From Glycomyces arizonensis DSM 44726 (GTDB lineage: Bacteria; Actinomycetota; Actinomycetes; Mycobacteriales; Micromonosporaceae), in NCBI RefSeq assembly GCF_000482705.1, contig NZ_AXWO01000008.1, positions 124,001 through 188,000 of the forward strand: a DNA stretch of 64,000 nucleotides. Direction: 5' to 3'. A program made the translations under genes and the position numbers. Below are positions 1 to 64,000 of this stretch, piece by piece (position 1 is the first letter of the stretch; each line of letters opens with the position of its first letter). The notes beneath the pieces are model-generated. The model saw only the letters and a list, made by a program, of their open reading frames with translations. It ran no database searches and was not told the DNA's origin.

Positions 1-267
1 GGTGAAGTAGGCGGCGTTGACCGCTCCCGACGAGCAGCTGTAGATCGCGTCGAACGCCGGCCGGAGGCCGAGGTCGTCGAGCGCGGTGAGCATCGCGGCC
101 GAGACCACGCCGCGCATGCCGCCGCCTTCGACGGCGAGGCCCAGGCGCTGGCCGTCGCCGTGCTCGCCGGGGCCGGTTCCGGCGTCCCGGCGGGCGCGGA
201 GGAGTTCGAGGACCGGGTGGTCGTCGGCCCAGTACCGGTCGGCCGCGGGATCGTAGGCGTCGGGCAT
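1..267 (-). CDS. Patatin-like phospholipase, N-terminal part (runs off window)
   Basis: The first 89 residues of a leftward gene are present; the rest lies outside the window. Residues 48-53 read GGGMRG, the glycine-rich oxyanion motif of patatin-like acyl hydrolases. Residues 77-81 read SCSSG, the place of the GxSxG nucleophile elbow, with Ser79 the expected nucleophile and the first Gly replaced by Ser. The family hydrolyses acyl esters of lipids using a Ser-Asp dyad; the Asp is not visible here. ATG at 267 follows an AGGAGG ribosome-binding site. There is no signal peptide, so a cytosolic enzyme is likely. The substrate is unknown. Confidence 0.8.
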   Translation of the reverse strand, partial: MPDAYDPAADRYWADDHPVLELLRARRDAGTGPGEHGDGQRLGLAVEGGGMRGVVSAAMLTALDDLGLRPAFDAIYSCSSGAVNAAYFT

Positions 268-440
268 GAGGCCTCCTCTCATGAGAGGTGAAGCGGCGGA
301 CACGGGTCGGGGAAATGCTACCCGCGGTGCGGCGCCGTGCACGGCCCGCGGCGCGACGGGCGGGCCGGTGCGCGGGCGAATGCCCGGGCCGCCGAGCGCG
401 GGAGGGCGGAATGTCAGTTACCCGACAGTAGGATACTGGG

Positions 441-470
441 CTCGGTATTCGGCTGCTCGGTATTCGGCTG
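441..470. repeat. Perfect 15-bp tandem duplication next to the arcA stop
   Basis: CTCGGTATTCGGCTG occurs twice back to back (441-455, 456-470), followed by a degenerate third partial copy that overlaps the arcA stop codon at 472-474. Read on the minus strand the unit is 5 codons long and stays in frame past the stop. Confidence 0.85.
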
Positions 471-471
471 T

Positions 472-1731
472 TCAGTACTCGACGGGATCGCGGGCGATCG
501 GGCAGGTCATGCAGTGCCCGCCGCCGCGCCCGCGGCCCAGTTCGGCGCCGACGATGGTGACGACCTCGATTCCGGCCTGCCGCAGCAGCGCGTTCGTCTG
601 GGTGTTGCGGTCGTAGGTCACCACGACGCCCGGTTCGATCGCGACGGCGTTGTTGCCCGAGTCCCACTGCTGGCGCTCCGAGGCGTAGCAGTCGCCGCCG
701 GTCTCGATGATCCGCAGGCGGCGCAGCCCGAGCGCGGCCGCCACGACGTCGGTGAAGCGCTCGCCGCCGTGGTCGGTGAGGTGGAGGCCGGTGGGGGTGT
801 CGGCCGGGCGCAGCGTGAACGCGTGGACGTCCGCCATGATCTTGGGGTAGAGCGTCACCGTGTCGCGGTCGGCGAAGGTGAAGACCGTGTCGAGGTGCAT
901 CGCCGCGCGGAGCCTGGGCATCCCGGCGACGATCACGCGATCGGCGGCACCCTGCTCGAACAGCGCCCGCGCCACCTGGGTGATCGCCTGCCGGGAGGTG
1001 CGCTCGCTCATGCCCATGAGCACGACGCCGCCGCCGACCGGCATGATGTCGCCGCCCTCGAAGGTGGCCTGGCCCCAGTCCCGCTCGGGATCGCCCCACC
1101 ACACGGTGTCGCCCGCGAAGTCCGGGTGGAACCGGTAGACCGCCTTCATCAGCAGCGTCTCGTCGTGCCGTGCGGGCCAGTACAGGGGGTTGAGCGTGAC
1201 GCCGCCGTAGAGCCAGCAGGTGGTGTCTCGCGTGTAGAGCGTGTTCGGCAGCGGCGGCATGAGGTACTCGCGGGTGCCGGTCGACTCGCGCACCAGCGCG
1301 ATGTAGCCCGGGCGCAGGTCTTCGGGCAGGTCGGCGGCGGCGAGGCCGCCGATGAGGTACTCGGCGAGGCGGCGCGGCGGCAGCGACTCCAGATAGGCGC
1401 GGGTGGCGTCGACCAGGCCGAGGCCGACCTGGTTCGGGACGATCTTGCGGTCGAGCAGCCAGTCGCGGGCCTCGGGGATCGCCACCGTCCGCTCCAGCAC
1501 GTCGTGGAGCTCGATGACCTCGACGCCGCGCCCCCTGAGCTGCTCGACGAAGTCGGCGTGGTCCCTCTGGGCGTTCTCGACCCACATGACGTCGTCGAAC
1601 AGCAGGCTGTCGGCGTTGGTCGGGGTGAGGCGCCGGTGGGCCAGGCCGGGGGCGCACACCAGGACCTTGCGGAGCCTGCCGACCTCGGAATGGACCCCGT
1701 GGGCCACGGGCGGCTTCGTGTCGGTGGTCAT
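472..1731 (-). CDS. arcA: Arginine deiminase
   Basis: A 419-residue arginine deiminase that hydrolyses L-arginine to L-citrulline and ammonia in the cytosol. The family's guanidine-modifying fold motifs are present: FEGGD in the middle, MHLDT with the catalytic His, [18 protein letters not shown], and the C-terminal GGGHCMTCP carrying the nucleophilic Cys. Length is normal for ArcA. ATG at 1731 is preferred over ATG at 1746 because AGGAG lies 8 bases before it. It follows the antiporter gene by 29 bp in the same direction. No ornithine transcarbamylase (arcB) or carbamate kinase (arcC) is adjacent, so energy generation would need those genes elsewhere; acid resistance or arginine supply are alternatives. 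Confidence 0.93.
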
Positions 1732-1760
1732 CGGTGCGCTCCTCATTTCGGTGGGACGGT

Positions 1761-3206
1761 TCAGATGCTGATCCAGCCGGCCGCCAGGGCGACCACGCCG
1801 ACGGCGGCCCCCGCGATCGAGACGGCCAGCAGGACGGCCTCGGCCGGGCTGAACAGGCGGCGGCCCTGCTCGCGGCGGGCCATGACGAACAGGACGGTGG
1901 CCGGGGCGTAGACGATCAGCGACACCAGGAGGTATCGCAATCCCGCCGCGTACAGCAGGAACGCGGTGTAGACGGTGGCGAGGACGCTGATCGCGATCTC
2001 GCCGGACGTGCCGCGGGAGGCCCCGCCGCGCCCGGCGGCGACCTTGACCGCGAACGCGGCGGCCAGCAGGAACGGGATGAGCGTCAGCGCGCTGGTCATG
2101 TTGAGCGCGAAGTCGAAGGCGTCCTCGGAGAAGAGGACGACCACGAGGGCGATCTGCGACAGGACGGTGCTCATCACCAGTGCGGGGACCGGCACGTCGG
2201 CGGCGTTGGCGCGGCCCAGGAACCGCGGCATGTCGTCGTCCTTCGCGGCGACGAAGAGCACTTCGGCGGCCATGAGGGTCCAGGCGAGGTAGGCGCCGAG
2301 CACCGAGACGATGAGCCCGACGCTGACGAACACGGTGCCCCAGGTGCCGACGGCGGCCTCCAGGACGCCCGCCATGGAGGGCTGGCGGAGCTCGGCGATC
2401 TCGCCCATCGGCATGATGCCGTAGGAGACGATGGTGACCGACGCGAAGATCGCGAACACGCTGAGGAAGCCGGTCACGGTGGCGCGCCCGACGTCGGAGC
2501 GCCGCTTCGCGTGCCGGGAGTAGACGCTGGCGCCCTCGACGCCGAGGAACACGAACACCGTGGCGAGCATCGTGCCCTGGACCTGGCCGAACAGCGATCC
2601 GGCGTAGTCGGCGCCGCCGAAGTTGTCGGCGAAGACGCCGGGGTCGAAGGAGAACAGGGCCAGCAGGACGAACACGACGATGGGGATGACCTTGGCGACG
2701 GTGACGATCCGGTTGATCGCCGCGGCCTCCTTGACGCCGCGCTTGATGAGCAGGAAGAAGGCCCACAGGCCCACCGAGGAGACGGCCACGGCGAGGACCG
2801 TGTCGCCGTCGCCGAGGGCCGGGACCAGGGCGCCCACGGTGGACATGATGAGGACCCAGTAGGTCACGTTGCCGACGCAGGCGCTGGCCCAGTAGCCGAA
2901 GGCGGCGAAGAAGCCGGGGTACTCGCCGAAACCGGCCTTGGCGTAGGCGTAGACGCCCGCGTCGAGGTCGCCTCGGCGCACGGCGAGCGACTGGAAGACG
3001 AACGCGAGCATGAGCATGCCGGTCCCGGCGACGGCCCAGGCGATGAGCGCGCCCGCGACACCGGTCTCCTCGGCGAAGCGGGCGGGCAGGGAGAACACGC
3101 CCGCGCCGACCATGGAGCCGACGACCATCGCGGTGAGCGTCCAGAAGGCCAGCTTGACGGGGGCCCGCTCGGCTGCGCTCTCCGGTGCGGCTTCCGGCTT
3201 CGCCAT
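1761..3206 (-). CDS. arcD: APC-family arginine/ornithine-type antiporter
   Basis: A 481-residue integral membrane protein of the amino acid-polyamine-organocation superfamily, basic amino acid antiporter branch. The first helix contains the GxVGAGVF-like substrate-backbone motif ([18 protein letters not shown]), followed by about twelve hydrophobic segments. It most likely exchanges external arginine for internal ornithine or citrulline, feeding the downstream arcA. ATG at 3206 has GAGGAAG just upstream. It is the first gene of a two-gene operon with arcA; a TATATAG box at 3271-3277, read on the minus strand, is a candidate -10. The exact exchanged product is inferred from the neighbour. Confidence 0.85.
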
Positions 3207-3670
3207 GGCTTCCTCGCTGCTCGTCTCCGAGGGCGGACCGGGGGCGATCGTCGGTCCACGTTGGGCCGACTATATAGCCGAGGGCGGCGCCGGTTCCCGG
3301 TTTCGGCGACAACGCCCCGAGCGGGGGACGGGCGGAGGACGGGGGGTCGCGGGCGAGGGGCGGCCCTGACCGGCCCCTCCGGTCGTGCCAGAGGGGCCGG
3401 TCCGGTCATTCGGACCCTGACGGCGGGGCGCAGACCCCTGGTGGCCCCTTCCCGATCGCCGTCGGCGGCCGGGCTGCCGTCAGCGGCCAGTCTAGGCAGG
3501 TCATCGATTTGAGTCAATGAATTGCCATAACTTCGGGCATATTTTTTTCATGACTTGACATAACCTGGACCACAGTCGTAATCTGAGCCGCAACCCTCGA
3601 TCCCGGTGGCCGCCACGACGGCCGCCACCTGCGGACGCCGGTCCCTCCGGCGCGTGAAAGGACTGCCAGC
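3207..3670. other. Divergent intergenic region, arcD versus sugar importer
   Basis: No gene seen. The left part is GC-rich and carries the presumed arcD promoter (TATATAG at 3271-3277). From about 3500 the sequence becomes AT-rich and holds the promoter of the sugar importer. CATAAC occurs twice (3526-3541 area and 3558-3564 area), flanking a T-run, and may be a regulator site. Confidence 0.5.
3555..3584 (+). promoter_or_regulatory. Sigma-70-like promoter of the sugar importer operon
   Basis: A consensus TTGACA (3555-3560) is separated by 18 bp from TAATCT (3579-3584), about 86 bp before the solute-binding protein start. The good match is unusual for this GC-rich genome, so the operon is probably limited by a repressor, with the ROK protein at the operon end as candidate. 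Confidence 0.65.
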
Positions 3671-5002
3671 GTGACAATCGACCAACCCCCCACCGCCCCT
3701 CGCCCGGAGCTGAACCGCCGGAACCTGATGAAGGCCTCGGGCCTGGCCGGCCTCGGACTGAGCCTCGCCGCCTGCGGCCGCGGCTTCGGAGGCGGCGGCG
3801 AAGGCGGCGACGGCACCGAGCTGAACATGGTCTGGTGGGGCGACTCCAAGCGGGCCGAGAAGACCCGGGCCGCCCTCGACCTCTTCGAGGAGGCCCACTC
3901 CGGCGTCACGATCAAGACCGAGTACCAGGACTCGGGCCCCTACCAGGACAAGCTCGCCACCCGCTTCGCCGCGGGCGACGAGCCGGACCTGATGGCCATG
4001 CGCATGGACAGCCTCCGCGAGTACGCCGACCGCGGCGCCCTGCTCGACCTGAACGAGCACGCCGACGCCGTCGACCTGTCCGGGCTCAGCGAGAACGCCC
4101 GCAACCTGGCCACCGTGGGCGACAGCGTCTTCGGCGTCCCGGCCGGGCTCAACGCCATCGGCTTCATCGTCAACCGGACCGTCACCGACCGGTACGGCAT
4201 CGAGATCCCCGACGGCGACACCTGGAGCTGGGACGATCTGGCCGCCTTCGCCAAGGAGGTCACCGACGCCAGCGGCGGCGAGGTCTACGGCACCGGCTTC
4301 GAGCCCGCGACCCTCGCCAACATCGTCGTCTACACCCGCCAGCGCGGCGAGGACTTCTTCACCGAGGACGGCGAGCTCGGCATCACCGCCGAGACCGTCC
4401 AGGCCTGGTTCGAGATGGTCGAGGCGATGCGCCAGGAGGGCGGCTTCCCGCCCGCGGGCTTCTTCGAGCAGATCGGCGGCGGCCCCGAGCAGTCCTACAT
4501 CGCCACCGGCGACCTCGCCTCCCAGATCATCCCGACGAACAACTTCCTCGGCTACAACCAGGCGGCGGGCGGGAACCTGGCCCTGCTGCGCATCCCCGGC
4601 GAGACGCAGGGCGTGCGGCGCGGCCAGTCCGTCGACTGCCCGCACCTGTGGTCCATCGCCGCCGAGTCCGAGCACAAGGACGAGGCGCTGCAACTGCTCG
4701 ACTTCCTCGTCAACGACGTCGACGCGTCGAAGGCCACCGGCACCACCCGCGGCGTCCCCGCCGACTCGGAGGTCGCCGAGGAGCTCAAGCCCTCTCTGGA
4801 GCCCGACGACCAGGTCGCCACGGAGTACCTCATCGGTCTGCTGGGAGAGGACCTCCCCCGCTCCTACACCTACCCGCCGGGCGGCAGCGCCATCGCCGAC
4901 GCTTTGGCCGCGATCGCCGTCGAGGTCGAGTTCGGGCGGCAGAGCGCCGCCGACGGCGCCGCCGAGTTCATCTCGCAGGCCGAGGAGGCGCTCGCCCAGT
5001 GA
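3671..5002 (+). CDS. Sugar ABC transporter substrate-binding lipoprotein
   Basis: A 443-residue extracellular solute-binding protein, family 1. The N-terminus has a twin-arginine motif (RRNLMK, residues 16-21) and a lipobox ending LAAC with lipidated Cys35, so it is probably exported by Tat and anchored outside the membrane. The body carries typical features (VWWGDS, QDKLATRFAAGDEPDL). It captures an oligosaccharide for the two permeases that follow; the next gene starts inside its stop codon. GTG at 3671 has AAAGGA upstream. The GH43 gene in the operon suggests xylo- or arabino-oligosaccharides, an inference. Confidence 0.9.
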   Translation: MTIDQPPTAPRPELNRRNLMKASGLAGLGLSLAACGRGFGGGGEGGDGTELNMVWWGDSKRAEKTRAALDLFEEAHSGVTIKTEYQDSGPYQDKLATRFAAGDEPDLMAMRMDSLREYADRGALLDLNEHADAVDLSGLSENARNLATVGDSVFGVPAGLNAIGFIVNRTVTDRYGIEIPDGDTWSWDDLAAFAKEVTDASGGEVYGTGFEPATLANIVVYTRQRGEDFFTEDGELGITAETVQAWFEMVEAMRQEGGFPPAGFFEQIGGGPEQSYIATGDLASQIIPTNNFLGYNQAAGGNLALLRIPGETQGVRRGQSVDCPHLWSIAAESEHKDEALQLLDFLVNDVDASKATGTTRGVPADSEVAEELKPSLEPDDQVATEYLIGLLGEDLPRSYTYPPGGSAIADALAAIAVEVEFGRQSAADGAAEFISQAEEALAQ

Positions 5003-5967
5003 CCGCCCCGACCGATGCCACCACAGTGAGGGAAGCGGTCCCCGCGTCGGCGGCGCCGCGCCGTTTCACGGTCCGCGGGCCGGGCCGTGAGCGGCGCCGC
5101 CGACGCAGGGACCGCGCTGGGTACCTCTTCCTCCTCCCCTGGTTCATCGGGATGCTGTTCACGATCGTCCCGTTCTTCGCCTCGCTGTACCTGGCGTTCA
5201 CCGACTACAACCTCCTCAACGATCCGAAGTGGATCGGGCTGGAGAACTTCGCCGAGATGTTCCGCGACGAGAACCTGCATCAGGCGCTGAAGGTCACGTT
5301 CATCTACTCGTTCGTGTCGGTGCCGCTGTCGCTGGCGGCGGCGCTGGGCGTGGCGATGGTCCTCAACCGCGGCATCAGGGCGCTCCCGGTCTACCGGGCG
5401 GTGTTCTACCTGCCCTCGCTGCTGGGCGCCAGCGTCGCGGTGGTCCTGCTGTGGCGCTACATCTTCGGGCTCGACGGCATCGTGAACGGCTTCCTGGGGT
5501 GGTTCGGGATCGACGGCCCCGCCTGGACCTCCGATCCGGACTACGCGCTCACGACGCTGATCATCCTGCACGTGTGGACGTTCGGCTCGCCGATGGTGAT
5601 CTTCCTGGCGGGACTGCGGCAGATCCCGGCGATGTACTACGAGGCCGCCGCGGTCGACGGGGCCTCGAAGTGGCGCCGCTTCCGGTCGATCACGCTGCCG
5701 CTGCTGAGCCCGATCATCTTCTTCAACCTCATCCAGTCCCTGATCGCCTCGTTCCAGACGTTCACGCAGGGCTTCGTGATGAACAACGGCGGCGGCGGAC
5801 CGGCGAACTCCACCCTGTTCTACAACCTGTACCTGTACCAGCAGGGGTTCAACCAGTTCCACATGGGCTACGCCTCGGCGATGGCCTGGACGCTCCTGGT
5901 GATCATCGCGGCCTTCACCGCGCTGACCTTCTTCACCGCCAAATACTGGGTCCACTACGACAACTGA
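4999..5967 (+). CDS. Sugar ABC transporter permease, MalF type
   Basis: A 322-residue inner-membrane permease with a basic N-terminal tail and six predicted helices. The EAA loop for ATPase contact is visible as YYEAAAVDGASKWRRF followed by ITLPLLSP. GTG at 4999 overlaps the previous stop (GTGA) and has a near-perfect AGGAGG site inside the preceding gene, showing translational coupling. It pairs with the next permease. No ATPase gene is in the operon, so a shared MsiK-type ATPase is assumed. Confidence 0.9.
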   Translation: MTAPTDATTVREAVPASAAPRRFTVRGPGRERRRRRRDRAGYLFLLPWFIGMLFTIVPFFASLYLAFTDYNLLNDPKWIGLENFAEMFRDENLHQALKVTFIYSFVSVPLSLAAALGVAMVLNRGIRALPVYRAVFYLPSLLGASVAVVLLWRYIFGLDGIVNGFLGWFGIDGPAWTSDPDYALTTLIILHVWTFGSPMVIFLAGLRQIPAMYYEAAAVDGASKWRRFRSITLPLLSPIIFFNLIQSLIASFQTFTQGFVMNNGGGGPANSTLFYNLYLYQQGFNQFHMGYASAMAWTLLVIIAAFTALTFFTAKYWVHYDN

Positions 5968-5976
5968 GGCCGCACA

Positions 5977-6885
5977 ATGTCGATCACCTTGCGCTCCTCG
6001 CGCCCCGCTCCCCCGCGATCCTCCGACGACGAGGACACCCGCCTGGAGCGGTTCGGCAGCACCCGCCGCAGCCGCTTCACCAGGCACATGATCCTGTGCC
6101 TGGTCGGTGCGTTCATGATGTACCCGCTGGTGTGGATGCTCTCCAGCTCGCTCAAGCCGAACTCGCTGATCTTCAGCGACCTGTCGCTGTGGCCGACCGA
6201 GTGGGACCTGGGCAACTACGCCGAGGGCTGGACGGCGCTGCCGTACGACTTCACCGTCTACTTCGTCAACTCGCTGGTCATCGTCGCGCTCAGCATCATC
6301 GGCAACCTGCTGTCGTGCTCGCTGGCGGCGTACGGCTTCGCGAGGCTCGACTTCACCGGGCGCAAGCTGTTCTTCGCGCTCATGCTCGGCACCATGATGC
6401 TGCCGGGGCACGTCCTGCTGGTGCCGCAGTACATCCTGTTCGCGAAGCTCGGCTGGCTCAACACCTACTATCCGCTGCTGGTGCCGAACTTCCTGGCCAC
6501 CAACGCGTTCTACATCTTCCTGATGGTGCAGTTCATGCGGGCGCTGCCGAGAGAGCTCGACGACGCGGCCCGGATCGACGGCTGCGGGCCGTTCCGGACG
6601 TTCTGGCGCATCATCATGCCGCTGTCCCTGCCCGCCTTCGCCACCACGGCGATCTTCACGTTCATCTCGGTGTGGAACGAGTTCTTCGGGCCGCTGCTGT
6701 ACCTGACCGACCCGGAGCTGTACACGGTGCCGCTGGCGCTGCGGCAGTTCGTCGACTCCGAGGGCCAGTCCCAGTGGGGCCAGATGTTCGCCATGTCGGT
6801 GCTGTCGCTGGCGCCGATCGTCGGTTTCTTCATCGCGGGCCAGAAGTACCTGGTGAAGGGCATCGCCACCACCGGCCTCAAGTAA
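5977..6885 (+). CDS. Sugar ABC transporter permease, MalG type
   Basis: A 302-residue second permease. After a cytoplasmic basic tail it has six hydrophobic segments and the EAA-like loop LDDAARIDGCGPFRTFWRI followed by MPLSLPA. It ends KYLVKGIATTGLK, the usual MalG-like tail. It starts 9 bp after the MalF-type gene with GAGG upstream and forms the membrane channel with it. The GH43 gene follows after 22 bp in the same operon. Confidence 0.9.
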   Translation: MSITLRSSRPAPPRSSDDEDTRLERFGSTRRSRFTRHMILCLVGAFMMYPLVWMLSSSLKPNSLIFSDLSLWPTEWDLGNYAEGWTALPYDFTVYFVNSLVIVALSIIGNLLSCSLAAYGFARLDFTGRKLFFALMLGTMMLPGHVLLVPQYILFAKLGWLNTYYPLLVPNFLATNAFYIFLMVQFMRALPRELDDAARIDGCGPFRTFWRIIMPLSLPAFATTAIFTFISVWNEFFGPLLYLTDPELYTVPLALRQFVDSEGQSQWGQMFAMSVLSLAPIVGFFIAGQKYLVKGIATTGLK

Positions 6886-6907
6886 CGGAAGCGAAGACGA
6901 GGATCAC

Positions 6908-8452
6908 GTGAACCGACCGCCCTGGATCGCCGACAACGGCGACGGCACCTACACCAATCCGGTCCTGCGCGCGGACTGGTCCGACCCCGACGCCGTCCGG
7001 GTCGGCGACGACTTCTACATGGTGGCCTCCAGCTTCCACCGCTCGCCGGGGCTGCCTGTTCTGCACAGCCGGGACCTGGTCAACTGGTCGATCATCGGCC
7101 ACGCGCTGCCGCGCCTGGAGCCGGAGGAGGCGTTCGCCGCGCCGCAGCGCGGATGCGGCGTGTGGGCGCCGGCCATCCGCCACCACGCGGGCCGGTTCTG
7201 GATCTTCTACCCCGATCCCGACCACGGCATCTCCGTCGTCACCGCCGAGGACCCCGCGGGTCTCTGGTCGCGGCCGCGCCTGCTCAAGGCCGGGCGCGGG
7301 CTCATCGACCCGTGTCCGCTGTGGGACGAGGACGGCTCGGCCTACCTCGTGCACGCCTGGGCCAAGAGCCGGGCCGGGGTCAACAACAAGCTCACCTGCC
7401 ACCGGATGAGCCCCGACGCGACCGCGCTGCTGGACGGCGGGCGCGACGTCATCGACGGCGACGCCCTGCCGGGGTACCGCACCCTCGAAGGCCCCAAGTG
7501 CTACCACCGCGACGGCTGGTACTGGATCTTCGCCCCGGCCGGCGGCGTCCGCGAGGGCTGGCAGTCGGTGTTCCGGTCCCGGGACGTGTTCGGCCCCTAC
7601 GAGGAGCGCATCGTCCTGGAGCAGGGCGACACCGACGTCAACGGACCGCACCAGGGCGCGTGGGTGACCGCCGCGGGCGGCCGGGACTGGTTCCTGCACT
7701 TCCAGGACAAGGGCGCGTTCGGGCGCGTCGTGCACCTGCAACCGATGCGGTGGGACGCCGAAGGATGGCCCCTCATCGGCGACCCGCCCGGGCGGCCGGT
7801 AGCGACGCACGCCAAACCGGACGTCGCGGCCGACGAGGCGCCCCGCGCCCCCGCCGCGGCCGACGACTTTCCGGATGGCGAACCCGGCCCGCAGTGGTCG
7901 TGGGCGGCCAATCCCGACCACGGCTGGCTGGAGCCGGGGCCGAGCGGCGCGCTGCGGCTGGCGTGCGGGCCGACCGACTCCGGCGACCTGCGGCGGCTGC
8001 CGAACCTGCTGGAGCAGCGGCTGCCCGCCGAGCGGTTCCGCGCCACCACCACCGTGCGGCTGACCGGCACCGCGGCGGGCGCGCGGGCCGGACTGACCGT
8101 CCTGGGCGAGAGCTACGCCTGGATCGGCCTGGCGCGCACGCCGGAGGGCGCCGTCCTGGTCCACCGGACCGCCGAGGTCGACGGCGCCGAGCGCGAGGGC
8201 GCCCCCGCGACGCCGGTCAAGGTCGCTGAGGACGGCACGACCGCCCAGGTCGTGCTCGGCGTGGAGGTCTCTCCGGACGGGCGCTGCCACTTCCTCGCGG
8301 GCGAGGCGGGCGAGCCGCCGCGGCCGGTCGGCGAGCCGTTCGCGGCAACCGCCGGGCGGTGGGTCGGCGCGGCCCTGGGCCTGTTCGCCGCGGCCTCGCC
8401 GTACGCCCCTGGCGGCACCGCCGAGTTCGGACCCGTGCGGGTCGAGCCGTGA
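6908..8452 (+). CDS. Glycoside hydrolase family 43 (beta-xylosidase/arabinofuranosidase type)
   Basis: A 514-residue cytosolic glycosidase with no signal peptide. The N-terminal five-bladed propeller shows the GH43 acid triad context: NPVLRADWSDPDAV (catalytic base Asp), DPCPLWDEDGSAYLVHAW (pKa-tuning Asp) and LEGPKCY (acid Glu). The C-terminal 200 residues look like the beta-sandwich domain common in GH43 beta-xylosidases. It would hydrolyse oligosaccharides imported by the three preceding proteins. GTG at 6908 follows GAGGA. Xylosidase versus arabinofuranosidase specificity cannot be read from the sequence. Confidence 0.88.
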   Translation: MNRPPWIADNGDGTYTNPVLRADWSDPDAVRVGDDFYMVASSFHRSPGLPVLHSRDLVNWSIIGHALPRLEPEEAFAAPQRGCGVWAPAIRHHAGRFWIFYPDPDHGISVVTAEDPAGLWSRPRLLKAGRGLIDPCPLWDEDGSAYLVHAWAKSRAGVNNKLTCHRMSPDATALLDGGRDVIDGDALPGYRTLEGPKCYHRDGWYWIFAPAGGVREGWQSVFRSRDVFGPYEERIVLEQGDTDVNGPHQGAWVTAAGGRDWFLHFQDKGAFGRVVHLQPMRWDAEGWPLIGDPPGRPVATHAKPDVAADEAPRAPAAADDFPDGEPGPQWSWAANPDHGWLEPGPSGALRLACGPTDSGDLRRLPNLLEQRLPAERFRATTTVRLTGTAAGARAGLTVLGESYAWIGLARTPEGAVLVHRTAEVDGAEREGAPATPVKVAEDGTTAQVVLGVEVSPDGRCHFLAGEAGEPPRPVGEPFAATAGRWVGAALGLFAAASPYAPGGTAEFGPVRVEP

Positions 8453-9318
8453 GCGACCGCGCCGAGCGGCGCTCCCTGCGCCTGGGCGGCCGCCGCGTCG
8501 CCGACTACGTCTGGCGGCCGCGCCTGCCGGGCGACCTCTCGCCGCGGCCGTACCTGCATCCGGTGCGCACGATGGCCGGGACGGCGGTCACCGACGTCAT
8601 GCCGGAGGACCACCGGCACCACCTCGGCGTCAGCGTCGCCGTGCCCGACGTGGGCGGCGCGAACTTCTGGGGCGGGCGGACCTTCGTGGCCGGGCGCGGC
8701 TCGGTGCCGTTGCCGAACCACGGCGTCCAGCACCACCGCCGCTGGGAGTCCGCGGACGAGGCGGCGCTGGTCCACGAGCTCCGCTGGACCGGCACGGACG
8801 GGGCCGACCTGCTGCGCGAGCGCCGCCGGATCGCCGCGGTGCCGCTGGGCGACCGGGCGTGGGCGCTGGACTTCGGCTTCGACCTGGTGAACGCGACCGA
8901 CGCGCCGCTGGCGTTCGCCAGCCCGGCCGTCAACGGCCGCCCCGGCGCCGGTTACGGCGGCTTCTTCTGGCGGGCGGGGCGCGGCGAGCGGAGCGTCCGC
9001 GTCACCGGGCCCGGCGTGGACGGCGAGCGCGGACTCCACGGCGCGCGAACCGCCTGGCTGGCGCTGCACGCCGCCGGGGCACGGGCGTGGACGCTGGTCT
9101 TCCTCGCCGACGAGCGGGCGGGCGACCCGTGGTTCGTCCGCAGCGGCGACTACGTCGGCGTCGGCTCCTCGCTGGCCTGGTCCGAACCGCTCGTGGCCGC
9201 CCCGGGCGAGGGCCCGCGCCGTCGTATCATCACGGTGGTCGTCGACGGCGACCTCGGCCCCCGCGAGACGGCCTCCACGGTCGCGGCGGTGAGGGCCGCG
9301 ACATCCGGTGAGGCGTAG
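8449..9318 (+). CDS. DUF6807 (PmoA-like) protein, first of a tandem pair
   Basis: A 289-residue protein of the DUF6807 / PmoA-like family, whose biochemical role I do not know. Conserved blocks include YVWRPRLP, PYLHPVRT, HRHHLGVSVAV, NFWGGRTF and GYGGFFWR; the His-rich and Glu/Asp-rich blocks could bind a metal or a sugar. No signal peptide. GTG at 8449 overlaps the GH43 stop, so the protein is made together with the glycosidase. It is paralogous to the next gene. The family recurs in carbohydrate operons, so a role in handling the imported sugar is the best inference. Confidence 0.75.
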   Translation: MSDRAERRSLRLGGRRVADYVWRPRLPGDLSPRPYLHPVRTMAGTAVTDVMPEDHRHHLGVSVAVPDVGGANFWGGRTFVAGRGSVPLPNHGVQHHRRWESADEAALVHELRWTGTDGADLLRERRRIAAVPLGDRAWALDFGFDLVNATDAPLAFASPAVNGRPGAGYGGFFWRAGRGERSVRVTGPGVDGERGLHGARTAWLALHAAGARAWTLVFLADERAGDPWFVRSGDYVGVGSSLAWSEPLVAAPGEGPRRRIITVVVDGDLGPRETASTVAAVRAATSGEA

Positions 9319-9321
9319 GCG

Positions 9322-10236
9322 ATGGGAGGCGGCATGCAGATCCCCGGCACCGCCGGTCCGATGCTCGCGGAGCGACCGCCCGACGCCGTCCCGCTCCGCG
9401 TCGACGGGCACGAGGTCGCGCGGTACGTGTGGCGGCCCGAACTGCCGCCGTCGACCGCGCCACGGCCGTTCCTGCACCCGGTGCGCACGCTGGCCGGGTC
9501 CCTCGTCACCGACGTCAGGCCGGACTCGCACACCCACCAGCTCGGCATCAGCATCGCCGCGCCGGACATCGACGGGTGCAACTTCTGGGGCGGGCGCACC
9601 TTCATCGCCGGGCACGGACCGGCCTGGCTGGACGACCACGGGGTACAACGGCATCAGCGGTGGCTCTCGTTGTCGGACACCGATCTCGCCCACACCGTGC
9701 GGTGGGTCGACGCGAACCGGTCGATCCTCCTGCGAGAACGCCGGTCGATCACCTGCCGCCCGGTGAACCGGGACGCTTGGGCGCTGCGGGTGAGGACGCG
9801 CCTGACCAACGCGACCCAGCGGTCGCTGCCGATCCGCAGCCCCGCGTCGCTGGGTCGCCCCGGCGCGGGCTACGGCGGTTTCTTCTGGCGCGGCCCGGCC
9901 GCCACCGGCCCGGTCAGGGTCTTCAGCCAAGACGGCACTGGGGTCCGCTCCGTCCACGGCAAGACGGCCGACTGGGTCGCGGTCGGCGCCCTCGACTCCG
10001 AAAGTCGTGATTGGACGATGGTGTTCCTGCCGGGGAACAGGGAGACGGCGCAGGATCGCTGGTTCGTCCGGGCTCGCGACTACCTCGGGGTCGGGTCGTC
10101 GCTGTCTTGGGACCGCCCTCTGGTGCTCGACCCGGGCAAGTCGATCAACCGGAACGTCATCGCGGTCGTCGCCGACGGCGCGCTCACCGCGGACGAGGCC
10201 GCCGCGCTCGCCGACGCGGCACGGTCGGCGGCATGA
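9322..10236 (+). CDS. DUF6807 (PmoA-like) protein, second of a tandem pair
   Basis: A 304-residue paralogue of the preceding protein; the blocks YVWRPELP, PFLHPVRT, HTHQLGISIAAPD, NFWGGRTF and GYGGFFWR align throughout. ATG 9322 is the upstream start, but GGGAGG just before ATG 9334 makes the latter equally plausible. Differences lie mostly in the central part, so the two may act on different substrates or form a heterodimer. Its stop overlaps the start of the ROK regulator (ATGA). Function unknown. Confidence 0.75.
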   Translation: MGGGMQIPGTAGPMLAERPPDAVPLRVDGHEVARYVWRPELPPSTAPRPFLHPVRTLAGSLVTDVRPDSHTHQLGISIAAPDIDGCNFWGGRTFIAGHGPAWLDDHGVQRHQRWLSLSDTDLAHTVRWVDANRSILLRERRSITCRPVNRDAWALRVRTRLTNATQRSLPIRSPASLGRPGAGYGGFFWRGPAATGPVRVFSQDGTGVRSVHGKTADWVAVGALDSESRDWTMVFLPGNRETAQDRWFVRARDYLGVGSSLSWDRPLVLDPGKSINRNVIAVVADGALTADEAAALADAARSAA

Positions 10237-11453
10237 CCGACTCCCGCGCACCCGATCGCGCCCCGCGCGGCGGCGCCAGGCAGGAGCGCCTGCGCGAGCT
10301 CAACCTCGAACTGGTCTTCCGGCACGTCCTGGCCGCCGAGGGCCCCATCTCCCGCACCGAGCTGGCCGCGGCCACCGGCCTGACGCGCCCCACCATCACC
10401 CGCATCGTCGAGGAGCTCATCGCCGGGCGCCTCGTCACCGAGGCCGGGTCGGCGCGCCACGGCCGGGCGGGGCGCCCCCGGGTGGGCCTGGCGCTGTCCA
10501 GGAGCGGCCCGGCCGGGCTGGGCCTCGACATCCGCGCCGACGGCCTGGCCGCGTGCGTCGTCGACCTGACCGGCGCGGTCCGGCACCTGGCGTTCGCGCC
10601 GCTCGCGTTCGCGGGCACCGACCCCGCCGCCGTGCTGGACCGCCTCGCAGCGATGGCCTCGGCGGCCGTCGAGGCCGTCGCCGCCGAGCACCTCACGGTC
10701 GTCGCGGCCACGCTGGCCGTGCCCGGCCCGGTCGACGGGGGCGTCGTGCGGTCCGCCCCGGCGCTCGGCTGGACCGACGTCGACGCCGGTGCGCTCCTGG
10801 CCGCCGGAACAAGGCGCCTCGGCCTGCCGATCACCGTGGACAACGAGGCGAACCTCGCGGCGCACGGCGAACTGCACGCCACGAGGCGCACGCTCGACAA
10901 CTTCGTGTACGTCTCGGGCGGGCTCGACATCGGCGCCGGGATCATCCTGGACGGACGGCTCGTGCGCGGCTCGCGCGGCTGGAGCGGCGAACTCGGGCAC
11001 ATCACCGTGGACCCCGACGGCAGACCGTGCCCGTGCGGCTCGCGCGGGTGCCTCCAGACGTACGCCAGCCCGCAGGCGATCCTGGGCGACGAGCCGGTCC
11101 CGGACGGGACGATGCCGGAGGTCGCCATCACGACGCGGGCCGACGCGGGCGACGCGGCCACGCTCGCGGCCATCGACACGGCGGGCACCGCGCTGGGGAT
11201 CGCGCTGTCCAATGTGCTGAACATCCTCGACATCGGCACCGTGCTGCTCGGCGGCGGCTACGCCCTGCTGTCCTCATGGGTCACCGAGCGGGTGGAGGCC
11301 GAGATCGCCCGGCGCGTGCTCTCGGCCGCGTGGGCGCCCATCACGGTGCGCCCGGCGATCCTCGGGCCCGACGCCGCGGCCATCGGCGCGGCGCTGACGT
11401 TCATCGACCGGCTCCGCCAGGATCCGGCCGCCTGGTTCGCCTCGCAGCGGTAA
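10233..11453 (+). CDS. ROK-family transcriptional regulator
   Basis: A 406-residue regulator. An N-terminal winged helix-turn-helix (about residues 20-80; ISRTELAAATGLTRPTITRIVEEL) is followed by a ROK sugar-kinase-like domain with the zinc motif region GHITVDPDGRPCPCGSRGCL. Full family length. It overlaps the previous stop by four bases and is the last gene of the importer/GH43/DUF6807 operon, so it probably senses the imported sugar or its phosphate and represses the promoter near 3555-3584. Its 3' end overlaps the convergent type III PKS gene by 53 bp. Confidence 0.9.
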   Translation: MTDSRAPDRAPRGGARQERLRELNLELVFRHVLAAEGPISRTELAAATGLTRPTITRIVEELIAGRLVTEAGSARHGRAGRPRVGLALSRSGPAGLGLDIRADGLAACVVDLTGAVRHLAFAPLAFAGTDPAAVLDRLAAMASAAVEAVAAEHLTVVAATLAVPGPVDGGVVRSAPALGWTDVDAGALLAAGTRRLGLPITVDNEANLAAHGELHATRRTLDNFVYVSGGLDIGAGIILDGRLVRGSRGWSGELGHITVDPDGRPCPCGSRGCLQTYASPQAILGDEPVPDGTMPEVAITTRADAGDAATLAAIDTAGTALGIALSNVLNILDIGTVLLGGGYALLSSWVTERVEAEIARRVLSAAWAPITVRPAILGPDAAAIGAALTFIDRLRQDPAAWFASQR

Positions 11454-12513
11454 GGCCGGTCTGTAAAACTCCGGCCGGTTCGAGCAGCGCCGCGTACAGG
11501 GTCAGGCCGGGGCCGAACGACATCGCCACCACCGGCCCGGACGGGTCCTCGCCGCCCAGCAGTTCGCGCAGGACGAGCAGGACGGTGGCCGAGGAGCAGT
11601 TGCCGTGCTCGGCGAGGACCTCGCGGGAGACCGCCAGCGCGGTCGGCGGGAGTCCGAGGCCGTCCCCGACGGCGTCGAGGATGCGGGGGCCGCCGGGGTG
11701 CACCGCCCAGCCGCGCACGTCGGGCACGTCGAGCCCGTGGCGGGCCAGGAGGTCCTTCACGAGCGGGCCGACGTGCTCGCCGAGGACCTCGGGGACCTCG
11801 GGCGACAGTCCCATGCGGAATCCGAGATCGGTGACGTCCCAGGTCATGTGGCCGCTGGTGCCGACGTCGGTGCGGGCGGCGATCTCGGTGACGCGCAGGC
11901 CGGGCGCGGGAGCCTCGCCGGGGCGGACCACGACGGCGGCGGCCGCGTCGCCGAACAGGGCGTGCGTGACCACCTGCTGGGCGTCGCCGCAGGGAGGCTG
12001 GAGGTGCAGGGAGGTCAGTTCGAGGCACAGCACCGCCACGGGCCGCCCGCGCACCGCCGCGAAGTCGGCGGCCGAGCCGAGGGCGGGCAGCGCCGCGTGG
12101 CAGCCCATGTGCCCCACCAGCAGCCGCTGGGCGTCGGGCCGCAGCCCCAGCGACTCGGCCAGGCGGATGTCGAGGCCGGGCGTGCAGTAGCCGGTGCACG
12201 AGGCGACGACGAGCATGCCGAGCTCCTCGGCGTCGACGCCCGCGTCGGCCAGCGCGTCGGTGACGGCCCGGTGCCCCAAGGGGGGCGCCAGTTCGCCGTA
12301 GCGGCGCATGCGCTCCCCCGTGGACAATCTGGAGACGTCGTCGCCGATCGCGATGTCGGTCACCGCGTGGCGGCGGCGCACCCCCGACCCGGCGAAGATG
12401 CGCTCGGCGCCCCGGCTGGCGCCGAAGTGGTCGCGGAAGAACCCCGTCCACAGCGTGCCCTGGTCGTAGGCGGGCGGCAGCGCCGCGGCGAGCCCGGCGA
12501 TGCGCGCGTTCAC
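11401..12513 (-). CDS. Type III polyketide synthase
   Basis: A 370-residue chalcone/stilbene synthase-superfamily enzyme. The triad is intact: Cys138 in MGCHAALPAL, His272 in AVHPGGPRI and Asn305 in HGNCSSATVL. Such enzymes condense malonyl-CoA onto an acyl-CoA starter and cyclise the chain to resorcinols, quinols or pyrones. GTG at 12513 overlaps the acyl-CoA dehydrogenase-like gene (GTGA), so the two are co-translated. A UbiA prenyltransferase and a methyltransferase are neighbours, suggesting a prenylated, O- or C-methylated alkyl-phenol. The starter unit is not predictable from the sequence. Confidence 0.92.
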   Translation of the reverse strand: MNARIAGLAAALPPAYDQGTLWTGFFRDHFGASRGAERIFAGSGVRRRHAVTDIAIGDDVSRLSTGERMRRYGELAPPLGHRAVTDALADAGVDAEELGMLVVASCTGYCTPGLDIRLAESLGLRPDAQRLLVGHMGCHAALPALGSAADFAAVRGRPVAVLCLELTSLHLQPPCGDAQQVVTHALFGDAAAAVVVRPGEAPAPGLRVTEIAARTDVGTSGHMTWDVTDLGFRMGLSPEVPEVLGEHVGPLVKDLLARHGLDVPDVRGWAVHPGGPRILDAVGDGLGLPPTALAVSREVLAEHGNCSSATVLLVLRELLGGEDPSGPVVAMSFGPGLTLYAALLEPAGVLQTGLTAARRTRRPDPGGAGR

Positions 12514-13733
12514 CACCGCGCCACCTCGGTGTCCTCGTCGGGGTCGTCGCCGATCTCGGCCACGCCGAGCCAGTCGGCGCACACGTCGGAGGTGGCCGGC
12601 TGCAGCGCCCCGCAGCGGGCGTCGCGGTAGAGCCGCTCCAGCGGGTTCCCGCGCCGGGTGGCCGAGGCTCCGGCGGCTTCGAGCAGCGAGGAGGCCACTT
12701 GGGACGCGGTGTCCCCGGCGACGAGCTTGGCGCGCCACACCCAGCGGTTGGTGTCCGGGTCGCCGGGCGCCTCGTCGATCCGGGCGGCGGCCTCGGCGAC
12801 GACGAGTTCGGCGGCGGTCACGGCGGCCTCGGCTCGGCCCAGGCGGGCCCGCACGGCCGGGAGGCGCCCCAGGCCGCGCTCGCGGATCTGGTCGGCCGCG
12901 GCCTCGACCGCCGAGCGGGCCACGCCGGTGTAGACGGCCGCGTAGGAGGCCACGAGCCACTGCGGCATCATCTGGGCCAGCAGCAGGGTGAGGCCCTCCA
13001 TGCCGCCGAGCAGCGTCTCCGGTCCGACCTCGACGTCGAGGTGGACGTCCTGGCTTCCGGTGGCGCGCATGCCGAGCGAGTCCCAGGTCTGCTCCACGCG
13101 GACGCCGTCGCCCGCGGGGACCAGGAAGTAGGAGACCCGCGGCTCCTCGGCGTCGGGGTCGCGGGCGGTCACCAGGTAGGCGTCGACGTGCCCGGCGCCG
13201 GAGACGAACGCCTTGCTGCCGGTGATGCGGTAGCCGCCGTCGGTCCTGCGGTAGGCGGTCGAGGTGCGCGACAGGCGCGAGCCGGTGCCCCGCTCGCTCA
13301 TCGCGACCCCGTACAGGGCGCCGCGCGCGGCCGCGGCCAGGGCCTCGTCCCGGGCGGCGAAGAAGTCCTCGGGGGCGCCCCATTCCCGGGCGAGCTCGTC
13401 GGGGGTCTGGGCGAGCGCGCCGGTCACGGAGGCGTGCATGTTGAAGATCAGGGCCGTCGCGCCCGCGCCGCGCGCGAGCTCGGCGGCGACGGCGGCGTAG
13501 TCGGCGAAGGAGGCGCCGGACCCGCCGAGGCGGGCGGGCGCCATCAGCCCGAGCAGCCCGGACGAGCGCAGGTCCGCGAAGTCCTCGGCGGGGAAGGTGC
13601 CCGCCGCATCGTGCGCCCCGGCCCGCTCGGCCAGGCGCGGGGCCAGGTCGCGGGCCGCGCGCAGCGCCCCCGCGGGGTCGAGCGTCTCGCCGACGTCGCG
13701 CGGTGCTTCTGTGAAGGTCTCCGTTGCTGACAC
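12510..13733 (-). CDS. Acyl-CoA dehydrogenase-fold flavoprotein
   Basis: A 407-residue protein with the three-domain acyl-CoA dehydrogenase architecture: helical N-terminus, the beta-domain containing GVAMSERGTGSRL and ITGSKAFVSGAGHVD (FAD-contact region), and the C-terminal helical bundle with RDARCGALQPATSDVC. GTG at 13733 has GCGAGGA upstream. It is first in the operon and coupled to the type III PKS, so it may desaturate the acyl starter or act as a flavin monooxygenase on the product, since that fold does both. A C-terminal catalytic Glu is not obvious, which favours a tailoring role; moderately uncertain. Confidence 0.82.
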   Translation of the reverse strand: MSATETFTEAPRDVGETLDPAGALRAARDLAPRLAERAGAHDAAGTFPAEDFADLRSSGLLGLMAPARLGGSGASFADYAAVAAELARGAGATALIFNMHASVTGALAQTPDELAREWGAPEDFFAARDEALAAAARGALYGVAMSERGTGSRLSRTSTAYRRTDGGYRITGSKAFVSGAGHVDAYLVTARDPDAEEPRVSYFLVPAGDGVRVEQTWDSLGMRATGSQDVHLDVEVGPETLLGGMEGLTLLLAQMMPQWLVASYAAVYTGVARSAVEAAADQIRERGLGRLPAVRARLGRAEAAVTAAELVVAEAAARIDEAPGDPDTNRWVWRAKLVAGDTASQVASSLLEAAGASATRRGNPLERLYRDARCGALQPATSDVCADWLGVAEIGDDPDEDTEVARW

Positions 13734-13839
13734 CGGTCCTCGCTCTCGGGTAGGCTGCGCGTCCCACAGCAGGGCGCGGCGGCGCGTCCGGCGACGGGTG
13801 CCCTCGCGCGCCGCGGCCCAAACCCGGGCGGCGCGGCGC

Positions 13840-14676
13840 TCAGGCGGCGGCGACTCCGGTTTGGAGCAGCAGCGCCACGTCGATGAGGGCCACCAGGATC
13901 ACGGCGCGGAACGCCGCCCGCGAGCCGGGCCTGCGGCCGAGGATCGCGCCGACGGCGAGGACGGCGGCCGCGAGCGGCACGGCGGCCAGGCCCGTCGCGA
14001 CGGGCGGGCCGGGCGGCGCGAACGCCAGCAGCGCCGAGGCGCCCAGCACGAGGACGGCGGCGATCGCCAGGCTCGCGGGCGGTCCGAGGCGGTGCGGCAG
14101 GCCGCGGACGCCGGTCGCGGCGTCGTCGGCGAGGTCGGGCAGCACGTTGACGAAGTGCGCCGCGCAGCCCAGGCACGCGGCGGCGGCCATGAGCCACACC
14201 GGCGGCAGGGGCGACCCGGGCAGTCCCGAGGCGACGAACGCGGGCAGGAGCGCGAAGGACACCGCGTACGGCAGCACCGACACCGCGGTGGCCTTGACGC
14301 CGAGGTCGTAGGCCCACGCCGAGGCGAGGGCGGCGGTGTGCGCGCCGGTGGCGGCCAGGCCGGAGGGCAGGGACAGGAGCACGGCGATCGGGGCGGCGAC
14401 GAGGACGCCGAGGCGCACGGCCGAGGGTCCGACCTCCCCGGCGGCCAGGGGCTTGCCGACGCGCCCGGCGAGGGCGTCGCGCCTCGCGTCGAGCAGGTCG
14501 TTGAGCCATCCGACGGACAGCTGGCCCGCCAGGACGGCGGCGACCGCGACCAGCGAGGCGCCGACCGGCCGGTCCGTGCCGAGGGCGAGCCCGGCGGCGA
14601 TCGCCGTGACGGCCAGCGCGGGGAGCGGGTGGCAGGCGCGGGCGAGCGCCCACGTCACCGCCAAAGCCCGATTCAC
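13840..14676 (-). CDS. UbiA-family prenyltransferase
   Basis: A 278-residue membrane protein with about eight hydrophobic segments. The first aspartate-rich motif is NDLLDARRD (Mg-prenyl diphosphate binding) and a second acidic segment, DLADD, lies in the later loop. UbiA enzymes transfer a prenyl chain to aromatic acceptors at the membrane. The neighbouring type III PKS would supply an alkyl-phenol acceptor. GTG at 14676 is only 26 bp from the divergent methyltransferase start, so the promoters must overlap coding sequence or one start is further downstream. The prenyl length is unknown. Confidence 0.85.
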   Translation of the reverse strand: MNRALAVTWALARACHPLPALAVTAIAAGLALGTDRPVGASLVAVAAVLAGQLSVGWLNDLLDARRDALAGRVGKPLAAGEVGPSAVRLGVLVAAPIAVLLSLPSGLAATGAHTAALASAWAYDLGVKATAVSVLPYAVSFALLPAFVASGLPGSPLPPVWLMAAAACLGCAAHFVNVLPDLADDAATGVRGLPHRLGPPASLAIAAVLVLGASALLAFAPPGPPVATGLAAVPLAAAVLAVGAILGRRPGSRAAFRAVILVALIDVALLLQTGVAAA

Positions 14677-14702
14677 GGCCGCCAGTGTGCCATCCTGGGC
14701 GC

Positions 14703-15428
14703 ATGCGTGGTGCCACGGCTCGCTCGAGACGACCGGCGCGGGGCGACCTCGCGCTCTACGACGAGCACGCCGACCAGTGGTGGGATCCGCGCGGGCCGTT
14801 CGTGATGCTGCACTGGCTCGCCGCGGCCCGGGGGCGGCTCGTGCCTCCGGCCGTCCGGCCGGGATCGGTCCTGGTGGACCTCGGCTGCGGGGCCGGGCTG
14901 CTCGCCCCGCACATCGCGGGCAAGGGCTACCGCCATATCGGCGTGGACCGCTCGCTGCCGTCGCTGCGCCTGGCGGCCGAGCACGGCGTCGACGGTGTGC
15001 TCGCCGACGTCCTCGCCGTGCCGATGGAGGACGGCTCGGCCGACGTGGTCGTGGCGGGCGAGATCCTCGAGCACGTCCCCGACCTGCGGGGCGCGGTGGC
15101 GGAGGCGTGCCGCCTGCTCCGCCCGGGCGGCGCCCTGGTGATCGACACGCTCGCGGACACCGTGCTGTGCCGGTTGATCGCCATCGGCCTGGCGGAGGGC
15201 GTGCTGCATCTGGCGCCCAAGGGCGTCCACGACCCGGCGCTGCTGGTGGACCGGGCGGTGCTGGTGGAGGAGTGCGACCGGCACGGCGTGGCTCTGGCGC
15301 TGCGGGGTGTGCGGCCGTCGATGGCCGACCTGGCGGCCTGGTCGGTGCGGCGCAGGCCCACCGTCCGCATGGTGCCCGCCCCGACCACGTCGGTGCTGTT
15401 CCAGGGCTACGGGCGCAAGCGGGCCTGA
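14703..15428 (+). CDS. SAM-dependent methyltransferase (UbiG/UbiE-like)
   Basis: A 241-residue class I methyltransferase. VLVDLGCGAGLLAPHIA is motif I for S-adenosylmethionine, GVDRSL is the following acidic strand, and GEILEHVPDL plus LLRPGGALVIDT are motifs II and III. The order resembles 3-demethylubiquinol methyltransferases, which O-methylate catechol-type lipids. ATG at 14703 is chosen; an in-frame GTG lies at 14685 but would bring the start to 8 bp from the divergent UbiA gene. Neither has a clear ribosome-binding site. It probably methylates the PKS-derived phenol; this assignment rests on context. Confidence 0.82.
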   Translation: MRGATARSRRPARGDLALYDEHADQWWDPRGPFVMLHWLAAARGRLVPPAVRPGSVLVDLGCGAGLLAPHIAGKGYRHIGVDRSLPSLRLAAEHGVDGVLADVLAVPMEDGSADVVVAGEILEHVPDLRGAVAEACRLLRPGGALVIDTLADTVLCRLIAIGLAEGVLHLAPKGVHDPALLVDRAVLVEECDRHGVALALRGVRPSMADLAAWSVRRRPTVRMVPAPTTSVLFQGYGRKRA

Positions 15429-15520
15429 GCGGTGCCGTATATGAGCATTGCCCTGAACGGGCCGCCGACGGCGGTTAGCGTGAGGTCGTTGAGGCATCGC
15501 AGACTCGAAGGGGAACCGCC

Positions 15521-15925
15521 ATGACACTCGCCGAACAAATGCTCGACACCTATCCGGCCGATCTGGGCGGCGTCGACCGCCGGAAGCTGGCCGCGTGCAT
15601 CACCGAGTGCTACGCCTGCGCGCAGGCGTGCACGGCGTGCGCCGACGCGTGCCTGAGCGAGGACGACGTCGCCTCGCTGACCAAGTGCATCCGCGCCGAC
15701 CTCGACTGCGCGGACATCTGCTTCGCCACCGGGCAGATGCTCTCGCGCCACACCGGATACGACGCCAACCTCACCCGCGCGATGCTCGAGGCGTGTGCGA
15801 TGGCGTGCAAGTCGTGCGGCGACATCTGCGCCGAGCACGACCACATGACGCACTGCGCGAAGTGCGCCATGGAGTGCCGCAACTGCGAGCGCGCCTGCCG
15901 CGAGCTGCTCGACAGCCTCGGCTGA
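15521..15925 (+). CDS. Cytosolic copper-storage protein, four-helix bundle (Csp3-like, DUF326)
   Basis: A 134-residue protein with 18 Cys residues spaced CxxC, CxxxC and CxxxxxxC along four predicted helices, plus a His-rich turn (AEHDHMTHC). This is the pattern of Csp copper-storage proteins, whose bundle core binds many Cu(I) ions through thiolates. There is no signal peptide, so it belongs to the cytosolic Csp3-like type. AAGGGGA precedes ATG 15521. It stands alone between the methyltransferase and the convergent MFS gene and is closed by a strong hairpin. No copper regulator is adjacent. Confidence 0.87.
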   Translation: MTLAEQMLDTYPADLGGVDRRKLAACITECYACAQACTACADACLSEDDVASLTKCIRADLDCADICFATGQMLSRHTGYDANLTRAMLEACAMACKSCGDICAEHDHMTHCAKCAMECRNCERACRELLDSLG

Positions 15926-15940
15926 CGGGGGTGCCGGGCC

Positions 15941-15973
15941 GCGGGCCGCCGGGAACGTCGCCCGGCGGCCCGC
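15941..15973. terminator. Bidirectional hairpin terminator
   Basis: GCGGGCCGCCGGG (15941-15953) and its exact complement CCCGGCGGCCCGC (15961-15973) form a 13-bp stem with a 7-base loop. It sits between the convergent copper-storage and MFS genes. Confidence 0.85.
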
Positions 15974-15994
15974 TTCGGTGTGCACCGTGCCTTC

Positions 15995-17215
15995 TCAGCC
16001 GCGACGCGGGACGGCCTCCTCGCGGGCCGGTGCGGCGTCGCGGGACGCGCGCCAGAGGAAGTGACCCGCGACGAGGACGAGCCCGGCCGCGGGCGCCCAG
16101 AACACGGCCCCGGTCGCGGGCCACGCGAGGGACGGCGCCGTGGCCGCCGCGATGCCCAGCCAGGTGCCCGCCGACTCGGCGCCGCCGCGGACGGCCCCGG
16201 CGACCCCGTAGGCGGCCACGCCGGAGAGACGGCCCTTGACCTCGGCGACCTCGGCGTCGTAGGCGGGCCCGAAGACCAGTTCGGCGAGCGTGAAGACCGC
16301 CATCGCCGCGTAGGCGACCGCCAGCGGGGCGTGCCCGGTGAAGCCGAAGAGGACCACCGAGAGCGACACCGCCGCGTGGGCGCCGGGGAGCACGGTCAGC
16401 GCGGCGAGGCGCGGGCGGGCGCGGCGCCAGCGTTCGAGCCAGGCGGTCAGCGGCGTCTGGAGGACGATCACCATCGCGGAGTTGAGGACGAACAGGTACG
16501 AGACGGCCTCGGTCCCGACCGTGTCGGCGGTGAACGTCGGGAGCACGTTGAACACCTGGGCGTAGGCGATCCAGGTGATCGCGGTGAAGCCCAGGAAGAC
16601 GGCGAACGGCAGCGGCCCGCCTCGGGCGGGTTCGTCGGTGCCGCCCCCGGCGGGGGCCTCGTCGACGGGCGGCACGAGCCTGAGCGCCGCCGCGGCGGCC
16701 CCGTACAGGAGGACGCCGGTCCACATGAGCAGCTGGGGGGACTCGGCGGCGATGTATCCCCCGGCGGCGATGCCCGCGGCCGATCCGGCGTTGACGGCCA
16801 GGTTGAGCTTCGAGAAGGCCCACAGCCGCTGCTCGGGCGTGTAGGCGACGATCACGAGCGCCTTGAGCGCGGCCGTGGCGGAGGAGAACGACAGGCCGAG
16901 CAGGGAGGCGAGCAGCGCCCAGACCGCGAGGCGGTCGCCCGGGTAGAGCGCCATCGCGCACACCGTGGCGGTGGCCGTGAGGTAGGCGAGGACGACCGAC
17001 CGCTTGAGGCCCAGGCGGTCGAGGAACCTGGCCGCGACCATGCCTCCGGCGCGTCCGAAGAGAAGGCACAGCGCCACGACGGTCGCGGCCGCGGTGCCGG
17101 AGAGGCCGCGGGCGTCGATCAGCCACAGCGCCAGGAAGGGCACGAGGAGGAAGAAGGCGGCGGCGCTGCATCCACGCACGGCGAGGAAGGCGAGTTCGGC
17201 TCGTTTGGTCGACAC
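15995..17215 (-). CDS. Major facilitator superfamily transporter, last gene of the chorismatase operon
   Basis: A 406-residue, twelve-helix MFS protein. The inter-helix loop after TM2 (AARFLDRLGLKRS) is the family's motif A region, and a long hydrophilic linker rich in Pro, Ala and Gly divides the two halves at about residue 190. GTG at 17215 follows a GAGGCGGGGG stretch. It is the last gene of the operon that begins with the chorismatase. By analogy with bacilysin and other ATP-grasp peptide clusters it probably exports the product, though drug-efflux or uptake roles are possible. Confidence 0.82.
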   Translation of the reverse strand: MSTKRAELAFLAVRGCSAAAFFLLVPFLALWLIDARGLSGTAAATVVALCLLFGRAGGMVAARFLDRLGLKRSVVLAYLTATATVCAMALYPGDRLAVWALLASLLGLSFSSATAALKALVIVAYTPEQRLWAFSKLNLAVNAGSAAGIAAGGYIAAESPQLLMWTGVLLYGAAAAALRLVPPVDEAPAGGGTDEPARGGPLPFAVFLGFTAITWIAYAQVFNVLPTFTADTVGTEAVSYLFVLNSAMVIVLQTPLTAWLERWRRARPRLAALTVLPGAHAAVSLSVVLFGFTGHAPLAVAYAAMAVFTLAELVFGPAYDAEVAEVKGRLSGVAAYGVAGAVRGGAESAGTWLGIAAATAPSLAWPATGAVFWAPAAGLVLVAGHFLWRASRDAAPAREEAVPRRG

Positions 17216-17257
17216 TCAGGCCCCCGCCTCGGCGCCGTGCCGGGAGGCGTTGCTCAT
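17216..17257 (-). other. Possible 13-codon ORF between ATP-grasp and MFS genes
   Basis: ATG at 17257 overlaps the stop of the upstream ATP-grasp gene as ATGA, and reading continues for 13 codons (MSNASRHGAEAGA) to a TGA that directly abuts the MFS GTG start. The exact junctions at both ends are unusual. There is no strong ribosome-binding site. It could be a coupling mini-cistron, a tiny peptide or chance. Confidence 0.3.
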
Positions 17258-18444
17258 TCCAGGTCCACCCGCACCTGGTCGAGCGCGTGCGCGGCGTTGT
17301 CGAGGGCCTCTTGCGGGTCGCGTCCGATGGCGACGACGCCGAGGGGCCGGTCCATCGAGTGCCGCGGTCGGCGCAGCCGGCGGCCCGCTTCGAGCTCGGA
17401 CTCGACGAAGTTCACCCCGGGCATGTGCCTGGCGAGGTCGAGGCCCGCGACGCGGGCGACGCGCCCCTCGCCGAAGGCCCGGTACTGCGTCGTGGCCCAA
17501 TAGGACGGCCTGGGTTCGGGCGCGGGGTCATCGCCGGTCGCGGTCGCCACGCTCAGCGAGATGGGGTCGAGTCCGCAGCTCAGCTGGACGAGCTTGGCGA
17601 TGTGGTCGCCGCCCGCCCGGGTGTGCGTCTCGATCACGCGGGGCCCCTTGGGCGTCAGCTTGATCTCGGTGTGGGTGACGCCGAGGCGCACGCCGATCAG
17701 GTCGAGGAAGTCCGCGGTGAAGGCGCCGAGCTCTTCGGCCTCGTCCGGGTTCAGGCGGCCGGGGAACAGGTGGCCCGATTCGACCACGGTGCCGGGGAAG
17801 AGGAACTTCTCGGTGACGCCGAGGATCCGGTGCTCCCCGGCGGCGCTGAGGGCCTCGACGGAGTATTCGGGGCCGTCGAGGTGCTCCTCGGCCAGCAGCG
17901 GGAAGGGCAGGTCCGCGGTGTCGTCGGCGGCGGTGAGGGTCCGCACGCCCGCCGATCCGGCGCCGTCGCGGGGCTTGGCGACGACGGTGCCGCAGGCGGC
18001 GATCATGTCGTCGACGTCGGCGGGGCCGTGCGCGATCCGGTGGGCGACGGCGAACCGGTCGTCGTTGGCCAGCAGCGTGCGCATCGTTCCCTTGTCGATG
18101 GTGGAGTGGACGACGCCGTCGGGGTTGCCGGGCAGGCCGAGGCGCCGCGCGACCTCGTCGGCCAGCAGCAGCGTCGCCTCGCTGTGGGTGAGGACGCCCG
18201 CCGTGCGCTCGCGCAGTCCCGCCTCGGACAGGGCGGCGATCACGCCGTCGGCCTCGGGTTCGCCCGCGATCACCAGGGCGCTGGTCTCGCTCGCGTGGGC
18301 GGGGGCCTCGCCGGGGTAGGCCGCGACGACCTCGAAGCCGCGGGCGCGGATGCGGTCGATGATGTGGGGCTTGGGGTTGCAGGCGAGGACGAACCGCGTC
18401 TCGCCGCCGGTGACAGTGCCGGTGACGGTGCCGGTGCCGCTCAT
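17254..18444 (-). CDS. ATP-grasp carboxylate-amine ligase, second of two
   Basis: A 396-residue ATP-grasp enzyme. After a low-complexity Gly-Thr-Val start (codon repeats near the ATG), an N-terminal pre-ATP-grasp domain runs to about residue 110. The ATP-binding lysine appears in VVAKPRDGAGSAGV and the Mg-binding acidic motif in HTEIKLTPKGPRVIETHTRAGGDH. The family forms amide or peptide bonds through acyl-phosphates. ATG at 18444 overlaps the stop of the first ATP-grasp gene. Two such ligases plus an aminotransferase suggest stepwise coupling of an unusual amino acid to other amines. The substrates are unknown. Confidence 0.85.
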   Translation of the reverse strand: MSGTGTVTGTVTGGETRFVLACNPKPHIIDRIRARGFEVVAAYPGEAPAHASETSALVIAGEPEADGVIAALSEAGLRERTAGVLTHSEATLLLADEVARRLGLPGNPDGVVHSTIDKGTMRTLLANDDRFAVAHRIAHGPADVDDMIAACGTVVAKPRDGAGSAGVRTLTAADDTADLPFPLLAEEHLDGPEYSVEALSAAGEHRILGVTEKFLFPGTVVESGHLFPGRLNPDEAEELGAFTADFLDLIGVRLGVTHTEIKLTPKGPRVIETHTRAGGDHIAKLVQLSCGLDPISLSVATATGDDPAPEPRPSYWATTQYRAFGEGRVARVAGLDLARHMPGVNFVESELEAGRRLRRPRHSMDRPLGVVAIGRDPQEALDNAAHALDQVRVDLE

Positions 18445-19652
18445 TCGCCGCCGACCTCGACTCGGTAGGCGCCGTAGATCTCCTTGGTGAGGCGCTCGAC
18501 CTCGGCCTGGCCGTCGGCGCGCGCGAACACGAGCATGGCGGCGCTCGCGGAGTTCTGGCGGTCGGGGACCGCGTCGCCGACCTTGTAGTTCACGGCGACG
18601 TCGACGACGCCCTCGATCCGGCGCAGTTCGGCCTCGTCGGTCATAGCGGTGATCCGCCCGGCGGGCACGGTGAGGTACCAGTGCGCGATGGTGCCCGGCG
18701 CGTCGTCGGGGGTCTCCTCGACGGCGGGGGCGCGGCCCAGCGAGGTGTCGAGGCAGGCCTGCCAGACGTCGACGCCGGTCTGGAGCGCCAACGCCCGGGG
18801 GATGCCGCCTCCGGCGGGGCGGCAGGCGATCTCGCTGGCGAGCAGGCCGCCTGCGGTGGCGAAGAACTCCATGTGGGTCACGCCGGAGCGCAGCCCGGTG
18901 GCCTCGACGGCGCGGCGGTGCAGTTCGCGTATGCGCCGGGCCGTCTCATCGCCGTCGGGGAGGATCCGCGTGCCGAAGTGCTCGCCGTGGTCGAGGACCG
19001 GGACGAAGTACTCGGAGGCCTTGGCGAAGCGGACCTCGCCGTCGTCGACGATGCCGTCGCAGTGGTACTCGGTCTGGATGTCGACGAGGGACTCGACGAC
19101 GAGCGGGCATGTCAGGCCGCGGAAGGCGTCGGAGGCCGGGCTCTGGGCGAACGCGCGGACCTCCTCGGGGGTGTCGAAGCGGAAGACGTCGATCGAGCCG
19201 CCGCCGACGGCGCGCTTGACGATGACGGGCCAGCCGGTCGCCTCGGCGGCCCGCTCGATCTGGTCGATCCCGGCGGCCATGGCGAACGCGGCCTGCGGGA
19301 GTCCGGCCTCGCGCAGCCGCAGCTTCATGACGTACTTGTTGGTCAGGGCGTTGGCCTCGGCGAAGCCGATGCCGGGGATGCCGAAGCAGTCGCGCAGGAA
19401 CGCGGCCTGGGCCTGGCCCAGCTCGAACGGCATGAAGATCCGGTCGACGGGGCCCTGCCGCAGCAGCGCGAGGGCCTCGGCGCGCAGGCATTCGACGTCC
19501 TGGACGTCGCGGACCAGGCGGACGTCGACGCCGGGCCCGTACTGCTGGAGGTGGCCCGGTTCGGTGATGACCGTGAGCGAGTCCGCTTCGAGCGAGCGCA
19601 GGACGTGCTCGGGGAGGCGGTTCTTCTTGACGTGGATCAGCAGGATGTGCAT
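18441..19652 (-). CDS. ATP-grasp carboxylate-amine ligase, first of two
   Basis: A 403-residue ATP-grasp enzyme, only distantly similar to its neighbour. WPVIVKRAVGGGSIDVFRF supplies the nucleotide-binding Lys and Gly-rich loop; THMEFFATAGGLLASEIACRPAGGG holds the Mg ligands and the ATP-grasp signature. The C-terminal about 100 residues form the carboxylase-like lid. Domain order matches L-amino-acid ligases such as BacD. It starts one base after the dioxygenase stop and overlaps the second ligase by 4 bp. It probably joins the pathway's amino acid to a second amino acid, an inference. Confidence 0.86.
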   Translation of the reverse strand: MHILLIHVKKNRLPEHVLRSLEADSLTVITEPGHLQQYGPGVDVRLVRDVQDVECLRAEALALLRQGPVDRIFMPFELGQAQAAFLRDCFGIPGIGFAEANALTNKYVMKLRLREAGLPQAAFAMAAGIDQIERAAEATGWPVIVKRAVGGGSIDVFRFDTPEEVRAFAQSPASDAFRGLTCPLVVESLVDIQTEYHCDGIVDDGEVRFAKASEYFVPVLDHGEHFGTRILPDGDETARRIRELHRRAVEATGLRSGVTHMEFFATAGGLLASEIACRPAGGGIPRALALQTGVDVWQACLDTSLGRAPAVEETPDDAPGTIAHWYLTVPAGRITAMTDEAELRRIEGVVDVAVNYKVGDAVPDRQNSASAAMLVFARADGQAEVERLTKEIYGAYRVEVGGE

Positions 19653-19653
19653 C

Positions 19654-20703
19654 TCAGGCTCCTCGGTTGCGCGGCGCGGCGTCGGCCTCGGTCTCCTCGC
19701 GCCACAGGCCGAGGGCGGTCTGGGCGGCGCGGTCGCTGTAGGAGAAGACGACGGCGCTGCCGTCGTCGACGTCGTGGGAGTAGGGGGCCCAGGAGGGGAT
19801 GACGACGACGTCGCGCGGCTTCCAGCCGATCGTCTGCCCGCCGACGGTCGTGGTGCCCGAGCCTTCGAGGGGGACGAGCACGGTGGCGTCGGTGGACCGG
19901 TACGTCCCGGCGCTGGGCCCTTCGGGGAGGATGCTGAGGAAGGCGCTCATGGTCGTCAGGATCGGCCCGCCGGTCGCGGGGTCGATGTACTCGGCCTCCC
20001 AGCCGCGCACGGGGTGCGGGTCGGTCTGGGCGGCGAACTGCTCGAGCCGCTTGAGCGTCTCGACGTAGGGGTAGGCGGTCAGGGGGTTGGCCTCGGGCCG
20101 CCGGTCGGTCGGGCGCAGACCGGCGGCCCACAGCCCGGCCCGCCCGTCGGGTTCGGACGGCTGGGAGGCGGCCGGGAGGTTCTCGAGGAACGAGGCGTCG
20201 TAGAAGGAGACGGTGGGGATGTCGAGCGCGTCGAGCCAGACGGTGTCCTCGGCGGCGTCGCCGTCGTTGCCGTGGTCGTGCCACGACCAGGGCGGGGTGA
20301 CCACGACGTCGCCGACGCCCATGGCGGTCTTGTCGCCGTTGACGGTGCTGTAGGAGCTCTCGCCTTCGAGGATGAGGCGCAGCGCGGACTGGGTGTGCCG
20401 GTGGGCGGGGGCGACCTCGCCGGGGCGCAGGAGCTGGAGTCCGGCGTAGAGGCTGCGGGTGATGGAGGAGGTGCCGGGCAGGGCGGGGTTCTCGAGGATG
20501 AGGACGCGCCGCTCGGCCTGCTCGACGCTGATGACCTCGCCCGCGAGCATGAGGCTTTCGCGCGCCTCGGCGTAGCGCCAGATGTGGGCGCCCGCCTGCC
20601 CGGCGGGCCGGGGCCGGACGAGGTCCCCGAAGCGGTCCCAGAGGGGGACGAGGCCGTCGCCGGCGATGGACTTCGAGTAGCGTTCGAGGCGGTCGTCGCT
20701 CAT
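19654..20703 (-). CDS. Gentisate 1,2-dioxygenase-like bicupin
   Basis: A 349-residue two-cupin protein. In the N-terminal cupin the metal ligands are in place: His101 and His103 (PAHRHTQSALR) and His142 (WSWHDHGN), with the same spacing as in known gentisate dioxygenases. The C-terminal cupin retains PSWAPYSHDV. The family opens gentisate between C1 and C2 to maleylpyruvate using Fe(II) and O2. ATG 20703 overlaps the stop of the FAD hydroxylase. No maleylpyruvate isomerase or fumarylpyruvate hydrolase follows, unlike catabolic gentisate operons. A related substrate such as a substituted hydroxybenzoate is also possible. Confidence 0.87.
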   Translation of the reverse strand: MSDDRLERYSKSIAGDGLVPLWDRFGDLVRPRPAGQAGAHIWRYAEARESLMLAGEVISVEQAERRVLILENPALPGTSSITRSLYAGLQLLRPGEVAPAHRHTQSALRLILEGESSYSTVNGDKTAMGVGDVVVTPPWSWHDHGNDGDAAEDTVWLDALDIPTVSFYDASFLENLPAASQPSEPDGRAGLWAAGLRPTDRRPEANPLTAYPYVETLKRLEQFAAQTDPHPVRGWEAEYIDPATGGPILTTMSAFLSILPEGPSAGTYRSTDATVLVPLEGSGTTTVGGQTIGWKPRDVVVIPSWAPYSHDVDDGSAVVFSYSDRAAQTALGLWREETEADAAPRNRGA

Positions 20704-21881
20704 GTGTTGCCTCCCAAGGGCGTGTAGAGCCAGTTCAGGTGTTCGAGCAGTCGGTCCTCGGTCAGGTCGAGGAGCATGGCGTCGCGGCGTCCGGCGGCCG
20801 TCCCGCCGGGGTGGTAGACCTCGGCGGCCATCCAGCGCGAGAGGCGCTGGACGCGCGCGGTCCGCTCCCGCCTCGCCGCGGCGTAGTCGCCGAGCGCGGT
20901 CTCGGGGTCGTCGTGGGCGGCGAGGCGGTCGGCGAGGACGGCGGCGTCCTCTATGGCCATGCAGGCGCCCTGGGCGGCGTACTGGAGCATGGGGTGGGCG
21001 GCGTCGCCGAGGAGTGCGATCCGGCCCTTCACCCATGTGTCGACCGGTTCGCGGTCGCGCAGCGTCCAGCGGCGCCAGCCGGTGCCCGCTTCGAGGAACG
21101 CCCGGGCGCGGTCGCCGACGCGGTCGAACAGGTGCCGCACCGGCTCGTCGTCGACCGCCTCGCCGCGCGCCTCGCCGGTGGAGCCGTCGTGGACGGTGAT
21201 GACGGCGTTGTAGACCTCGCGGTCCCTGAGCGGGTAGTGGACGAGGTGGCAGCCCGGTCCGGCCCACAGCACGGCTCCGTCGACGCGGCAGTGCTCGGGC
21301 ATCAGCTCGGACCGGATGAGGCAGCGGAACGTGGCGTGTCCCGAGGGGATCGGGTCGCCGTCGCCGACGAGGTCCCGGCGGAACCGGGAGTGGAGCCCGT
21401 CGGCGGCGATCAGGCACCGGCCGCGCCAGCCGCGGCCGTCGGCCGTCACCGCCTCGACGTGGTCGGCGTGCTCCTCCCAGGAGGTGACCTCGGCGGAGGG
21501 GACCAGCTCGATGAGGTCCGATTCCAGGCACGCCTCGTGGAGCGAGCGGAGCAGGTCGCCGCGGTGGATGACGCCGTATCCGGCGCCGAACCGGTCGAGG
21601 AAGCGGCCGTGCAGGTCGAGGCGGACGAGGCTTCCTCCCTCGACGGCGTCGCGGATCTCCAGGAACGCCACGGGGATCAGGCGCTCGCGCACCCGCTCCC
21701 CCGCGCCGAGCCGGTCGAGGACGGCGAGGGCGTTGGGGCCCAGCTGTATCCCGGCGCCGATTTCGAGGAAGTCGCGGTCGCGTTCGAGCACGACCGAGCG
21801 GATGCCCTTGCGGGCCATGCCGATGGCCGCGGCGAGGCCGCCGATGCCGCCGCCCGCCACGAGCACGGGTGAGATCGTCAC
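20700..21881 (-). CDS. FAD-dependent 3-hydroxybenzoate 6-hydroxylase-like monooxygenase
   Basis: A 393-residue group A flavoprotein hydroxylase. GGGIGG at residues 10-15 binds the ADP part of FAD, AADGLHSRFRR is the DG motif for FAD/NAD(P)H, and LLGDAAHPMLQYAAQGACMAIEDA is the GD motif. The QYxAQGA context resembles 3-hydroxybenzoate 6-hydroxylases, which make gentisate; salicylate hydroxylases are close relatives. GTG at 21881 overlaps the aminotransferase stop. Gene order (chorismatase before it, gentisate dioxygenase after it) supports 3-hydroxybenzoate as substrate. Confidence 0.85.
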   Translation of the reverse strand: MTISPVLVAGGGIGGLAAAIGMARKGIRSVVLERDRDFLEIGAGIQLGPNALAVLDRLGAGERVRERLIPVAFLEIRDAVEGGSLVRLDLHGRFLDRFGAGYGVIHRGDLLRSLHEACLESDLIELVPSAEVTSWEEHADHVEAVTADGRGWRGRCLIAADGLHSRFRRDLVGDGDPIPSGHATFRCLIRSELMPEHCRVDGAVLWAGPGCHLVHYPLRDREVYNAVITVHDGSTGEARGEAVDDEPVRHLFDRVGDRARAFLEAGTGWRRWTLRDREPVDTWVKGRIALLGDAAHPMLQYAAQGACMAIEDAAVLADRLAAHDDPETALGDYAAARRERTARVQRLSRWMAAEVYHPGGTAAGRRDAMLLDLTEDRLLEHLNWLYTPLGGNT

Positions 21882-23113
21882 GCCGCCACCCCCCGCTTGA
21901 GCAGGATCGGGGCGAGCCGTTCGAGCGCGCGCCGCGTCGTGGCGAGGTCGTGGACCATCGCGATCCGCACGTGCCCCTGTCCCGGCTGGAAGCCGTCGTA
22001 CGCCTCGGGGCCGAGGTAGCGGCCGGGCATGACGCGCAGTCCGGCGCGCTCCCAGCATTCGACGGCGGTCGCCTCGTCGTCGTCGACCATGGGCCACAGG
22101 AACATGCCCGCCTGCGGGGATCGGTGGCCGGGCAGGCCGCCGAGGATCTCGTCGGCGGCGTCGAAGAGCGCCCGGTAGGAGTCGCGGATCCGCTCGACGT
22201 GGTCCTCGTCGCGGAGCAGGTCGGCGGCGGCGGCCATGTTGGGGCAGCCCACGGTCCCGGCGGCGTAGGCGCGCAGGCCGATCAGGCCGCGCACGAGGCC
22301 GCGGTCCCCGGCGGCGAAGCCGACGCGCAGGCCGGGGGCCGAGGAGCGCTTCGACAGGGAGTTGATCGCCAGCACGTGCGAGTACGGGTCGCCGCCGCTC
22401 CCGGCCCGATCGCGGGCGAGGTCGGCGCAGACGCGGAGCACGCCGTACGGCGCCTCGGCCCGGTAGATCTCGCTGTAGCACTCGTCGACCGCGAGGATGA
22501 AGCCGTGGCGCCGGGCCAGGGCCACGGCTCGGGCGAGGTACCGCCGGTCGGCCACGGCGCCTTCGGGGTTGGAGGGCGCGCAGACGGTGAGCAGGGCGAC
22601 CTCGTCGCCGCGTCGCTCCACTTCGTCCAGGTCCGGCAGGTGGCCGGTGCGCTCGGTCGACGGCAGGAAGACCGGTTCGAGGCCGGTGAGGAGCGCGGCC
22701 GCGCGGTAGGGCGCGTAGTGCGGGGTGGGCATGAGCGCGAGGCGGCCGCGGTCGCGGGCGGCGAGCAGGCCGAGCTGGAAGAGGACTTCGCGGGCCCCCG
22801 AGCTCGGCATGACGGCTTCGGGCGCGATCGGCGGGTCGAGGCGGAACCGGCGGCCCAGCCAGTCCGCGGCCGCCGCGCGGAAGTCGGCGGTCCCCTCGTT
22901 GCGCGGGTAGGAGCCGAGGCTCGCCCCGTGCTCGGCGAGGCGCGCGGGCAGCCAGTCCGGCGGCGGGACGCGGGGTTCGCCGATGGTCAGGTCGATCGTC
23001 TCGCCCGGCGGCGGTTCGATGCCCTCAAGGAGGGCGGCCACGCGCGGGAAGGGGTGGGCGCCCAGCTGGGCGATCGCCGGGTTCACCAGGTCGGCGGCGT
23101 TCGTTCCGGTCAC
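21878..23113 (-). CDS. PLP-dependent class I/II aminotransferase, DapC-like
   Basis: A 411-residue fold-type I aminotransferase. LTIGEPRVPPPDW near residue 45, NPEG at 182-185, Asp210 (pyridine N contact) and Lys255 (INSLSKRS, Schiff base) are all present; the Arg for the substrate carboxylate is in VRIAM. The IGEPRxPxP start is typical of the DapC-type branch that works on C7 keto-dicarboxylate derivatives, which would suit a maleylpyruvate-like ring-opening product. GTG 23113 overlaps the chorismatase stop. The amino donor and true acceptor are unknown. Confidence 0.87.
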   Translation of the reverse strand: MTGTNAADLVNPAIAQLGAHPFPRVAALLEGIEPPPGETIDLTIGEPRVPPPDWLPARLAEHGASLGSYPRNEGTADFRAAAADWLGRRFRLDPPIAPEAVMPSSGAREVLFQLGLLAARDRGRLALMPTPHYAPYRAAALLTGLEPVFLPSTERTGHLPDLDEVERRGDEVALLTVCAPSNPEGAVADRRYLARAVALARRHGFILAVDECYSEIYRAEAPYGVLRVCADLARDRAGSGGDPYSHVLAINSLSKRSSAPGLRVGFAAGDRGLVRGLIGLRAYAAGTVGCPNMAAAADLLRDEDHVERIRDSYRALFDAADEILGGLPGHRSPQAGMFLWPMVDDDEATAVECWERAGLRVMPGRYLGPEAYDGFQPGQGHVRIAMVHDLATTRRALERLAPILLKRGVAA

Positions 23114-24201
23114 GGCCGCACCGCCTTTCCGCCCACGACGGCCTCGATCTCGACCAGGAGGTCGCTGCGGCAGATGTCGACGTTGAAGACCGCCAGGGAC
23201 GCTTCGGTGCCGAAGACCTCTTCGCAGAAGGCCCGGACGTACGGCACGTGGTGGGCGTGGCGGACGTAGGCCTTGACGGTGGTGGCGTCCTTGAGGTCCT
23301 TGGCGCCCCCGTAGCAGCTGTCGATGAGCTCGGCGATGTTCTCGGCGGTGGTGGCGCACTGCTTCTCGATGTCGCCGTCGTGCACCGTCTCGTGGCCGAG
23401 GATGCTGGCGGTGCCGGAGATGTAGAGCGTGCGCTCGGCCCCCGGCCGGGTGGTGATCGCCGAGGCCCGCGCGAAGCTGGGGCTGCGGGGGCCGTACTGC
23501 TCGGGGTATTCGTATGCGGGCGTCTGCCTGCGGTTCTCGATGTGGCGCACCTCGATGTCCTTGACGGCCAGGAGGAAGAACGCGATGCCGCTGCCGGTCG
23601 AGCCGATGCCCGTGGCGGCCGGCATGGAGCGGCAGAACTCGGGGTTGGCGCTGAAGGCGTCGGCGCGGCCTTTGCAGAAGTCCCGGTAGACCTCGAGGTC
23701 GTCGGCGTTCACGGCGTTGATGGTCTCGATGAAGTTCCACACGCGCAGCAGGCGGCGGTACCCGCGCTCTTCGAGCAGGTCGAAGACGGCGCGGTAGCGC
23801 CGCTCGACGGACGGGGCGTACACCGTCCGGTGCTCGATGGCGGTGGCGCAGAGGATCGCCTCGCCGGTGCAGGCGTAGAGGACGTCGTCCCGGTCGCCGG
23901 TCTCGGGCGGCGAGGTGCCCCGCCAGGATTCGCGGTATCCGGACTCGCCGTGGCGGGCCATGGGGATCGTCATCGCGAGGTGCCCTCCCCCGGCCGGGCC
24001 TTCGGCGATCGCGAGCGAGGCGGGAGCGCTGCGGTAGGTGATCTCGGCGAGGGTGAACCCGTCGGCGGCCCGTGGGAGCGGCTCGGGCTGACAGTCCCCT
24101 ATGCAGGGAGCAAGGGTGGAGCTGATCAAACTGTAAACCTCATTGAAAGTCAAATCGGATGGTGAAAACGGCATGGCTGAATGCAGCGGCCGTCGCGCCA
24201 T
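23110..24201 (-). CDS. Chorismatase, probably 3-hydroxybenzoate-forming type
   Basis: A 363-residue protein of the FkbO/Hyg5/XanB2 chorismatase family, which removes pyruvate from chorismate. Family blocks are visible: RLLRVWNFIETINA (152-165), CKGRADAF, MPAATGIGSTG (193-203), YISGTASILGHETVHDG (260-276) and ICRSDLLVEIE (343-353). Cys344 lies seven residues before Glu351; as I recall, Hyg5-type enzymes that form 3-hydroxybenzoate carry Cys at this place and FkbO-type enzymes do not. ATG 24201 or 24174 may be the start; neither has a clear ribosome-binding site. It is the first gene of a seven-gene operon and defines the pathway's entry from the shikimate branch point. Confidence 0.86.
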   Translation of the reverse strand: MARRPLHSAMPFSPSDLTFNEVYSLISSTLAPCIGDCQPEPLPRAADGFTLAEITYRSAPASLAIAEGPAGGGHLAMTIPMARHGESGYRESWRGTSPPETGDRDDVLYACTGEAILCATAIEHRTVYAPSVERRYRAVFDLLEERGYRRLLRVWNFIETINAVNADDLEVYRDFCKGRADAFSANPEFCRSMPAATGIGSTGSGIAFFLLAVKDIEVRHIENRRQTPAYEYPEQYGPRSPSFARASAITTRPGAERTLYISGTASILGHETVHDGDIEKQCATTAENIAELIDSCYGGAKDLKDATTVKAYVRHAHHVPYVRAFCEEVFGTEASLAVFNVDICRSDLLVEIEAVVGGKAVRP

Positions 24202-24245
24202 CCGAGTGGCGAACCGCTTTTCATTGAACGATCAAATAATGGTGA
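24140..24245. repeat. Two imperfect 25-bp direct repeats with palindromic cores
   Basis: Copy 1 (24140-24165) and copy 2 (24221-24245) share TCATTGAA...TCAAAT...ATGGTGA. Each core is an inverted repeat: TTGA-AAG-TCAA at 24143-24153 and TTGA-ACGA-TCAA at 24224-24235. Copy 1 lies within the first codons of the chorismatase reading frame, copy 2 upstream of it. They may be a regulator's operators or mark a mis-set start codon. Confidence 0.5.
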
Positions 24246-24611
24246 GGAAGGGTTGAAGAAAAGCACCTGAGACCGACTTCGTTGTCCGATCGTGATTCCG
24301 TCGAGACTCTAGCATGCGGCTTCCATCAGCGCGGACCACGAATGCCGATCATGGCAAGATCATTATTGTTTCACCAGGTAGATATCATTGAGAATGACAA
24401 AAATGCGATCTGCGTCTCAAGTTACACGAGCCCCTTCGTTCACAAGTGCATCCCGATTCACAATCGACTGCCGATGCACCGCAATGCCGCCTCCCAACAA
24501 ATGATCTTCCTTTGGCGAATGCCGCCGAGTTAAGTGCATCACAATGGGTGGAATTGATCTTGCATCTCCTGCTTCCCTGTCTCCGGAGAAACCCTTCTTC
24601 GGGAGCAGACC
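24202..24611. other. AT-rich divergent control region of the chorismatase/desaturase locus
   Basis: About 410 bp with no convincing gene and clearly lower GC than its surroundings, especially 24340-24430. It holds one of the 25-bp repeats (24221-24245) and a perfect palindrome TCATT-GAG-AATGA at 24385-24397. Short open frames here lack actinomycete codon bias. Promoters for both divergent operons must lie here; no clear -35/-10 pair could be chosen. No regulator gene is adjacent. Confidence 0.5.
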
Positions 24612-25586
24612 ATGCGAAAAACGAATTCCTCTTCCGCCACAGTGAGCACTCGCGGATATAGGCGCGGCTATTCGACTCCGGCCGCGCTCCGCGACGACCT
24701 CAAGGCCGCGCACCGGACGAGCCCGTGGCGCAGCGCGCTCGCCGCCGCGGCCGACCAGGCCGCGGTCATCGCGGCATGCGTCCTCGGCGGCCTGCTGCTG
24801 ATCGGGCGCCCCGCCGTCGGCGCCCCGGTCGCGCTGGTCGCGGCGGTCCTCGTCGGGCGGCAGCTCCGCGCGCTCGAATGCCTCGTCCACGAAGGCTCGC
24901 ACTTCAACTGGAGCAGGCGGCACCGGCGGCTGAACGACCTGCTCACGATCGCGATCGCGGCGTTCCCGACCGGTGCGCAGCTCTCGGGGTACCGCGAGAG
25001 CCACCTGCGGCACCACGGCGCCTTCGGCACCGACGACGACCCCGACCGGCAGCGCTACCGCGAACTCGACCTCGAATCGATCGACCGCACGAGGGCGGGC
25101 GCCTTCGCGGGGGCGATGCTCTCCCGGCTGCCCGCCTACCAGCGCACGTGGTGGCGCGACAGCCTCCAGGCCTCACCGGCGATCGCGCTGCTGCCCCTGC
25201 TGTGGTGCGCGGCCTTCGTGGCCGCCCCGGCGTGGGCCGCGGGCGGGGCACCGGTCGCGATCGCGGCCGCCGCCGTATGGGCCCTCGGTTTCGCGGTCGC
25301 GCTGCCGGTCCTGCGGTTCGTCGCCGAGTCCAGCGAGCACGTCTACACCGGATCCGACACGGTCTTCGACGCGACGATCAGCAACCTCGGTCTCCTGCAA
25401 CGCGCGCTGATCCATCCGCACAGCGACGGTTACCATACGGTGCATCACATGTGGCCGGGAGTGCCGCATCATCGACTCGCGTGGCTCCACCGGAGGCTCA
25501 TGGCGGGCGACCCCGAGTACGCCGCCCGGCTGCGGTGGCGCTCGGGAGTGTTCACATCGCCCGCCCGGGGGATGCGCCTGACATGA
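24612..25586 (+). CDS. Membrane di-iron desaturase/hydroxylase-fold enzyme
   Basis: A 324-residue membrane protein of the fatty-acid desaturase/hydroxylase superfamily. The three histidine boxes are intact: HEGSH (93-97), HLRHH (131-135) and HTVHH (275-279), with hydrophobic segments at about 45-85, 110-125 and 190-235. Such enzymes use O2 at a di-iron site to desaturate or hydroxylate lipids or small molecules. ATG 24612 has GGGAG upstream. It faces the chorismatase operon and leads a rightward set with the B3/4 and LysE genes, so it may tailor the product; independent lipid desaturation is the alternative. Confidence 0.83.
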   Translation: MRKTNSSSATVSTRGYRRGYSTPAALRDDLKAAHRTSPWRSALAAAADQAAVIAACVLGGLLLIGRPAVGAPVALVAAVLVGRQLRALECLVHEGSHFNWSRRHRRLNDLLTIAIAAFPTGAQLSGYRESHLRHHGAFGTDDDPDRQRYRELDLESIDRTRAGAFAGAMLSRLPAYQRTWWRDSLQASPAIALLPLLWCAAFVAAPAWAAGGAPVAIAAAAVWALGFAVALPVLRFVAESSEHVYTGSDTVFDATISNLGLLQRALIHPHSDGYHTVHHMWPGVPHHRLAWLHRRLMAGDPEYAARLRWRSGVFTSPARGMRLT

Positions 25587-25623
25587 GCGGCGGACCGACG
25601 AAGAAGCTGGAAAGGACCTGCGG

Positions 25624-26355
25624 ATGAACCGCGAATTCACCGTCTCCGATGGTGTCACCGAGGCGTTTCCGCACTTGCGGATCCACCTGATCGCCGTCGA
25701 GGGGCTGCGCAACGGCGAGCCGTGGCCGAAGGCGGCCGCGGCCCTGGACGAACTCGAGTCCGATGCCGCGGCGGGCGAGTGGACCGCCCTCGCCGACGAC
25801 GATCCGCGGATCGCGTCGTGGCACGCGGCCTACCGCTCCTTCGGCACCAACCCGAAGCGGACGCGCCCCAGCGCCGAGGCCCTGCAGCGCCGCCTGGCCA
25901 AGAGCGGGCGGCTGCCCCGCATCTCCCCCGCCGTGGACGCCTACAACCTGGCCTCGGTGCGGTTCGGCGTGCCCGCCGGTGCCTTCGACCTGTCGGCGCT
26001 GGGCGAGCGGGTCGACATCAGGCACGCCGCCGAGAGCGACGGCTTCACGCCGCTGGGCGAACCGGAGGTCCGGGAGGCCCCGGCGGCGGGCGAGGTCGTC
26101 TACGCCCAGGGCGATGAGGTCCTGACCAGGCACTGGAACCACCGCGACGCGGACGCCACGAAGGTGACCCCCGCGACGGTGTCGGCGGTGTTCGTGCTCG
26201 ACTCGGTGGCCGAGGAGGCGCACGCGGCCGTGGACGCGGCCGCCGACGGCCTCGCGCAGCTGCTGTCGGAGGGATCGACCGTCACCGCCCACCGGGTGAT
26301 CGACGCGGCCTCCCGCTCGGTCCGCCTCGACGGCGAGGGAGTCTCCGGGCGGTGA
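25624..26355 (+). CDS. Stand-alone B3/4 domain protein (PheRS beta-like editing domain)
   Basis: A 243-residue free-standing B3/4 domain, the module that in phenylalanyl-tRNA synthetase beta hydrolyses wrongly charged tRNA. Typical features are SFGTNPKRTRPSAEAL, LPRISPAVDAYNLASVRFGVPAGAFDL and VVYAQGDEVLTRHWNHRDA. No anticodon or synthetase parts are present. AAAGGA precedes ATG 25624. It is coupled to a LysE-type exporter. Freestanding versions are generally unassigned; trans-editing of tRNA charged with a non-protein amino acid is an attractive inference given the neighbouring amino-acid-like biosynthesis operon. Confidence 0.82.
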   Translation: MNREFTVSDGVTEAFPHLRIHLIAVEGLRNGEPWPKAAAALDELESDAAAGEWTALADDDPRIASWHAAYRSFGTNPKRTRPSAEALQRRLAKSGRLPRISPAVDAYNLASVRFGVPAGAFDLSALGERVDIRHAAESDGFTPLGEPEVREAPAAGEVVYAQGDEVLTRHWNHRDADATKVTPATVSAVFVLDSVAEEAHAAVDAAADGLAQLLSEGSTVTAHRVIDAASRSVRLDGEGVSGR

Positions 26356-26966
26356 CGGCCGCCTACCTCACCGGCCTCGCGCTCGGGCTGGCGCTGATCG
26401 TGCCGATCGGCGCGCAGAACGTGTTCGTGTTCAACCAGGGCGTCACGCTGGGCATGCCGCGAGCGCTGTGGGCCGTGCTCGGCGCGGGCTGCTGCGACAC
26501 GCTGCTGATCGTGCTCGGCGCGACGGGGACCTCGGCCCTGCTGCACTCGGTGCCGGGACTGCGCCCGACGATGCTCATCGCGGGCTCGCTCTTCCTGGCC
26601 TACCTGGGGATCAGATCGCTGCGCGCGAAACCCGCCGACATCGACGACGAGACCGGCGTCCGGTCGCGCGGCCGGGTGCTGCGCCGGACCGCGGCCGTGT
26701 CGCTGCTCAACCCGCACGCCATCCTGGACACGGTCGGGGTGCTCGGGGCGGCCATCACCGCGCAGGCGGTGGGCACGCGCGCGGTCTTCGCGGCCGGGGC
26801 GGTGTCCGCCTCCTGGCTGTGGTTCCTGCTGCTGGCGGGGGCGGCGGTGGGCATGCGGCGCTTCCTCACCAAGGAGCGCCGCGTCTGGTTCGACCGGGCC
26901 TCCGGCGCGATACTGCTGGTCTTCTCGGCGTGGCTCGCCGTCGAATTCGTGCTCGCCTTGGGGTGA
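26352..26966 (+). CDS. LysE/ArgO-family amino acid exporter
   Basis: A 204-residue membrane protein with six predicted helices. LALIVPIGAQNVFVFNQG is the N-terminal signature of LysE/ArgO exporters and SLLNPHAILDT is the second conserved Asn-Pro block. The family exports basic or other amino acids using the proton gradient. GTG 26352 overlaps the B3/4 stop, so the two proteins are co-expressed. Export of a toxic amino acid would fit the B3/4 partner; lysine or arginine export is the default family assignment. Two hairpins follow. Confidence 0.86.
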   Translation: MTAAYLTGLALGLALIVPIGAQNVFVFNQGVTLGMPRALWAVLGAGCCDTLLIVLGATGTSALLHSVPGLRPTMLIAGSLFLAYLGIRSLRAKPADIDDETGVRSRGRVLRRTAAVSLLNPHAILDTVGVLGAAITAQAVGTRAVFAAGAVSASWLWFLLLAGAAVGMRRFLTKERRVWFDRASGAILLVFSAWLAVEFVLALG

Positions 26967-26985
26967 GCGTTCGGGAACGGGCGCT

Positions 26986-27037
26986 GCCCCGGCCAGAGCG
27001 GCCGGGGCGCTGGGGCCGCGCGCCCGTGGGCGCGCGG
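26986..27037. terminator. Double hairpin terminator between convergent genes
   Basis: GCCCCGGCC (26986-26994) pairs with GGCCGGGGC (27000-27008), loop AGAGC. A second stem, CCGCGCGCCC (27016-27025) with GGGCGCGCGG (27028-27037), follows. Together they separate the LysE gene from the convergent DUF4383 gene. Confidence 0.75.
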
Positions 27038-27046
27038 CGCGGTCGG

Positions 27047-27502
27047 TCAGGTCCTGGCTCTGGCGCGTCCTCCGCTGAGCACCAGGCCGAGGATGATCAT
27101 GCCGACGCCCAGGACCAGGTGCAGCCAGTCGTCGGCGTCGTTGAGCGGCACGAAGTTCGCGTCCGAGTGGCGGTCGACGATCAGGCCGTAGATCCACAGC
27201 AGCAGGTAGATCACGCCACCGCCGATGAGGAACGCCCGTGCTCCGGCCGCCGAGCGGGCCATGGCGAGTCCGACGATCCCGTACAGCAGGTGGACGATGT
27301 TGTGCAGGACCGAGACGGCGAAGACGCCCAGCAGCATGGCGGACGACTCGTGGCCGGCGAACTTCATGGTGTCGTAGTCCGTGGTGATCCCCGGGATGAA
27401 CCCGAGGATGCCCACGAGCAGGAACACCAGCGAGATGATCACCGTGACCAGCTGTATCGGCGTTCGCGTCGCGGACTGGGCCGTGGGTTTGACGTCAGAC
27501 AT
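27047..27502 (-). CDS. DUF4383 membrane protein
   Basis: A 151-residue protein with four predicted transmembrane helices, matching the DUF4383 family common in actinomycetes. Conserved elements are GFIPGITTDYDTMKFAG, the HNIVHLLYGIVGL helix and a final DDWLHLVLGVGMIILG helix. ATG 27502 is chosen because GGGAGCGAGGA precedes it. It is a single gene between a convergent terminator and the CitE gene's 3' end. The function is unknown; no partner genes suggest one. Confidence 0.8.
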   Translation of the reverse strand: MSDVKPTAQSATRTPIQLVTVIISLVFLLVGILGFIPGITTDYDTMKFAGHESSAMLLGVFAVSVLHNIVHLLYGIVGLAMARSAAGARAFLIGGGVIYLLLWIYGLIVDRHSDANFVPLNDADDWLHLVLGVGMIILGLVLSGGRARART

Positions 27503-27580
27503 TCCTCGCTCCCTTCTGCGAGATGCGGTCATCCCCGGTGTACCCGGCCGTATCGGTTTCATACCGGCCGTTCGGCGGGC

Positions 27581-28375
27581 TCAGCCGAGGATGCGCCTCG
27601 CGCGCCCGAGCATGGCGGGGTCGACCATCTCGCCGTCGGGCAGGGTGGCGACGCCGCCGCCTCTTCCAGGACCGTGCTCCAGGGCGTCGACGACGGCCCT
27701 GGCCCAGGCCCGCTCCTCCTCGGAGGGGGCGAAGACCGCCTCGATGACGGGCAGCTGCGCGGGGTGGACCGCGACGCGTCCGCGCAGGCCCAGGGCCCTG
27801 CCGCGCTCGGTGTCGGCGCGCAGGCCGTCGAGGTCGCGGATGGCGGGGTAGACCGAGAGCATCGGCGCGTCGAGCCCGGCGGCGCGGGCGGCGATGAGCA
27901 GCCGGACGCGCGCGTGGTCGAGCACGAGGGGGTCGGTGCTGCCGAGGTCGCTCGCGAGGTCGGCCTCCCCGAGGGCCACCTCGCGCACCGCGGGGTGGGC
28001 GGCGACGGCCGCGGCGGCTTCGAGGCCGCGGGCGGACTCGATGAGCGCGGTGAGCGGCAGCCCGCCCGCGAGCCGCGCGATCGCGTCGAGCTCGCGGGGG
28101 TCCTCGACCTTCGGGACGCGGAGGCCGACGGCGGCGCCCGTGCCGCGGACGGCCTCGATCTCGTGCGCGGCCCCGGCGTTCACCCGCACTTGGAGCGCGA
28201 TGCCCGGCGGCGGGTCGGCGAGGTAGGCGGTGACGTTCGCGAGCGCCTCGGCCTTCGCGTCGGCGGCGACGGCGTCCTCCAGGTCGAGGATCACGACGTC
28301 GGCGCCCGAGGCCGCGGCCTTGCCGAAGCGGTCCGGGCGGTCGCCCGGCACGTACAGCGCGCTGACCGGGCTCAT
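27581..28375 (-). CDS. HpcH/HpaI aldolase / CitE-like CoA-ester lyase
   Basis: A 264-residue TIM-barrel lyase of the CitE family. LYVPGDRPDRFGKA, DVVILDLEDAVAADAK (Mg ligand Asp), RVNAG, LTALIESARGL (Mg ligand Glu) and DLASDLG are the expected blocks. The family cleaves citramalyl-, malyl- or related CoA thioesters into acyl-CoA and an oxoacid. ATG 28375 overlaps the stop of the CaiB-type CoA-transferase. It is the last gene of the LacI/ABC/ribokinase operon and probably cleaves the CoA ester formed by that transferase. Substrate unknown. Confidence 0.85.
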   Translation of the reverse strand: MSPVSALYVPGDRPDRFGKAAASGADVVILDLEDAVAADAKAEALANVTAYLADPPPGIALQVRVNAGAAHEIEAVRGTGAAVGLRVPKVEDPRELDAIARLAGGLPLTALIESARGLEAAAAVAAHPAVREVALGEADLASDLGSTDPLVLDHARVRLLIAARAAGLDAPMLSVYPAIRDLDGLRADTERGRALGLRGRVAVHPAQLPVIEAVFAPSEEERAWARAVVDALEHGPGRGGGVATLPDGEMVDPAMLGRARRILG

Positions 28376-29559
28376 ACGACCCCCCGCTTCCGCAGCAGGT
28401 CCAGCTGCTCGCGGGTGACGCCGGCCTCGGCGAGGACCTCGTCGGTGTCCTGGCCGTGCGGCCTGCCGGTCCAGCGGATCGCGCCGGGCGTCTCGGAGAG
28501 CCGGAAGAGCACGTTCTGCATCTTGACGGGCCCGAGCTCGTCGTCCTCGACGGTCTGGACGGTGCCGATCGCCCGGTACTGGGGGTCGGCGAGCACGCCG
28601 CGCACGTCGTAGACCGGCGCGATCGCCGCCTGCGCGGCCTCGAACGCCTCGACCACCTCGTCGGTGGGGCGCGAGGCGATCCAGGCGGCGACCGCCTCGT
28701 CGAGCTCGTCGGCGTGCTGGGCGCGGGTGTGCCCGGAGGCGAACCAGGGCTCGTCGACGAGGTCGCCGCGGCCGACCAGGCGCATGACGCGCTCGGCGAT
28801 CGACTGCGAGCTGGTGGAGACGGCCACCCAGTCGCCGTCGCCGGTGCGGTAGACGTTGCGCGGCGCGTTGTTGACCGAGCGGTTCCCGCTGCGCGGCTGG
28901 AGGGTGCCGAGCTGGTCGTAGGCGGTGATCTGGCCGCCGAGGAGCATCAGGATCGGCTCGATGATCGCGAGGTCGATGACCTGTCCGCGCTCGTCGCGGT
29001 CGGCGCCGCGGAGGGCGACGAGCACGGCGTAGGCGGTGGCGAGCGCGGCGATGCCGTCGGCGAGGCCGAACGGGGGCAGCGTCGGCGGCCCGTCGGGCTG
29101 CCCGGTGAGGGCCGCGAAGCCGCTCATGGCCTCGGCGAGGCTGCCGAAGCCGGGCCGGGAGGCGTAGGGGCCGGTCTGGCCGAACGCGGTCACGCGGGCG
29201 ACGACGAGGCGCGGGTTGGCCTTGTGGAGTTCCTCGGGCCCCAGGCCCCAGCGTTCGAGGGTGCCGGGGCGGAAGTTCTCGATGAGCACGTCGGCGTCGG
29301 CGGCGAGCCGCAGGAGCAGTTCGGCGCCCTCCTCGGTGCCGAGGTTGATCGTGACGGTGCGCTTGTTGCGCCCGAGGGTCTTCCACCACAGGTTGACGCC
29401 GTCCTTGGACGGGCCGTGGCCGCGCGCGGCGTCGGGCTTGGCCGGGTGCTCCACTTTGATGACGTCGGCGCCGAAGTCGCCGAGGAAGGTCGCGGCGATG
29501 GGCCCGGCGAAGAGCGTGGAGACGTCGAGGACGCGCAGGCCCTCCAGCGGCGCGGTCAT
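28372..29559 (-). CDS. CaiB/BaiF-type (family III) CoA-transferase
   Basis: A 395-residue family III CoA-transferase. It begins with LEGLRVLDVSTLFAGPIAATFLGDFGADVIKVEHP, and the catalytic Asp is expected in the FGSLAEAMSGFAALTG region of the family. The C-terminal VEDDELGPVKMQNVLFRLSETPG block is also typical. The family moves CoA between carboxylic acids. ATG 29559 overlaps the stop of the glycosidase/FGE gene and its own stop overlaps CitE. It would activate an organic acid released from an imported compound. Substrate unknown. Confidence 0.87.
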   Translation of the reverse strand: MTAPLEGLRVLDVSTLFAGPIAATFLGDFGADVIKVEHPAKPDAARGHGPSKDGVNLWWKTLGRNKRTVTINLGTEEGAELLLRLAADADVLIENFRPGTLERWGLGPEELHKANPRLVVARVTAFGQTGPYASRPGFGSLAEAMSGFAALTGQPDGPPTLPPFGLADGIAALATAYAVLVALRGADRDERGQVIDLAIIEPILMLLGGQITAYDQLGTLQPRSGNRSVNNAPRNVYRTGDGDWVAVSTSSQSIAERVMRLVGRGDLVDEPWFASGHTRAQHADELDEAVAAWIASRPTDEVVEAFEAAQAAIAPVYDVRGVLADPQYRAIGTVQTVEDDELGPVKMQNVLFRLSETPGAIRWTGRPHGQDTDEVLAEAGVTREQLDLLRKRGVV

Positions 29560-31574
29560 GCGGTGTCCTCCAGGTCTCGGGCGATGCGGAATCCGATGCC
29601 GCTCGAACGTTCGACGCCGAGCCCCGGCATCAGGTATTTGAGGCTGAACGTCGCGTCGCGGCGGCCGCCGTCGGTGTACCAGTCGGAGCCTTCGGCGCGG
29701 TGGTCACTGCCGCCCTTGAGCATCGCGAAGCGGGTGACGCCGTCGGAGTGCTCGCTCTCGGTCCAGTTCCACACGGCGGGAGTGCGGCGCTGGAAGCCGG
29801 GCCGCTCGGCGGCGAGCTGCCATTCGAACTCGTCGGGCAGTCGGGCGCCCGCCCACGCGGCGTAGGCGCGGGCGTCGGCGAGCGACACGCCCGTCACGGG
29901 GGCGCCGTCGGCTCCGGCGGTGCCGCAGAGGAACCGCGCAGATGCAACTGGCTCGTATCCGGTCGCGTCGAGGAACCTCCGGAACTCCCCCGCCGAGACC
30001 TCGCGGGCGGCGACGGCGACGGGCCGCCGGATCTCGACGTCGAGGGTCTCGGTCCGGTCGTCGTGCAGGCGCGGGGGCAGCGGCTTCCACTCTTCGACGT
30101 ACGGGGCGCCTTGGTAGAAGCCGGTCTCGCGGCGGCGGTAGGTGACGGTGAGGCGGTGCGGGCCCGCCTCGACGCGGAGCGCGTCGGCGGGCGCGGCGGC
30201 GGATTCGGAGGGCTCGGGGACGATGCGGACCGCCTCGCGGGCGGGGAAGGCCGCGTCCGCCGAGCCGGGGTCGGCGGCGGCCTCGCGGAGCAGTCCGGGC
30301 AGCCAGGCGGGCTCGTCGGCGCCGGGCGCCAGTTCGAGGACGCCGGTGACGCCGCGGCCGGGCACGGTCACCGCGGCCGGGTCGGCGGTTCCGGCGGTGA
30401 CGTCGTAGCGGCGCGCGCCTTCCTGGAGCGGCGCGGCGAGCGGGTCGCCGGTCCAGTCGCCCTCGGCGCGGTTGACAACAGTCCACAGTGTTGCGTCGTT
30501 CTTCGTCCAGCGCGAGACGTAGACTCCGGCGGCGATCGCCTCGGGCGTCGCGCCTTCGAGCGGCGACCACTCCCCCGCCACGAGGATCTCGTGCGCGGCC
30601 CGCTGCACGCGGAGCATGCGCCGCAGCGTCGCCTCGTCGCGCCGGTTCCAGCCGACCCACACGCCGAACACGGCGTCCCACACCAGGACGCCGGTGCCGT
30701 TCATCCACGCGGACTGGAGCTCGCCGCTGTGGTCGCGGTTCCAGCGCCGGATGGAGTGCATCATGTGGCGCCGCTCGTACCAGTGGGCCCGCTGCACGCC
30801 GGGCGCCTCGGAGTCGGCGAACCACTGGGCCCAGCTGAGCAGGTGGTCTTCGATCCGCTGATTGGGAACGCGGGACTCGCCTTCGAGGACCTGCGGCGGG
30901 TCGGTCTCGGTGAGGGCCTGCGTCAGTCTCGCGTCGCCCTCCTTGAGCGTGTCGAGGAAGACGCCGTCCGCGTTGTACTCCTGGACGAGCGCGGCGAGCT
31001 CGTCGGCGTCGTCGCGCTCGGGGCGGCGGGTGCCGGTGTCCCAGGGGTTGTAGTCGACGAAGACGCGCAGGCCGCGCTCGTGGAACTGCTCCACGAGTCC
31101 CTTGAGGTCGGGAACGTCGCGGTAGAAGTCGAACTGGTTGCGGTCGTCGATGCCGATCACGGGGTAGGCGTGCCAGAGGACGAGGCCGTCGAGGCCGCCT
31201 TGGTCGGCGATGGACTCAAGGAAGGCGTCGACGGTGAACCGCTGCGCGGCGTGGTCGAAGAGCCGCTCGTCCCACAGCCACACCTGGGCGACGGCGTAGG
31301 CGCGGCTCGCCCAGCGGGTCCGGGGGTCCCCGTAGGCGGCGCCGCTGTAGCGGAGCCGCCCACGGGATTCGTCGCGCCAGACGGTGAGGTCGGCGCGCCA
31401 CGCGGGCCAGTCGGCGGGGTCGCTCGGGGCCGCGAAGATCTTGGCGATGTCGCCCGTCTCGGGGTCGATCGCGCCGCCGGAGGGCAGCGCCGTGGGCCGG
31501 TCGATGGGCCTGGGCACCAGCGGGTCGAACGTGTTCGTGGCGGCTTCGTCGGGGTCAGATTCCTTGCGCTGCAC
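29556..31574 (-). CDS. Glycosidase-like TIM barrel fused to an FGE/sulfatase-modifying-factor-like domain
   Basis: A 672-residue two-part protein. Residues about 60-400 look like a TIM-barrel glycosidase (GLVLWHAYPVIGIDD, LRVFVDYNPWDTGT, ADGVFLDTLKEG, with a likely nucleophile Asp in the last). A short beta region follows. Residues about 510-672 match the formylglycine-generating-enzyme-like fold (VSAGEFRRFLDATGY, VTGVSLADARAYAAWAGARLPDEFEWQLAAE, LKGGSD, SSGIGFRIARD). The paired Cys of true FGE are absent, so this part is probably a binding module. GTG 31574 overlaps the ribokinase 3' end by 20 bp; its start is uncertain. The enzyme family is not recognised. Confidence 0.7.
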   Translation of the reverse strand: MQRKESDPDEAATNTFDPLVPRPIDRPTALPSGGAIDPETGDIAKIFAAPSDPADWPAWRADLTVWRDESRGRLRYSGAAYGDPRTRWASRAYAVAQVWLWDERLFDHAAQRFTVDAFLESIADQGGLDGLVLWHAYPVIGIDDRNQFDFYRDVPDLKGLVEQFHERGLRVFVDYNPWDTGTRRPERDDADELAALVQEYNADGVFLDTLKEGDARLTQALTETDPPQVLEGESRVPNQRIEDHLLSWAQWFADSEAPGVQRAHWYERRHMMHSIRRWNRDHSGELQSAWMNGTGVLVWDAVFGVWVGWNRRDEATLRRMLRVQRAAHEILVAGEWSPLEGATPEAIAAGVYVSRWTKNDATLWTVVNRAEGDWTGDPLAAPLQEGARRYDVTAGTADPAAVTVPGRGVTGVLELAPGADEPAWLPGLLREAAADPGSADAAFPAREAVRIVPEPSESAAAPADALRVEAGPHRLTVTYRRRETGFYQGAPYVEEWKPLPPRLHDDRTETLDVEIRRPVAVAAREVSAGEFRRFLDATGYEPVASARFLCGTAGADGAPVTGVSLADARAYAAWAGARLPDEFEWQLAAERPGFQRRTPAVWNWTESEHSDGVTRFAMLKGGSDHRAEGSDWYTDGGRRDATFSLKYLMPGLGVERSSGIGFRIARDLEDTA

Positions 31575-32451
31575 GGAACTTGCGCACCTCCTCCAGCGTC
31601 GGCATGGATGGGACGGCGCCCTTGCGCTGCACGGCGATGGCCGCGGCGGTGGTGGCGAAGCCGGTGGCGGCCACGAGCGCTTCGAGGTCCGTGCCGTCGA
31701 GGGCGGCGGCGAAGGCGCCCACGAACGCGTCGCCCGCGCCGGTCGTGTCGACGGCGTTCACCTTGTGGCTCGGGACGGGCACCGGCCCCGCGCCGGGAAG
31801 GCCGACCAGGGCGCCCTCGGCGCCGAGCGTGATGATGACCGCGCAGCCGTGGCCGGTCAGGGCCGTCATGGGGTCGGCCGCGGCGCCCGCGAGCTCGGCG
31901 GCCTCGTGCTCGTTGACCACGAGCACGTCGATGTCGCTCAGGACGTCGACCGGGACCGCGCCGCTGGGGGCGGCGTTGAGGACCACGCGGGTGCCCGCGG
32001 CCTTCGCCTCGCGCACGGCCTCGGCGACCGTGGGCACGGGCGTCTCCAGCTGGAGCACGAGCACGTCGGCGGCGGCGATCGCGTCCAGTTCGGAGCCGGT
32101 GAGCGAGGCGAGTTCGGCGTTGGCGCCGGAGTTCACGACGATCGAGTTCTCGGCGCGCCGGTCGACGTAGATGACGGCCGAGCCGGTCGGGGCGTCGACG
32201 CGGCGGTCGAGCAGCTCGATCCCGGCGCCGCGGGCCTCGGCGGCGAGGCGGTCCCCGGCGGCGTCGCGTCCGAGCGCGACGATGAAGCGCACCTCCGCTC
32301 CGGACCGGGCGGCGGCGACGGCCTGGTTGTTGCCCTTCCCGCCCGGGAAGGCCTCGCAGCCGTGGGCGAGCACGGTCTCGCCGGGCGCGGGGATGCGGTC
32401 GACGCCGTAGACGAGGTCGAGGTTGGCGCTGCCGAGTACGACGACTCTCAT
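31555..32451 (-). CDS. rbsK: Ribokinase (PfkB family)
   Basis: A 298-residue PfkB-family sugar kinase. VVVLGSANLDLVYGVDRIPAPGET and GGKGNNQAVAAARSGA are the N-terminal ribokinase signature, and VNAVDTTGAGDAFVGAFAAAL holds the catalytic Asp and anion hole. It phosphorylates D-ribose (or a similar pentose) to the 5-phosphate. ATG 32451 overlaps the second ADP-ribosylglycohydrolase stop. With two ADP-ribosylglycohydrolases in front, the ribose probably comes from an imported riboside. Confidence 0.9.
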   Translation of the reverse strand: MRVVVLGSANLDLVYGVDRIPAPGETVLAHGCEAFPGGKGNNQAVAAARSGAEVRFIVALGRDAAGDRLAAEARGAGIELLDRRVDAPTGSAVIYVDRRAENSIVVNSGANAELASLTGSELDAIAAADVLVLQLETPVPTVAEAVREAKAAGTRVVLNAAPSGAVPVDVLSDIDVLVVNEHEAAELAGAAADPMTALTGHGCAVIITLGAEGALVGLPGAGPVPVPSHKVNAVDTTGAGDAFVGAFAAALDGTDLEALVAATGFATTAAAIAVQRKGAVPSMPTLEEVRKFRAAQGI

Positions 32452-33800
32452 TGGGACACCTCCACTGTTCTGGCGGCGAGATCGGAGAAGCGGGTCCCGG
32501 CGAAGCCGGGGACGGACGTGTCGAGCCGGTCGTCGAGCGGGTCGATCCAGCGCGGCGGCAGGGCCTTCGCTCCGGTGGCGGCACCGGCGAGGGCGCCCGC
32601 GGTGGCGCCGACCGAGTCGGTGTCCCAGCCGCCGGAGACCGCGAGGGTGATGGTGCGCTCGAAGTCCCCCGCGCCGCGGGCGAGCGCGAACGCGAGCAGT
32701 GCGGCGTTGTTGAGGACGTGGACCCAGTGCAGGTGCCCGTATGCGGCGTGGAGGGCGTCGATCGCGGCCTCGTCGCCGAGACCGCCGCGGCCGAGCTCGA
32801 CGCCGCGCCGCACGGCCGCGGCGTAGCGGCTCCGCGGCGGCACGACCGCGAGGCCGGTCTCCAGGACCGCGTCGATCGGGGCGCCCGCGACGGCCGCCGC
32901 GCTGGCGGCGGCGGCGAACATCGCGCCGTAGACGCCGCTGCGTCCGTGGCTCAGCCGCGCGTCGGTCCAGGCCATGCGGGCGGCGGCCACCGGGTCGCCG
33001 GGGCTCGCCCAGCCGTAGACGTCGGTGCGGATCTGCGCGCCGATCCAGTCGCGGAACGGGTTGCGCACCTTCCCGGCCTCGTCCGGCTCGTAGCCGTCGA
33101 GGAGGTTGCGGTAGACGATGCGCTCGGCGGTGAAGACGCGCCCGCCCGGCAGGCTGTCCAGCCAGGACTGCGCCACGTCGTCGGTGGTGAAGCCGCGCCC
33201 GACGCGTTCGAGCAGCGCGAGGGCGATGAGCGGGAAGTTCAGGTCGTCGTCCTCGGGCATGCCGTCGATGTTCTCGACGAGGCTGGTCGGACGGCTGCGC
33301 CGGTTCCACGGGTAGCGGGCCGCGACGTGGGGGTCGAGCCCGATCTCGGTGAAGTAGGAGCCGAGCGGCCAGTTGCCGGTGGCGCGGCCGATGGCGCGGA
33401 TGCCTTCGAGCGGGATCTTCTCGACCGGTTTGCCGAGCAGGCAGCCGCTGGCGCGGCCGAGCCAGGCGCCGAGGACACGGTCGGCGTAGTCGGCGCCGCG
33501 TGAGCCGCGCCGCTCGGGCGGCTCAGCGGCGGCGAGGATCGCGTCGAGGTCCTCGGGCTCGGCCTCGCGCAGGGTCACGGGCTCGGGGAGGCGGTCGAGT
33601 TCGGCGAGCAGTCCGCGGGCGAGCGAGCGCAGCTCCTCGGACGCGGGTTCGGGCGTCGCGCCGCTGACGGCTGGTTCGGCCGCGCCGCCCGCGGCGAGCC
33701 AGCGTTCGCGCACGCCGGAGGCGTCGCGGCCGTCGAGTTCGGCGGCGACCAAGGCGTGCGGCACGAGGTCCTCGGGCTGCGTCCAGCTGAGCCGCATCAT
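32448..33800 (-). CDS. ADP-ribosylglycohydrolase-family protein, second of two
   Basis: A 450-residue protein. The first about 110 residues are an extra N-terminal region with no recognised fold. From ADYADRVLGAWLGRASGCLLGKPVE onward it follows the ADP-ribosylglycohydrolase (DraG/ARH) fold, with metal-ligand blocks EDDDLNFPLIAL and VSGGWDTDSVGATAGALAGA. The family removes ribosyl groups from proteins or small molecules with Mg ions. ATG 33800 shares a base with the preceding stop (TGATG). The position before ribokinase suggests it hydrolyses ribosides. Confidence 0.85.
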   Translation of the reverse strand: MMRLSWTQPEDLVPHALVAAELDGRDASGVRERWLAAGGAAEPAVSGATPEPASEELRSLARGLLAELDRLPEPVTLREAEPEDLDAILAAAEPPERRGSRGADYADRVLGAWLGRASGCLLGKPVEKIPLEGIRAIGRATGNWPLGSYFTEIGLDPHVAARYPWNRRSRPTSLVENIDGMPEDDDLNFPLIALALLERVGRGFTTDDVAQSWLDSLPGGRVFTAERIVYRNLLDGYEPDEAGKVRNPFRDWIGAQIRTDVYGWASPGDPVAAARMAWTDARLSHGRSGVYGAMFAAAASAAAVAGAPIDAVLETGLAVVPPRSRYAAAVRRGVELGRGGLGDEAAIDALHAAYGHLHWVHVLNNAALLAFALARGAGDFERTITLAVSGGWDTDSVGATAGALAGAATGAKALPPRWIDPLDDRLDTSVPGFAGTRFSDLAARTVEVSQ

Positions 33801-34951
33801 CAGCTCACCGTTTCCGTGTCGAATGCGTCTCGGGCCTCGGCGACTCGCGCGGCGCGGTCGGCGTCGGCCGCCCACACGTCGCGGGCGACGGCGGCGATGA
33901 GCGGCCCGGTGGCGGTGATGTCGATGCGGCTGCCCTCGCTCACGTCGCGGATCCACTCGCCGGGCACGGCGCCCGCGCCGCCGAGGGCGCCCGCGACGGC
34001 CCCGGCCATGACGGCGATCGAGTCGGAGTCCCGGCCGTAGTTCACCGCGCCCAGAACGGACTCGCGGTAGTCGCCGTTCGCGGCGATCAGCATGCCGAGG
34101 GCGATCGGGAGCTCCTCGATGGACTTGGTGCGGCTGGGGATGCGCGCGTCCATCGCGGGCTGCCGGTAGTGCGGGCCGACCGTGTCGAACGGCTCGACGG
34201 CGCGCCGCAGCTCGGCGAGACCGCCGGTGCGCCAGTCGCCGACGCCGGACGCAGCCTGCGCGACGGCGTCGATCGCGGCCCTCGTGCCGTCCTTGGCGAG
34301 CCGCAGCGCGGCCTCGACCACCGAGTCGACGGTGGCGCCGGGCCGCATCGCCTCGGCCACGGCCGCGGCGAAGACCCCGGCGGCCTCGCGCCCGTAGCTC
34401 GACTGGTGGGCCCCGGCGACGTCGATCGCCTCGGCGTAGGCGGCCTCGGGGTCGCCGGCGTTGACGATGCCGATCGGCGCGACGTACATCGTGGCGCCGC
34501 AGTTGACGATGTTCCCCACGCCCGCCTCGCGCGGGTCGATGTGCCCGTAGTGGAGCCTGGCGACGAGCCACTTCTCGGCCAGGAACACGCGGTGCAGCAG
34601 CAGCGACTCCGATTCGAGCTCGGGGATCCAGCGCTTCTCGCCGATGAGCAGCGGCACCAGGTGCTCGGCGATCGCGTGGGCGTCGAGGTGGTCCCGAACG
34701 GTGCCGTAGACGTCGACCAGGGCCGTGGTCATGAGGGTGTCGTCGGTGATGTGGCCGTCGCCCTTGTGGTACGGGGCGATCGGGCGGGCGTGGCGCCAGT
34801 CCTCGTTGAACGGGGGCACGATGCCCTCGATGAGGCCGCCGTAGCGGCTCTGGATCGCTTCGGGCGCGTTCCCCTCGGCCGCGCCGCCGAGTGCGTCGCC
34901 CACTGCCGCGCCCGCGAGCGCGCCCGTCGACTTCGTCACCAGCGTGTCCAT
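33800..34951 (-). CDS. ADP-ribosylglycohydrolase-family protein, first of two
   Basis: A 383-residue ARH-fold protein. KSTGALAGAAVGDALGGAAEG is the N-terminal signature, DGHITDDTLMTTALVDVYG carries the TDDT metal ligands, and NYGRDSDSIAVMAGAVAGALGGA carries the C-terminal Asp pair. It is more canonical than its neighbour. GGAG precedes ATG 34951. It lies 94 bp after the binding-protein gene in the same direction. The pair may act in sequence on an imported ribosylated compound; direct ADP-ribose chemistry is not required by the fold. Confidence 0.87.
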   Translation of the reverse strand: MDTLVTKSTGALAGAAVGDALGGAAEGNAPEAIQSRYGGLIEGIVPPFNEDWRHARPIAPYHKGDGHITDDTLMTTALVDVYGTVRDHLDAHAIAEHLVPLLIGEKRWIPELESESLLLHRVFLAEKWLVARLHYGHIDPREAGVGNIVNCGATMYVAPIGIVNAGDPEAAYAEAIDVAGAHQSSYGREAAGVFAAAVAEAMRPGATVDSVVEAALRLAKDGTRAAIDAVAQAASGVGDWRTGGLAELRRAVEPFDTVGPHYRQPAMDARIPSRTKSIEELPIALGMLIAANGDYRESVLGAVNYGRDSDSIAVMAGAVAGALGGAGAVPGEWIRDVSEGSRIDITATGPLIAAVARDVWAADADRAARVAEARDAFDTETVS

Positions 34952-35045
34952 CGTGTCTCCTTGCTTCGAGTTCGTGTTCGGCGTCCGCCGGGGCGGTGCC
35001 GGGGGGCGCATCGCCCCGGCGGACGCGGGTCAGCGTGCGGTCGCC

Positions 35046-36335
35046 CTATAAGCCCAGTTCGGACCAGCCGTCGACGAGCTGCGTCTTGAGTTCGTCGAGG
35101 CTGATCTCGTCGGCCAGGTACTGCTGGAGGGCGGGCGTGGCGTACTGGTCCTTCCACTGCGGATAGTTGACGGCCGCCTGGAACGGGGCCGCGGACAGCC
35201 CGTCGCCCGAGGCGAGGATGGCCTCCCAGCCGTTCTCACCGGCGGTGTCCTCGGCGACCTGGGCCCGCGCCTCGCTGGAGGCGGGGATCAGCCAGTCGCC
35301 CTCGGCGAGCGCCGCCTGGTGCTCGGGCTGCATGAAGAAGTCGATGAACTCGGCGGCCTCCTCGACGTGGTCGCTCTCGGCGGCGACGGACATCGTCTGC
35401 GGGTTGGCCGCCTGGACCGCTCCGGCCGTGCCCGCCAGCGGCGGCAGCACCGCCCAGTCGAAGCCCTCGGGCGCCGACTCGACGAGCTGCTGGGCGACGT
35501 AGTTGCCCGCGACGTACAGGGCGTACTTGCCGTCGAAGAAGCCCGGCAGCACGTCCGAGCCGCTCTGGGTGAGCGAGACGGGGTCGAGCGACTGGTCCTC
35601 GTAGGCCATGGTGTGGATGCGCTCGGGCACGGCCAGTTCGTTCTCGCCGACCTCGATCTGCGTGTCCTCGCCCTCGCCGGTGAAGAAGGTGCCGTCGAAG
35701 CCGAGGGCCAGGTTCATGACGGCGGCGGTCGGCTGCTTCATGCCCCAGCCGACGCCGTACGTGCCGTCGCCGGTGAGCTCCTTCGCCATCGTCTGGAAGT
35801 CGTCCCAGTTCAGCGTCTCCCCGGCGGGGACCTCGACCCCGGCGTCGGCGAGCGCGCCGGTGTTCGCGAAGACCACGTAGGACTGGAGCAGCGTGGGCGC
35901 GGCGACGACCGAGCCGTCTTGGGCGGTGACGGCCTGCCAGACGTCGTCCGAGACCGCGCCGGTCACCTCGTCGCTGAGGTAGGGGCTCAGGTCGGCGAGG
36001 TAGCCCTGCTTCGCGAAGCCCATGATGTCCGCGGACTCGTCGTGGATGATGTCGGGGGCCGTGCCGCCCTGGAACTGGGTGACCAGCTGGTCGTGGACGT
36101 TGTCCCAGCTGCCCTGGACGAGCTCCACCTGGGTGTCGGGGTGCTCGTCGTTCCAGGCGTCGACGATGTCCTGGGTGGCGGCGATCGTCGTGTCCTGGAA
36201 CGCCAGCGACTGGAAGGTCAGCGTGGCGCCGTCCCCGTCGTCGCCGCCGACGCCGAACGCCGAGCAGCCGGTGAGCGCGAGGGGCAAGGCGATGGCGATC
36301 GCGGCGCCCGCTCGGGCGCCGATGCGAGTGCGCAT
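35046..36335 (-). CDS. ABC transporter substrate-binding lipoprotein
   Basis: A 429-residue family 1 solute-binding protein. The signal peptide ends in a lipobox LTGC with Cys24. The mature part shows FQGGTAPDIIHDESADIMGFAKQGYLADL and ALYVAGNYVAQQ, common in sugar-binding members. ATG 36335 follows a GAGAG purine stretch. It is encoded after its two permeases (47 bp gap) and ahead of the ADP-ribosylglycohydrolases, so it probably binds a riboside or related glycoside. The ligand is inferred from context only. Confidence 0.88.
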   Translation of the reverse strand: MRTRIGARAGAAIAIALPLALTGCSAFGVGGDDGDGATLTFQSLAFQDTTIAATQDIVDAWNDEHPDTQVELVQGSWDNVHDQLVTQFQGGTAPDIIHDESADIMGFAKQGYLADLSPYLSDEVTGAVSDDVWQAVTAQDGSVVAAPTLLQSYVVFANTGALADAGVEVPAGETLNWDDFQTMAKELTGDGTYGVGWGMKQPTAAVMNLALGFDGTFFTGEGEDTQIEVGENELAVPERIHTMAYEDQSLDPVSLTQSGSDVLPGFFDGKYALYVAGNYVAQQLVESAPEGFDWAVLPPLAGTAGAVQAANPQTMSVAAESDHVEEAAEFIDFFMQPEHQAALAEGDWLIPASSEARAQVAEDTAGENGWEAILASGDGLSAAPFQAAVNYPQWKDQYATPALQQYLADEISLDELKTQLVDGWSELGL

Positions 36336-36382
36336 GGCTTTCTCTCTTTCGTAGTGAGGATCGTTCGGCGAAGTCATGAGGA

Positions 36383-37243
36383 TCAACCCTTGACCGCGCC
36401 GCTGAGGAGTCCGGCAGTGAGCCGTTTCTGGATGAGCATGAAGAAGCCGAGGCTCGGGATGCAGGCGAGGAGCGCGGCCGCGGCGAGCTGGCCGAGCTGG
36501 ACCTGCCCTTCGGAGCCGACGAAGCGCGCCAGCGCGAGCGGCAGGGTCTGCATGTCCGGGTCCTGGATGAGCACCAACGCGAAGAAGAACTCGTTCCAGG
36601 AGTTGATGAACGTGAACAGGCTGGTGGCGACCAGTCCGGGCGCCAGCAGCGGCAGGACGATCCTGCCGAGCGTCCGCATCCGGCTCGCCCCGTCGACCGC
36701 GCCGGCCTCCTCCAGCTCGACCGGGATGGCGGCCACGTAGCCCTGGAGCATCCACAGCGAGAACGGCAGCGCCCACACCGCGTACACGAGCACGAGGCCC
36801 AGCAGCGTGTTCACCAGTCCGATGTTCTTGAGCAGCAGGAACAGCGGGATGATGATGAGGATGAACGGGAAGACCTGGCTGAGCAGGATCCAGCCGGTGG
36901 CCAGGCCGCGGAGCCTGGTGCGGAAGCGCACCAGGGCGTAGGCGGCGGGCAGGGCCACGGCGGTCACGATGACGGTGGTCGTCACCGCGACGAGGAGGCT
37001 GTTGCCCGCGGCGGTGAACAGGTCCGCCTTCTCGATCGCGTCGGTGAAGTTCTGCCAGTTGAGGCTCTCGGGGAGGACCCCGGCGTCCGGCGAGCGCAGT
37101 TCGCGCGAGGTCTTGAAGGCCGTGCTGAGCAGGAACAGCAGCGGGAACGCCAGGAAGCACATGTACGCGAGGAGCGCGAGGTACTGGAGCGGTCTGGCGA
37201 ACGGGTTCCGCCCCGGCTTGGAGCCGCTGGTCGATGTGGTCAC
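36383..37243 (-). CDS. ABC transporter permease, MalG type
   Basis: A 286-residue permease with six helices and the EAA loop LEEAGAVDGASRMRTLGRIV followed by LPLLAPG. It ends KRLTAGLLSGAVKG. GTG 37243 overlaps the stop of the MalF-type gene by four bases. It works with that permease and the binding protein that follows. An ATPase is not encoded nearby. Confidence 0.9.
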   Translation of the reverse strand: MTTSTSGSKPGRNPFARPLQYLALLAYMCFLAFPLLFLLSTAFKTSRELRSPDAGVLPESLNWQNFTDAIEKADLFTAAGNSLLVAVTTTVIVTAVALPAAYALVRFRTRLRGLATGWILLSQVFPFILIIIPLFLLLKNIGLVNTLLGLVLVYAVWALPFSLWMLQGYVAAIPVELEEAGAVDGASRMRTLGRIVLPLLAPGLVATSLFTFINSWNEFFFALVLIQDPDMQTLPLALARFVGSEGQVQLGQLAAAALLACIPSLGFFMLIQKRLTAGLLSGAVKG

Positions 37244-38172
37244 TGGAGCCGCCTCCTCATCTGGCCGCGGAGGTAGAAGAACAGGAACACGCCGATCAGG
37301 ACGACCATGACGTTGCCCATGGCCGCCGCGTAGCCGAAGTTCCCGTATCGGAAGGCCTCGTTGTACGCGAACAGGCTCGGCAGCATCGTGGTGCCGCCCG
37401 GCCCGCCCGCGGTGAGCACGAACACGAGCGCGAAGGAGTTGAAGTTCCAGATCAGGTCGAGCGTGGTGATCGCCGTGATGATCGGGCGCAGTGCGGGCAG
37501 GGTGACGTGCCAGAAGCGGCGCCAGGTGCTCGCCCCGTCGATCGCGGCGGCCTCGTTCAGCTCGGCGGGGACGCTCTGGAGCCCGGCGAGCAGGGTGATC
37601 GTGGTCTGCGGCATGCCCGCCCAGACGCCGACGACGATGACGACCGGCAGCGCGATCGAGGACTCGCCGAGCCAGTTGACGTCGCCGGGCAGGCCGAGGG
37701 CGCCGAGGGCCCGGTTGACCGGTCCGTAGTTCGGGTTGAGCATGAGCTGCCACATGATCGCGATGATCACCGGCGGCATCGCCCAGGGGACGAGCGCGAG
37801 GGTGCGCGCGAGCCAGCGCAGGCGCAGGTCGAGGTTGAGCAGCAGCGCCAGGCCGAGGGAGGCGAGGAACTGGAGGATCGTGACGCTGAAGGCCCAGATC
37901 AGGCCGATCTTGAACGAGGTCCAGAACAGGCCGTTGCCGGCCAGTTCGACGTAGTTGTCGATGCCGTTGAAGTGGGTCTCGACGCCCAGTCCGGCGTGGG
38001 CGTCGGTGAAGCCGAGGAGGACGCCGTACACCAGCGGGTAGACGCTGAACAGCATCACCGGGAGCAGCGCGGGCAGGACGAGCGGCCACGCGTCGCGGCC
38101 GCCGCCGCTGAGGCGCGGCTTGCGGCGCGGCCGGGTCGGCCGTTCGTCGAGCGGCCGGGCGATCGTCGTCAT
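37240..38172 (-). CDS. ABC transporter permease, MalF type
   Basis: A 310-residue permease with a basic cytoplasmic tail, six hydrophobic segments and the EAA loop LNEAAAIDGASTWRRFWHVT followed by LPALRP. ATG 38172 overlaps the stop of the LacI gene, placing the regulator first in the operon. Its Gly-Gly-Pro-Gly-Gly loop near the C-terminus (LTAGGPGGTT) is typical of MalF-type sugar permeases. Confidence 0.9.
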   Translation of the reverse strand: MTTIARPLDERPTRPRRKPRLSGGGRDAWPLVLPALLPVMLFSVYPLVYGVLLGFTDAHAGLGVETHFNGIDNYVELAGNGLFWTSFKIGLIWAFSVTILQFLASLGLALLLNLDLRLRWLARTLALVPWAMPPVIIAIMWQLMLNPNYGPVNRALGALGLPGDVNWLGESSIALPVVIVVGVWAGMPQTTITLLAGLQSVPAELNEAAAIDGASTWRRFWHVTLPALRPIITAITTLDLIWNFNSFALVFVLTAGGPGGTTMLPSLFAYNEAFRYGNFGYAAAMGNVMVVLIGVFLFFYLRGQMRRRLQ

Positions 38173-39203
38173 GAGCGGACCTCCGCGTGGTCGGTCACGG
38201 GACCGGTCGACTCGCGCACCGACAGCGAGGGCGCGATGACGAGCCCGCGGACGGGCGCCTCGGGGTCCTCGATCCTTCGGATGAGCAGCTTGGCGGCGGC
38301 CTTGGCGCGCTTGGCCGAGCCGAGGTCGACGCTGGTGAGCGAGGGCGTGGCGAGTTCGGCGGCGTCGGTGTCGTCCATGCCGACGACGGCGACGTCGTCG
38401 GGGACGCGGGCGCCTGAGGCGGCGAGCTCTTTGAGCGCCGCCACGGCGAGCAGGTCGTTGGCGCAGACGACCGCGTCGGGGCTCGCCTGGCCGAGGAGGT
38501 CGGCGACCGCCCTGCGGCCCGCGCGGTAGGTGAAGCCGGTGGCGGTCACCTGGAGTTCGGGGCTCGACGGGAGTTCGAAGCGCCGGATCGCGTCGAGGTA
38601 TCCGGCCAGCCGTGCGGCGCCGGGGACGGTGTCGACCGGGCCGTTGACGAGCGCGATGCGGCGTCGGCCCTGGGCGGCGAGGTGCTCGACGGCGAGGCCG
38701 ACGCCGGTCGCGGAGTCGGCGCGCACGTTGTCGAGTTCGACGTCGGGCGGGAGGGAGCCGATGACCACGATGGGCAGGCGGCTGGCGCGCATGGCCTCGA
38801 TGAGCTCGGGGGTGATGCGCAGGGGGCTCAGCAGGAGACCGTCGGCGTAGCCGCGGTTCAGACTGGTGACCAGGTCGATCTGGTCGTCGGGGTCGCTGCC
38901 GGTGGAGGAGACCACGAGGCGGTAGCCGGCCCTCGCGACGATCGGGGTGACGGTGCGCATCATCTGCACGTAGACCGGGTTGCCGACGTCGGCGACGGCG
39001 AGGGCGATCTGGTCGGTGCGGCCGGTCCGGAGGGTGCGGGCGCTGGCGTCGGGCACGTAGCCGAGTGCCTCGGCGGCCTCGCGGACGCGGCGGGTCATGT
39101 CCTCGGAGGCGGAGCCGCCGTTGAGGACGCGGGACACCGAGGCCACGGAGACCCCGGCGCGCGCGGCGACCAGCGCGAGGTTCGACTTCTTCGTCTCGGC
39201 CAT
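38169..39203 (-). CDS. LacI-family regulator of the riboside-type operon
   Basis: A 344-residue LacI/GalR regulator. The helix-turn-helix is NLALVAARAGVSVASVSRVLNGG, the hinge helix is SARTLRTGRTD, and the periplasmic-binding-protein-like domain follows. ATG 39203 is preferred over ATG 39233 because GAAGGG lies 6 bases upstream. It is the first gene of a ten-gene operon and probably controls it from the palindrome at 39243-39256. The effector is expected to be the imported sugar or a derivative. Confidence 0.9.
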   Translation of the reverse strand: MAETKKSNLALVAARAGVSVASVSRVLNGGSASEDMTRRVREAAEALGYVPDASARTLRTGRTDQIALAVADVGNPVYVQMMRTVTPIVARAGYRLVVSSTGSDPDDQIDLVTSLNRGYADGLLLSPLRITPELIEAMRASRLPIVVIGSLPPDVELDNVRADSATGVGLAVEHLAAQGRRRIALVNGPVDTVPGAARLAGYLDAIRRFELPSSPELQVTATGFTYRAGRRAVADLLGQASPDAVVCANDLLAVAALKELAASGARVPDDVAVVGMDDTDAAELATPSLTSVDLGSAKRAKAAAKLLIRRIEDPEAPVRGLVIAPSLSVRESTGPVTDHAEVRS

Positions 39204-39242
39204 CCGCAGCCCTTCGTCGTCGACGGCACTCATCGTTGAGAA

Positions 39243-39256
39243 CGTTCTTAAGAACG
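39243..39256. promoter_or_regulatory. Likely LacI operator
   Basis: CGTTCTTAAGAACG is a perfect 14-bp palindrome 40 bp upstream of the LacI start. A third AAGAACG half-site follows at 39262-39268. The centre differs from the usual CG of LacI sites but the position suits autoregulation. Confidence 0.65.
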
Positions 39257-39500
39257 ATTACAAGAACGATATCAGCTTCCAGAGACTCCTGTCACCGGCG
39301 GCGCGGACAGAGGTGAAACGACTGGTCATCGCCGACCGATCGCCCGAACACGCCGCGAGGGGCCGAGGTCGGCGCTCGGCATCGCCGAGGCCGCGCATCC
39401 GGACGCGGAGGACCGGTGATTTCGCCGATGCAGACCGTCCGGTCGGTATGTGACGGTGTTCCACAGCACTTGCAGCGATTCCCGTCAAGGAGGACGAATC

Positions 39501-40403
39501 ATGCGCCCAACGACATCGCATCCGCCGACGAGACGGCGCCGCGCCCTGCGCGCCCTCGGCGTGGTCGCGACGATGCTGACCATGCTCGGGGCCGGGGTCC
39601 TGGCGGGCCCCACCGCCGCCGCGGCCCAGAACCCCTACGAACGCGGCCCCGCGCCGAGCGAGTCCAGCATCGAGGCGAGCCGCGGCCATTACGACGTGTC
39701 GAGCACGATCGTCTCGTCCCTGGTCTCCGGATTCGGCGGCGGCACCGTCTACTACCCCACCACCCGTTCTGACGGCACCTTCGGCGCGGTCGCGATCTCG
39801 CCGGGCTACACCGCCGCGCAGTCGTCGATCCAGTGGCTCGGGCCGCGCATCGCCTCGCAGGGCTTCGTCGTCATCACGATCGACACGAACACCCGGTGGG
39901 ACCAGCCGAGCCAGCGGGCGTCCCAACTGGAGGCCGCGCTCGACTACCTGGTCGAGGACAGCGACGTCGCCGACCGCATCGACCCCGGCCGCCTGGCCGT
40001 CATGGGCCACTCGATGGGCGGCGGCGGCTCGATCGAGGCGGCCGACGAGCGGCCCGAGCTCCAGGCGAGCATCCCGATGACGCCCTGGCACCTGGACAAG
40101 ACCTGGCCCGGCGTCACCGTCCCGACCCTGGTCTTCGGCGCCGAGAACGACTCGATCGCCCCGGTCTACTCGCACGCCGAGCCGTTCTACAACTCGATTC
40201 CCGACTCGACCGACAAGATGTACATCGAGCTCGACGGCGCGACGCACTTCGCGCCGAACACCTCGAACACGACCATCGCGAAGTACTCCATCTCGTGGCT
40301 CAAGCGCTTCGTGGACAACGACACCCGCTACGACCAGTTCCTCTGCCCGCTGCCGGACGAGAGCGCCATCGAGGAGACCCGGGGCTCCTGCCCGCTCGGC
40401 TGA
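39501..40403 (+). CDS. Secreted cutinase / PET-hydrolase-type polyester hydrolase
   Basis: A 300-residue secreted alpha/beta hydrolase. The signal peptide is about 42 residues (RRRR n-region, AAAAQ cleavage area) and the mature part begins NPYERGP as in Thermobifida cutinases. The triad is Ser171 (GHSMGG), Asp217 (ENDSIAP) and His249 (DGATHF), with spacings of 46 and 78 residues as in TfCut2. Tyr103 and Met172 form the oxyanion hole, Trp196 the aromatic clamp, and Cys282/Cys297 a C-terminal disulfide. It hydrolyses cutin-like polyesters and possibly polyethylene terephthalate. AAGGAGG precedes ATG 39501. Monocistronic. Confidence 0.93.
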
Positions 40404-40418
40404 CCCGCTCGATCACCG

Positions 40419-40448
40419 GACGGCGACCGCTCGTGCGCGGTCGCCGTC
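40419..40448 (+). terminator. Hairpin terminator after the cutinase gene
   Basis: GACGGCGACCGC (40419-40430) pairs perfectly with GCGGTCGCCGTC (40437-40448) across a 6-base loop, starting 16 bp after the cutinase stop. Confidence 0.8.
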
Positions 40449-40498
40449 TTCGCGTGCGGGTCTTCCAAGCCGGATGCTCGGTTTTGTACCATTGGTCC

Positions 40499-42169
40499 AT
40501 GCAACGGCGCGCACCGCAGGCCGCTGCCCAGGCGACGACGCCCGCGCAGCCGCAGGCACCTGCCGTGGCCGCGACCGTCCGAAGGCTCGAGGACGGCAGC
40601 ATCGCGCTCGTCCTGACCGACGCCGACGCGCACCTGCTCGCCGAGGCGAGCGCCGACCAGCCGCTGCTGGTGCGCGTGGCGGCCGGGACGGACGGCGTCC
40701 GAGCCCGGGCCGAACTCGCGCGCGGACTGCGGGCCTTGGGCGACGGTCCGGTGAGCGACGCCCACGCCTCCCTGCTCCTCGCCGCGTCCCTGTTCGCCCG
40801 CTCCCGCGTCGCCGATCCGCGCCCGGCGCTCACCGCGGTCCTCGCCGCCGCCGACGCCGCGTGGTCCGCGGGCGACCGTCCCACCTGCCTGGCCGCGCTG
40901 GAGGCGGCCCGGTCCGTGCTGACGGCCGCCACGCCCGTCGAGGGCGACTGCGCGCGCCTGCGCGATCACCTCCTCGGCCTGCACGCGCTCCTCGAACAGC
41001 GCTTCGCGGACGCGGCCGGGCCACTGCGGCGCGTCCTCGCACACGGACGCGACGACTCGCCGGAGACGCTGCGCCGCGCCGCCATGGCGGCGCTGCTGCT
41101 CGGCGAGATCGCGACCTCCTGCCGCATGGGCGTGCGGGCGCTGGCCGCATCGCGCGCCGAGGGGCGCGACGACCTGGCCGCGCAGACGCTCGAACACCTC
41201 GCCTACGCCGAGATGCGCGCGGGGCTCCACGCCAGGGCGCGCGCCCACGCCGGTGAGGGACTGCAAGTGGCGCTGCGCTCGGGGCGCTCCAACACCGCGG
41301 CGCACCACCGGGCGGTCCTCGCCCTGACCGCGTCCGTCGAGGGCGACACCGAGGAGGTGGCGGTCCAGGCCGCGCTGGCGCTGTCGACGGCGCGGCGCCA
41401 CGGCCTGGAGCAGACGCGCACGCTCGCCGAGTGGGCCCTGGCCAGAGCCGAGCTCGGCCGGGGGCGGGCCGAGGCGGCCGCCGCCCGGCTGGGCGAGCTC
41501 GTCCGGGCCGACGGCGGTCACTTCGCGGTGCGTCCGCTGCTCATGCCCTGCTTCATCGAGGCCGCGGTGCTCGCAGGACAGGCCGAGGCGGCGCGTCCGG
41601 TCGCGGACGCGTTCCAGGCGTGGGCCGGGTTCGGCATCGACCGGGCGGCGGCCGCGCAGCTCGCGCGCTGCCGGGCGCTCCTGGCGACCGCCGGGGCCGG
41701 GGCCGACACCGTCGAGGACCTGTACCGGCGCGCCATCGACCTGCACGCGGCGGACATCGGCGACTATGAGCGGGCCCGCACGCAGTTGCTGTACGGCAAC
41801 TGGCTGCGGCGGCGCAGGCGCCCCCGAGAGGCCCGCGCCGTCCTGCGCGACGCCCTGCACGGCTTCGAGCGGTGCGGGGCGCGGGCCTGGGCGGATCAGG
41901 CCAGGGCGGCGCTGCGGGCCACGGGCGAGGCCGCCACCGGGCTCGGCGAGGACGCGGTCCTGTCGTCGCTGACGCCGCATCAGTTGCGGATCGCCAGGCA
42001 CGTGGCGACCGGGGCGACGAACCGCGAGGTGGCGCAGGCGCTCTCGGTCAGCGTGCGCACCGTGGACCACCACTTGCGCAACATCTTCGCCGCGCTGGGC
42101 GTGCGGTCCAGGGTGGAGCTGGCCCGGCTGGTGGCGAATGCCCCCGAGCGGGAGCCTATGGCCCGGTGA
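40499..42169 (+). CDS. LuxR-family regulator with helical-repeat sensor region
   Basis: A 556-residue regulator. The C-terminal about 60 residues are a LuxR-type helix-turn-helix (LTPHQLRIARHVATGATNREVAQALSVSVRTVDHHLRNIF). The central region is Ala/Arg-rich helical repeats resembling the TPR part of LAL regulators; the N-terminal ATPase with Walker motifs is missing. It therefore looks like the rear half of a LAL protein evolved to stand alone. ATG 40499 has no clear ribosome-binding site. It converges on, and overlaps by 14 bp, the alpha/beta hydrolase gene. Its target is unknown. Confidence 0.83.
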   Translation: MQRRAPQAAAQATTPAQPQAPAVAATVRRLEDGSIALVLTDADAHLLAEASADQPLLVRVAAGTDGVRARAELARGLRALGDGPVSDAHASLLLAASLFARSRVADPRPALTAVLAAADAAWSAGDRPTCLAALEAARSVLTAATPVEGDCARLRDHLLGLHALLEQRFADAAGPLRRVLAHGRDDSPETLRRAAMAALLLGEIATSCRMGVRALAASRAEGRDDLAAQTLEHLAYAEMRAGLHARARAHAGEGLQVALRSGRSNTAAHHRAVLALTASVEGDTEEVAVQAALALSTARRHGLEQTRTLAEWALARAELGRGRAEAAAARLGELVRADGGHFAVRPLLMPCFIEAAVLAGQAEAARPVADAFQAWAGFGIDRAAAAQLARCRALLATAGAGADTVEDLYRRAIDLHAADIGDYERARTQLLYGNWLRRRRRPREARAVLRDALHGFERCGARAWADQARAALRATGEAATGLGEDAVLSSLTPHQLRIARHVATGATNREVAQALSVSVRTVDHHLRNIFAALGVRSRVELARLVANAPEREPMAR

Positions 42170-43004
42170 GGAAGCGGCGCAGCCGGGCGGCGATGAGCTC
42201 GGGCCGCCCGCCGCGGTTGCGGTTCGCGGCGCCGCCGTGGTTGAGACGGTCGAATTCGACGCGCTCGGGGTGCGGCAGGACCCGTTCCAGGGCGTCCAGG
42301 GCCGTCTTGAGGTAGCCGGGGCTGCCGGCGCCGCCGAGCAGGAGCACGGGGACGTCGAGGGCCGCGTAGCGGTCGATCCGGTCGGCCGCCTCGCGCACCA
42401 GCGCGATGTCCTGGCGGAACGTCGGCGTGAGCTCCCGCAGCGTCACCCGGGTGCCGTCGGGGCGGCGGTCCCCGGCCGCGAGCATGAGGCGGGCGACGGC
42501 GGCCAGCGCCCACCGGGGCATGCCGCCGCCGAACATCCGCGTGCCCCGGGTGGCGGTGGCCAGCGCCGAGGCGAGGCGACCGTCGGCAATCTCCCGGTCG
42601 AAGCGGTCCGCGAAGGACCAGTCGATGGAGCCGCCGACCGCCAGCGGCGGCTCGTAGACGGCCACGCGCTCGACCGAGGGGAGCGCCAGCGCCGCCTCCA
42701 GGGCGATGATGCCGCCGGTGCTGACGCCGAAGACGGCCTTCGCGCCGGTGTCGCGCAGCAGAGCGGCGAGATCGGCGGTCTCGCCGCCGAGCCCGAAGCC
42801 GTCGGGGATCGGCCCGCTGGAGGCCCGGCCGCGCCGGTCGGGCAGGTGGACGGTGCAGGTCTCGGCGAGGGCCTCGGCGAGCTGCCCGTGGCTGGTGGCG
42901 GACTCGAATCCGCCGTGGACGATGACGAGTCCGGGGCCGGTGCCGGTCGTGAGGCGGCCGATGGCGGCGCCGTCGGGGGCGGTCAGGGAGTCGGTGGTGA
43001 ACAT
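42156..43004 (-). CDS. Alpha/beta hydrolase
   Basis: A 282-residue cytosolic alpha/beta hydrolase. LVIVHGGFES provides the oxyanion HG motif, FGVSTGG the nucleophile elbow (Ser in VSTG), and RLNHGGAAN the late His; a late acidic residue before VLLLGG is expected. ATG 43004 is used instead of the upstream 43079 start, because the operator-like palindrome would otherwise lie inside the gene. It is divergent from a TetR regulator, which probably represses it. The substrate is unknown. Confidence 0.82.
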   Translation of the reverse strand: MFTTDSLTAPDGAAIGRLTTGTGPGLVIVHGGFESATSHGQLAEALAETCTVHLPDRRGRASSGPIPDGFGLGGETADLAALLRDTGAKAVFGVSTGGIIALEAALALPSVERVAVYEPPLAVGGSIDWSFADRFDREIADGRLASALATATRGTRMFGGGMPRWALAAVARLMLAAGDRRPDGTRVTLRELTPTFRQDIALVREAADRIDRYAALDVPVLLLGGAGSPGYLKTALDALERVLPHPERVEFDRLNHGGAANRNRGGRPELIAARLRRFLTGP

Positions 43005-43018
43005 GAGCCCATTCTCAC

Positions 43019-43034
43019 TCAATTGTTTGATTGA
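43019..43034. promoter_or_regulatory. Operator-like palindrome between hydrolase and TetR genes
   Basis: TCAAT (43019-43023) and ATTGA (43030-43034) are inverted around TGTTTG in the 79-bp divergent region. The position suits TetR repression of both genes. Confidence 0.5.
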
Positions 43035-43083
43035 AGTCAAGCAAGCGTGTGAAAATTCGCTACGCGGAGGTAACCTCAACCGG

Positions 43084-43674
43084 GTGAAGGATCAGACCAC
43101 CGGTGGCCCCGAGGCGGCCACCTCGCGGCGCAGACTGCTCGACGCCGCCCTGGCCGAGTTCGCCGAGAAGGGCTACGCCGGGGCGACCGTCCGCGCGATC
43201 GCCGCCCGCGCCGGAGTCAACACCCAGCTCATCTCGTACTACTTCGGCGGCAAGGCCGGGCTGCACCGCGAGCTCCTCGACGCGTGGCGCGAGCGCGAGG
43301 CCGGGCTCATGGAGGCCGATTCCTTCGCCGCGGGGGTGACCGCCTACCTGCGCGCCTTCGCCGAGAACCCCGACCTGCTGCGCATGTTCGTCCGCGAGGG
43401 CCTGTCCGCCGCCGCGCTCCCCGCCCCGGCGGCGCCCGCGGACGGGGAGGAGGAACCGGAGGTGGCGCAGCTGCGCCGCCTCCAGGCCGAAGGCGGCCTC
43501 GCCGCCGACCTCGACCCGGCCTATCTGGCGATCGTCCTGATGGGGGCGACGACCGCGATGGTGACCGTCCCGGCGATGATCGAGCGCCTCTGCGGCGTCC
43601 CGGCCGACTCGCCGGAGTTCCTGGACAACTACGCCGAGCAGTTGCGCCGCATCATCGAGCACCTGAGCGGCTGA
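43084..43674 (+). CDS. TetR-family regulator
   Basis: A 196-residue TetR protein. The DNA-binding domain covers residues about 15-60 (LLDAALAEFAEKGYAGATVRAIAARAGVNTQLISYYFGGKAGL), followed by a helical ligand domain. GTG 43084 is the annotated start; a ribosome-binding site (GGAGG at 43065 area) lies rather far upstream. It is divergent from the alpha/beta hydrolase and its stop is 8 bp from the convergent SMR gene. The ligand is unknown. Confidence 0.87.
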   Translation: MKDQTTGGPEAATSRRRLLDAALAEFAEKGYAGATVRAIAARAGVNTQLISYYFGGKAGLHRELLDAWREREAGLMEADSFAAGVTAYLRAFAENPDLLRMFVREGLSAAALPAPAAPADGEEEPEVAQLRRLQAEGGLAADLDPAYLAIVLMGATTAMVTVPAMIERLCGVPADSPEFLDNYAEQLRRIIEHLSG

Positions 43675-43682
43675 GCGGCCCC

Positions 43683-44033
43683 TCAGCGCTCGCCGGAGCG
43701 CCTCGCGGAGGGCGGCCGGTCGGGAATGAGCTTGAGGCCGACGACGGCGGCGATGATGCCCGCGATGAAGACGAGCTTCGCCGCCGAGACGGCCTCGGCG
43801 CCGGTGGCCATCGCGTAGGCGACCGTCAGCGCGGCGCCGACGCCGGTCCACACCGCGTAGGCGGTGCCGATGGGAATGTGCTTCGCGGCCCACCCCAGGC
43901 CGAACATGCTCGCGGTCAGGGCGAGGGCGAACACCAGGTCGGGGACGGGCTCGCGGAATCCGTCGGACAGGCCCAGCGCGGTGGCCCAGACGGCCTCGAA
44001 GACGGCGCTGACGAGGAGCACGATCCAGGGCAT
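43683..44033 (-). CDS. SMR-family Gdx-type exporter subunit 2
   Basis: A 116-residue small multidrug resistance protein with four helices. FEAVWATALGLSDGF gives the membrane Glu, and HIPIGTAYAVWTGVGAAL is the Gdx (guanidinium exporter) signature. It starts 2 bp after the first subunit and differs in sequence from it, indicating an obligate heterodimer like YkkCD/paired Gdx proteins. Expression is predicted to be controlled by the guanidine-III riboswitch ahead of the first subunit. Export of guanidinium with proton antiport is the likely role. Confidence 0.88.
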   Translation of the reverse strand: MPWIVLLVSAVFEAVWATALGLSDGFREPVPDLVFALALTASMFGLGWAAKHIPIGTAYAVWTGVGAALTVAYAMATGAEAVSAAKLVFIAGIIAAVVGLKLIPDRPPSARRSGER

Positions 44034-44035
44034 CG

Positions 44036-44350
44036 TCAGCTCACCGCCTTCAGGCCGATGATCGAGCCGACGAGCAGCACCAGCAGCAGGGACCTGCCCC
44101 AGGTGGCCCGCTCCTGGCCGGTGCGCAGGCCCCACAGCACGGTCAGCGTGGCGCCGACGCCGGTCCACACGGCGTAGGCGGTGCCGGTCGGCAGGGAGGT
44201 CATGGCCCACGACAGCCCGGCCATGCTGAGGGCGAGCGCCGCGAAGAACAGGGCGGTGGGCCTCGGGCGCTTGAAGCCGTCGGAGGCGGACAGCGCCGCC
44301 GCCCACACGGCCTCCAGCACGCCGGAGGCGATCAGGATCAACCACGCCAC
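44036..44350 (-). CDS. SMR-family Gdx-type exporter subunit 1
   Basis: A 104-residue four-helix SMR protein. LEAVWAAALSASDGFKRPRP carries the catalytic membrane Glu and SLPTGTAYAVWTGVGA the Gdx signature. GTG 44350 follows GAGAAGGAG at an 8-base spacing, and this ribosome-binding site begins four bases after the riboswitch aptamer. Two adjacent genes with opposite charge bias in their loops suggest a dual-topology-derived heterodimer. Guanidinium efflux is supported by both family and riboswitch. Confidence 0.9.
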   Translation of the reverse strand: MAWLILIASGVLEAVWAAALSASDGFKRPRPTALFFAALALSMAGLSWAMTSLPTGTAYAVWTGVGATLTVLWGLRTGQERATWGRSLLLVLLVGSIIGLKAVS

Positions 44351-44368
44351 GACAATGACTCCTTCTCA

Positions 44369-44408
44369 GGCCGTCTTGTCGGGGTGCGGGTACGGCTCCC
44401 TCGTCCGC
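44369..44408 (-). ncRNA. Guanidine-III riboswitch aptamer
   Basis: On the minus strand the leader matches the guanidine-III core: GGACGAGG (44399-44406), GCCGTACCC, and GACAAGACGGC (44370-44380). P1 (GCGG with CCGC) pairs with bases different from those I recall in the T. fusca RNA (CCGG with CCGG), a compensatory change, and the second helix GCCGT/ACGGC is kept. The pseudoknot lies directly before GAGAAGGAG, so guanidinium binding would free or expose the ribosome-binding site of the exporter gene. Confidence 0.88.
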
Positions 44409-44551
44409 GGACCCGCCCACCGGGTCCCGCGGCAAGTCTACGGCGGCGGCCGCACCGCGGCCGTGAACGACGCCCGCGGGAACCGTGCGGCTCGCTCACC
44501 GCGGCCGGACCGTTCGGGAACCCGGCCTCGGCTTCGTGTCGGGCGGGCGGT

Positions 44552-45313
44552 TCAGGCCGTCGCCTCCTCGCCGATCGCCAGCACGGACCAGGAGCGCTTC
44601 GTGGCGGGCGGGTCGGCGATCAGCAGCGCCCACCGGCCGCGCCGGTAGTCCCCGCGGATGAGGTAACCGCCCTCCGCCTCCCGGCCGAAGACCTCTTCGG
44701 CGGGCAGGACGTCGCGGCCGTTGTGGCGGTGGGCCACCTCCCGGTCGGTCCGCTTGTCGCCCTCGACGGCGGCGAACCAGTCGGCGAAGGCGCGCCGGAC
44801 GCGCGCGGCCGCCGCCTCGTCGAGGCGGGCGTCGACGCCGATCACGGTCGGATCCCAGCCGTCGCCCCCCAGGACCTTGAAACCGGTCGGGAACAGCTCG
44901 CAGACGACGCCGCGGTCGAGGCTCGCCGCGTAGAGCGCCCGGACCTCGCCTGGGTGGTCGCGCCTGTCGCGGTAGTACGTCCTCGGGGCGGTGATCAGGC
45001 ACCAGACGCCGAGGGCCAGCGCCCCGAGCCAGTTCCAGGCGGCGAGGAACAGGATGACGGCCACCGCGCCGTCGACGTCGTCGGGGAATTCGGGCATGTA
45101 GGCCCTGAACACGAACGCGTACACCAGGAAGATGGCCCCGAGAACGGCGAAGACGACGGGGCCGAACAGTCCCGGCTCGGACGGTGCGGCGCGGCGGACG
45201 AAGTCGTCGAAGCCGGTGACGTCGGGAGCCGGCGGCCGGGGTGCGGGGGCGGTGTTCGCCGACGCGGCCCAGATGGCGTCGGGGCCGCCCGGCCAGGGCT
45301 CGGCAGGGTGCAT
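44552..45313 (-). CDS. Two-helix membrane protein of unknown function
   Basis: A 253-residue protein not recognised from any family. The first about 45 residues are Pro/Ala-rich. Two hydrophobic helices follow at about 50-70 and 85-110, and the C-terminal about 140 residues are a soluble, charged domain (RRAFADWFAAVEGDKRTDREVAHRHN, then a beta-rich end). ATG 45313 begins MHPAEPWPGGPD. It stands alone, after the GH2 terminator and before the riboswitch region. Codon use is normal for the genome, so it is probably a real gene. Confidence 0.75.
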   Translation of the reverse strand: MHPAEPWPGGPDAIWAASANTAPAPRPPAPDVTGFDDFVRRAAPSEPGLFGPVVFAVLGAIFLVYAFVFRAYMPEFPDDVDGAVAVILFLAAWNWLGALALGVWCLITAPRTYYRDRRDHPGEVRALYAASLDRGVVCELFPTGFKVLGGDGWDPTVIGVDARLDEAAAARVRRAFADWFAAVEGDKRTDREVAHRHNGRDVLPAEEVFGREAEGGYLIRGDYRRGRWALLIADPPATKRSWSVLAIGEEATA

Positions 45314-45348
45314 TCGCTCATTATGCGTTGGCGGTGCCGCACATGGGA

Positions 45349-45392
45349 ATGCCTCGCCCGGTCGGCCCTCCGCGACCGACCGGGCGAGGCAT
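45349..45392 (-). terminator. Strong hairpin terminator of the GH2 operon
   Basis: A perfect 17-bp inverted repeat (ATGCCTCGCCCGGTCGG at 45349-45365 with its complement at 45376-45392) surrounds a 10-base loop, 33 bp past the GH2 stop. Confidence 0.88.
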
Positions 45393-45430
45393 CGCTCAGA
45401 AAGACACTGCTCAGAAAGGCACTGCTCAGG
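45388..45430. repeat. 15-bp tandem repeat, three copies, across the GH2 stop
   Basis: Units built on GCTCAGAAA-GACACT are repeated about three times (45388-45430). On the minus strand each unit carries an in-frame TGA, so the GH2 gene ends in a stop followed by two more in-frame stops 15 bases apart. Confidence 0.75.
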
Positions 45431-47537
45431 CGAGGCCGGGGACCGGCGCGTCCGTGAACTCGCCGGGGCGGGCGCCCCGCCGGTTCGGCGGTTCCACCTC
45501 GGCGGCGTCGAGGAACGCGCGAGCGAGGACGCGGCCGTCCTCGCCCGCGAGCCACAGCAGCAGCCGCGCCGGTCCGGCGGGCGGCGGGACGGTGAGCCGG
45601 ACGGCGGGCGAGAGCCGGAACGGCTCGGCGGCGACAGATCCACTGCTCGCCTCCGGTTTCGGCAGCGGGGCGTCCGCGGGCGTCCCGGCGGCCGTCCACG
45701 CGGCGTGGACGGTGCCGGAGGCGGCGGTGCGGCCGTGGTGCGAGACGTGGACGTCGAGCGCGAGCGGCCCGGCGGGCGGCTCGATGTCGGCGCCCGCGGC
45801 GAGCGGCACGAGGTCGAGCACCAGCACGGTCTCGGCGTTGACGTCGGCGGGGACCGCCCCGCCCCAGTCCTTCGGGCGCCGGTCGGTGTCGAGCAGGCCC
45901 GCGGCCTCGTGCTCCACGTCGGCGAACTCGGTGTAGACGTACCCGGCGAAGCGGTCGTGGCGCCGCAGTTCCTGCGTCTCCCAGCGCAGATGCCAGGCCC
46001 GTTCGAGACTGGTGAACCCTTCGCCGTACTCGCTGTTGACGATCGGGAGGCCGCTTCTGGGCACGTCGGCGGAGCCGTACAGGGACTTGTCGACGATGAA
46101 GTCGGGGGCGAGCCGGACGGGGAAGTCGTCCCGCTCCCCCGCCGCCAGGCGCGCGACGAAGTCCTTCCACACGGCCAGGTGCGGCTCGTAGTAGTGCCAG
46201 TCGACCAGGTCGGTGCGCACGTGTGACCAGCCGGAGTTCTCCACGATCGGCCGGGTGTCGTCGAGTTCGCGCAGCCGCTCGTAGGCGCGGGCGGCGGCCT
46301 CGGCGCGCGCGACGCTGCCGGGGATGTCCCAGTCCAGGCCCCACTCCTCGTTGTAGAGGCCCCAGATGACGATGCTCGGGTGGTTGCCGTCGCGCTCGAC
46401 CATCGCGGGCAGCTGCGCCTCGAAGGCGGCCGCCGCTTCGGGTGAGAAGCGGCTCGGGCAGGCCGGTTCGGCCCACACGAGCATGCCGGTGCGGTCGGCC
46501 TCGTGCAGCCACAGCGGCTCTTCGAACTTGAGGTGCTTGCGCACGAGGTTGTAGCCGAGGCCGCGGGCGAGTTCGATTTCGCGCAGCAGCGACGCGGCGT
46601 CCGGCGCGGTGAGCCCCGTGTCCGGCCAGTAGCCCTGGTCGAGCACGCCGCGCATGTAGACGCGCTCGCCGTTGAGGTGGAGCTCCTCGCCGCGGGTCTC
46701 GAAGCGGCGCAGGCCGGTGGTGGCGACGACGCGGTCATCGCCGGTGCGGACCTCGACGCGGTACAGGTGCGGCCGCTCGGGCGACCACAGGACCGGTTCG
46801 GCGAGTTCGATGCGCCCGGTGGCGCGCCCGTCGCCGTCGGATGTCAGCGCGGCCGCCTCGCCGGTGCCGAGCACGGTCGCCGTGACGGCCGCGCCCGCCG
46901 GGGCGTCGCCCGCGAGGTCCACGGTGAGGTCGATGCCGGTGAGGCTGTCGCCGCGCAGGGCGACCGATCGGGCGTAGGTGCGTCCGCGGGCCTCGATCCA
47001 CACGGTCTGCCAGATGCCGGAGGTGGGGGTGAACGAGACGCCGTCGTAGTCGTCGCGCGGCAGGGACCGCTGCTTGCCGTGCGGGATGGCGCGCTTGTCC
47101 GCCGGGGCGGCGACCGACACCTCGAGTTCGGCGCTCACTCCTGGGACGAGCGCGTCGGTCACGTCGAGCTCGAAGGACTCGTAGCCGCCGGTGTGCTCGC
47201 CGACGATCGCGCCGTCGACGCGGACCACGGCGTGGTGGTGCACCGCCCCGAACGAGAGGACGACGCTCGATCCGGCCCAGTCGGCGGGCGCGGTGACCGT
47301 CCGCCGGTAGGTCCCCCGCTCGAGCCACGTGCGGTGCACGCCCGAGGCCTCGCTCTCCCACGCGAACGGCACGGTGATCGGGCCGTCGTAGCCGTCGGCC
47401 TCGAAGGCCCAGCGGCCGTTGAGGTTCAGCCAGCGTTCGGACCGGTCGCGGTCCGGGCGCGGGTACTCGGGGCGGGGGATCGGGGCCGCGCCGGTCTCGG
47501 GTGGCGTCGCCGCGGTCTCGGGTCGGGTCAGTGTCAT
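45426..47537 (-). CDS. Glycoside hydrolase family 2
   Basis: A 703-residue cytosolic GH2 enzyme: jelly-roll sugar-binding domain (about 30-185), Ig-like domain (about 190-280), TIM barrel (about 285-560) and a C-terminal extension. Acid/base Glu397 is in WGLYNEEWG and nucleophile Glu503 in IVNSEYGEG. Candidate activities are beta-galactosidase, beta-glucuronidase or beta-mannosidase; the barrel start resembles the beta-glucuronidase-like group. ATG 47537 follows AAGGG and lies 3 bp after the permease stop. It ends the operon of the importer regulated by the LacI protein at 50778. Confidence 0.87.
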   Translation of the reverse strand: MTLTRPETAATPPETGAAPIPRPEYPRPDRDRSERWLNLNGRWAFEADGYDGPITVPFAWESEASGVHRTWLERGTYRRTVTAPADWAGSSVVLSFGAVHHHAVVRVDGAIVGEHTGGYESFELDVTDALVPGVSAELEVSVAAPADKRAIPHGKQRSLPRDDYDGVSFTPTSGIWQTVWIEARGRTYARSVALRGDSLTGIDLTVDLAGDAPAGAAVTATVLGTGEAAALTSDGDGRATGRIELAEPVLWSPERPHLYRVEVRTGDDRVVATTGLRRFETRGEELHLNGERVYMRGVLDQGYWPDTGLTAPDAASLLREIELARGLGYNLVRKHLKFEEPLWLHEADRTGMLVWAEPACPSRFSPEAAAAFEAQLPAMVERDGNHPSIVIWGLYNEEWGLDWDIPGSVARAEAAARAYERLRELDDTRPIVENSGWSHVRTDLVDWHYYEPHLAVWKDFVARLAAGERDDFPVRLAPDFIVDKSLYGSADVPRSGLPIVNSEYGEGFTSLERAWHLRWETQELRRHDRFAGYVYTEFADVEHEAAGLLDTDRRPKDWGGAVPADVNAETVLVLDLVPLAAGADIEPPAGPLALDVHVSHHGRTAASGTVHAAWTAAGTPADAPLPKPEASSGSVAAEPFRLSPAVRLTVPPPAGPARLLLWLAGEDGRVLARAFLDAAEVEPPNRRGARPGEFTDAPVPGLA

Positions 47538-47540
47538 GCG

Positions 47541-48410
47541 TCAGCCCTTCACGCTGCCGGCCATGATGCCGTTGATGAAATGCCGCTGGAGCAGGATGAA
47601 CAGCACCAGCAGCGGGATGAGTGCGACGGAGCTCGCCGCGAGCAGTTCGCCTGTGACGGTGGCGTAGTCGGCGCCGATCCGGTTGCCGGTGATGTTCTGG
47701 GCGAGTGTGGAGAGCACGACCTGGAGGGTCGCCATGCGCTCGTTGCTCGCCACCACCACGGGCCAGACGAAGTCGTTGTAGATGTTCATGATCGTGAGCA
47801 CGCCGAGCCCGGCCAGGCCGGGCCGGATGACGGGGACGATCACGCGCCAGAAGATGCCGAACTCGCCGCAGCCGTCGACGCGGGCCGCGTCCATCAGCTC
47901 GTCGGGCACGGCGCTGATCACCTGCCGCATCCAGAAGATCGCGAACGCGTCCACCGCGCCGGGCAGGATGAGCGCCTGGTAGGTGTTGACCCAGCCGAGC
48001 GCCTTCATCTCCAAAAGGAGCGGGATGATGAGCACGATCGTGGGCAGCATGAGGGTGACGAGCACGGCGCCGAAGATGAGGTTCTGGCCGACGAAGCGGT
48101 ACTTGGCGAACGCGTAGGCGGCCAGCGGGGCGAAGAACATCGTGATGGCGCCCTTGAACACGAGCACCACGGCCGTGTTGGCGAAGCCCTGCCCGATGGG
48201 CACGTCCTGGAACATCGCCCGGTAGTTGTCGAGGGTGAAGGCACTCGGGTCGAACGAGAGCGGTGAGGAGACGATGTCGCCGGCGGGTTTGAACGCCGAG
48301 ACCAGGGCCCACGCCACCGGGGCCAGGAAGGCCGCGAGCAGCAGCATGAGGAAGGCGTGGGAGCCGATGCGCGGGCGGGATCGGGGTTCGTGCTTCACGG
48401 TTGCGGTCAT
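47541..48410 (-). CDS. Sugar ABC transporter permease, MalG type
   Basis: A 289-residue permease with six helices. The EAA loop is LMDAARVDGCGEFGIFWRVI followed by VPVIRPG, and it ends HFINGIMAGSVKG. ATG 48410 begins 2 bp after the stop of the MalF-type gene. Together with that protein and the binding lipoprotein it imports the substrate of the GH2 enzyme. Confidence 0.9.
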   Translation of the reverse strand: MTATVKHEPRSRPRIGSHAFLMLLLAAFLAPVAWALVSAFKPAGDIVSSPLSFDPSAFTLDNYRAMFQDVPIGQGFANTAVVLVFKGAITMFFAPLAAYAFAKYRFVGQNLIFGAVLVTLMLPTIVLIIPLLLEMKALGWVNTYQALILPGAVDAFAIFWMRQVISAVPDELMDAARVDGCGEFGIFWRVIVPVIRPGLAGLGVLTIMNIYNDFVWPVVVASNERMATLQVVLSTLAQNITGNRIGADYATVTGELLAASSVALIPLLVLFILLQRHFINGIMAGSVKG

Positions 48411-48412
48411 CG

Positions 48413-49336
48413 TCAGTCCTTCGCTCGCAGCATGCGGACGAACATCAGCGACAGGACCATGACGAGGATGACGAGCAGGAACGAGTTCGCCGCGCCCGTG
48501 CCGAGGTCGGCCCTGGTGATGTGGTTGTACAGGTAGTAGCCCGCGGTGGTGGTCGAGTTGTAGGGGCCGCCCTGGGTGACCACGAACGGCTCGGCGAACA
48601 TCTGGAACACCGCGAGCGTCTGGAGCACGACGGCGAACATGACCGTCCGCCGCAGCAGCGGCACCGTGATGCTCCACAGCTGCCTGGCCTTGGAGGCGCC
48701 GTCGATCTCGGCGGCCTCGTAGATCTGGCCGTTGATCGACTGGAGCCCGGAGAGCAGGATGATCACGATGAAGCCCGTGGTCTTCCACAGGAACAGCAGC
48801 GCGAGGGTCGGCTTGGCCCAGGCGCTGGTGGTCAGCCAGCCGACGTCGGGCAGTCCGACGAGGCCGAGCAGGGCGTTGACGGCGCCGTAGTGCTGGTCGA
48901 ACAGCACCACCCAGATCTGGGCGACGGCCACGAGCGGGGTGACGAACGGGACGATGAAGGCCACCCGGTAGAGCCCGCGCAGTTTGAGCTTCGCCGAGCC
49001 CAGCAGCACGGCCACGAGCACGCCGAGCACGAGCTGGACGGGGATGATGAGGAGCCAGAGCACGGCGGAGTTGCCGAGAGAACTCCAGAACGCGGGGCTG
49101 GTGAGCAGGTAGGTGTAGTTGTCCCAGCCGACCCACTCCGCGGCCCCGGTGCCGTGCCAGTTCGTGAAGCTCAGGCGGGCCGTGTAGAAGAGCGGGTAGA
49201 CGCTGAACGCGAGGAAGATCGCGACGAACGGCAGGACGAACACGTACGGCGCGAGGCGCCGCCGCAGTCCGGACGTGCTGGTGCGGCGGCGGCGCCCGCT
49301 CGGGCCCGCGGAGTGGGTGGCTGCGACGGTGGTCAC
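48413..49336 (-). CDS. Sugar ABC transporter permease, MalF type
   Basis: A 307-residue permease with a basic N-terminal tail and six helices; the EAA loop is IYEAAEIDGASKARQLWSIT followed by VPLLRR. GTG 49336 overlaps the binding-protein stop (GTGA). The periplasmic loop FVVTQGGPYNSTTT is typical of sugar permeases of this type. Confidence 0.9.
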   Translation of the reverse strand: MTTVAATHSAGPSGRRRRTSTSGLRRRLAPYVFVLPFVAIFLAFSVYPLFYTARLSFTNWHGTGAAEWVGWDNYTYLLTSPAFWSSLGNSAVLWLLIIPVQLVLGVLVAVLLGSAKLKLRGLYRVAFIVPFVTPLVAVAQIWVVLFDQHYGAVNALLGLVGLPDVGWLTTSAWAKPTLALLFLWKTTGFIVIILLSGLQSINGQIYEAAEIDGASKARQLWSITVPLLRRTVMFAVVLQTLAVFQMFAEPFVVTQGGPYNSTTTAGYYLYNHITRADLGTGAANSFLLVILVMVLSLMFVRMLRAKD

Positions 49337-50697
49337 TGGCGGTCGACCAGGTTCGTCTGGATCTGCTCGGTCGAGGAGTCGATCACCTCTTCGGGGGTCA
49401 TGTCGCCGTCGAGCATGCGCTGGAGGTCGTTGCCGAGGTAGTCGACGGCGCCGTCCCACCAGGCGGGCGTGGGCGTGCCGCCGGGGATCTGGGCGCCGGC
49501 CTCGGTGGCCACGGCCCACAGGTCCTGGCCGCCGAGGGCCTCGACCGGTTCGAAGAGCGGCGCCGACGGGTCGGCGGCGGGCTCGTAGGCCGGGATCGAG
49601 GTGTTCAGGCCGGTCGGGTAGGTGTCGCTCGGGCCCCAGACGGCGGTGTAGCCGACCTCGTCGTACATGAGGAACTCGTAGAAGAGCCAGGCGAGGTCGG
49701 CGTTCTTTCCGTCCTTGGGCAGCACGAACGAGGAGCCGCCCATGGCGCCCGAGCGCGGTCCGCCCGCGTCCCAGGCGGGCAGTTCCATGGCGCGCCAGTC
49801 GCCGGAGGTCTCGGTGAGCATCTGCTGCGGGGCGAAGCTGAACCAGATCGCCCACGGGTAGAAGACCTGGTTGCCGTTGTCCATCTCGGCGACGTCGGTC
49901 GGGGTCAGGTATTCGGCGCGGGTGCCGAGCCCTTCGCTCTGGACCGTGTCGAGGAACTGGAGGATCCGCAGGTATTCGGGGCTGTCGAGGCGCAGCTCGC
50001 CGTCGGCGTCGGCGATGGAGGTGCCGAGCTGGCTCGCGTACATCTCGAGCTGGAGCTGCCCGAGGAAGGCGGACTGCTCCAGGTGGATCGGGCCGGCGTC
50101 GGGCACGGCGGCCTTGTACTGGCGGGCGGCCTCCAGCAGGTCGTCGTAGGTCGCGATGGCGGTGGCGTCGACGCCCGCGGCCTCCAGGGCCGTGGCGTTG
50201 TAGAACAGCAGGCCCGGGTTGAGGTCGTAGGGCACGCCGTAGATGGCGCCGTCGACGGTGTTGACGTCGATCTTCTGCTGGGCGATGTCCCCGAGATAGG
50301 GCTTGAGGACCTCGCCGAGGTTCCACAGGTAGTCGGTGTAGCCGCCGATCTTGGCGTCGTCGAGGAAGACGCCGTCGGGCACGTCGGTGCCGGTGATGAG
50401 CGTGTTCTGCAGTTTGGCGTCGATGTCGACGGCGACGTGGTTGACCTTGATGTCGGGGTAGACGGCGTTGAAGTCGTCGATGACGCCCTCGAAGACCTCG
50501 AAGAGGTCGCCGGAGCGGTCCCAGATGGTGATCTCGCCCTTGGGGCTATCGGCGGTGGGCGCCTGCAGGGCGTCGGCGGAGCCGCCGCCCTCCTCGTCGG
50601 AGGAGATGTCGGGGCCGCAGGCGGCGAGAGCGGGCGCCGCGGCGGCGAGCCCGGCGGACGCGAGCACGGCTCGGCGCCGGAGGAGATGGCGTTTCAT
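49333..50697 (-). CDS. Sugar ABC transporter substrate-binding lipoprotein
   Basis: A 454-residue family 1 solute-binding protein. The signal peptide has an arginine-rich start (RRRAVLAS) and a lipobox LAAC with Cys27. TIWDRSGDLFEVFEGVIDDFN and the Trp-rich C-terminal part are typical of carbohydrate binding. GGGAG precedes ATG 50697. Two LacI operators lie between it and the divergent LacI gene, so it and its operon are the main regulated unit. Confidence 0.9.
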   Translation of the reverse strand: MKRHLLRRRAVLASAGLAAAAPALAACGPDISSDEEGGGSADALQAPTADSPKGEITIWDRSGDLFEVFEGVIDDFNAVYPDIKVNHVAVDIDAKLQNTLITGTDVPDGVFLDDAKIGGYTDYLWNLGEVLKPYLGDIAQQKIDVNTVDGAIYGVPYDLNPGLLFYNATALEAAGVDATAIATYDDLLEAARQYKAAVPDAGPIHLEQSAFLGQLQLEMYASQLGTSIADADGELRLDSPEYLRILQFLDTVQSEGLGTRAEYLTPTDVAEMDNGNQVFYPWAIWFSFAPQQMLTETSGDWRAMELPAWDAGGPRSGAMGGSSFVLPKDGKNADLAWLFYEFLMYDEVGYTAVWGPSDTYPTGLNTSIPAYEPAADPSAPLFEPVEALGGQDLWAVATEAGAQIPGGTPTPAWWDGAVDYLGNDLQRMLDGDMTPEEVIDSSTEQIQTNLVDRQ

Positions 50698-50714
50698 GGC
50701 ACTCCCTTGTGTGA

Positions 50715-50761
50715 TTTGCCAACGTGTGCAAAACCTAGCACCTCTTTGCCGACGTTGCAAA
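50715..50761. promoter_or_regulatory. Two LacI operators between importer and LacI genes
   Basis: TTTGCCAACGTGTGCAAA (50715-50732) and TTTGCCGACGTTGCAAA (50745-50761) are near-palindromes with the CG centre typical of LacI sites. The same motif occurs twice before the sialidase-fold gene. Confidence 0.82.
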
Positions 50762-50777
50762 CGGTAGGATGGATCGC

Positions 50778-51788
50778 ATGCCGGCAACACTCCGCGACGT
50801 CGCCGAACTGGCGCAGGTCTCCGTCCGCACCGTTTCCAACGTGGTGAGCGGTTACGCCCACGTCAGCGAGCGCATGCGCCAGCGCGTGCTGCGCGCGATC
50901 GAGGAGCTCGACTACCGCCCCAACCCCGTGGCCCGCACCCTCCGCACCGGCCGCACGGGGATGCTCGCGCTCGTCGTTCCCGAGATCGACGTACCTTACT
51001 TCAGCGAGCTCGCCCGCGACGTGATCGACGCGGCCGCCGAGTGCGGATACCGGGTCATGATCGACCAGACCGGGCACGACCACGAGCGCGAGCGGCGGCT
51101 GCTCATGGGCGAGGACCGCACGATGCTCTTCGACGGGATCCTCTTCAGCCCGCTGGTGACGAAGGCCGAGCTGCTCGACATGCACCGCTCCGAGCACCTG
51201 CCGCTGGTGCTGCTCGGCGAGCACGAGTTCGACGGCAGGTACGACCATGTGGCGATCGACAACGTGCGGGCCGCGCGGGACGCGGTGGAGCACCTGATCG
51301 CGCTCGGGCGCACGCGCATCGCCGCGATCGGAGCGCAGCCCTTGGAGGAGTACGCGACGCCGCTGCTGCGCACGGCCGGTTACGAGGCGGCGCTGGAGGA
51401 AGCGGGCCTGGAGGTGCGGTCCGAGTACGCCACACCGGCGCCGCACTACAGCCGCACCGACGGCTACGAGGCCGCGAAGGCGCTGCTGGAGGCCTCCCCG
51501 CGCCCGGACGCGGTCTTCTGCTTCTCGGACCTGCTCGCGGTGGGCGCGATGCGGGCGGTGTTCGACGCCGGGCTCAGCGTCCCCGAGGACGTGGCCGTGA
51601 TCGGCATCGACGACATCGAGGAGGGCCGCTTCACGCGGCCGTCGCTGAGCACCGTCTCGCTGGACACGCCGTTCATCGCCCGCGAGGCGGTCCGCCGGAT
51701 CACGGCGCGGATCGACGACCCGGAGGCCTCGGCCGAGGAGATCGTGGCCCCGCACCGCCTCGTCCCCCGGGAGAGCACGCTCGGCTGA
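50778..51788 (+). CDS. LacI-family regulator of the GH2/importer and sialidase genes
   Basis: A 336-residue LacI protein. The DNA-binding helix is ATLRDVAELAQVSVRTVSNVV and the hinge helix RTLRTGRTG; the sugar-binding domain follows and ends LVPRESTLG. ATG 50778 is preferred over 50769 because AGGATGG lies at correct spacing before it. It is divergent from the importer operon and its predicted sites occur both here and at 52032-52079, so it should control both transcription units. Confidence 0.9.
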   Translation: MPATLRDVAELAQVSVRTVSNVVSGYAHVSERMRQRVLRAIEELDYRPNPVARTLRTGRTGMLALVVPEIDVPYFSELARDVIDAAAECGYRVMIDQTGHDHERERRLLMGEDRTMLFDGILFSPLVTKAELLDMHRSEHLPLVLLGEHEFDGRYDHVAIDNVRAARDAVEHLIALGRTRIAAIGAQPLEEYATPLLRTAGYEAALEEAGLEVRSEYATPAPHYSRTDGYEAAKALLEASPRPDAVFCFSDLLAVGAMRAVFDAGLSVPEDVAVIGIDDIEEGRFTRPSLSTVSLDTPFIAREAVRRITARIDDPEASAEEIVAPHRLVPRESTLG

Positions 51789-51835
51789 AGCCGTCCGGCA
51801 ACCCGACCGGGCGCCCTCCTGTTCGGTCACCACCC

Positions 51836-51868
51836 GAACTCGTTCCCCGAGAGCGCACGCTCGCTCAG
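51836..51868 (+). pseudogene. Remnant of a LacI-type C-terminus
   Basis: This segment reads ELVPRERTLAQ, closely matching the true end of the preceding LacI gene (RLVPRESTLG at 51756-51785), 80 bp further on. It is either a small duplication or the tail of a deleted paralogue. Confidence 0.45.
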
Positions 51869-52031
51869 GGACGTCCGGTGGCTCGGACCGGCCGCTGTCC
51901 CGACCGCCCTCCCATCGCCCGCCGCCCCGGCACCGCACGCCGCCGCACTGCGGGAGACCCCGTTCCCACCCGCCGTGCTGTCGGCCTTCCAGGCGCAGCA
52001 CCAGTGATCGACTCCCGGCCGAAAACTGCCC

Positions 52032-52079
52032 CTTGCAACGTAGGCAAATTACTGGCATGGTGTTTGCAACGTCTGCAAA
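52032..52079 (+). promoter_or_regulatory. Two LacI operators before the sialidase-fold gene
   Basis: CTTGCAACGTAGGCAAA (52032-52048) and TTTGCAACGTCTGCAAA (52063-52079) match the pair at 50715-50761. The second lies 34 bp before the gene's start. Confidence 0.82.
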
Positions 52080-52113
52080 TATGCAGATGCCTCGCATCCA
52101 CAGGAGGAACCCC

Positions 52114-53778
52114 ATGACGGGAACCAGTCAGTGGGCCGCCCCGGCGCGACGCGCATTCGCGCTGCTGGCGGCCGCGATCCTCGCCCTCGCCGGAGCCCTC
52201 GTGACCGCCTCGCCGGCCGCCGCCGAGCCCGGCTCCGTGCTCTACTCCCCCGACCTCGGCGCCTACCCCGGCGGCACCGCGGGCTACCCGCGCGCCATCC
52301 GCCTCGACCACGACGGCTCGTCCGCCCAGACCATGCTCGCCACCTTCGCCAAGGGCGGCCACGGCGGACCCACCACCCTCCCGATCTACCGCAGCGCGGA
52401 CGGCGGGCAGAGCTGGAGCCAGATCTCCGAACTCGGCTCCCACACCCCCGGCTGGGACCTGGAGGCCCCCACCCTCTTCGAGGTCCCGCGCGACATCACC
52501 GGCCTGAATCGAGGCGACCTGCTCGCCGCGGGCACCGCCTGGGACGTCGGGGACTACACGGCGCAGAAGGTCGAGGTCTTCAAGAGCACCGACGGCGGCC
52601 ACACGTGGTCGTACCTGTCGAACTGCACCCAGACCTCGGGCCAGCCGAACGGCTGGGGCCAGGGCATCTGGGAGCCGACGTTCCTCGTCGCCGACAACGG
52701 CGCGCTCGCCTGCTTCATCTCCGACGAGCGGCCCGCGAACAGCCCCACCAACAACCAGCGCATCGGCCACTACACGTCCACCGACGGCGGGGCGACGTGG
52801 AGCGCGGCCATCACCGAGGACGTCGTCTTCCCCAATGACGATCTCGCGCGGCCGGGCATGCAGACCTTCGCCGCGCTGCCCGACGGCCGGTTCGCCATGA
52901 GCTACGAGCTGTGCCGCGACGCCACCGACGCCGACCACGCGTGCGAGGTCTACATCAAGTTCAGCGACGACGGCCTCTACTGGGGACCGGCGGGCGACCG
53001 CGGCACGCTCGTGCGGACCTCGGACGACCGCGAACTGCTCCACACGCCCTACCTCTCCTGGACCCCCGGCGGCGGTCCGAACGGGACGCTGCTGCTCTCG
53101 GGGCAGCGCGTGGTCGCCGGGCCGACGGGGAACAAGACGGTCCTCGAAGAGTCCGGCACGGTGCTGTTCGCGAACCGGAACCTCGGCGCGGGCGACTGGT
53201 TCGAGGCGTCCACGCCCGTGGACGTCGACCCGACCGGCGGCTACAACACCGGTGAGCCCTCCTGCCCGGGCTACTCCACGCCCGCCATCCCGCGTGAGGA
53301 CGGCACGAGCTACCTCTACCTCGCGGCGACCTGGCTGGGCCGGAACAACCAGTGCGAGGTCCGCTTCGGCATCGGCCACGTGCCCGGCCCGACCGGCGCG
53401 ATCGTGAACCCGCAGAGCGGGAAGTGCCTCGACGTGGACACGAACACGGCCGCGAACGGGAACCGCGCGCAGCTGTGGACATGCGGGATCGCGACCGGCC
53501 AGGACTGGTCGGTGAACGCCGACGGCACGATCCGCGCCTTCGGCAAGTGCCTCGACGTGGACGCGCAGGGCACGGCCAACTTCACGCCCGTGCAGCTGTG
53601 GGAGTGCAACGGCTCAGGGGCCCAGCAGTGGCGGCCGCAGTCGAACGGCTCCCTGCTGAACCCGCAGTCCGGCCGCTGCCTCGACGTGCCGCAGGGCAAC
53701 ACCGCCGACGGCACCAAGCTGCAGATCTACGACTGCAACGGCCTGTGGACCCAGGTCTGGAACCTGCCGTCCTCATAG
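52114..53778 (+). CDS. Secreted sialidase-fold exo-glycosidase with ricin-B lectin domain
   Basis: A 554-residue secreted protein. A signal peptide covers about residues 1-38 (ASPAAAEP). The catalytic part is a six-bladed propeller with YPRAIRLD in place of the FRIP motif and three Asp-box (BNR) repeats: SADGGQSWS, STDGGHTWS and STDGGATWS. From about residue 430 a ricin-B/CBM13 domain has three repeats (KCLDVDTNT, KCLDVDAQG, RCLDVPQGN with QxW). The fold suits GH33 sialidase or GH93 exo-arabinanase; the arabinan-type genes nearby favour the latter. AGGAGG precedes ATG 52114. LacI operators lie upstream. Confidence 0.85.
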   Translation: MTGTSQWAAPARRAFALLAAAILALAGALVTASPAAAEPGSVLYSPDLGAYPGGTAGYPRAIRLDHDGSSAQTMLATFAKGGHGGPTTLPIYRSADGGQSWSQISELGSHTPGWDLEAPTLFEVPRDITGLNRGDLLAAGTAWDVGDYTAQKVEVFKSTDGGHTWSYLSNCTQTSGQPNGWGQGIWEPTFLVADNGALACFISDERPANSPTNNQRIGHYTSTDGGATWSAAITEDVVFPNDDLARPGMQTFAALPDGRFAMSYELCRDATDADHACEVYIKFSDDGLYWGPAGDRGTLVRTSDDRELLHTPYLSWTPGGGPNGTLLLSGQRVVAGPTGNKTVLEESGTVLFANRNLGAGDWFEASTPVDVDPTGGYNTGEPSCPGYSTPAIPREDGTSYLYLAATWLGRNNQCEVRFGIGHVPGPTGAIVNPQSGKCLDVDTNTAANGNRAQLWTCGIATGQDWSVNADGTIRAFGKCLDVDAQGTANFTPVQLWECNGSGAQQWRPQSNGSLLNPQSGRCLDVPQGNTADGTKLQIYDCNGLWTQVWNLPSS

Positions 53779-53783
53779 GATAA

Positions 53784-53818
53784 CGCCGCCGGGTCGCGCA
53801 CGGCGCGGCCCGGCGGCG
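53784..53818 (+). terminator. Hairpin terminator after the sialidase-fold gene
   Basis: CGCCGCCGGG-T-CGCGC (53784-53799) pairs with GCGCG-G-CCCGGCGGCG (53803-53818) around ACG, a 16-bp stem with one G-U pair, 6 bp after the stop. Confidence 0.82.
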
Positions 53819-53836
53819 GGACCGGGCGGGAAGGCG

Positions 53837-53992
53837 CGGCTGATCGACCCCGAGCGCTTCCCCGCCGTCGCCGCGGCCATGGCCGAGGGCGCGATCGACG
53901 ACCAGGGCGACATCGACGAGGAGTTCCGCTTCCAGCTCGAACGGGTCCTCGACGGCGTCCAGGTGCTCCTCGCCGAGACCGGATCGGGCTGA
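53837..53992 (+). pseudogene. C-terminal remnant of a TetR-family regulator
   Basis: The last about 50 codons of a lost gene remain: RLIDPERFPAVAAAMAEG, then FRFQLERVLDGVQVLLAE and a TGA at 53990. This is the usual end of one TetR subgroup (FPALAAA, FxFxLxRxLDG). No DNA-binding domain or start is present; the terminator of the sialidase gene replaces the 5' part. Confidence 0.6.
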
Positions 53993-53999
53993 GGCGCCT

Positions 54000-55052
54000 T
54001 CAGTCGCGCGTCGGCGGTCTCCCGTTGCCCGAGGAGACGGCCGTCGACTCCCTGGGCACGAGGCGGCATTCGACGACGGTCACGCCCTTGTCCACGACCT
54101 TGCCGTCGATGGCGTCGACCATCTTGGATGCCGCCACCATGCCGACGTCGGGCAGGTTGAGGTCGATGCTCGACAGCTGCGGGTGGTTGGCCTCGACCAT
54201 GACCGTCCAGTTGTCGAAGCCGATGACGCCGACGTCGTCGGGCACCGAGAGGCCCATGGCCTGCAGCGCCGCGGTGGCGCCGCGCGCGATCATGTCGTTG
54301 CCGCACAGGATCCCGTCGACCTCGGCGCCGCTGTGGACCAGCTGCATCGTGGCCTGGCGCCCCCACTGCTCGCTCCACTCGCCGAACAGCGGCTCGGCGA
54401 CCAGGTCGAGCCCCTGCTCGGCCAGGACCCTGCGGGCGGCGGCGGTCTTGGTGGCGGCGGTGTCCTCCTGCTGCGGGCCGAGGATGCACGCGACGCGGCG
54501 GCGGCCGGTCGCGAGCAGGTGGCGCACGGCCAGCTCGGCGCTCCCGGCGTCGTCGGGCACGACGGACACGTCGTCGGGGTCGGTCGACGCGGCCATCACG
54601 TAGACCACGGGCACGTCGGCGGCGCCGCGCAGCGGCGAGCGGGTGAACCGGTCGCACGGGCTGCCCACGGCGAGGATGCCGTCGACGTGGCGCCGCAGCA
54701 GCGAGTCGACGAAGTGCTGCTCGCGTATGGGGTCGCCGCGGCCGTCGCACACGAGGAAGGCGATGTCGTGCTCGGCGAACTTCGCCATCACGCCGAGCAG
54801 GACCGGGGCGGTGCGCCGCCTGCCGAAGGGCTCCCAGGTCACCAGGCCGACAGTCAGGTTGCGGTCCTCCGCGTCCGGGCGCGGGGGCGTCCGGCTCGAC
54901 TTGAGGCCGAGTTCGCGTGCGGCTTCGAGGATGCGCTCGCGGGTGTCGGGGTGGACCGATCCCCTGCCGGACAGGGCCTTGGACACCGTCCCCGGTGAGA
55001 CCCCCGCCAGCGCGGCGACGTCGCGGGCGGTGACGCGTTTCCGGTGTTCCAT
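54000..55052 (-). CDS. LacI-family regulator
   Basis: A 350-residue LacI protein. The helix-turn-helix is VTARDVAALAGVSPGTVSKAL and the domain ends VECRLVPREST. Compared with its neighbours, the hinge is diverged (SSRTPPRPDAEDRN, lacking the usual ALRTGRT). It follows the GH127 gene by 142 bp in the same direction, with its own promoter region; TGGAAGCGTTCTCC at 55148-55161 is half of a possible LacI site. It may regulate the GH127 operon or distant genes. Confidence 0.85.
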   Translation of the reverse strand: MEHRKRVTARDVAALAGVSPGTVSKALSGRGSVHPDTRERILEAARELGLKSSRTPPRPDAEDRNLTVGLVTWEPFGRRRTAPVLLGVMAKFAEHDIAFLVCDGRGDPIREQHFVDSLLRRHVDGILAVGSPCDRFTRSPLRGAADVPVVYVMAASTDPDDVSVVPDDAGSAELAVRHLLATGRRRVACILGPQQEDTAATKTAAARRVLAEQGLDLVAEPLFGEWSEQWGRQATMQLVHSGAEVDGILCGNDMIARGATAALQAMGLSVPDDVGVIGFDNWTVMVEANHPQLSSIDLNLPDVGMVAASKMVDAIDGKVVDKGVTVVECRLVPRESTAVSSGNGRPPTRD

Positions 55053-55194
55053 GGCCGCGACGCTACCAGGTGTTTCCCGAAGTTTCCGATGCGATCGCGT
55101 CGGCCACCTGGCGACGGACTCGGTCGACACTCGGCCCCGGAAACATTTGGAAGCGTTCTCCGAGCATGTCGCGCCGGATCCGGGCGCCCGCGCC

Positions 55195-57132
55195 TCACGC
55201 CAGAGGGAGGAACACCCGCATCGCCGAGCCTCCCCGCCGCGCCCAGCGGTAGTACGGGATGAGCCGCAGCTCGCGCTCCGGTCCCGCGTCGCCGGTCGGC
55301 GGGGCCGGGCGGTACGGCGGGCGCCCCGGCGACTCCGTTCGCGCCGGGGCGGAGCGGGTGCGCACGAGAGCGCCGTCGCCTTCGGCTCGCAGGGGGCCGG
55401 AGACGTCGACGCGCATGTCTTCAAGGGACTGATCCGGCGGCAGGTCGACCGACTCCGCGCACAGCACCAGCGGCCCGCGCTCGACGGCGACGCAGCCGCG
55501 CACGGCGTCGATGCGCTCATCGGGCCAGGTCAGGCGGGGTGCGGTCGGCAGTTCGAGCACGATGACCGCGCCGGGTGCGAGCGGGCCGCGCACGTCGGCC
55601 CAGCCCGGTTCGACGTCCCGTTCTCCGGAGCCGTCGGACAGCGTGGCGCCGTCCGCCCAGTGCGGCACGCGCAGCCGCAGGCCGGAGCGCGCAGGCGCGT
55701 CGACGACTTCGATCCGCACGGTGCCCGCGTGCGGGTACTCGGTCGCGATGCGCAGCGCCAGTTCGCCCTCGGCGAGCGCGAGGCGCATCTCGCCCGCCGC
55801 GTACTGGAGCAGCGAGACGGTGTCCCCCTCCGCGGTGTTCTCCTCCACTGTGGCCGCGTACGCCTGCCAGCTCGCCAGGGTCCTCGCCAGGTTCGTCGGG
55901 CAGCACGAGACGTCGAACCAGGGGGCGCGCACGCCGCCCTCGGCGCGCGGGTTCACCGCGTCCGGGCGCACGTCGGCCGCGGCGCTGCGCTGGTGCAGCG
56001 GGTTGGCGTAGAAGAACGAGCGGCCGTCCTCGGCGGGCGAGGCCGCGATGACGTTGTAGAAGGTCCGCTCCATCAGGTCCGCATAGCGCACGTCGCCCGT
56101 GGCGAGATGCAGGCGCCAGGACACCATCACCGAGGCGATGCCCGCACACGTCTCGCAGTAGGCGCGATCGGGCGGCAGCTCCCAGTCCTCGCCGAAGCCC
56201 TCGTCCTGGTGGCGCGAGCCCATGCCGCCGGTCAGGTACGTGCGGCGCTCCACCGAGCGAGCCCACTGCCGCTCCACGGCGGCCAGCAGTGCCGCGTCGC
56301 CGGTGTCGACCGCGACGTCGACCGCGCCCGCCGCCAGGTACAGCGCGCGCACCGCGTGCCCGCGCCAGACCTCGGCCTCGCGCACGGGCACGTCGTCCTG
56401 GAAGTACGAGGCGTCGAGCAGCGCGATCGGCGCGAGCGTGCCCCGGCCGCGCCGCTCCACGAACACCCGCGCCTGCTCGGAGTACCGCGGCTCGCCCAGC
56501 GCGCGGCCGAACTCGGCGAGGCCGACCTCGATCTCGGGGTGGCCGCAGATGCCGGGGTTCCCGTCCGGCCCGAACTCGCGGCACACGTGGTCGGCGGCAC
56601 GCCTCGCCACGTCCACGAGCTTGTCCTCCCCTACCGTGCGCACGCGCGCGACGGCCGCCTGGAGCAGGTGCCCGACGCAGTACAGCTCGTGCCCCGAGGA
56701 AAGGTCCGAGTACCGGCCGGGCTGACCGGCGTGCCCGTAGCAGGTGTTGAGGTACCCGTCCTCGTCCTGGGCCGCGGCGATGCGTCCGGTGAGCGCTTCC
56801 AGGGCCTCGTTGACCCACGTCTCTCCCGTGCGGCCGTACTCCCAGGCGAGGGCCTCGGCGAGCTTGTAGATCTCCGAGTCGGAGAACTGCCATCCGGGCC
56901 GAGGCCCGCCGGTGTCGCCGTCGGCCACGCGGTCGAAGTTCGCGATCCAGCCCAGGCGCTCCATCCACTCCAGGCAGTGCTTGAGTGTGGCGTTCGCGTT
57001 CCGCTCCTGGAGCTCTCCCCAGAAGCCGCCGGTCAGGCGCAGGTCGTCCGGCCCGATGCCGCGGCGGCCGCCGCCGAGCGGGACGACCGGTGCGGCAGGG
57101 GGCGGGGTGGAGCGTGGGGCGTGGTGGTGCAC
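55195..57132 (-). CDS. GH127 beta-L-arabinofuranosidase
   Basis: A 645-residue (alpha/alpha)6-barrel enzyme of GH127. The zinc site is formed by Glu327 and Cys329 (YCETC) and Cys410/Cys411 (DVSCCPTN); Cys410 is the expected nucleophile and Glu311 (HQDEGF) the acid/base, matching HypBA1 spacing. It releases L-arabinofuranose from beta-linked oligosaccharides in the cytosol. ATG 57132 lies 3 bp after the permease stop. It finishes the LacI/ABC operon, so the imported sugar is probably an arabino-oligosaccharide. Confidence 0.9.
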   Translation of the reverse strand: MHHHAPRSTPPPAAPVVPLGGGRRGIGPDDLRLTGGFWGELQERNANATLKHCLEWMERLGWIANFDRVADGDTGGPRPGWQFSDSEIYKLAEALAWEYGRTGETWVNEALEALTGRIAAAQDEDGYLNTCYGHAGQPGRYSDLSSGHELYCVGHLLQAAVARVRTVGEDKLVDVARRAADHVCREFGPDGNPGICGHPEIEVGLAEFGRALGEPRYSEQARVFVERRGRGTLAPIALLDASYFQDDVPVREAEVWRGHAVRALYLAAGAVDVAVDTGDAALLAAVERQWARSVERRTYLTGGMGSRHQDEGFGEDWELPPDRAYCETCAGIASVMVSWRLHLATGDVRYADLMERTFYNVIAASPAEDGRSFFYANPLHQRSAAADVRPDAVNPRAEGGVRAPWFDVSCCPTNLARTLASWQAYAATVEENTAEGDTVSLLQYAAGEMRLALAEGELALRIATEYPHAGTVRIEVVDAPARSGLRLRVPHWADGATLSDGSGERDVEPGWADVRGPLAPGAVIVLELPTAPRLTWPDERIDAVRGCVAVERGPLVLCAESVDLPPDQSLEDMRVDVSGPLRAEGDGALVRTRSAPARTESPGRPPYRPAPPTGDAGPERELRLIPYYRWARRGGSAMRVFLPLA

Positions 57133-57135
57133 GGA

Positions 57136-57951
57136 TCAGTCCTTCACGGCCCCGGCGGTCACGCCGGCGGCCACATAGCGCTGGGCGACGACCAGCAGGA
57201 TCGCCGCGGGGAGGGAGGCGACCACGGCGGTGGCCATGATCGCGTTCCACTGGGTGGTGTTGTTGCCGATGTACTGGTAGATGCCGAGCGTGATCGGGAC
57301 GAACTCGCCGGAGCGGTTGAGCGTCGAGGCGAAGATGAAGTCCGACCACGCCCACAGGAAGGCGAACAGGGACACGGTGAGCGTGGAGTTGCGGCTGACG
57401 GGGAGCACGACCCTGGTGAACGTGCGCCAGGCCCCGGCGCCGTCGATGCGGGCGGCGTGGACGAGGTCCCTCGGGATGCCCGCCATGAACGTCGTGTAGA
57501 GCAGGACGCCGAACGGGACGGCGATGGTCGAGTCGGCCACGATCAGCCCCCACACCGTGTTGAGCAGGCCGAGGCGCACGTAGATCGCGTAGAATCCCAT
57601 GGCCATCACGACGGCGGGGATCATCTGGGCCACCAGCAGCAGGAAGTTGAGCGCCCGCCCGCCGCGGAGGTTGAGGACGGCGAGCGCGTAGCCGGCCGGC
57701 GCGGCGATCACGACCGTCAGTGCGACGCAGCCGAGTCCGATGCCCAGGCTCGTGCCGAGCGCGGGCAGCTGCTGCGACAGCGCCGAGGTGTAGCCCTCGA
57801 AGGTCGGATCGGTCGGGAACCAGTGCGGGTCGCTGCGGCGCAGGTCGCCGGTCTGGGTGAGCGAGACGTTCACCATCCAGTAGACGGGGAACAGCATGAA
57901 GGCGGTGAACACCACGCCGAGGACGGTCTTCGGCCAGGATCGGGCGGTCAT
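57136..57951 (-). CDS. Sugar ABC transporter permease, MalG type
   Basis: A 271-residue permease, short at the N-terminus. The EAA loop is LVHAARIDGAGAWRTFTRVV followed by LPVSRNS, and it ends RYVAAGVTAGAVKD. ATG 57951 overlaps the stop of the MalF-type gene. It forms the arabinan-oligosaccharide importer with that gene and the binding protein. Confidence 0.9.
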   Translation of the reverse strand: MTARSWPKTVLGVVFTAFMLFPVYWMVNVSLTQTGDLRRSDPHWFPTDPTFEGYTSALSQQLPALGTSLGIGLGCVALTVVIAAPAGYALAVLNLRGGRALNFLLLVAQMIPAVVMAMGFYAIYVRLGLLNTVWGLIVADSTIAVPFGVLLYTTFMAGIPRDLVHAARIDGAGAWRTFTRVVLPVSRNSTLTVSLFAFLWAWSDFIFASTLNRSGEFVPITLGIYQYIGNNTTQWNAIMATAVVASLPAAILLVVAQRYVAAGVTAGAVKD

Positions 57952-58937
57952 GACTTCTCCCATCCGCGCTGCATCCGCAAGTGGACGAATCCGAAGACGA
58001 GCGCGATGACGATGAGCAGGTTGCCGATCGCGGCGGCCGGCGAGAAGTCGGGCTGGCCGGTGCCGAAGGCCTCCCGGTAGGACCAGACCGCGAGGGTGAG
58101 CGAGGAGTCGCCCGGCCCGCCGGTGGTCATTATCCAGATGACGTCGACGACCTTGAGCGTGTAGACGAACCCGAGCAGCAGCGTGATGGCCGAGACCGGG
58201 CGCAGCAGCGGGAAGGTGATGCGCCAGAACCGCTGGCGGGCGGTGACCCCGTCGAGGGAGGCGGCCTCGTAGATCTCGTCGGGAATCTGCTGGAGCCCGG
58301 CGTAGAGGATGACCAGGTTGAACGGGATGCCCAGCCAGATGTTCGCGGTGATCACCGCGATGAGCGCGGTGTCGGGCGAGGTCAGCCAGTTGATCTGCGT
58401 CCCGCCGAAGGACTCGATGACGGAGTTGATGATCCCGTTGTCGCTGTTGAGCATCCACGCCCACGTCGAGGACGAGACGATCAAGGGCAGCAGCCACGGC
58501 ACGAGGAACAGGGCGCGGAGCACGCCCGAGAGGCGGAAGTTCGCGTGGAAGAACACCGCCAGCGCCAGGCCGATCGCGTACTGGAACGCGATCGAGACGA
58601 GCGTGAACAGGGCGGTGTTGAGCAGGGCGGTCGGGAAGGAGTCGGAGGCGAACACCTCGGTGTACTTCTCGAACCCTGCGAAGGCCGGGTTGCCCTGGAC
58701 GAAGGCGCGGACGGTGTAGTCGTGCACGCTCAGTTCGATGTTGCGCCACAGTGGATAGGCGTAGAACACCGCGAGGTAGGCCAGCAGCGGCGCGGCGAAG
58801 CCGATCGCGGTCCATCGCGAGGCCGAGCCGGGGAGTGCGCGGCGACGGCGGGCGTCCCGACCGGGTGCGGCGGGCTTGCCGCCCGCCGCACCGCCGTCGG
58901 ACGCACGTCCGGTCGCCTCGACCGAAGTCGTGGTCAT
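57948..58937 (-). CDS. Sugar ABC transporter permease, MalF type
   Basis: A 329-residue permease with a long Gly/Arg-rich cytoplasmic start, six helices and the EAA loop IYEAASLDGVTARQRFWRIT followed by FPLLRP. WIMTTGGPGDSS is the typical MalF-type external loop. ATG 58937 lies 17 bp after the binding-protein stop. Confidence 0.9.
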   Translation of the reverse strand: MTTTSVEATGRASDGGAAGGKPAAPGRDARRRRALPGSASRWTAIGFAAPLLAYLAVFYAYPLWRNIELSVHDYTVRAFVQGNPAFAGFEKYTEVFASDSFPTALLNTALFTLVSIAFQYAIGLALAVFFHANFRLSGVLRALFLVPWLLPLIVSSSTWAWMLNSDNGIINSVIESFGGTQINWLTSPDTALIAVITANIWLGIPFNLVILYAGLQQIPDEIYEAASLDGVTARQRFWRITFPLLRPVSAITLLLGFVYTLKVVDVIWIMTTGGPGDSSLTLAVWSYREAFGTGQPDFSPAAAIGNLLIVIALVFGFVHLRMQRGWEKS

Positions 58938-58954
58938 ACGTGATCCGCTCCGTC

Positions 58955-60205
58955 TCAGCCGATCGCGGCTTCGGCGTCGGACTGCGCCTGCTGCAGGGCC
59001 TCGGCGGGCGTGGCCGCGCCGGACAGGGCGTTCTGCACGGCGGTCCACAGCGCTTCCGAGATCTTCGGGTAGTCGGTGCCGAGGTTGTCGCTGGTGCGCC
59101 CCTTGGCCTCCTGGACGGCCGCGACCCACGGTTCGAGCTCCGGCTTGGCCTCCAGCAGGGCCTCCTGGCCCTCGGCGGTCGGCGGGATGTAGTAGGCGAA
59201 GGTCATGGCGGTCTCGACGAAGCCCTCGGGGGTGGTCATGCACTCCACGATCTGGCGGGTGACGTCGTAGCGGCCGGTGTCGGACTGGACTGGCGCGATG
59301 ATGAACTCGCCGCCGGTCGGCGCCGGGGCGACGCCGCCGGACTGCGCCGGGATCTGGATGACCCCGGTCTCGAATCCGGCCTCGGCGGCGCTGTTGACCT
59401 GCCAGGTGCCGTTGACGGCGAAGCCGAACTCGCCGGTGAGGAACTCCTCCCACGTGGTGTTCTGGGAGTTGGTGAGCACCGAGTTGGGCGCGTAGCCGGA
59501 TTCGAGCCAGCCGGTCCACAGCTCCAGGGCGGCCTGGGCCTCGGGCGAGTCGAGGTCGCGCAGGTCGGCCCCGGCGCCCCAGAACCAGGGCAGGAACTGG
59601 AAGGAGCCTTCTTCGGTGCCGATGGCGGCGAAGGTGATGCCCTTGTCGCCGTTACCGGTGACTTGGGCGAGCGCGGCCGTCAGCGAGTCCCAGTCGGTGA
59701 TCGAGGCGGGGTCGACTCCGGCGGCGGCGAGGACGTCGGCGTTGTAGTAGATGGCGAGGGTGTTCGCGCCGACCGGGATGCCGTAGGTCTTGTCGTCGAC
59801 GACACCGGCGGCGAGCAGGTTCTCGTCGACGCCGGTCACGTCGAGCCCGAGCTCGTCCACGGTGGTCAGCATCCCGGTGTCGGCCAGTGTGGACACGGCC
59901 GGGTTGTCGAGCAGGATGATGTCCGGGCTGGTGCCCTCCTGCGCGGCGAGCAGCGCCTGGTTGGTCAGCGCGGTGGTGTCGAAGGCGGTGCGCTCGATCG
60001 TCACCCCGGCCTCCTCGCCGCAGGCTTCGACGCGCGCGGTCCACTCGGAGTTCTCGTCGTGCTGCGGGTAGGGGTCCCACCACGTGTAGGTGTCGGCGTC
60101 GCCGCCGCCGTCACCGCCGCCGGACGAGCAGGCCGCGGCCGCGGCGAGCGCCACGACCGCCAGACCCGCCGCGGCGGATCGGGCGAGGGGTCGGTTGTGC
60201 TTCAT
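58955..60205 (-). CDS. Sugar ABC transporter substrate-binding lipoprotein
   Basis: A 416-residue family 1 solute-binding protein. The signal peptide ends AAAAACSS with lipidated Cys26. TYTWWDPYPQHDENSEW, ILLDNPAVSTLADTGML and the Trp-rich PWFWGAGADLRD segment suit sugar binding. GGAGGAACAACCC precedes ATG 60205. It is the first structural gene after the LacI gene (60-bp gap), and the linked GH127 predicts an arabinose-containing oligosaccharide. Confidence 0.9.
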   Translation of the reverse strand: MKHNRPLARSAAAGLAVVALAAAAACSSGGGDGGGDADTYTWWDPYPQHDENSEWTARVEACGEEAGVTIERTAFDTTALTNQALLAAQEGTSPDIILLDNPAVSTLADTGMLTTVDELGLDVTGVDENLLAAGVVDDKTYGIPVGANTLAIYYNADVLAAAGVDPASITDWDSLTAALAQVTGNGDKGITFAAIGTEEGSFQFLPWFWGAGADLRDLDSPEAQAALELWTGWLESGYAPNSVLTNSQNTTWEEFLTGEFGFAVNGTWQVNSAAEAGFETGVIQIPAQSGGVAPAPTGGEFIIAPVQSDTGRYDVTRQIVECMTTPEGFVETAMTFAYYIPPTAEGQEALLEAKPELEPWVAAVQEAKGRTSDNLGTDYPKISEALWTAVQNALSGAATPAEALQQAQSDAEAAIG

Positions 60206-60265
60206 GGGTTGTTCCTCCTTGAACGGAACTCGGCCGGCGTCCTGCCGGGCGAGGTGAGGGGACGG

Positions 60266-61288
60266 TCAGGTTCGGCGCGGCGGGGCGGTGCTGCCCCGGT
60301 CCGCGAGTTCGGGCGAGACGAACCGCACCACGTGCGGGGCGCTCTCGGGTTCCTGCTTCTCGATGCGGCGCACGAGCTGACGCACCGCCATGCGGCCGAG
60401 CCGGTCGGGCGCGCTCTCGATCGAGGAGAACGGCAGCGAGAAGGTGCGGGCGAACTCGTCCGAGTAGCGGCCGACGACCGAGAGGTCGCCGGGCGCGGAC
60501 AGGTGCCGCTCGTGCAGGACGGTGGGCAGGGCCGCGGCGGCGGCCTCGTTGTTGAGCAGCAGGCCCGTGGCGTCCGGGTGGGCGTCGAGCAGGGCGTGCA
60601 GTCGGCGGCCGATCTCGGGCTGCCCGGAGGAGCCGAAGGCGGCGTGCAGGGCGAGGCCGCGGGCGGCGGCGGCTTCGAGGGCGGCGTTCTGCAACCGCCA
60701 CACGTAGGCGCCGCCGCGCTCGATCACGTGCTCGGGCTGCGAGACGAGGATGAGTTCGCGGTGGCCGAGCGAGGCCAGGTGCTCGACCATGACGCGCCCG
60801 GCCTCTTCGAAGTCGAGGTCGAAGACGTCGACGCCGGTGCAGTCGGCGGGAAGGCCGACCAGGGCGCCCGGCTGGGGGGCGGCGCGGAGCACCGGCAGGC
60901 GGTCGTCGTCCTCGGCGACGTTGAGCAGGACGACGCCGTCGACCATGCGCGAGTCGGTGATCCGCTTGAGCGCCTGGGGCCCGTTGGGGTCGGAGCTGAG
61001 CAGGATGTCGTATCCGGCGTCGCGGGCGGAGTCGGTCACGCCCTGGATGTACTGGAGCATCGCGGGGGCGAACTCGTCGGGGAGGAACTGGGCGAGCAGG
61101 CCGATCACCTTCGACTGGGACGTGGCCAGGGCGCGGGCCCCGGCGTTCGGCGTGTAGCCCAGCTCGCGCACGGCCCGCTCGACGCGGGCGCGCACCTCGT
61201 CCGAGATGGCGCGCTTGCCGCTCAGGGCGTATGACACCGTCGAGCGCGACACGCCCGCGGCGCGGGCGACGTCCCCGATGGTGACCAC
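60266..61288 (-). CDS. LacI-family regulator of the GH127/GH39-like locus
   Basis: A 340-residue LacI protein with helix-turn-helix VTIGDVARAAGVSRSTVSYALSG and a conserved hinge (NAGARALATSQS). GTG 61288 is preferred because AAGGAGG lies five bases upstream; ATG 61303 is an alternative start. It leads the importer/GH127 operon. Three matching palindromes at 61320-61474 separate it from the divergent GH39-like gene, so it should repress both. Confidence 0.9.
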   Translation of the reverse strand: MVTIGDVARAAGVSRSTVSYALSGKRAISDEVRARVERAVRELGYTPNAGARALATSQSKVIGLLAQFLPDEFAPAMLQYIQGVTDSARDAGYDILLSSDPNGPQALKRITDSRMVDGVVLLNVAEDDDRLPVLRAAPQPGALVGLPADCTGVDVFDLDFEEAGRVMVEHLASLGHRELILVSQPEHVIERGGAYVWRLQNAALEAAAARGLALHAAFGSSGQPEIGRRLHALLDAHPDATGLLLNNEAAAAALPTVLHERHLSAPGDLSVVGRYSDEFARTFSLPFSSIESAPDRLGRMAVRQLVRRIEKQEPESAPHVVRFVSPELADRGSTAPPRRT

Positions 61289-61319
61289 GGCGTCCTCCTT
61301 CATCGTCGGCTCTGTTGAA

Positions 61320-61474
61320 TCGAACCGGTTCGAATCATAGTCGCTCGATCGCGAGAGCGCAAGCCCCAATACAGGGACTTGAGCTGGGAAAATACAACAA
61401 GACATTGAAGTTCTTGCATCGAACGGGGTTCGAAACTATCGTCAGGGCTGTTCCGGAACGTCGAACCGGTTCAA
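61320..61474. promoter_or_regulatory. Three LacI operators, consensus TCGAACCGGTTCGA
   Basis: TCGAACCGGTTCGA (61320-61333, perfect palindrome), TCGAACGGGGTTCGA (61419-61433) and TCGAACCGGTTCAA (61461-61474) lie in the divergent region between the LacI gene and the GH39-like gene. The two outer sites flank the start regions of the two operons. Confidence 0.85.
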
Positions 61475-61496
61475 CTTCTCAATGAGGAGCAATCCC

Positions 61497-63206
61497 ATGC
61501 ATCGCACCGTGAAACGAGCGTTGACGCGCCTGAGCGTCCTCGCCATCGCCGTCGGCGCCGCCGTGGCGGGACCCGCCGCCCCGGCCAGCGCCGAGGGCCT
61601 GACCCTCAACGTCGACATCGGACAGGTCGTGCGCCCGGCGACGCAGGTCGCCTCCGGCGGCCTGTACGGCGTCGACGCCGACAAGCCGACCGTCGACATG
61701 CTGCTGCCGCTCAATCCGACCGGTTTCACCCAGCCCGCGCCCGGCACCCAGCAACTGGGCAACGGCGCGACCGAGCCGTGCTGCGACTCGCTCGACGTCG
61801 GCGGCAACCTCATCAGCTCCGGCGCCCAGCAGTTCATCCGCATGCCGGACATCTACCCGGACTTCCCCTATCGGTGGCAGGGCTGGGGCGACTGGGAGGA
61901 CAAGGTCACCACCATGGTGAACGACCGCCTGGCCGAGACCGCCATGACCAACATCCGCGGCTGGGAGCTGTGGAACGAGCCCGACTGGACGTGGGACGCC
62001 TCGGCGGGCTCGTTCAACGACGGCTGGACGCGCACCTACAACCTGGTGCGCTCCCTGGACCCGGTCACCCCGATCGTCGGCCCGAGCTGGTCGTACTACG
62101 GCCATGACAAGATGCTCGACTTCATGACGCACGCCCGGGACACCGGCACGCTCCCGGACGTGATCGTGTGGCACGAGCTCACCGACATGGACTGGAACAA
62201 CTTCGACGAGCACGTCGCCGACTTCCGCGCCATCGAGAACCAGCTGGGTGTCTCGCATCGGCCCATCGCCATCAACGAGTACAACAGCCGCAACCAGATG
62301 GACATCCCCAGTGTGGCCGTGCACTGGATGGCCGTGTTCGAGCGCTACGGCGCCCGCGAGGCCCATCGCGCCTACTGGTTCGAGGCCGGCACCTTCGACG
62401 GCCTGTTCACGCTGGACAACCGGCCGACCGCCTCGTACTGGGTCTACCGCTGGTACGGGGCGATGACGGGGAACATGGTGGCCACGACGCCGAACAGCTG
62501 GCTCGACGGCATGGCCTCCTACGACTCCAGCCGCAAGATCGTCAACGTCGTCTTCGGCGGCGACTGGGGCGACAACGCCGTGCACGTCGAAGGACTCGGC
62601 GCGCTCGGCTCCTCGGTGGACGTGCGGGTCCTCTACACCCCGGGTTCGGGGCGCAACACGCACGTCGCCTCCCCCACCGTCGTCACCGACACGACGATGG
62701 CCGTGTCGGGCGGCCAGATCACGGTCCCGGTGGACGGCATGAACGCCGAGGGGGCCTACCAGCTCCTGATCACCCCGGCGGGCGGCCCGACCACGTCCTG
62801 GCAGCAGGTCTACGAGGCCGAGAACGCCACGGTCGTCAACGCGAACACCTTCGGCTCGGGCAATGCGTCGAACGGCTACTACGTGGGTCAGATCGACAAC
62901 TCCGGCGACATGCGCTCGGACTCCTTCGTGGACTTCACCGTGGACGTCCCCGACTCGCGGAGCTACACGATGACGATCAGGTACGCCAACGGCACGGGCG
63001 CGACCTCGACGCACGGCCTGGCCTACAACGGCGGGGCGTGGTCCACGGTCTCGTACGCGCCGACCGCCGGATGGGCGCAGTTCGCCACCACGAGTGTGAC
63101 GGTCGACCTGCACGAGGGATACAACATGATCCGCCTGGCCAAGGGCTCGCCGTATTTCGGCGGGGGCACCGGTTACGCGGAGCTGGACAGCATCACGCTG
63201 TCCTGA
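61497..63206 (+). CDS. Secreted GH39-like glycosidase with C-terminal CBM6/35-like module
   Basis: A 569-residue secreted enzyme. The signal peptide covers about residues 1-32 (APASAEG). The TIM barrel shows WELWNEPDWTW with acid/base Glu161 and IAINEYNS with nucleophile Glu261, as in clan GH-A families such as GH39. From about residue 440 a beta-sandwich carbohydrate-binding module follows (YEAENATVVN, FVDFTVDVP, GYNMIRLAKG). GAGGAGC precedes ATG 61497. Divergent from the arabinan importer operon and sharing its operators, it probably acts on an extracellular plant polysaccharide. The exact family is uncertain. Confidence 0.82.
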   Translation: MHRTVKRALTRLSVLAIAVGAAVAGPAAPASAEGLTLNVDIGQVVRPATQVASGGLYGVDADKPTVDMLLPLNPTGFTQPAPGTQQLGNGATEPCCDSLDVGGNLISSGAQQFIRMPDIYPDFPYRWQGWGDWEDKVTTMVNDRLAETAMTNIRGWELWNEPDWTWDASAGSFNDGWTRTYNLVRSLDPVTPIVGPSWSYYGHDKMLDFMTHARDTGTLPDVIVWHELTDMDWNNFDEHVADFRAIENQLGVSHRPIAINEYNSRNQMDIPSVAVHWMAVFERYGAREAHRAYWFEAGTFDGLFTLDNRPTASYWVYRWYGAMTGNMVATTPNSWLDGMASYDSSRKIVNVVFGGDWGDNAVHVEGLGALGSSVDVRVLYTPGSGRNTHVASPTVVTDTTMAVSGGQITVPVDGMNAEGAYQLLITPAGGPTTSWQQVYEAENATVVNANTFGSGNASNGYYVGQIDNSGDMRSDSFVDFTVDVPDSRSYTMTIRYANGTGATSTHGLAYNGGAWSTVSYAPTAGWAQFATTSVTVDLHEGYNMIRLAKGSPYFGGGTGYAELDSITLS

Positions 63207-63212
63207 GGCACG

Positions 63213-63248
63213 GGCCGACGCGCCGCCTGCGCGGGCGGCGCGTCGGCC
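63213..63248 (+). terminator. Hairpin terminator after the GH39-like gene
   Basis: GGCCGACGCGCCGCC (63213-63227) pairs perfectly with GGCGGCGCGTCGGCC (63234-63248), a 15-bp stem with a 6-base loop, 7 bp after the stop. Confidence 0.88.
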
Positions 63249-63283
63249 TCAGCCGCGAGCCGCTCCGCCGGGTGCGTTGCGCC

Positions 63284-63306
63284 AAGTTTATATACGAGGT
63301 AAACTT
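63284..63306. promoter_or_regulatory. Operator-like inverted repeat before the membrane protein/TetR pair
   Basis: AAGTTTA (63284-63290) and TAAACTT (63300-63306) are inverted around nine bases, 38 bp before the membrane-protein start. AT-richness and position suit the TetR protein encoded downstream. Confidence 0.6.
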
Positions 63307-63344
63307 ACAACGTACACAAACTTGACGCCCCCTTTGGAGCCCTC

Positions 63345-63776
63345 ATGACCCTCCTCGCCGTCGTCCTCCCTCTCATATGGCTGGCCTGGCTGGCCCTCAT
63401 CGACTGGGTGCCGATGCCCCCGCTCAACGACCTGACCCCGGACAACCGCCGCTCGCGCCTGCTCGCCGCAGTGATCAACTACCCGTTCCCGCTGCTCGTC
63501 TCAGGCGGCGTCGCCCTCGGCGAGACGTGGTCGCTCATCGCGGCGGCGGCGCTGTGCTGCCTCACCCTGGCCGGGCACCTGCTCAGCTGGTGGCTGCCCT
63601 ACTTCGGACTCGGCTCGGCCTCCCAGCGGGAGGTCTACGAGCGCGACTACGCCCGCACGCTGAAGATCCTGCCCGCCGAGGGGCACGACGTCGTCCCCGA
63701 CGTCCAGCACCTGGTGGTCGGCGCGCTCACCCTGGCCATGCTCGCCACGACGCTGACTGTCACGCTGTCCCCATGA
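63345..63776 (+). CDS. Small membrane protein of unknown function
   Basis: A 143-residue protein with four predicted helices (about 3-20, 45-62, 64-82 and 120-140) and a soluble segment with YERDYARTLKILP between the third and fourth. Not recognised beyond similarity to actinomycete hypothetical membrane proteins. TTTGGAG precedes ATG 63345. Its stop overlaps the TetR start (ATGA), so it is probably the regulated partner, and an efflux or stress role is plausible. Confidence 0.7.
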   Translation: MTLLAVVLPLIWLAWLALIDWVPMPPLNDLTPDNRRSRLLAAVINYPFPLLVSGGVALGETWSLIAAAALCCLTLAGHLLSWWLPYFGLGSASQREVYERDYARTLKILPAEGHDVVPDVQHLVVGALTLAMLATTLTVTLSP

Positions 63777-64000
63777 GTCACGCAACGCGCCGCGGCGGGC
63801 GACCTGCCAGGATCACCGCCGAGCAGGTCGTCACCGCGGCCATCGAGCTGCTCGACGCCGAGGGGCTGAACGCCTTGACCATGCGGAACCTCGGCGCCCG
63901 GCTCGGGGTGACCGCGATGTCGCTGTACCGGCACCTCCCCGGCCGCGACGCGGTCCTGTCCGCGGTCGTCAACCGGCTGTTCGCCTCCGCGCTCACCGGC
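63773..64000 (+). CDS. TetR-family regulator, N-terminal part (runs off window)
   Basis: The first 76 codons are present. The TetR DNA-binding domain is complete: ITAEQVVTAAIELLDAEGLN, LTMRNLGARLGVTAMSLYRHLPGRDAVL. The start overlaps the membrane-protein stop by four bases. It likely binds the inverted repeat at 63284-63306 and controls both genes. The ligand domain lies beyond the window. Confidence 0.85.
   Translation, partial: MSHATRRGGRPARITAEQVVTAAIELLDAEGLNALTMRNLGARLGVTAMSLYRHLPGRDAVLSAVVNRLFASALTG

Follow-up and report, generated by a model that had tools for sequence, protein, structure and literature searches.

Organisation and Conservation of the Locus

Does a gentisate dioxygenase gene that is packed together with genes for a chorismatase, an aminotransferase, two ATP-grasp ligases and an exporter serve to degrade an aromatic acid, or does it help to build an amino acid? 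This question is raised by a ten-gene block within a 64,000-nucleotide stretch of the Glycomyces arizonensis DSM 44726 genome (hereafter the window). Judging from sequence comparisons, we favour the biosynthesis of a small ATP-grasp-ligated peptide and give this reading, with the full scheme including an arginine-type partner amino acid, a probability of about 0.58.

Gene calls placed all ten genes where an earlier note on this DNA had located them, and profile searches of the ten proteins upheld the family labels that it had proposed. The seven leftward genes do overlap or nearly abut, with 4-bp overlaps at 18441, 20700, 21878 and 23110 and gaps of 1 bp (19653) and 38 bp (17216-17253), and the divergent set of desaturase-fold, B3/4 and LysE genes was called rightward at 24612-26966, with a 37-bp gap (25587-25623) and a fifth 4-bp overlap at 26352. 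The intergenic region between the two sets (24202..24611) contains short conserved stretches ahead of the desaturase-fold gene in a three-way DNA alignment. A riboswitch near the B3/4 gene was considered and rejected, as no Rfam family reached its gathering score within 12000-31000, and a tRNA-Arg that ARAGORN predicted within the coding sequence of the aminotransferase was taken as spurious since it is absent from the loci L018 and L020.

All ten genes were found in identical order in two further Glycomyces genomes, with protein identities of 65-83% (72-79% for the MFS exporter). The flanks of the block do not match among the three genomes, and only the ten block genes match the 20-kb loci of the other two when 57 of the 58 window genes are compared, one called gene starting at base 1 being left out. 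In all ten genes, third codon positions carry 1.5-3.6 times more differences than first and second positions (window compared with L018). Since ten collinear genes are kept in three genomes with unlike flanks, the boundaries fit a real unit; on this comparison, the block is one, and more than a chance grouping. It is rare, with a full-length chorismatase in 3 of 22 genomes of the genus, yet complete and collinear in each of these, and so it withstands the co-occurrence check that the earlier note had suggested. Among five genomes tested for TIGR02272, the gentisate dioxygenase family, only the three with the block gave a match, one each.

Across the order, the chorismatase was matched in 12 of 397 genomes, including that of the window and G008. 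No other block gene was found in the 20 kb surrounding each of 11 full-length chorismatase places in nine of the ten other matching genomes; around three weak or partial places, the neighbourhood covered was about 3.4 kb only. One further locus (L019) has the chorismatase and no other block gene, and a pattern scan of genome contigs confirmed only 2 of 98 matches, probably because its two patterns are narrow. At E 1e-8, the plasmid chorismatase records (4 of 11 examined) contained nothing related to the bicupin, the FAD enzyme, the aminotransferase or the desaturase, and a plasmid region searched for block genes (L048) held a desaturase relative alone. In Streptomyces sp. Mg1 (L090), ATP-grasp ligase relatives (25-37%) adjoin a chorismatase without such a dioxygenase; hence, the neighbourhood of a chorismatase and a LAL-type ligase is not specific in itself. 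The ten-gene cluster seems to be undescribed, in line with the earlier claim, as none with this gene set appeared in the titles and opening lines of abstracts in the literature searched.

A Probable Route from Chorismate to Maleylpyruvate

The FkbO/Hyg5-family chorismatase is encoded on the reverse strand from 23110 to a start that probably lies between 24135 and 24201, its conserved part beginning at about 24135. It passes the curated cut-off of TIGR04444 (339.5 against 325 bits) and scores higher with PDB 5ag3 (250.6 bits) than with the FkbO structure 4bps (176.8 bits). Its motifs PAATG, SGTAS, VDIC and LLVEIE align to 5ag3, whereas PAATG is common to FkbO as well, which differs by SATAG and TDIA. 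The CH-Hyg5 class is described as having Gly, Gly and Cys (164, 231 and 318 in Nat-hyg5) and a catalytic Glu (334 in Hyg5) (PMC7170507). These four residues, reported for 3-hydroxybenzoate-forming enzymes, are present in the window chorismatase and likewise in the other two block genomes; the corresponding motif pattern recovered only 5 of 15 chorismatases. An FkbO-type enzyme was rejected from the class residues and the scores, and the assignment to the CH-Hyg5 type, predicted to form 3-hydroxybenzoate, is well supported.

The FAD monooxygenase (20700..21881, reverse strand, 393 aa) is nearest to NF006021, at 411 bits below the cut-off of 459, and the next family reaches 202 bits among the best 25 of 63 families matched. 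Its best PDB match is 4bjy (189 bits), which we take to be the Rhodococcus 3-hydroxybenzoate 6-hydroxylase with Tyr105, His213 and Gln301 in the active site; Y102, H212 and Q300 align to these. The bicupin (19654..20703, reverse strand, 349 aa) contains two Cupin_2 stretches, and its closest solved relative is a gentisate dioxygenase, PDB 2d40 (278 bits). It lies under the TIGR02272 cut-off (384 against 442 bits; 386-398 in the three block genomes), as does a match to this family in Corynebacterium glutamicum. The metal-ligand motif of gentisate 1,2-dioxygenase bicupins is HxH...H, and the bicupin, which aligns with 2d40, has it as H101, H103 and H142, unchanged across the three block genomes.

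Given the four class residues of the chorismatase, a route from chorismate to maleylpyruvate by block enzymes is well supported by sequence: the chorismatase would form 3-hydroxybenzoate, the FAD enzyme would hydroxylate it to gentisate and the bicupin would open the gentisate ring to give maleylpyruvate, a C7 2-keto dicarboxylate. The same three activities, assembled artificially with a hydrolase (hyg5, 3hb6h, gentisate dioxygenase), are described as converting glucose to maleate in E. coli (PMC5658364).

Proposed Amination, Ligation and Export

The PLP aminotransferase (21878..23113, reverse strand, 411 aa) is DapC-like: it scores 314 bits with TIGR03538, under the cut-off of 474.6, and 199 bits with PDB 3jtx, and its K255 is unchanged across the three block genomes. 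A housekeeping DapC lies elsewhere in the genome (TIGR03539, 513 bits against 157 for the block aminotransferase). A GntB/GntC-type enduracididine route was rejected for this enzyme, as DapC fits far better (314 against 128 bits) and PDB 8fft, presumably GntC, gives 33 bits. Since the DapC family aminates a C7 keto acid, this likeness and the analogy of the substrates lead us to propose that the aminotransferase probably converts maleylpyruvate, by amination at C2, to 2-amino-4-oxohept-5-enedioate, which would be an amino acid with an electrophilic enone.

Both ATP-grasp ligases, encoded on the reverse strand, pass the gathering score of PF18603 (LAL_C2, 29.4). Ligase 1 (17254..18444, 396 aa; LAL_C2 50.9 bits, PF13535 45.8 bits) matches the L-amino acid ligases 3vot and 30vh at 50 and 49 bits; its predicted structure, with a mean pLDDT of 52, was set aside. 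Ligase 2 (18441..19652, 403 aa; LAL_C2 42.6 bits) matches PDB 4wd3, which we take to be RizA, at 182 bits, and its next structure at 40 bits. RizA is described as forming arginyl dipeptides and has been mutated at T81, K83, S84, S156, A158 and D376 (PMC9321006). All six positions differ in ligase 2 (F, L, G, G, S and A, the last beside a gap), so that with a distant match to 4wd3 its preference for arginine is only a candidate. One or both ligases would probably join a partner amino acid to the C7 one, and the MFS protein (15995..17215, reverse strand, 406 aa; PF07690 67.3 bits, cut-off 33.4) could export the resulting peptide.

The Divergent Genes and a Possible Partner Amino Acid

The three divergent genes lie on the forward strand. 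The first encodes a membrane di-iron desaturase/hydroxylase fold (24612..25586, 324 aa; PF00487 111 bits), whose best NCBIfam match is the arginine gamma-hydroxylase GntB (NF041365), at 72.6 bits far from the cut-off of 380. The desaturase homologues scanned (four of eight) matched no NCBIfam family other than GntB at E 1e-6 (45.9-78.7 bits), and fragments of the genome's two other desaturases prefer DesB and DesA, with 25.6 bits and no match, respectively, for GntB. A relative of the enzyme (49.5%) is located in an NRPS cluster. The stand-alone B3/4 protein (25624..26355, 243 aa) passes the PF03483 gathering score of 29.3 with 91.7 bits and matches PDB 9mkl (79.6 bits) and the CtdA structure 9f7e (77.2 bits over residues 9-212), which makes it a candidate CtdA-like tRNA deacylase. 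Streptomyces plasmids commonly carry relatives at 47-56% (best 12 of 176 records), and the one examined there (47%) has a DMT transporter gene as its neighbour rather than one for arginine. The LysE/ArgO-type exporter (26352..26966, 204 aa; PF01810 114.7 bits) misses the cut-offs of both TIGR00948 (129 against 214 bits) and the ArgO family (92 against 298 bits).

The three genes also occur together, without the operon, in two sister genomes (G010 and G018), in which we found no full-length chorismatase and no TIGR02272 match. In a genome of a different family of the order (G149), the desaturase and B3/4 genes stand beside two ATP-grasp genes, one MFS gene and one YqcI/YcgG gene. These three divergent genes thus form a portable module of their own, which is not visible from the window alone. 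As G010 and G018 carry it without the C7 route, the trio is expected to act on a common metabolite.

The GntB-, CtdA- and ArgO-like proteins, together with the ligase nearest 4wd3, are weak hints that the partner amino acid is of the arginine type, and the arginine-family matches all stay below their curated cut-offs. The desaturase-fold enzyme might take a common amino acid, with arginine the likeliest, and hydroxylate or desaturate it, and the product would become the partner in the peptide; the B3/4 protein might then clear this product when mischarged on tRNA, and LysE might export its surplus. The YqcI/YcgG gene of G149 was counted among the arginine hints, and enzymes of this family are described as hydroxylating guanidine N-H (PMC12866846).

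Alternative Readings

Members of the FAD and bicupin families mostly serve catabolism, and ordinary gentisate catabolism could employ an unlinked maleylpyruvate isomerase and fumarylpyruvate hydrolase among the MDMPI_N and FAA-hydrolase proteins, which occur at nine and four places in the genome. However, these places lie apart from the block and from one another: the nearest MDMPI_N is about 30 kb away, no FAA-hydrolase lies on the block's contig and the closest pair of the two is about 36 kb apart, in a search that covered FAA_hydrolase and MDMPI_N, with glutathione-type isomerases outside it. Pfam found neither downstream family among the ten block proteins, and the genome's one gentisate dioxygenase (TIGR02272) is the block bicupin, a second being absent. 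Catabolism would, moreover, receive its substrate through the chorismatase from the cell's own chorismate, and its genes would share a tightly packed operon with an aminotransferase, two ligases and an exporter. We regard it as highly improbable, and the earlier note's view of the locus as biosynthetic is supported. Within a biosynthetic pathway, the amination product might close on itself by aza-Michael addition or condensation, so that a 4-oxopiperidine or 4-pyridone dicarboxylate would be the ligated building block. By chemical reasoning, its amine and enone are placed for a six-membered ring, and Pfam found no isomerase family in the block; but it found no clear candidate for a cyclase or a dehydrogenase there either, and the block otherwise fits the open form equally. 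We consider closure decidedly unlikely.

The role of the trio is a separate matter. With the pathway unchanged up to the C7 amino acid, the trio could act on, or protect against, this amino acid or the finished peptide, arginine being uninvolved. The trio adjoins the operon in all three block genomes, desaturase-fold enzymes have varied substrates and the arginine-family matches are all sub-threshold, but G010 and G018 could not produce the C7 compound by the block route; we think this reading unlikely. The operon and the trio could also be two unrelated units that are neighbours by chance, as the presence of the trio without the operon in G010 and G018 might suggest. The trio of G018 groups with the block trio of G007 (iqtree bootstrap 82, FastTree 0.964; other iqtree nodes 59-63), which suggests that the operon may have been lost and the trio kept. 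Against a chance neighbourhood stand the ten genes kept together within non-matching flanks and, in G149, the two trio genes next to ligase and MFS genes; we consider it unlikely.

We thus retain the ligated peptide with an arginine-type partner as the preferred reading. A more specific proposal is tentative: that this is a natural pathway in which a gentisate-type dioxygenase serves construction instead of degradation, and chorismate yields a C7 enone amino acid. Its peptide partner would be an arginine-type amino acid in hydroxylated form, and the block's own tRNA-editing protein would relieve the producer of the toxicity of this partner. If true, aromatic ring opening followed by amination would be a new route to nonproteinogenic amino acids, which cluster-finding rules could mistake for aromatic catabolism; the desaturase/B3/4/LysE module would offer a portable search handle for peptides with amino-acid antimetabolites, and a tRNA-editing protein would serve the self-protection of a producer.

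Comparison with Known Systems

The earlier note had likened the layout to bacilysin, with its shikimate-derived amino acid, aminotransferase, ATP-grasp ligase and MFS pump. The likeness holds as an analogy only: prephenate is the starting point of bacilysin, whose pathway leads to an epoxyketone, only the aminotransferase, ligase and pump families are common to both (Pfam), and rhizocticin and argolaphos look nearer. In rhizocticin, a toxic nonproteinogenic amino acid is joined to arginine by the LAL-type ATP-grasp ligases RizA and RizB, and the best solved relative of ligase 2 is the structure that we assign to this system; in contrast, Pfam found no phosphonate-forming family among the ten block proteins, and the unusual amino acid of the block would derive from chorismate via ring opening.

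The argolaphos alp cluster is described as making a hydroxyarginine peptide with a phosphonate partner, with the ATP-grasp protein AlpC and the YqcI/YcgG protein AlpD (PMC8976061). The G149 cluster is comparable in its ATP-grasp and YqcI/YcgG genes, whereas a YqcI/YcgG gene is missing from the window block, and hydroxylation would fall to the desaturase-fold enzyme. In the guanitoxin GntB/GntC route (PMC10367076), GntB represents the family nearest to that enzyme, but its cut-off is far off, and the block aminotransferase is DapC-like, not GntC-like. The canavanyl-tRNA deacylase CtdA is likewise a stand-alone B3/4 protein; it is described beside canavanine degradation genes (PMC10018355), whereas the block B3/4 gene lies among biosynthetic genes, from which we infer a role in self-protection. 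The engineered E. coli pathway shares chorismate, 3-hydroxybenzoate, gentisate and maleylpyruvate with the block, but it is artificial and ends in hydrolysis to maleate (PMC5658364), in place of the proposed amination and ligation. In summary, the product of the block would be a Trojan-horse-like antimetabolite comparable to rhizocticin and argolaphos, made without phosphonate chemistry.

A compact and rare block of ten genes

Open reading frames, family scans and trimmed translations place ten genes in two divergent sets at 15995-26966, a leftward operon of seven (MFS, ATP-grasp ligases 1 and 2, bicupin, FAD enzyme, DapC-like aminotransferase and chorismatase) and a rightward trio (desaturase-fold, B3/4 and LysE genes), with a four-base overlap at five gene junctions; the functional labels of the earlier note hold at the family level. 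The chorismatase family was called in 151 genomes (its own and 150 relatives, 22 of the 151 belonging to the genus) and exceeded its cut-off at four places, in the window's genome, two congeners (3/22 genus genomes) and one other genus of the family. Nine more matches among the 151 were weak and partial, one within the genus, in G010. Both congeners carry all ten genes at 65-83% identity in the same order and divergence; the other-genus copy is 38% identical, and the remaining block genes are absent nearby. When 57 window genes were compared with the 20-kb loci of both block relatives, nothing matched beyond the ten, nor did 11 flanking genes of one relative (L018) match the locus of the other (L020). 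In a phylum sample of 396 genomes only 10, apart from the window's, had chorismatase matches, all weak and partial; 12 genomes of a 397-genome order sample had a match, two being block genomes, and the 20 kb around 11 chorismatase places in nine of the ten others lacked the other block genes. The biosynthetic block is real, compact and rare.

Left of the block (11401-15428) are genes for a type III polyketide synthase-like protein, an acyl-CoA dehydrogenase, a UbiA prenyltransferase and a methyltransferase; they are perhaps a separate cluster and had zero matches in the loci of the two block relatives. At 28372-31574, a CoA-transferase III gene overlaps that of a protein of 672 aa whose C-terminal domain is of the FGE-sulfatase family. 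A tRNA-Arg called by ARAGORN at 22615-22696, antisense within the aminotransferase gene, is probably spurious and was not called in L018 or L020.

A proposed route from chorismate to an amino acid

The chorismatase exceeds its curated family cut-off and scores 251 bits with 5ag3, which we take to be Hyg5, in agreement with the Glu-334 numbering, versus 177 bits with FkbO (4bps). The structure nearest to the FAD enzyme, with three active-site positions retained, is 4bjy, presumably the Rhodococcus 3-hydroxybenzoate 6-hydroxylase, and that nearest to the bicupin is 2d40, a putative gentisate dioxygenase. Both enzymes missed their equivalog cut-offs, as did the C. glutamicum bicupin. The chorismatase also carries the residues listed for the 3-hydroxybenzoate-forming class in PMC7170507. 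Judged from sequence, this core chemistry is probable.

The aminotransferase scored 314 bits with DapC (TIGR03538) versus 128 bits with GntC, and is distinct from the housekeeping DapC, located elsewhere in all five tested genomes (513-529 bits). Since maleylpyruvate, like the substrate of DapC, is a C7 2-keto dicarboxylate, the enzyme would, by analogy, convert it to 2-amino-4-oxohept-5-enedioate.

A catabolic route is improbable and would call for scattered downstream genes or an isomerase from another family; the genome does hold FAA-hydrolases at 4 places and MDMPI_N proteins at 9, none linked to the block. Each of the three block genomes has one gentisate dioxygenase (TIGR02272), and G010 and G018, sister genomes with the trio and without the operon, gave zero matches. 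That the genome's sole such dioxygenase sits in the block, with the FAA-hydrolase and MDMPI_N places unlinked, supports the earlier note's non-catabolic reading.

The ligases and the divergent trio

Both ATP-grasp proteins have an L-amino-acid-ligase C-terminal domain, and the structure nearest to ligase 2 is 4wd3, which we assume to be RizA. Ligase 2 differs from RizA at the engineered positions, carrying F where RizA has T81 and S where it has A158. According to PMC9321006, RizA forms arginyl dipeptides, and the same two changes increased its Arg-Ser formation; as a pointer to specificity, these residues are suggestive at most.

The desaturase-fold gene occurs in 7/151 genomes, the window's included, and at E 1e-25 in 1/394 of a class-wide sample, the window's own. 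No ligase was found among ten scanned trio-neighbouring proteins in G010 and G018. The G018 trio groups with that of the block genome G007 (iqtree 82, FastTree 0.964), and so G018 may have lost the operon and retained the trio. As the trio is kept where the chorismate route is missing, it should act on a common metabolite.

GntB is the best NCBIfam match of the window's desaturase-fold protein and the sole one for the 4 other homologues scanned (of a set of 8); the genome's other two desaturases, scanned as fragments, favour the DesB and DesA families. The B3/4 protein matches CtdA, and PMC10018355 reports that a distant CtdA relative (35%) also deacylates canavanyl-tRNA. Against an arginine reading, no arginine-family cut-off was reached and a B3/4 relative at 47% adjoins a DMT transporter; arginine is nevertheless a plausible peptide partner on these sequence matches.

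The DNA directly upstream of the desaturase-fold gene (~24520-24611) is well conserved among the three block genomes, and an upstream ATG there is in frame in L018 and, by count, not in the window. In a relative, G060, desaturase and LysE genes are adjacent. In another, G149 (L044 9102-16114), the desaturase-fold and B3/4 genes lie together with those of two ATP-grasp ligases, an MFS protein and a YqcI/YcgG protein that weakly matches GntA (49.5 bits versus a cut-off of 145), perhaps a second, different peptide cluster on the same module. Nine plasmid records matched the desaturase-fold gene, including two Streptomyces copies at 49.5% over most of the query; the annotated one of these two lies inside a plasmid NRPS cluster (L046 1495-14334) with two TauD dioxygenases, a PLP enzyme and a LysA-like decarboxylase.

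Comparison with described systems

On the Streptomyces sp. Mg1 plasmid (L090 4521-16034), a chorismatase adjoins an AMP-binding protein, tyrosine aminomutase, NikS and two ATP-grasp genes (32-37% to ligase 1), with an enediyne chromoprotein gene close by. Judged by titles and abstract openings in the open-licence literature, the gene set was not described in papers on a chorismatase together with gentisate or ATP-grasp, on maleylpyruvate and an aminotransferase, on ATP-grasp in Glycomyces or, among the matches listed, on gentisate in natural-product biosynthesis; gentisate dioxygenase with ligase returned no paper in that literature. At the level of these titles and openings, the claim that no such cluster has been described stands, and the block is provisionally novel. 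The three steps ascribed here to the chorismatase, FAD enzyme and bicupin were artificially assembled in E. coli, according to PMC5658364, and the block seems to be a natural version of that route.
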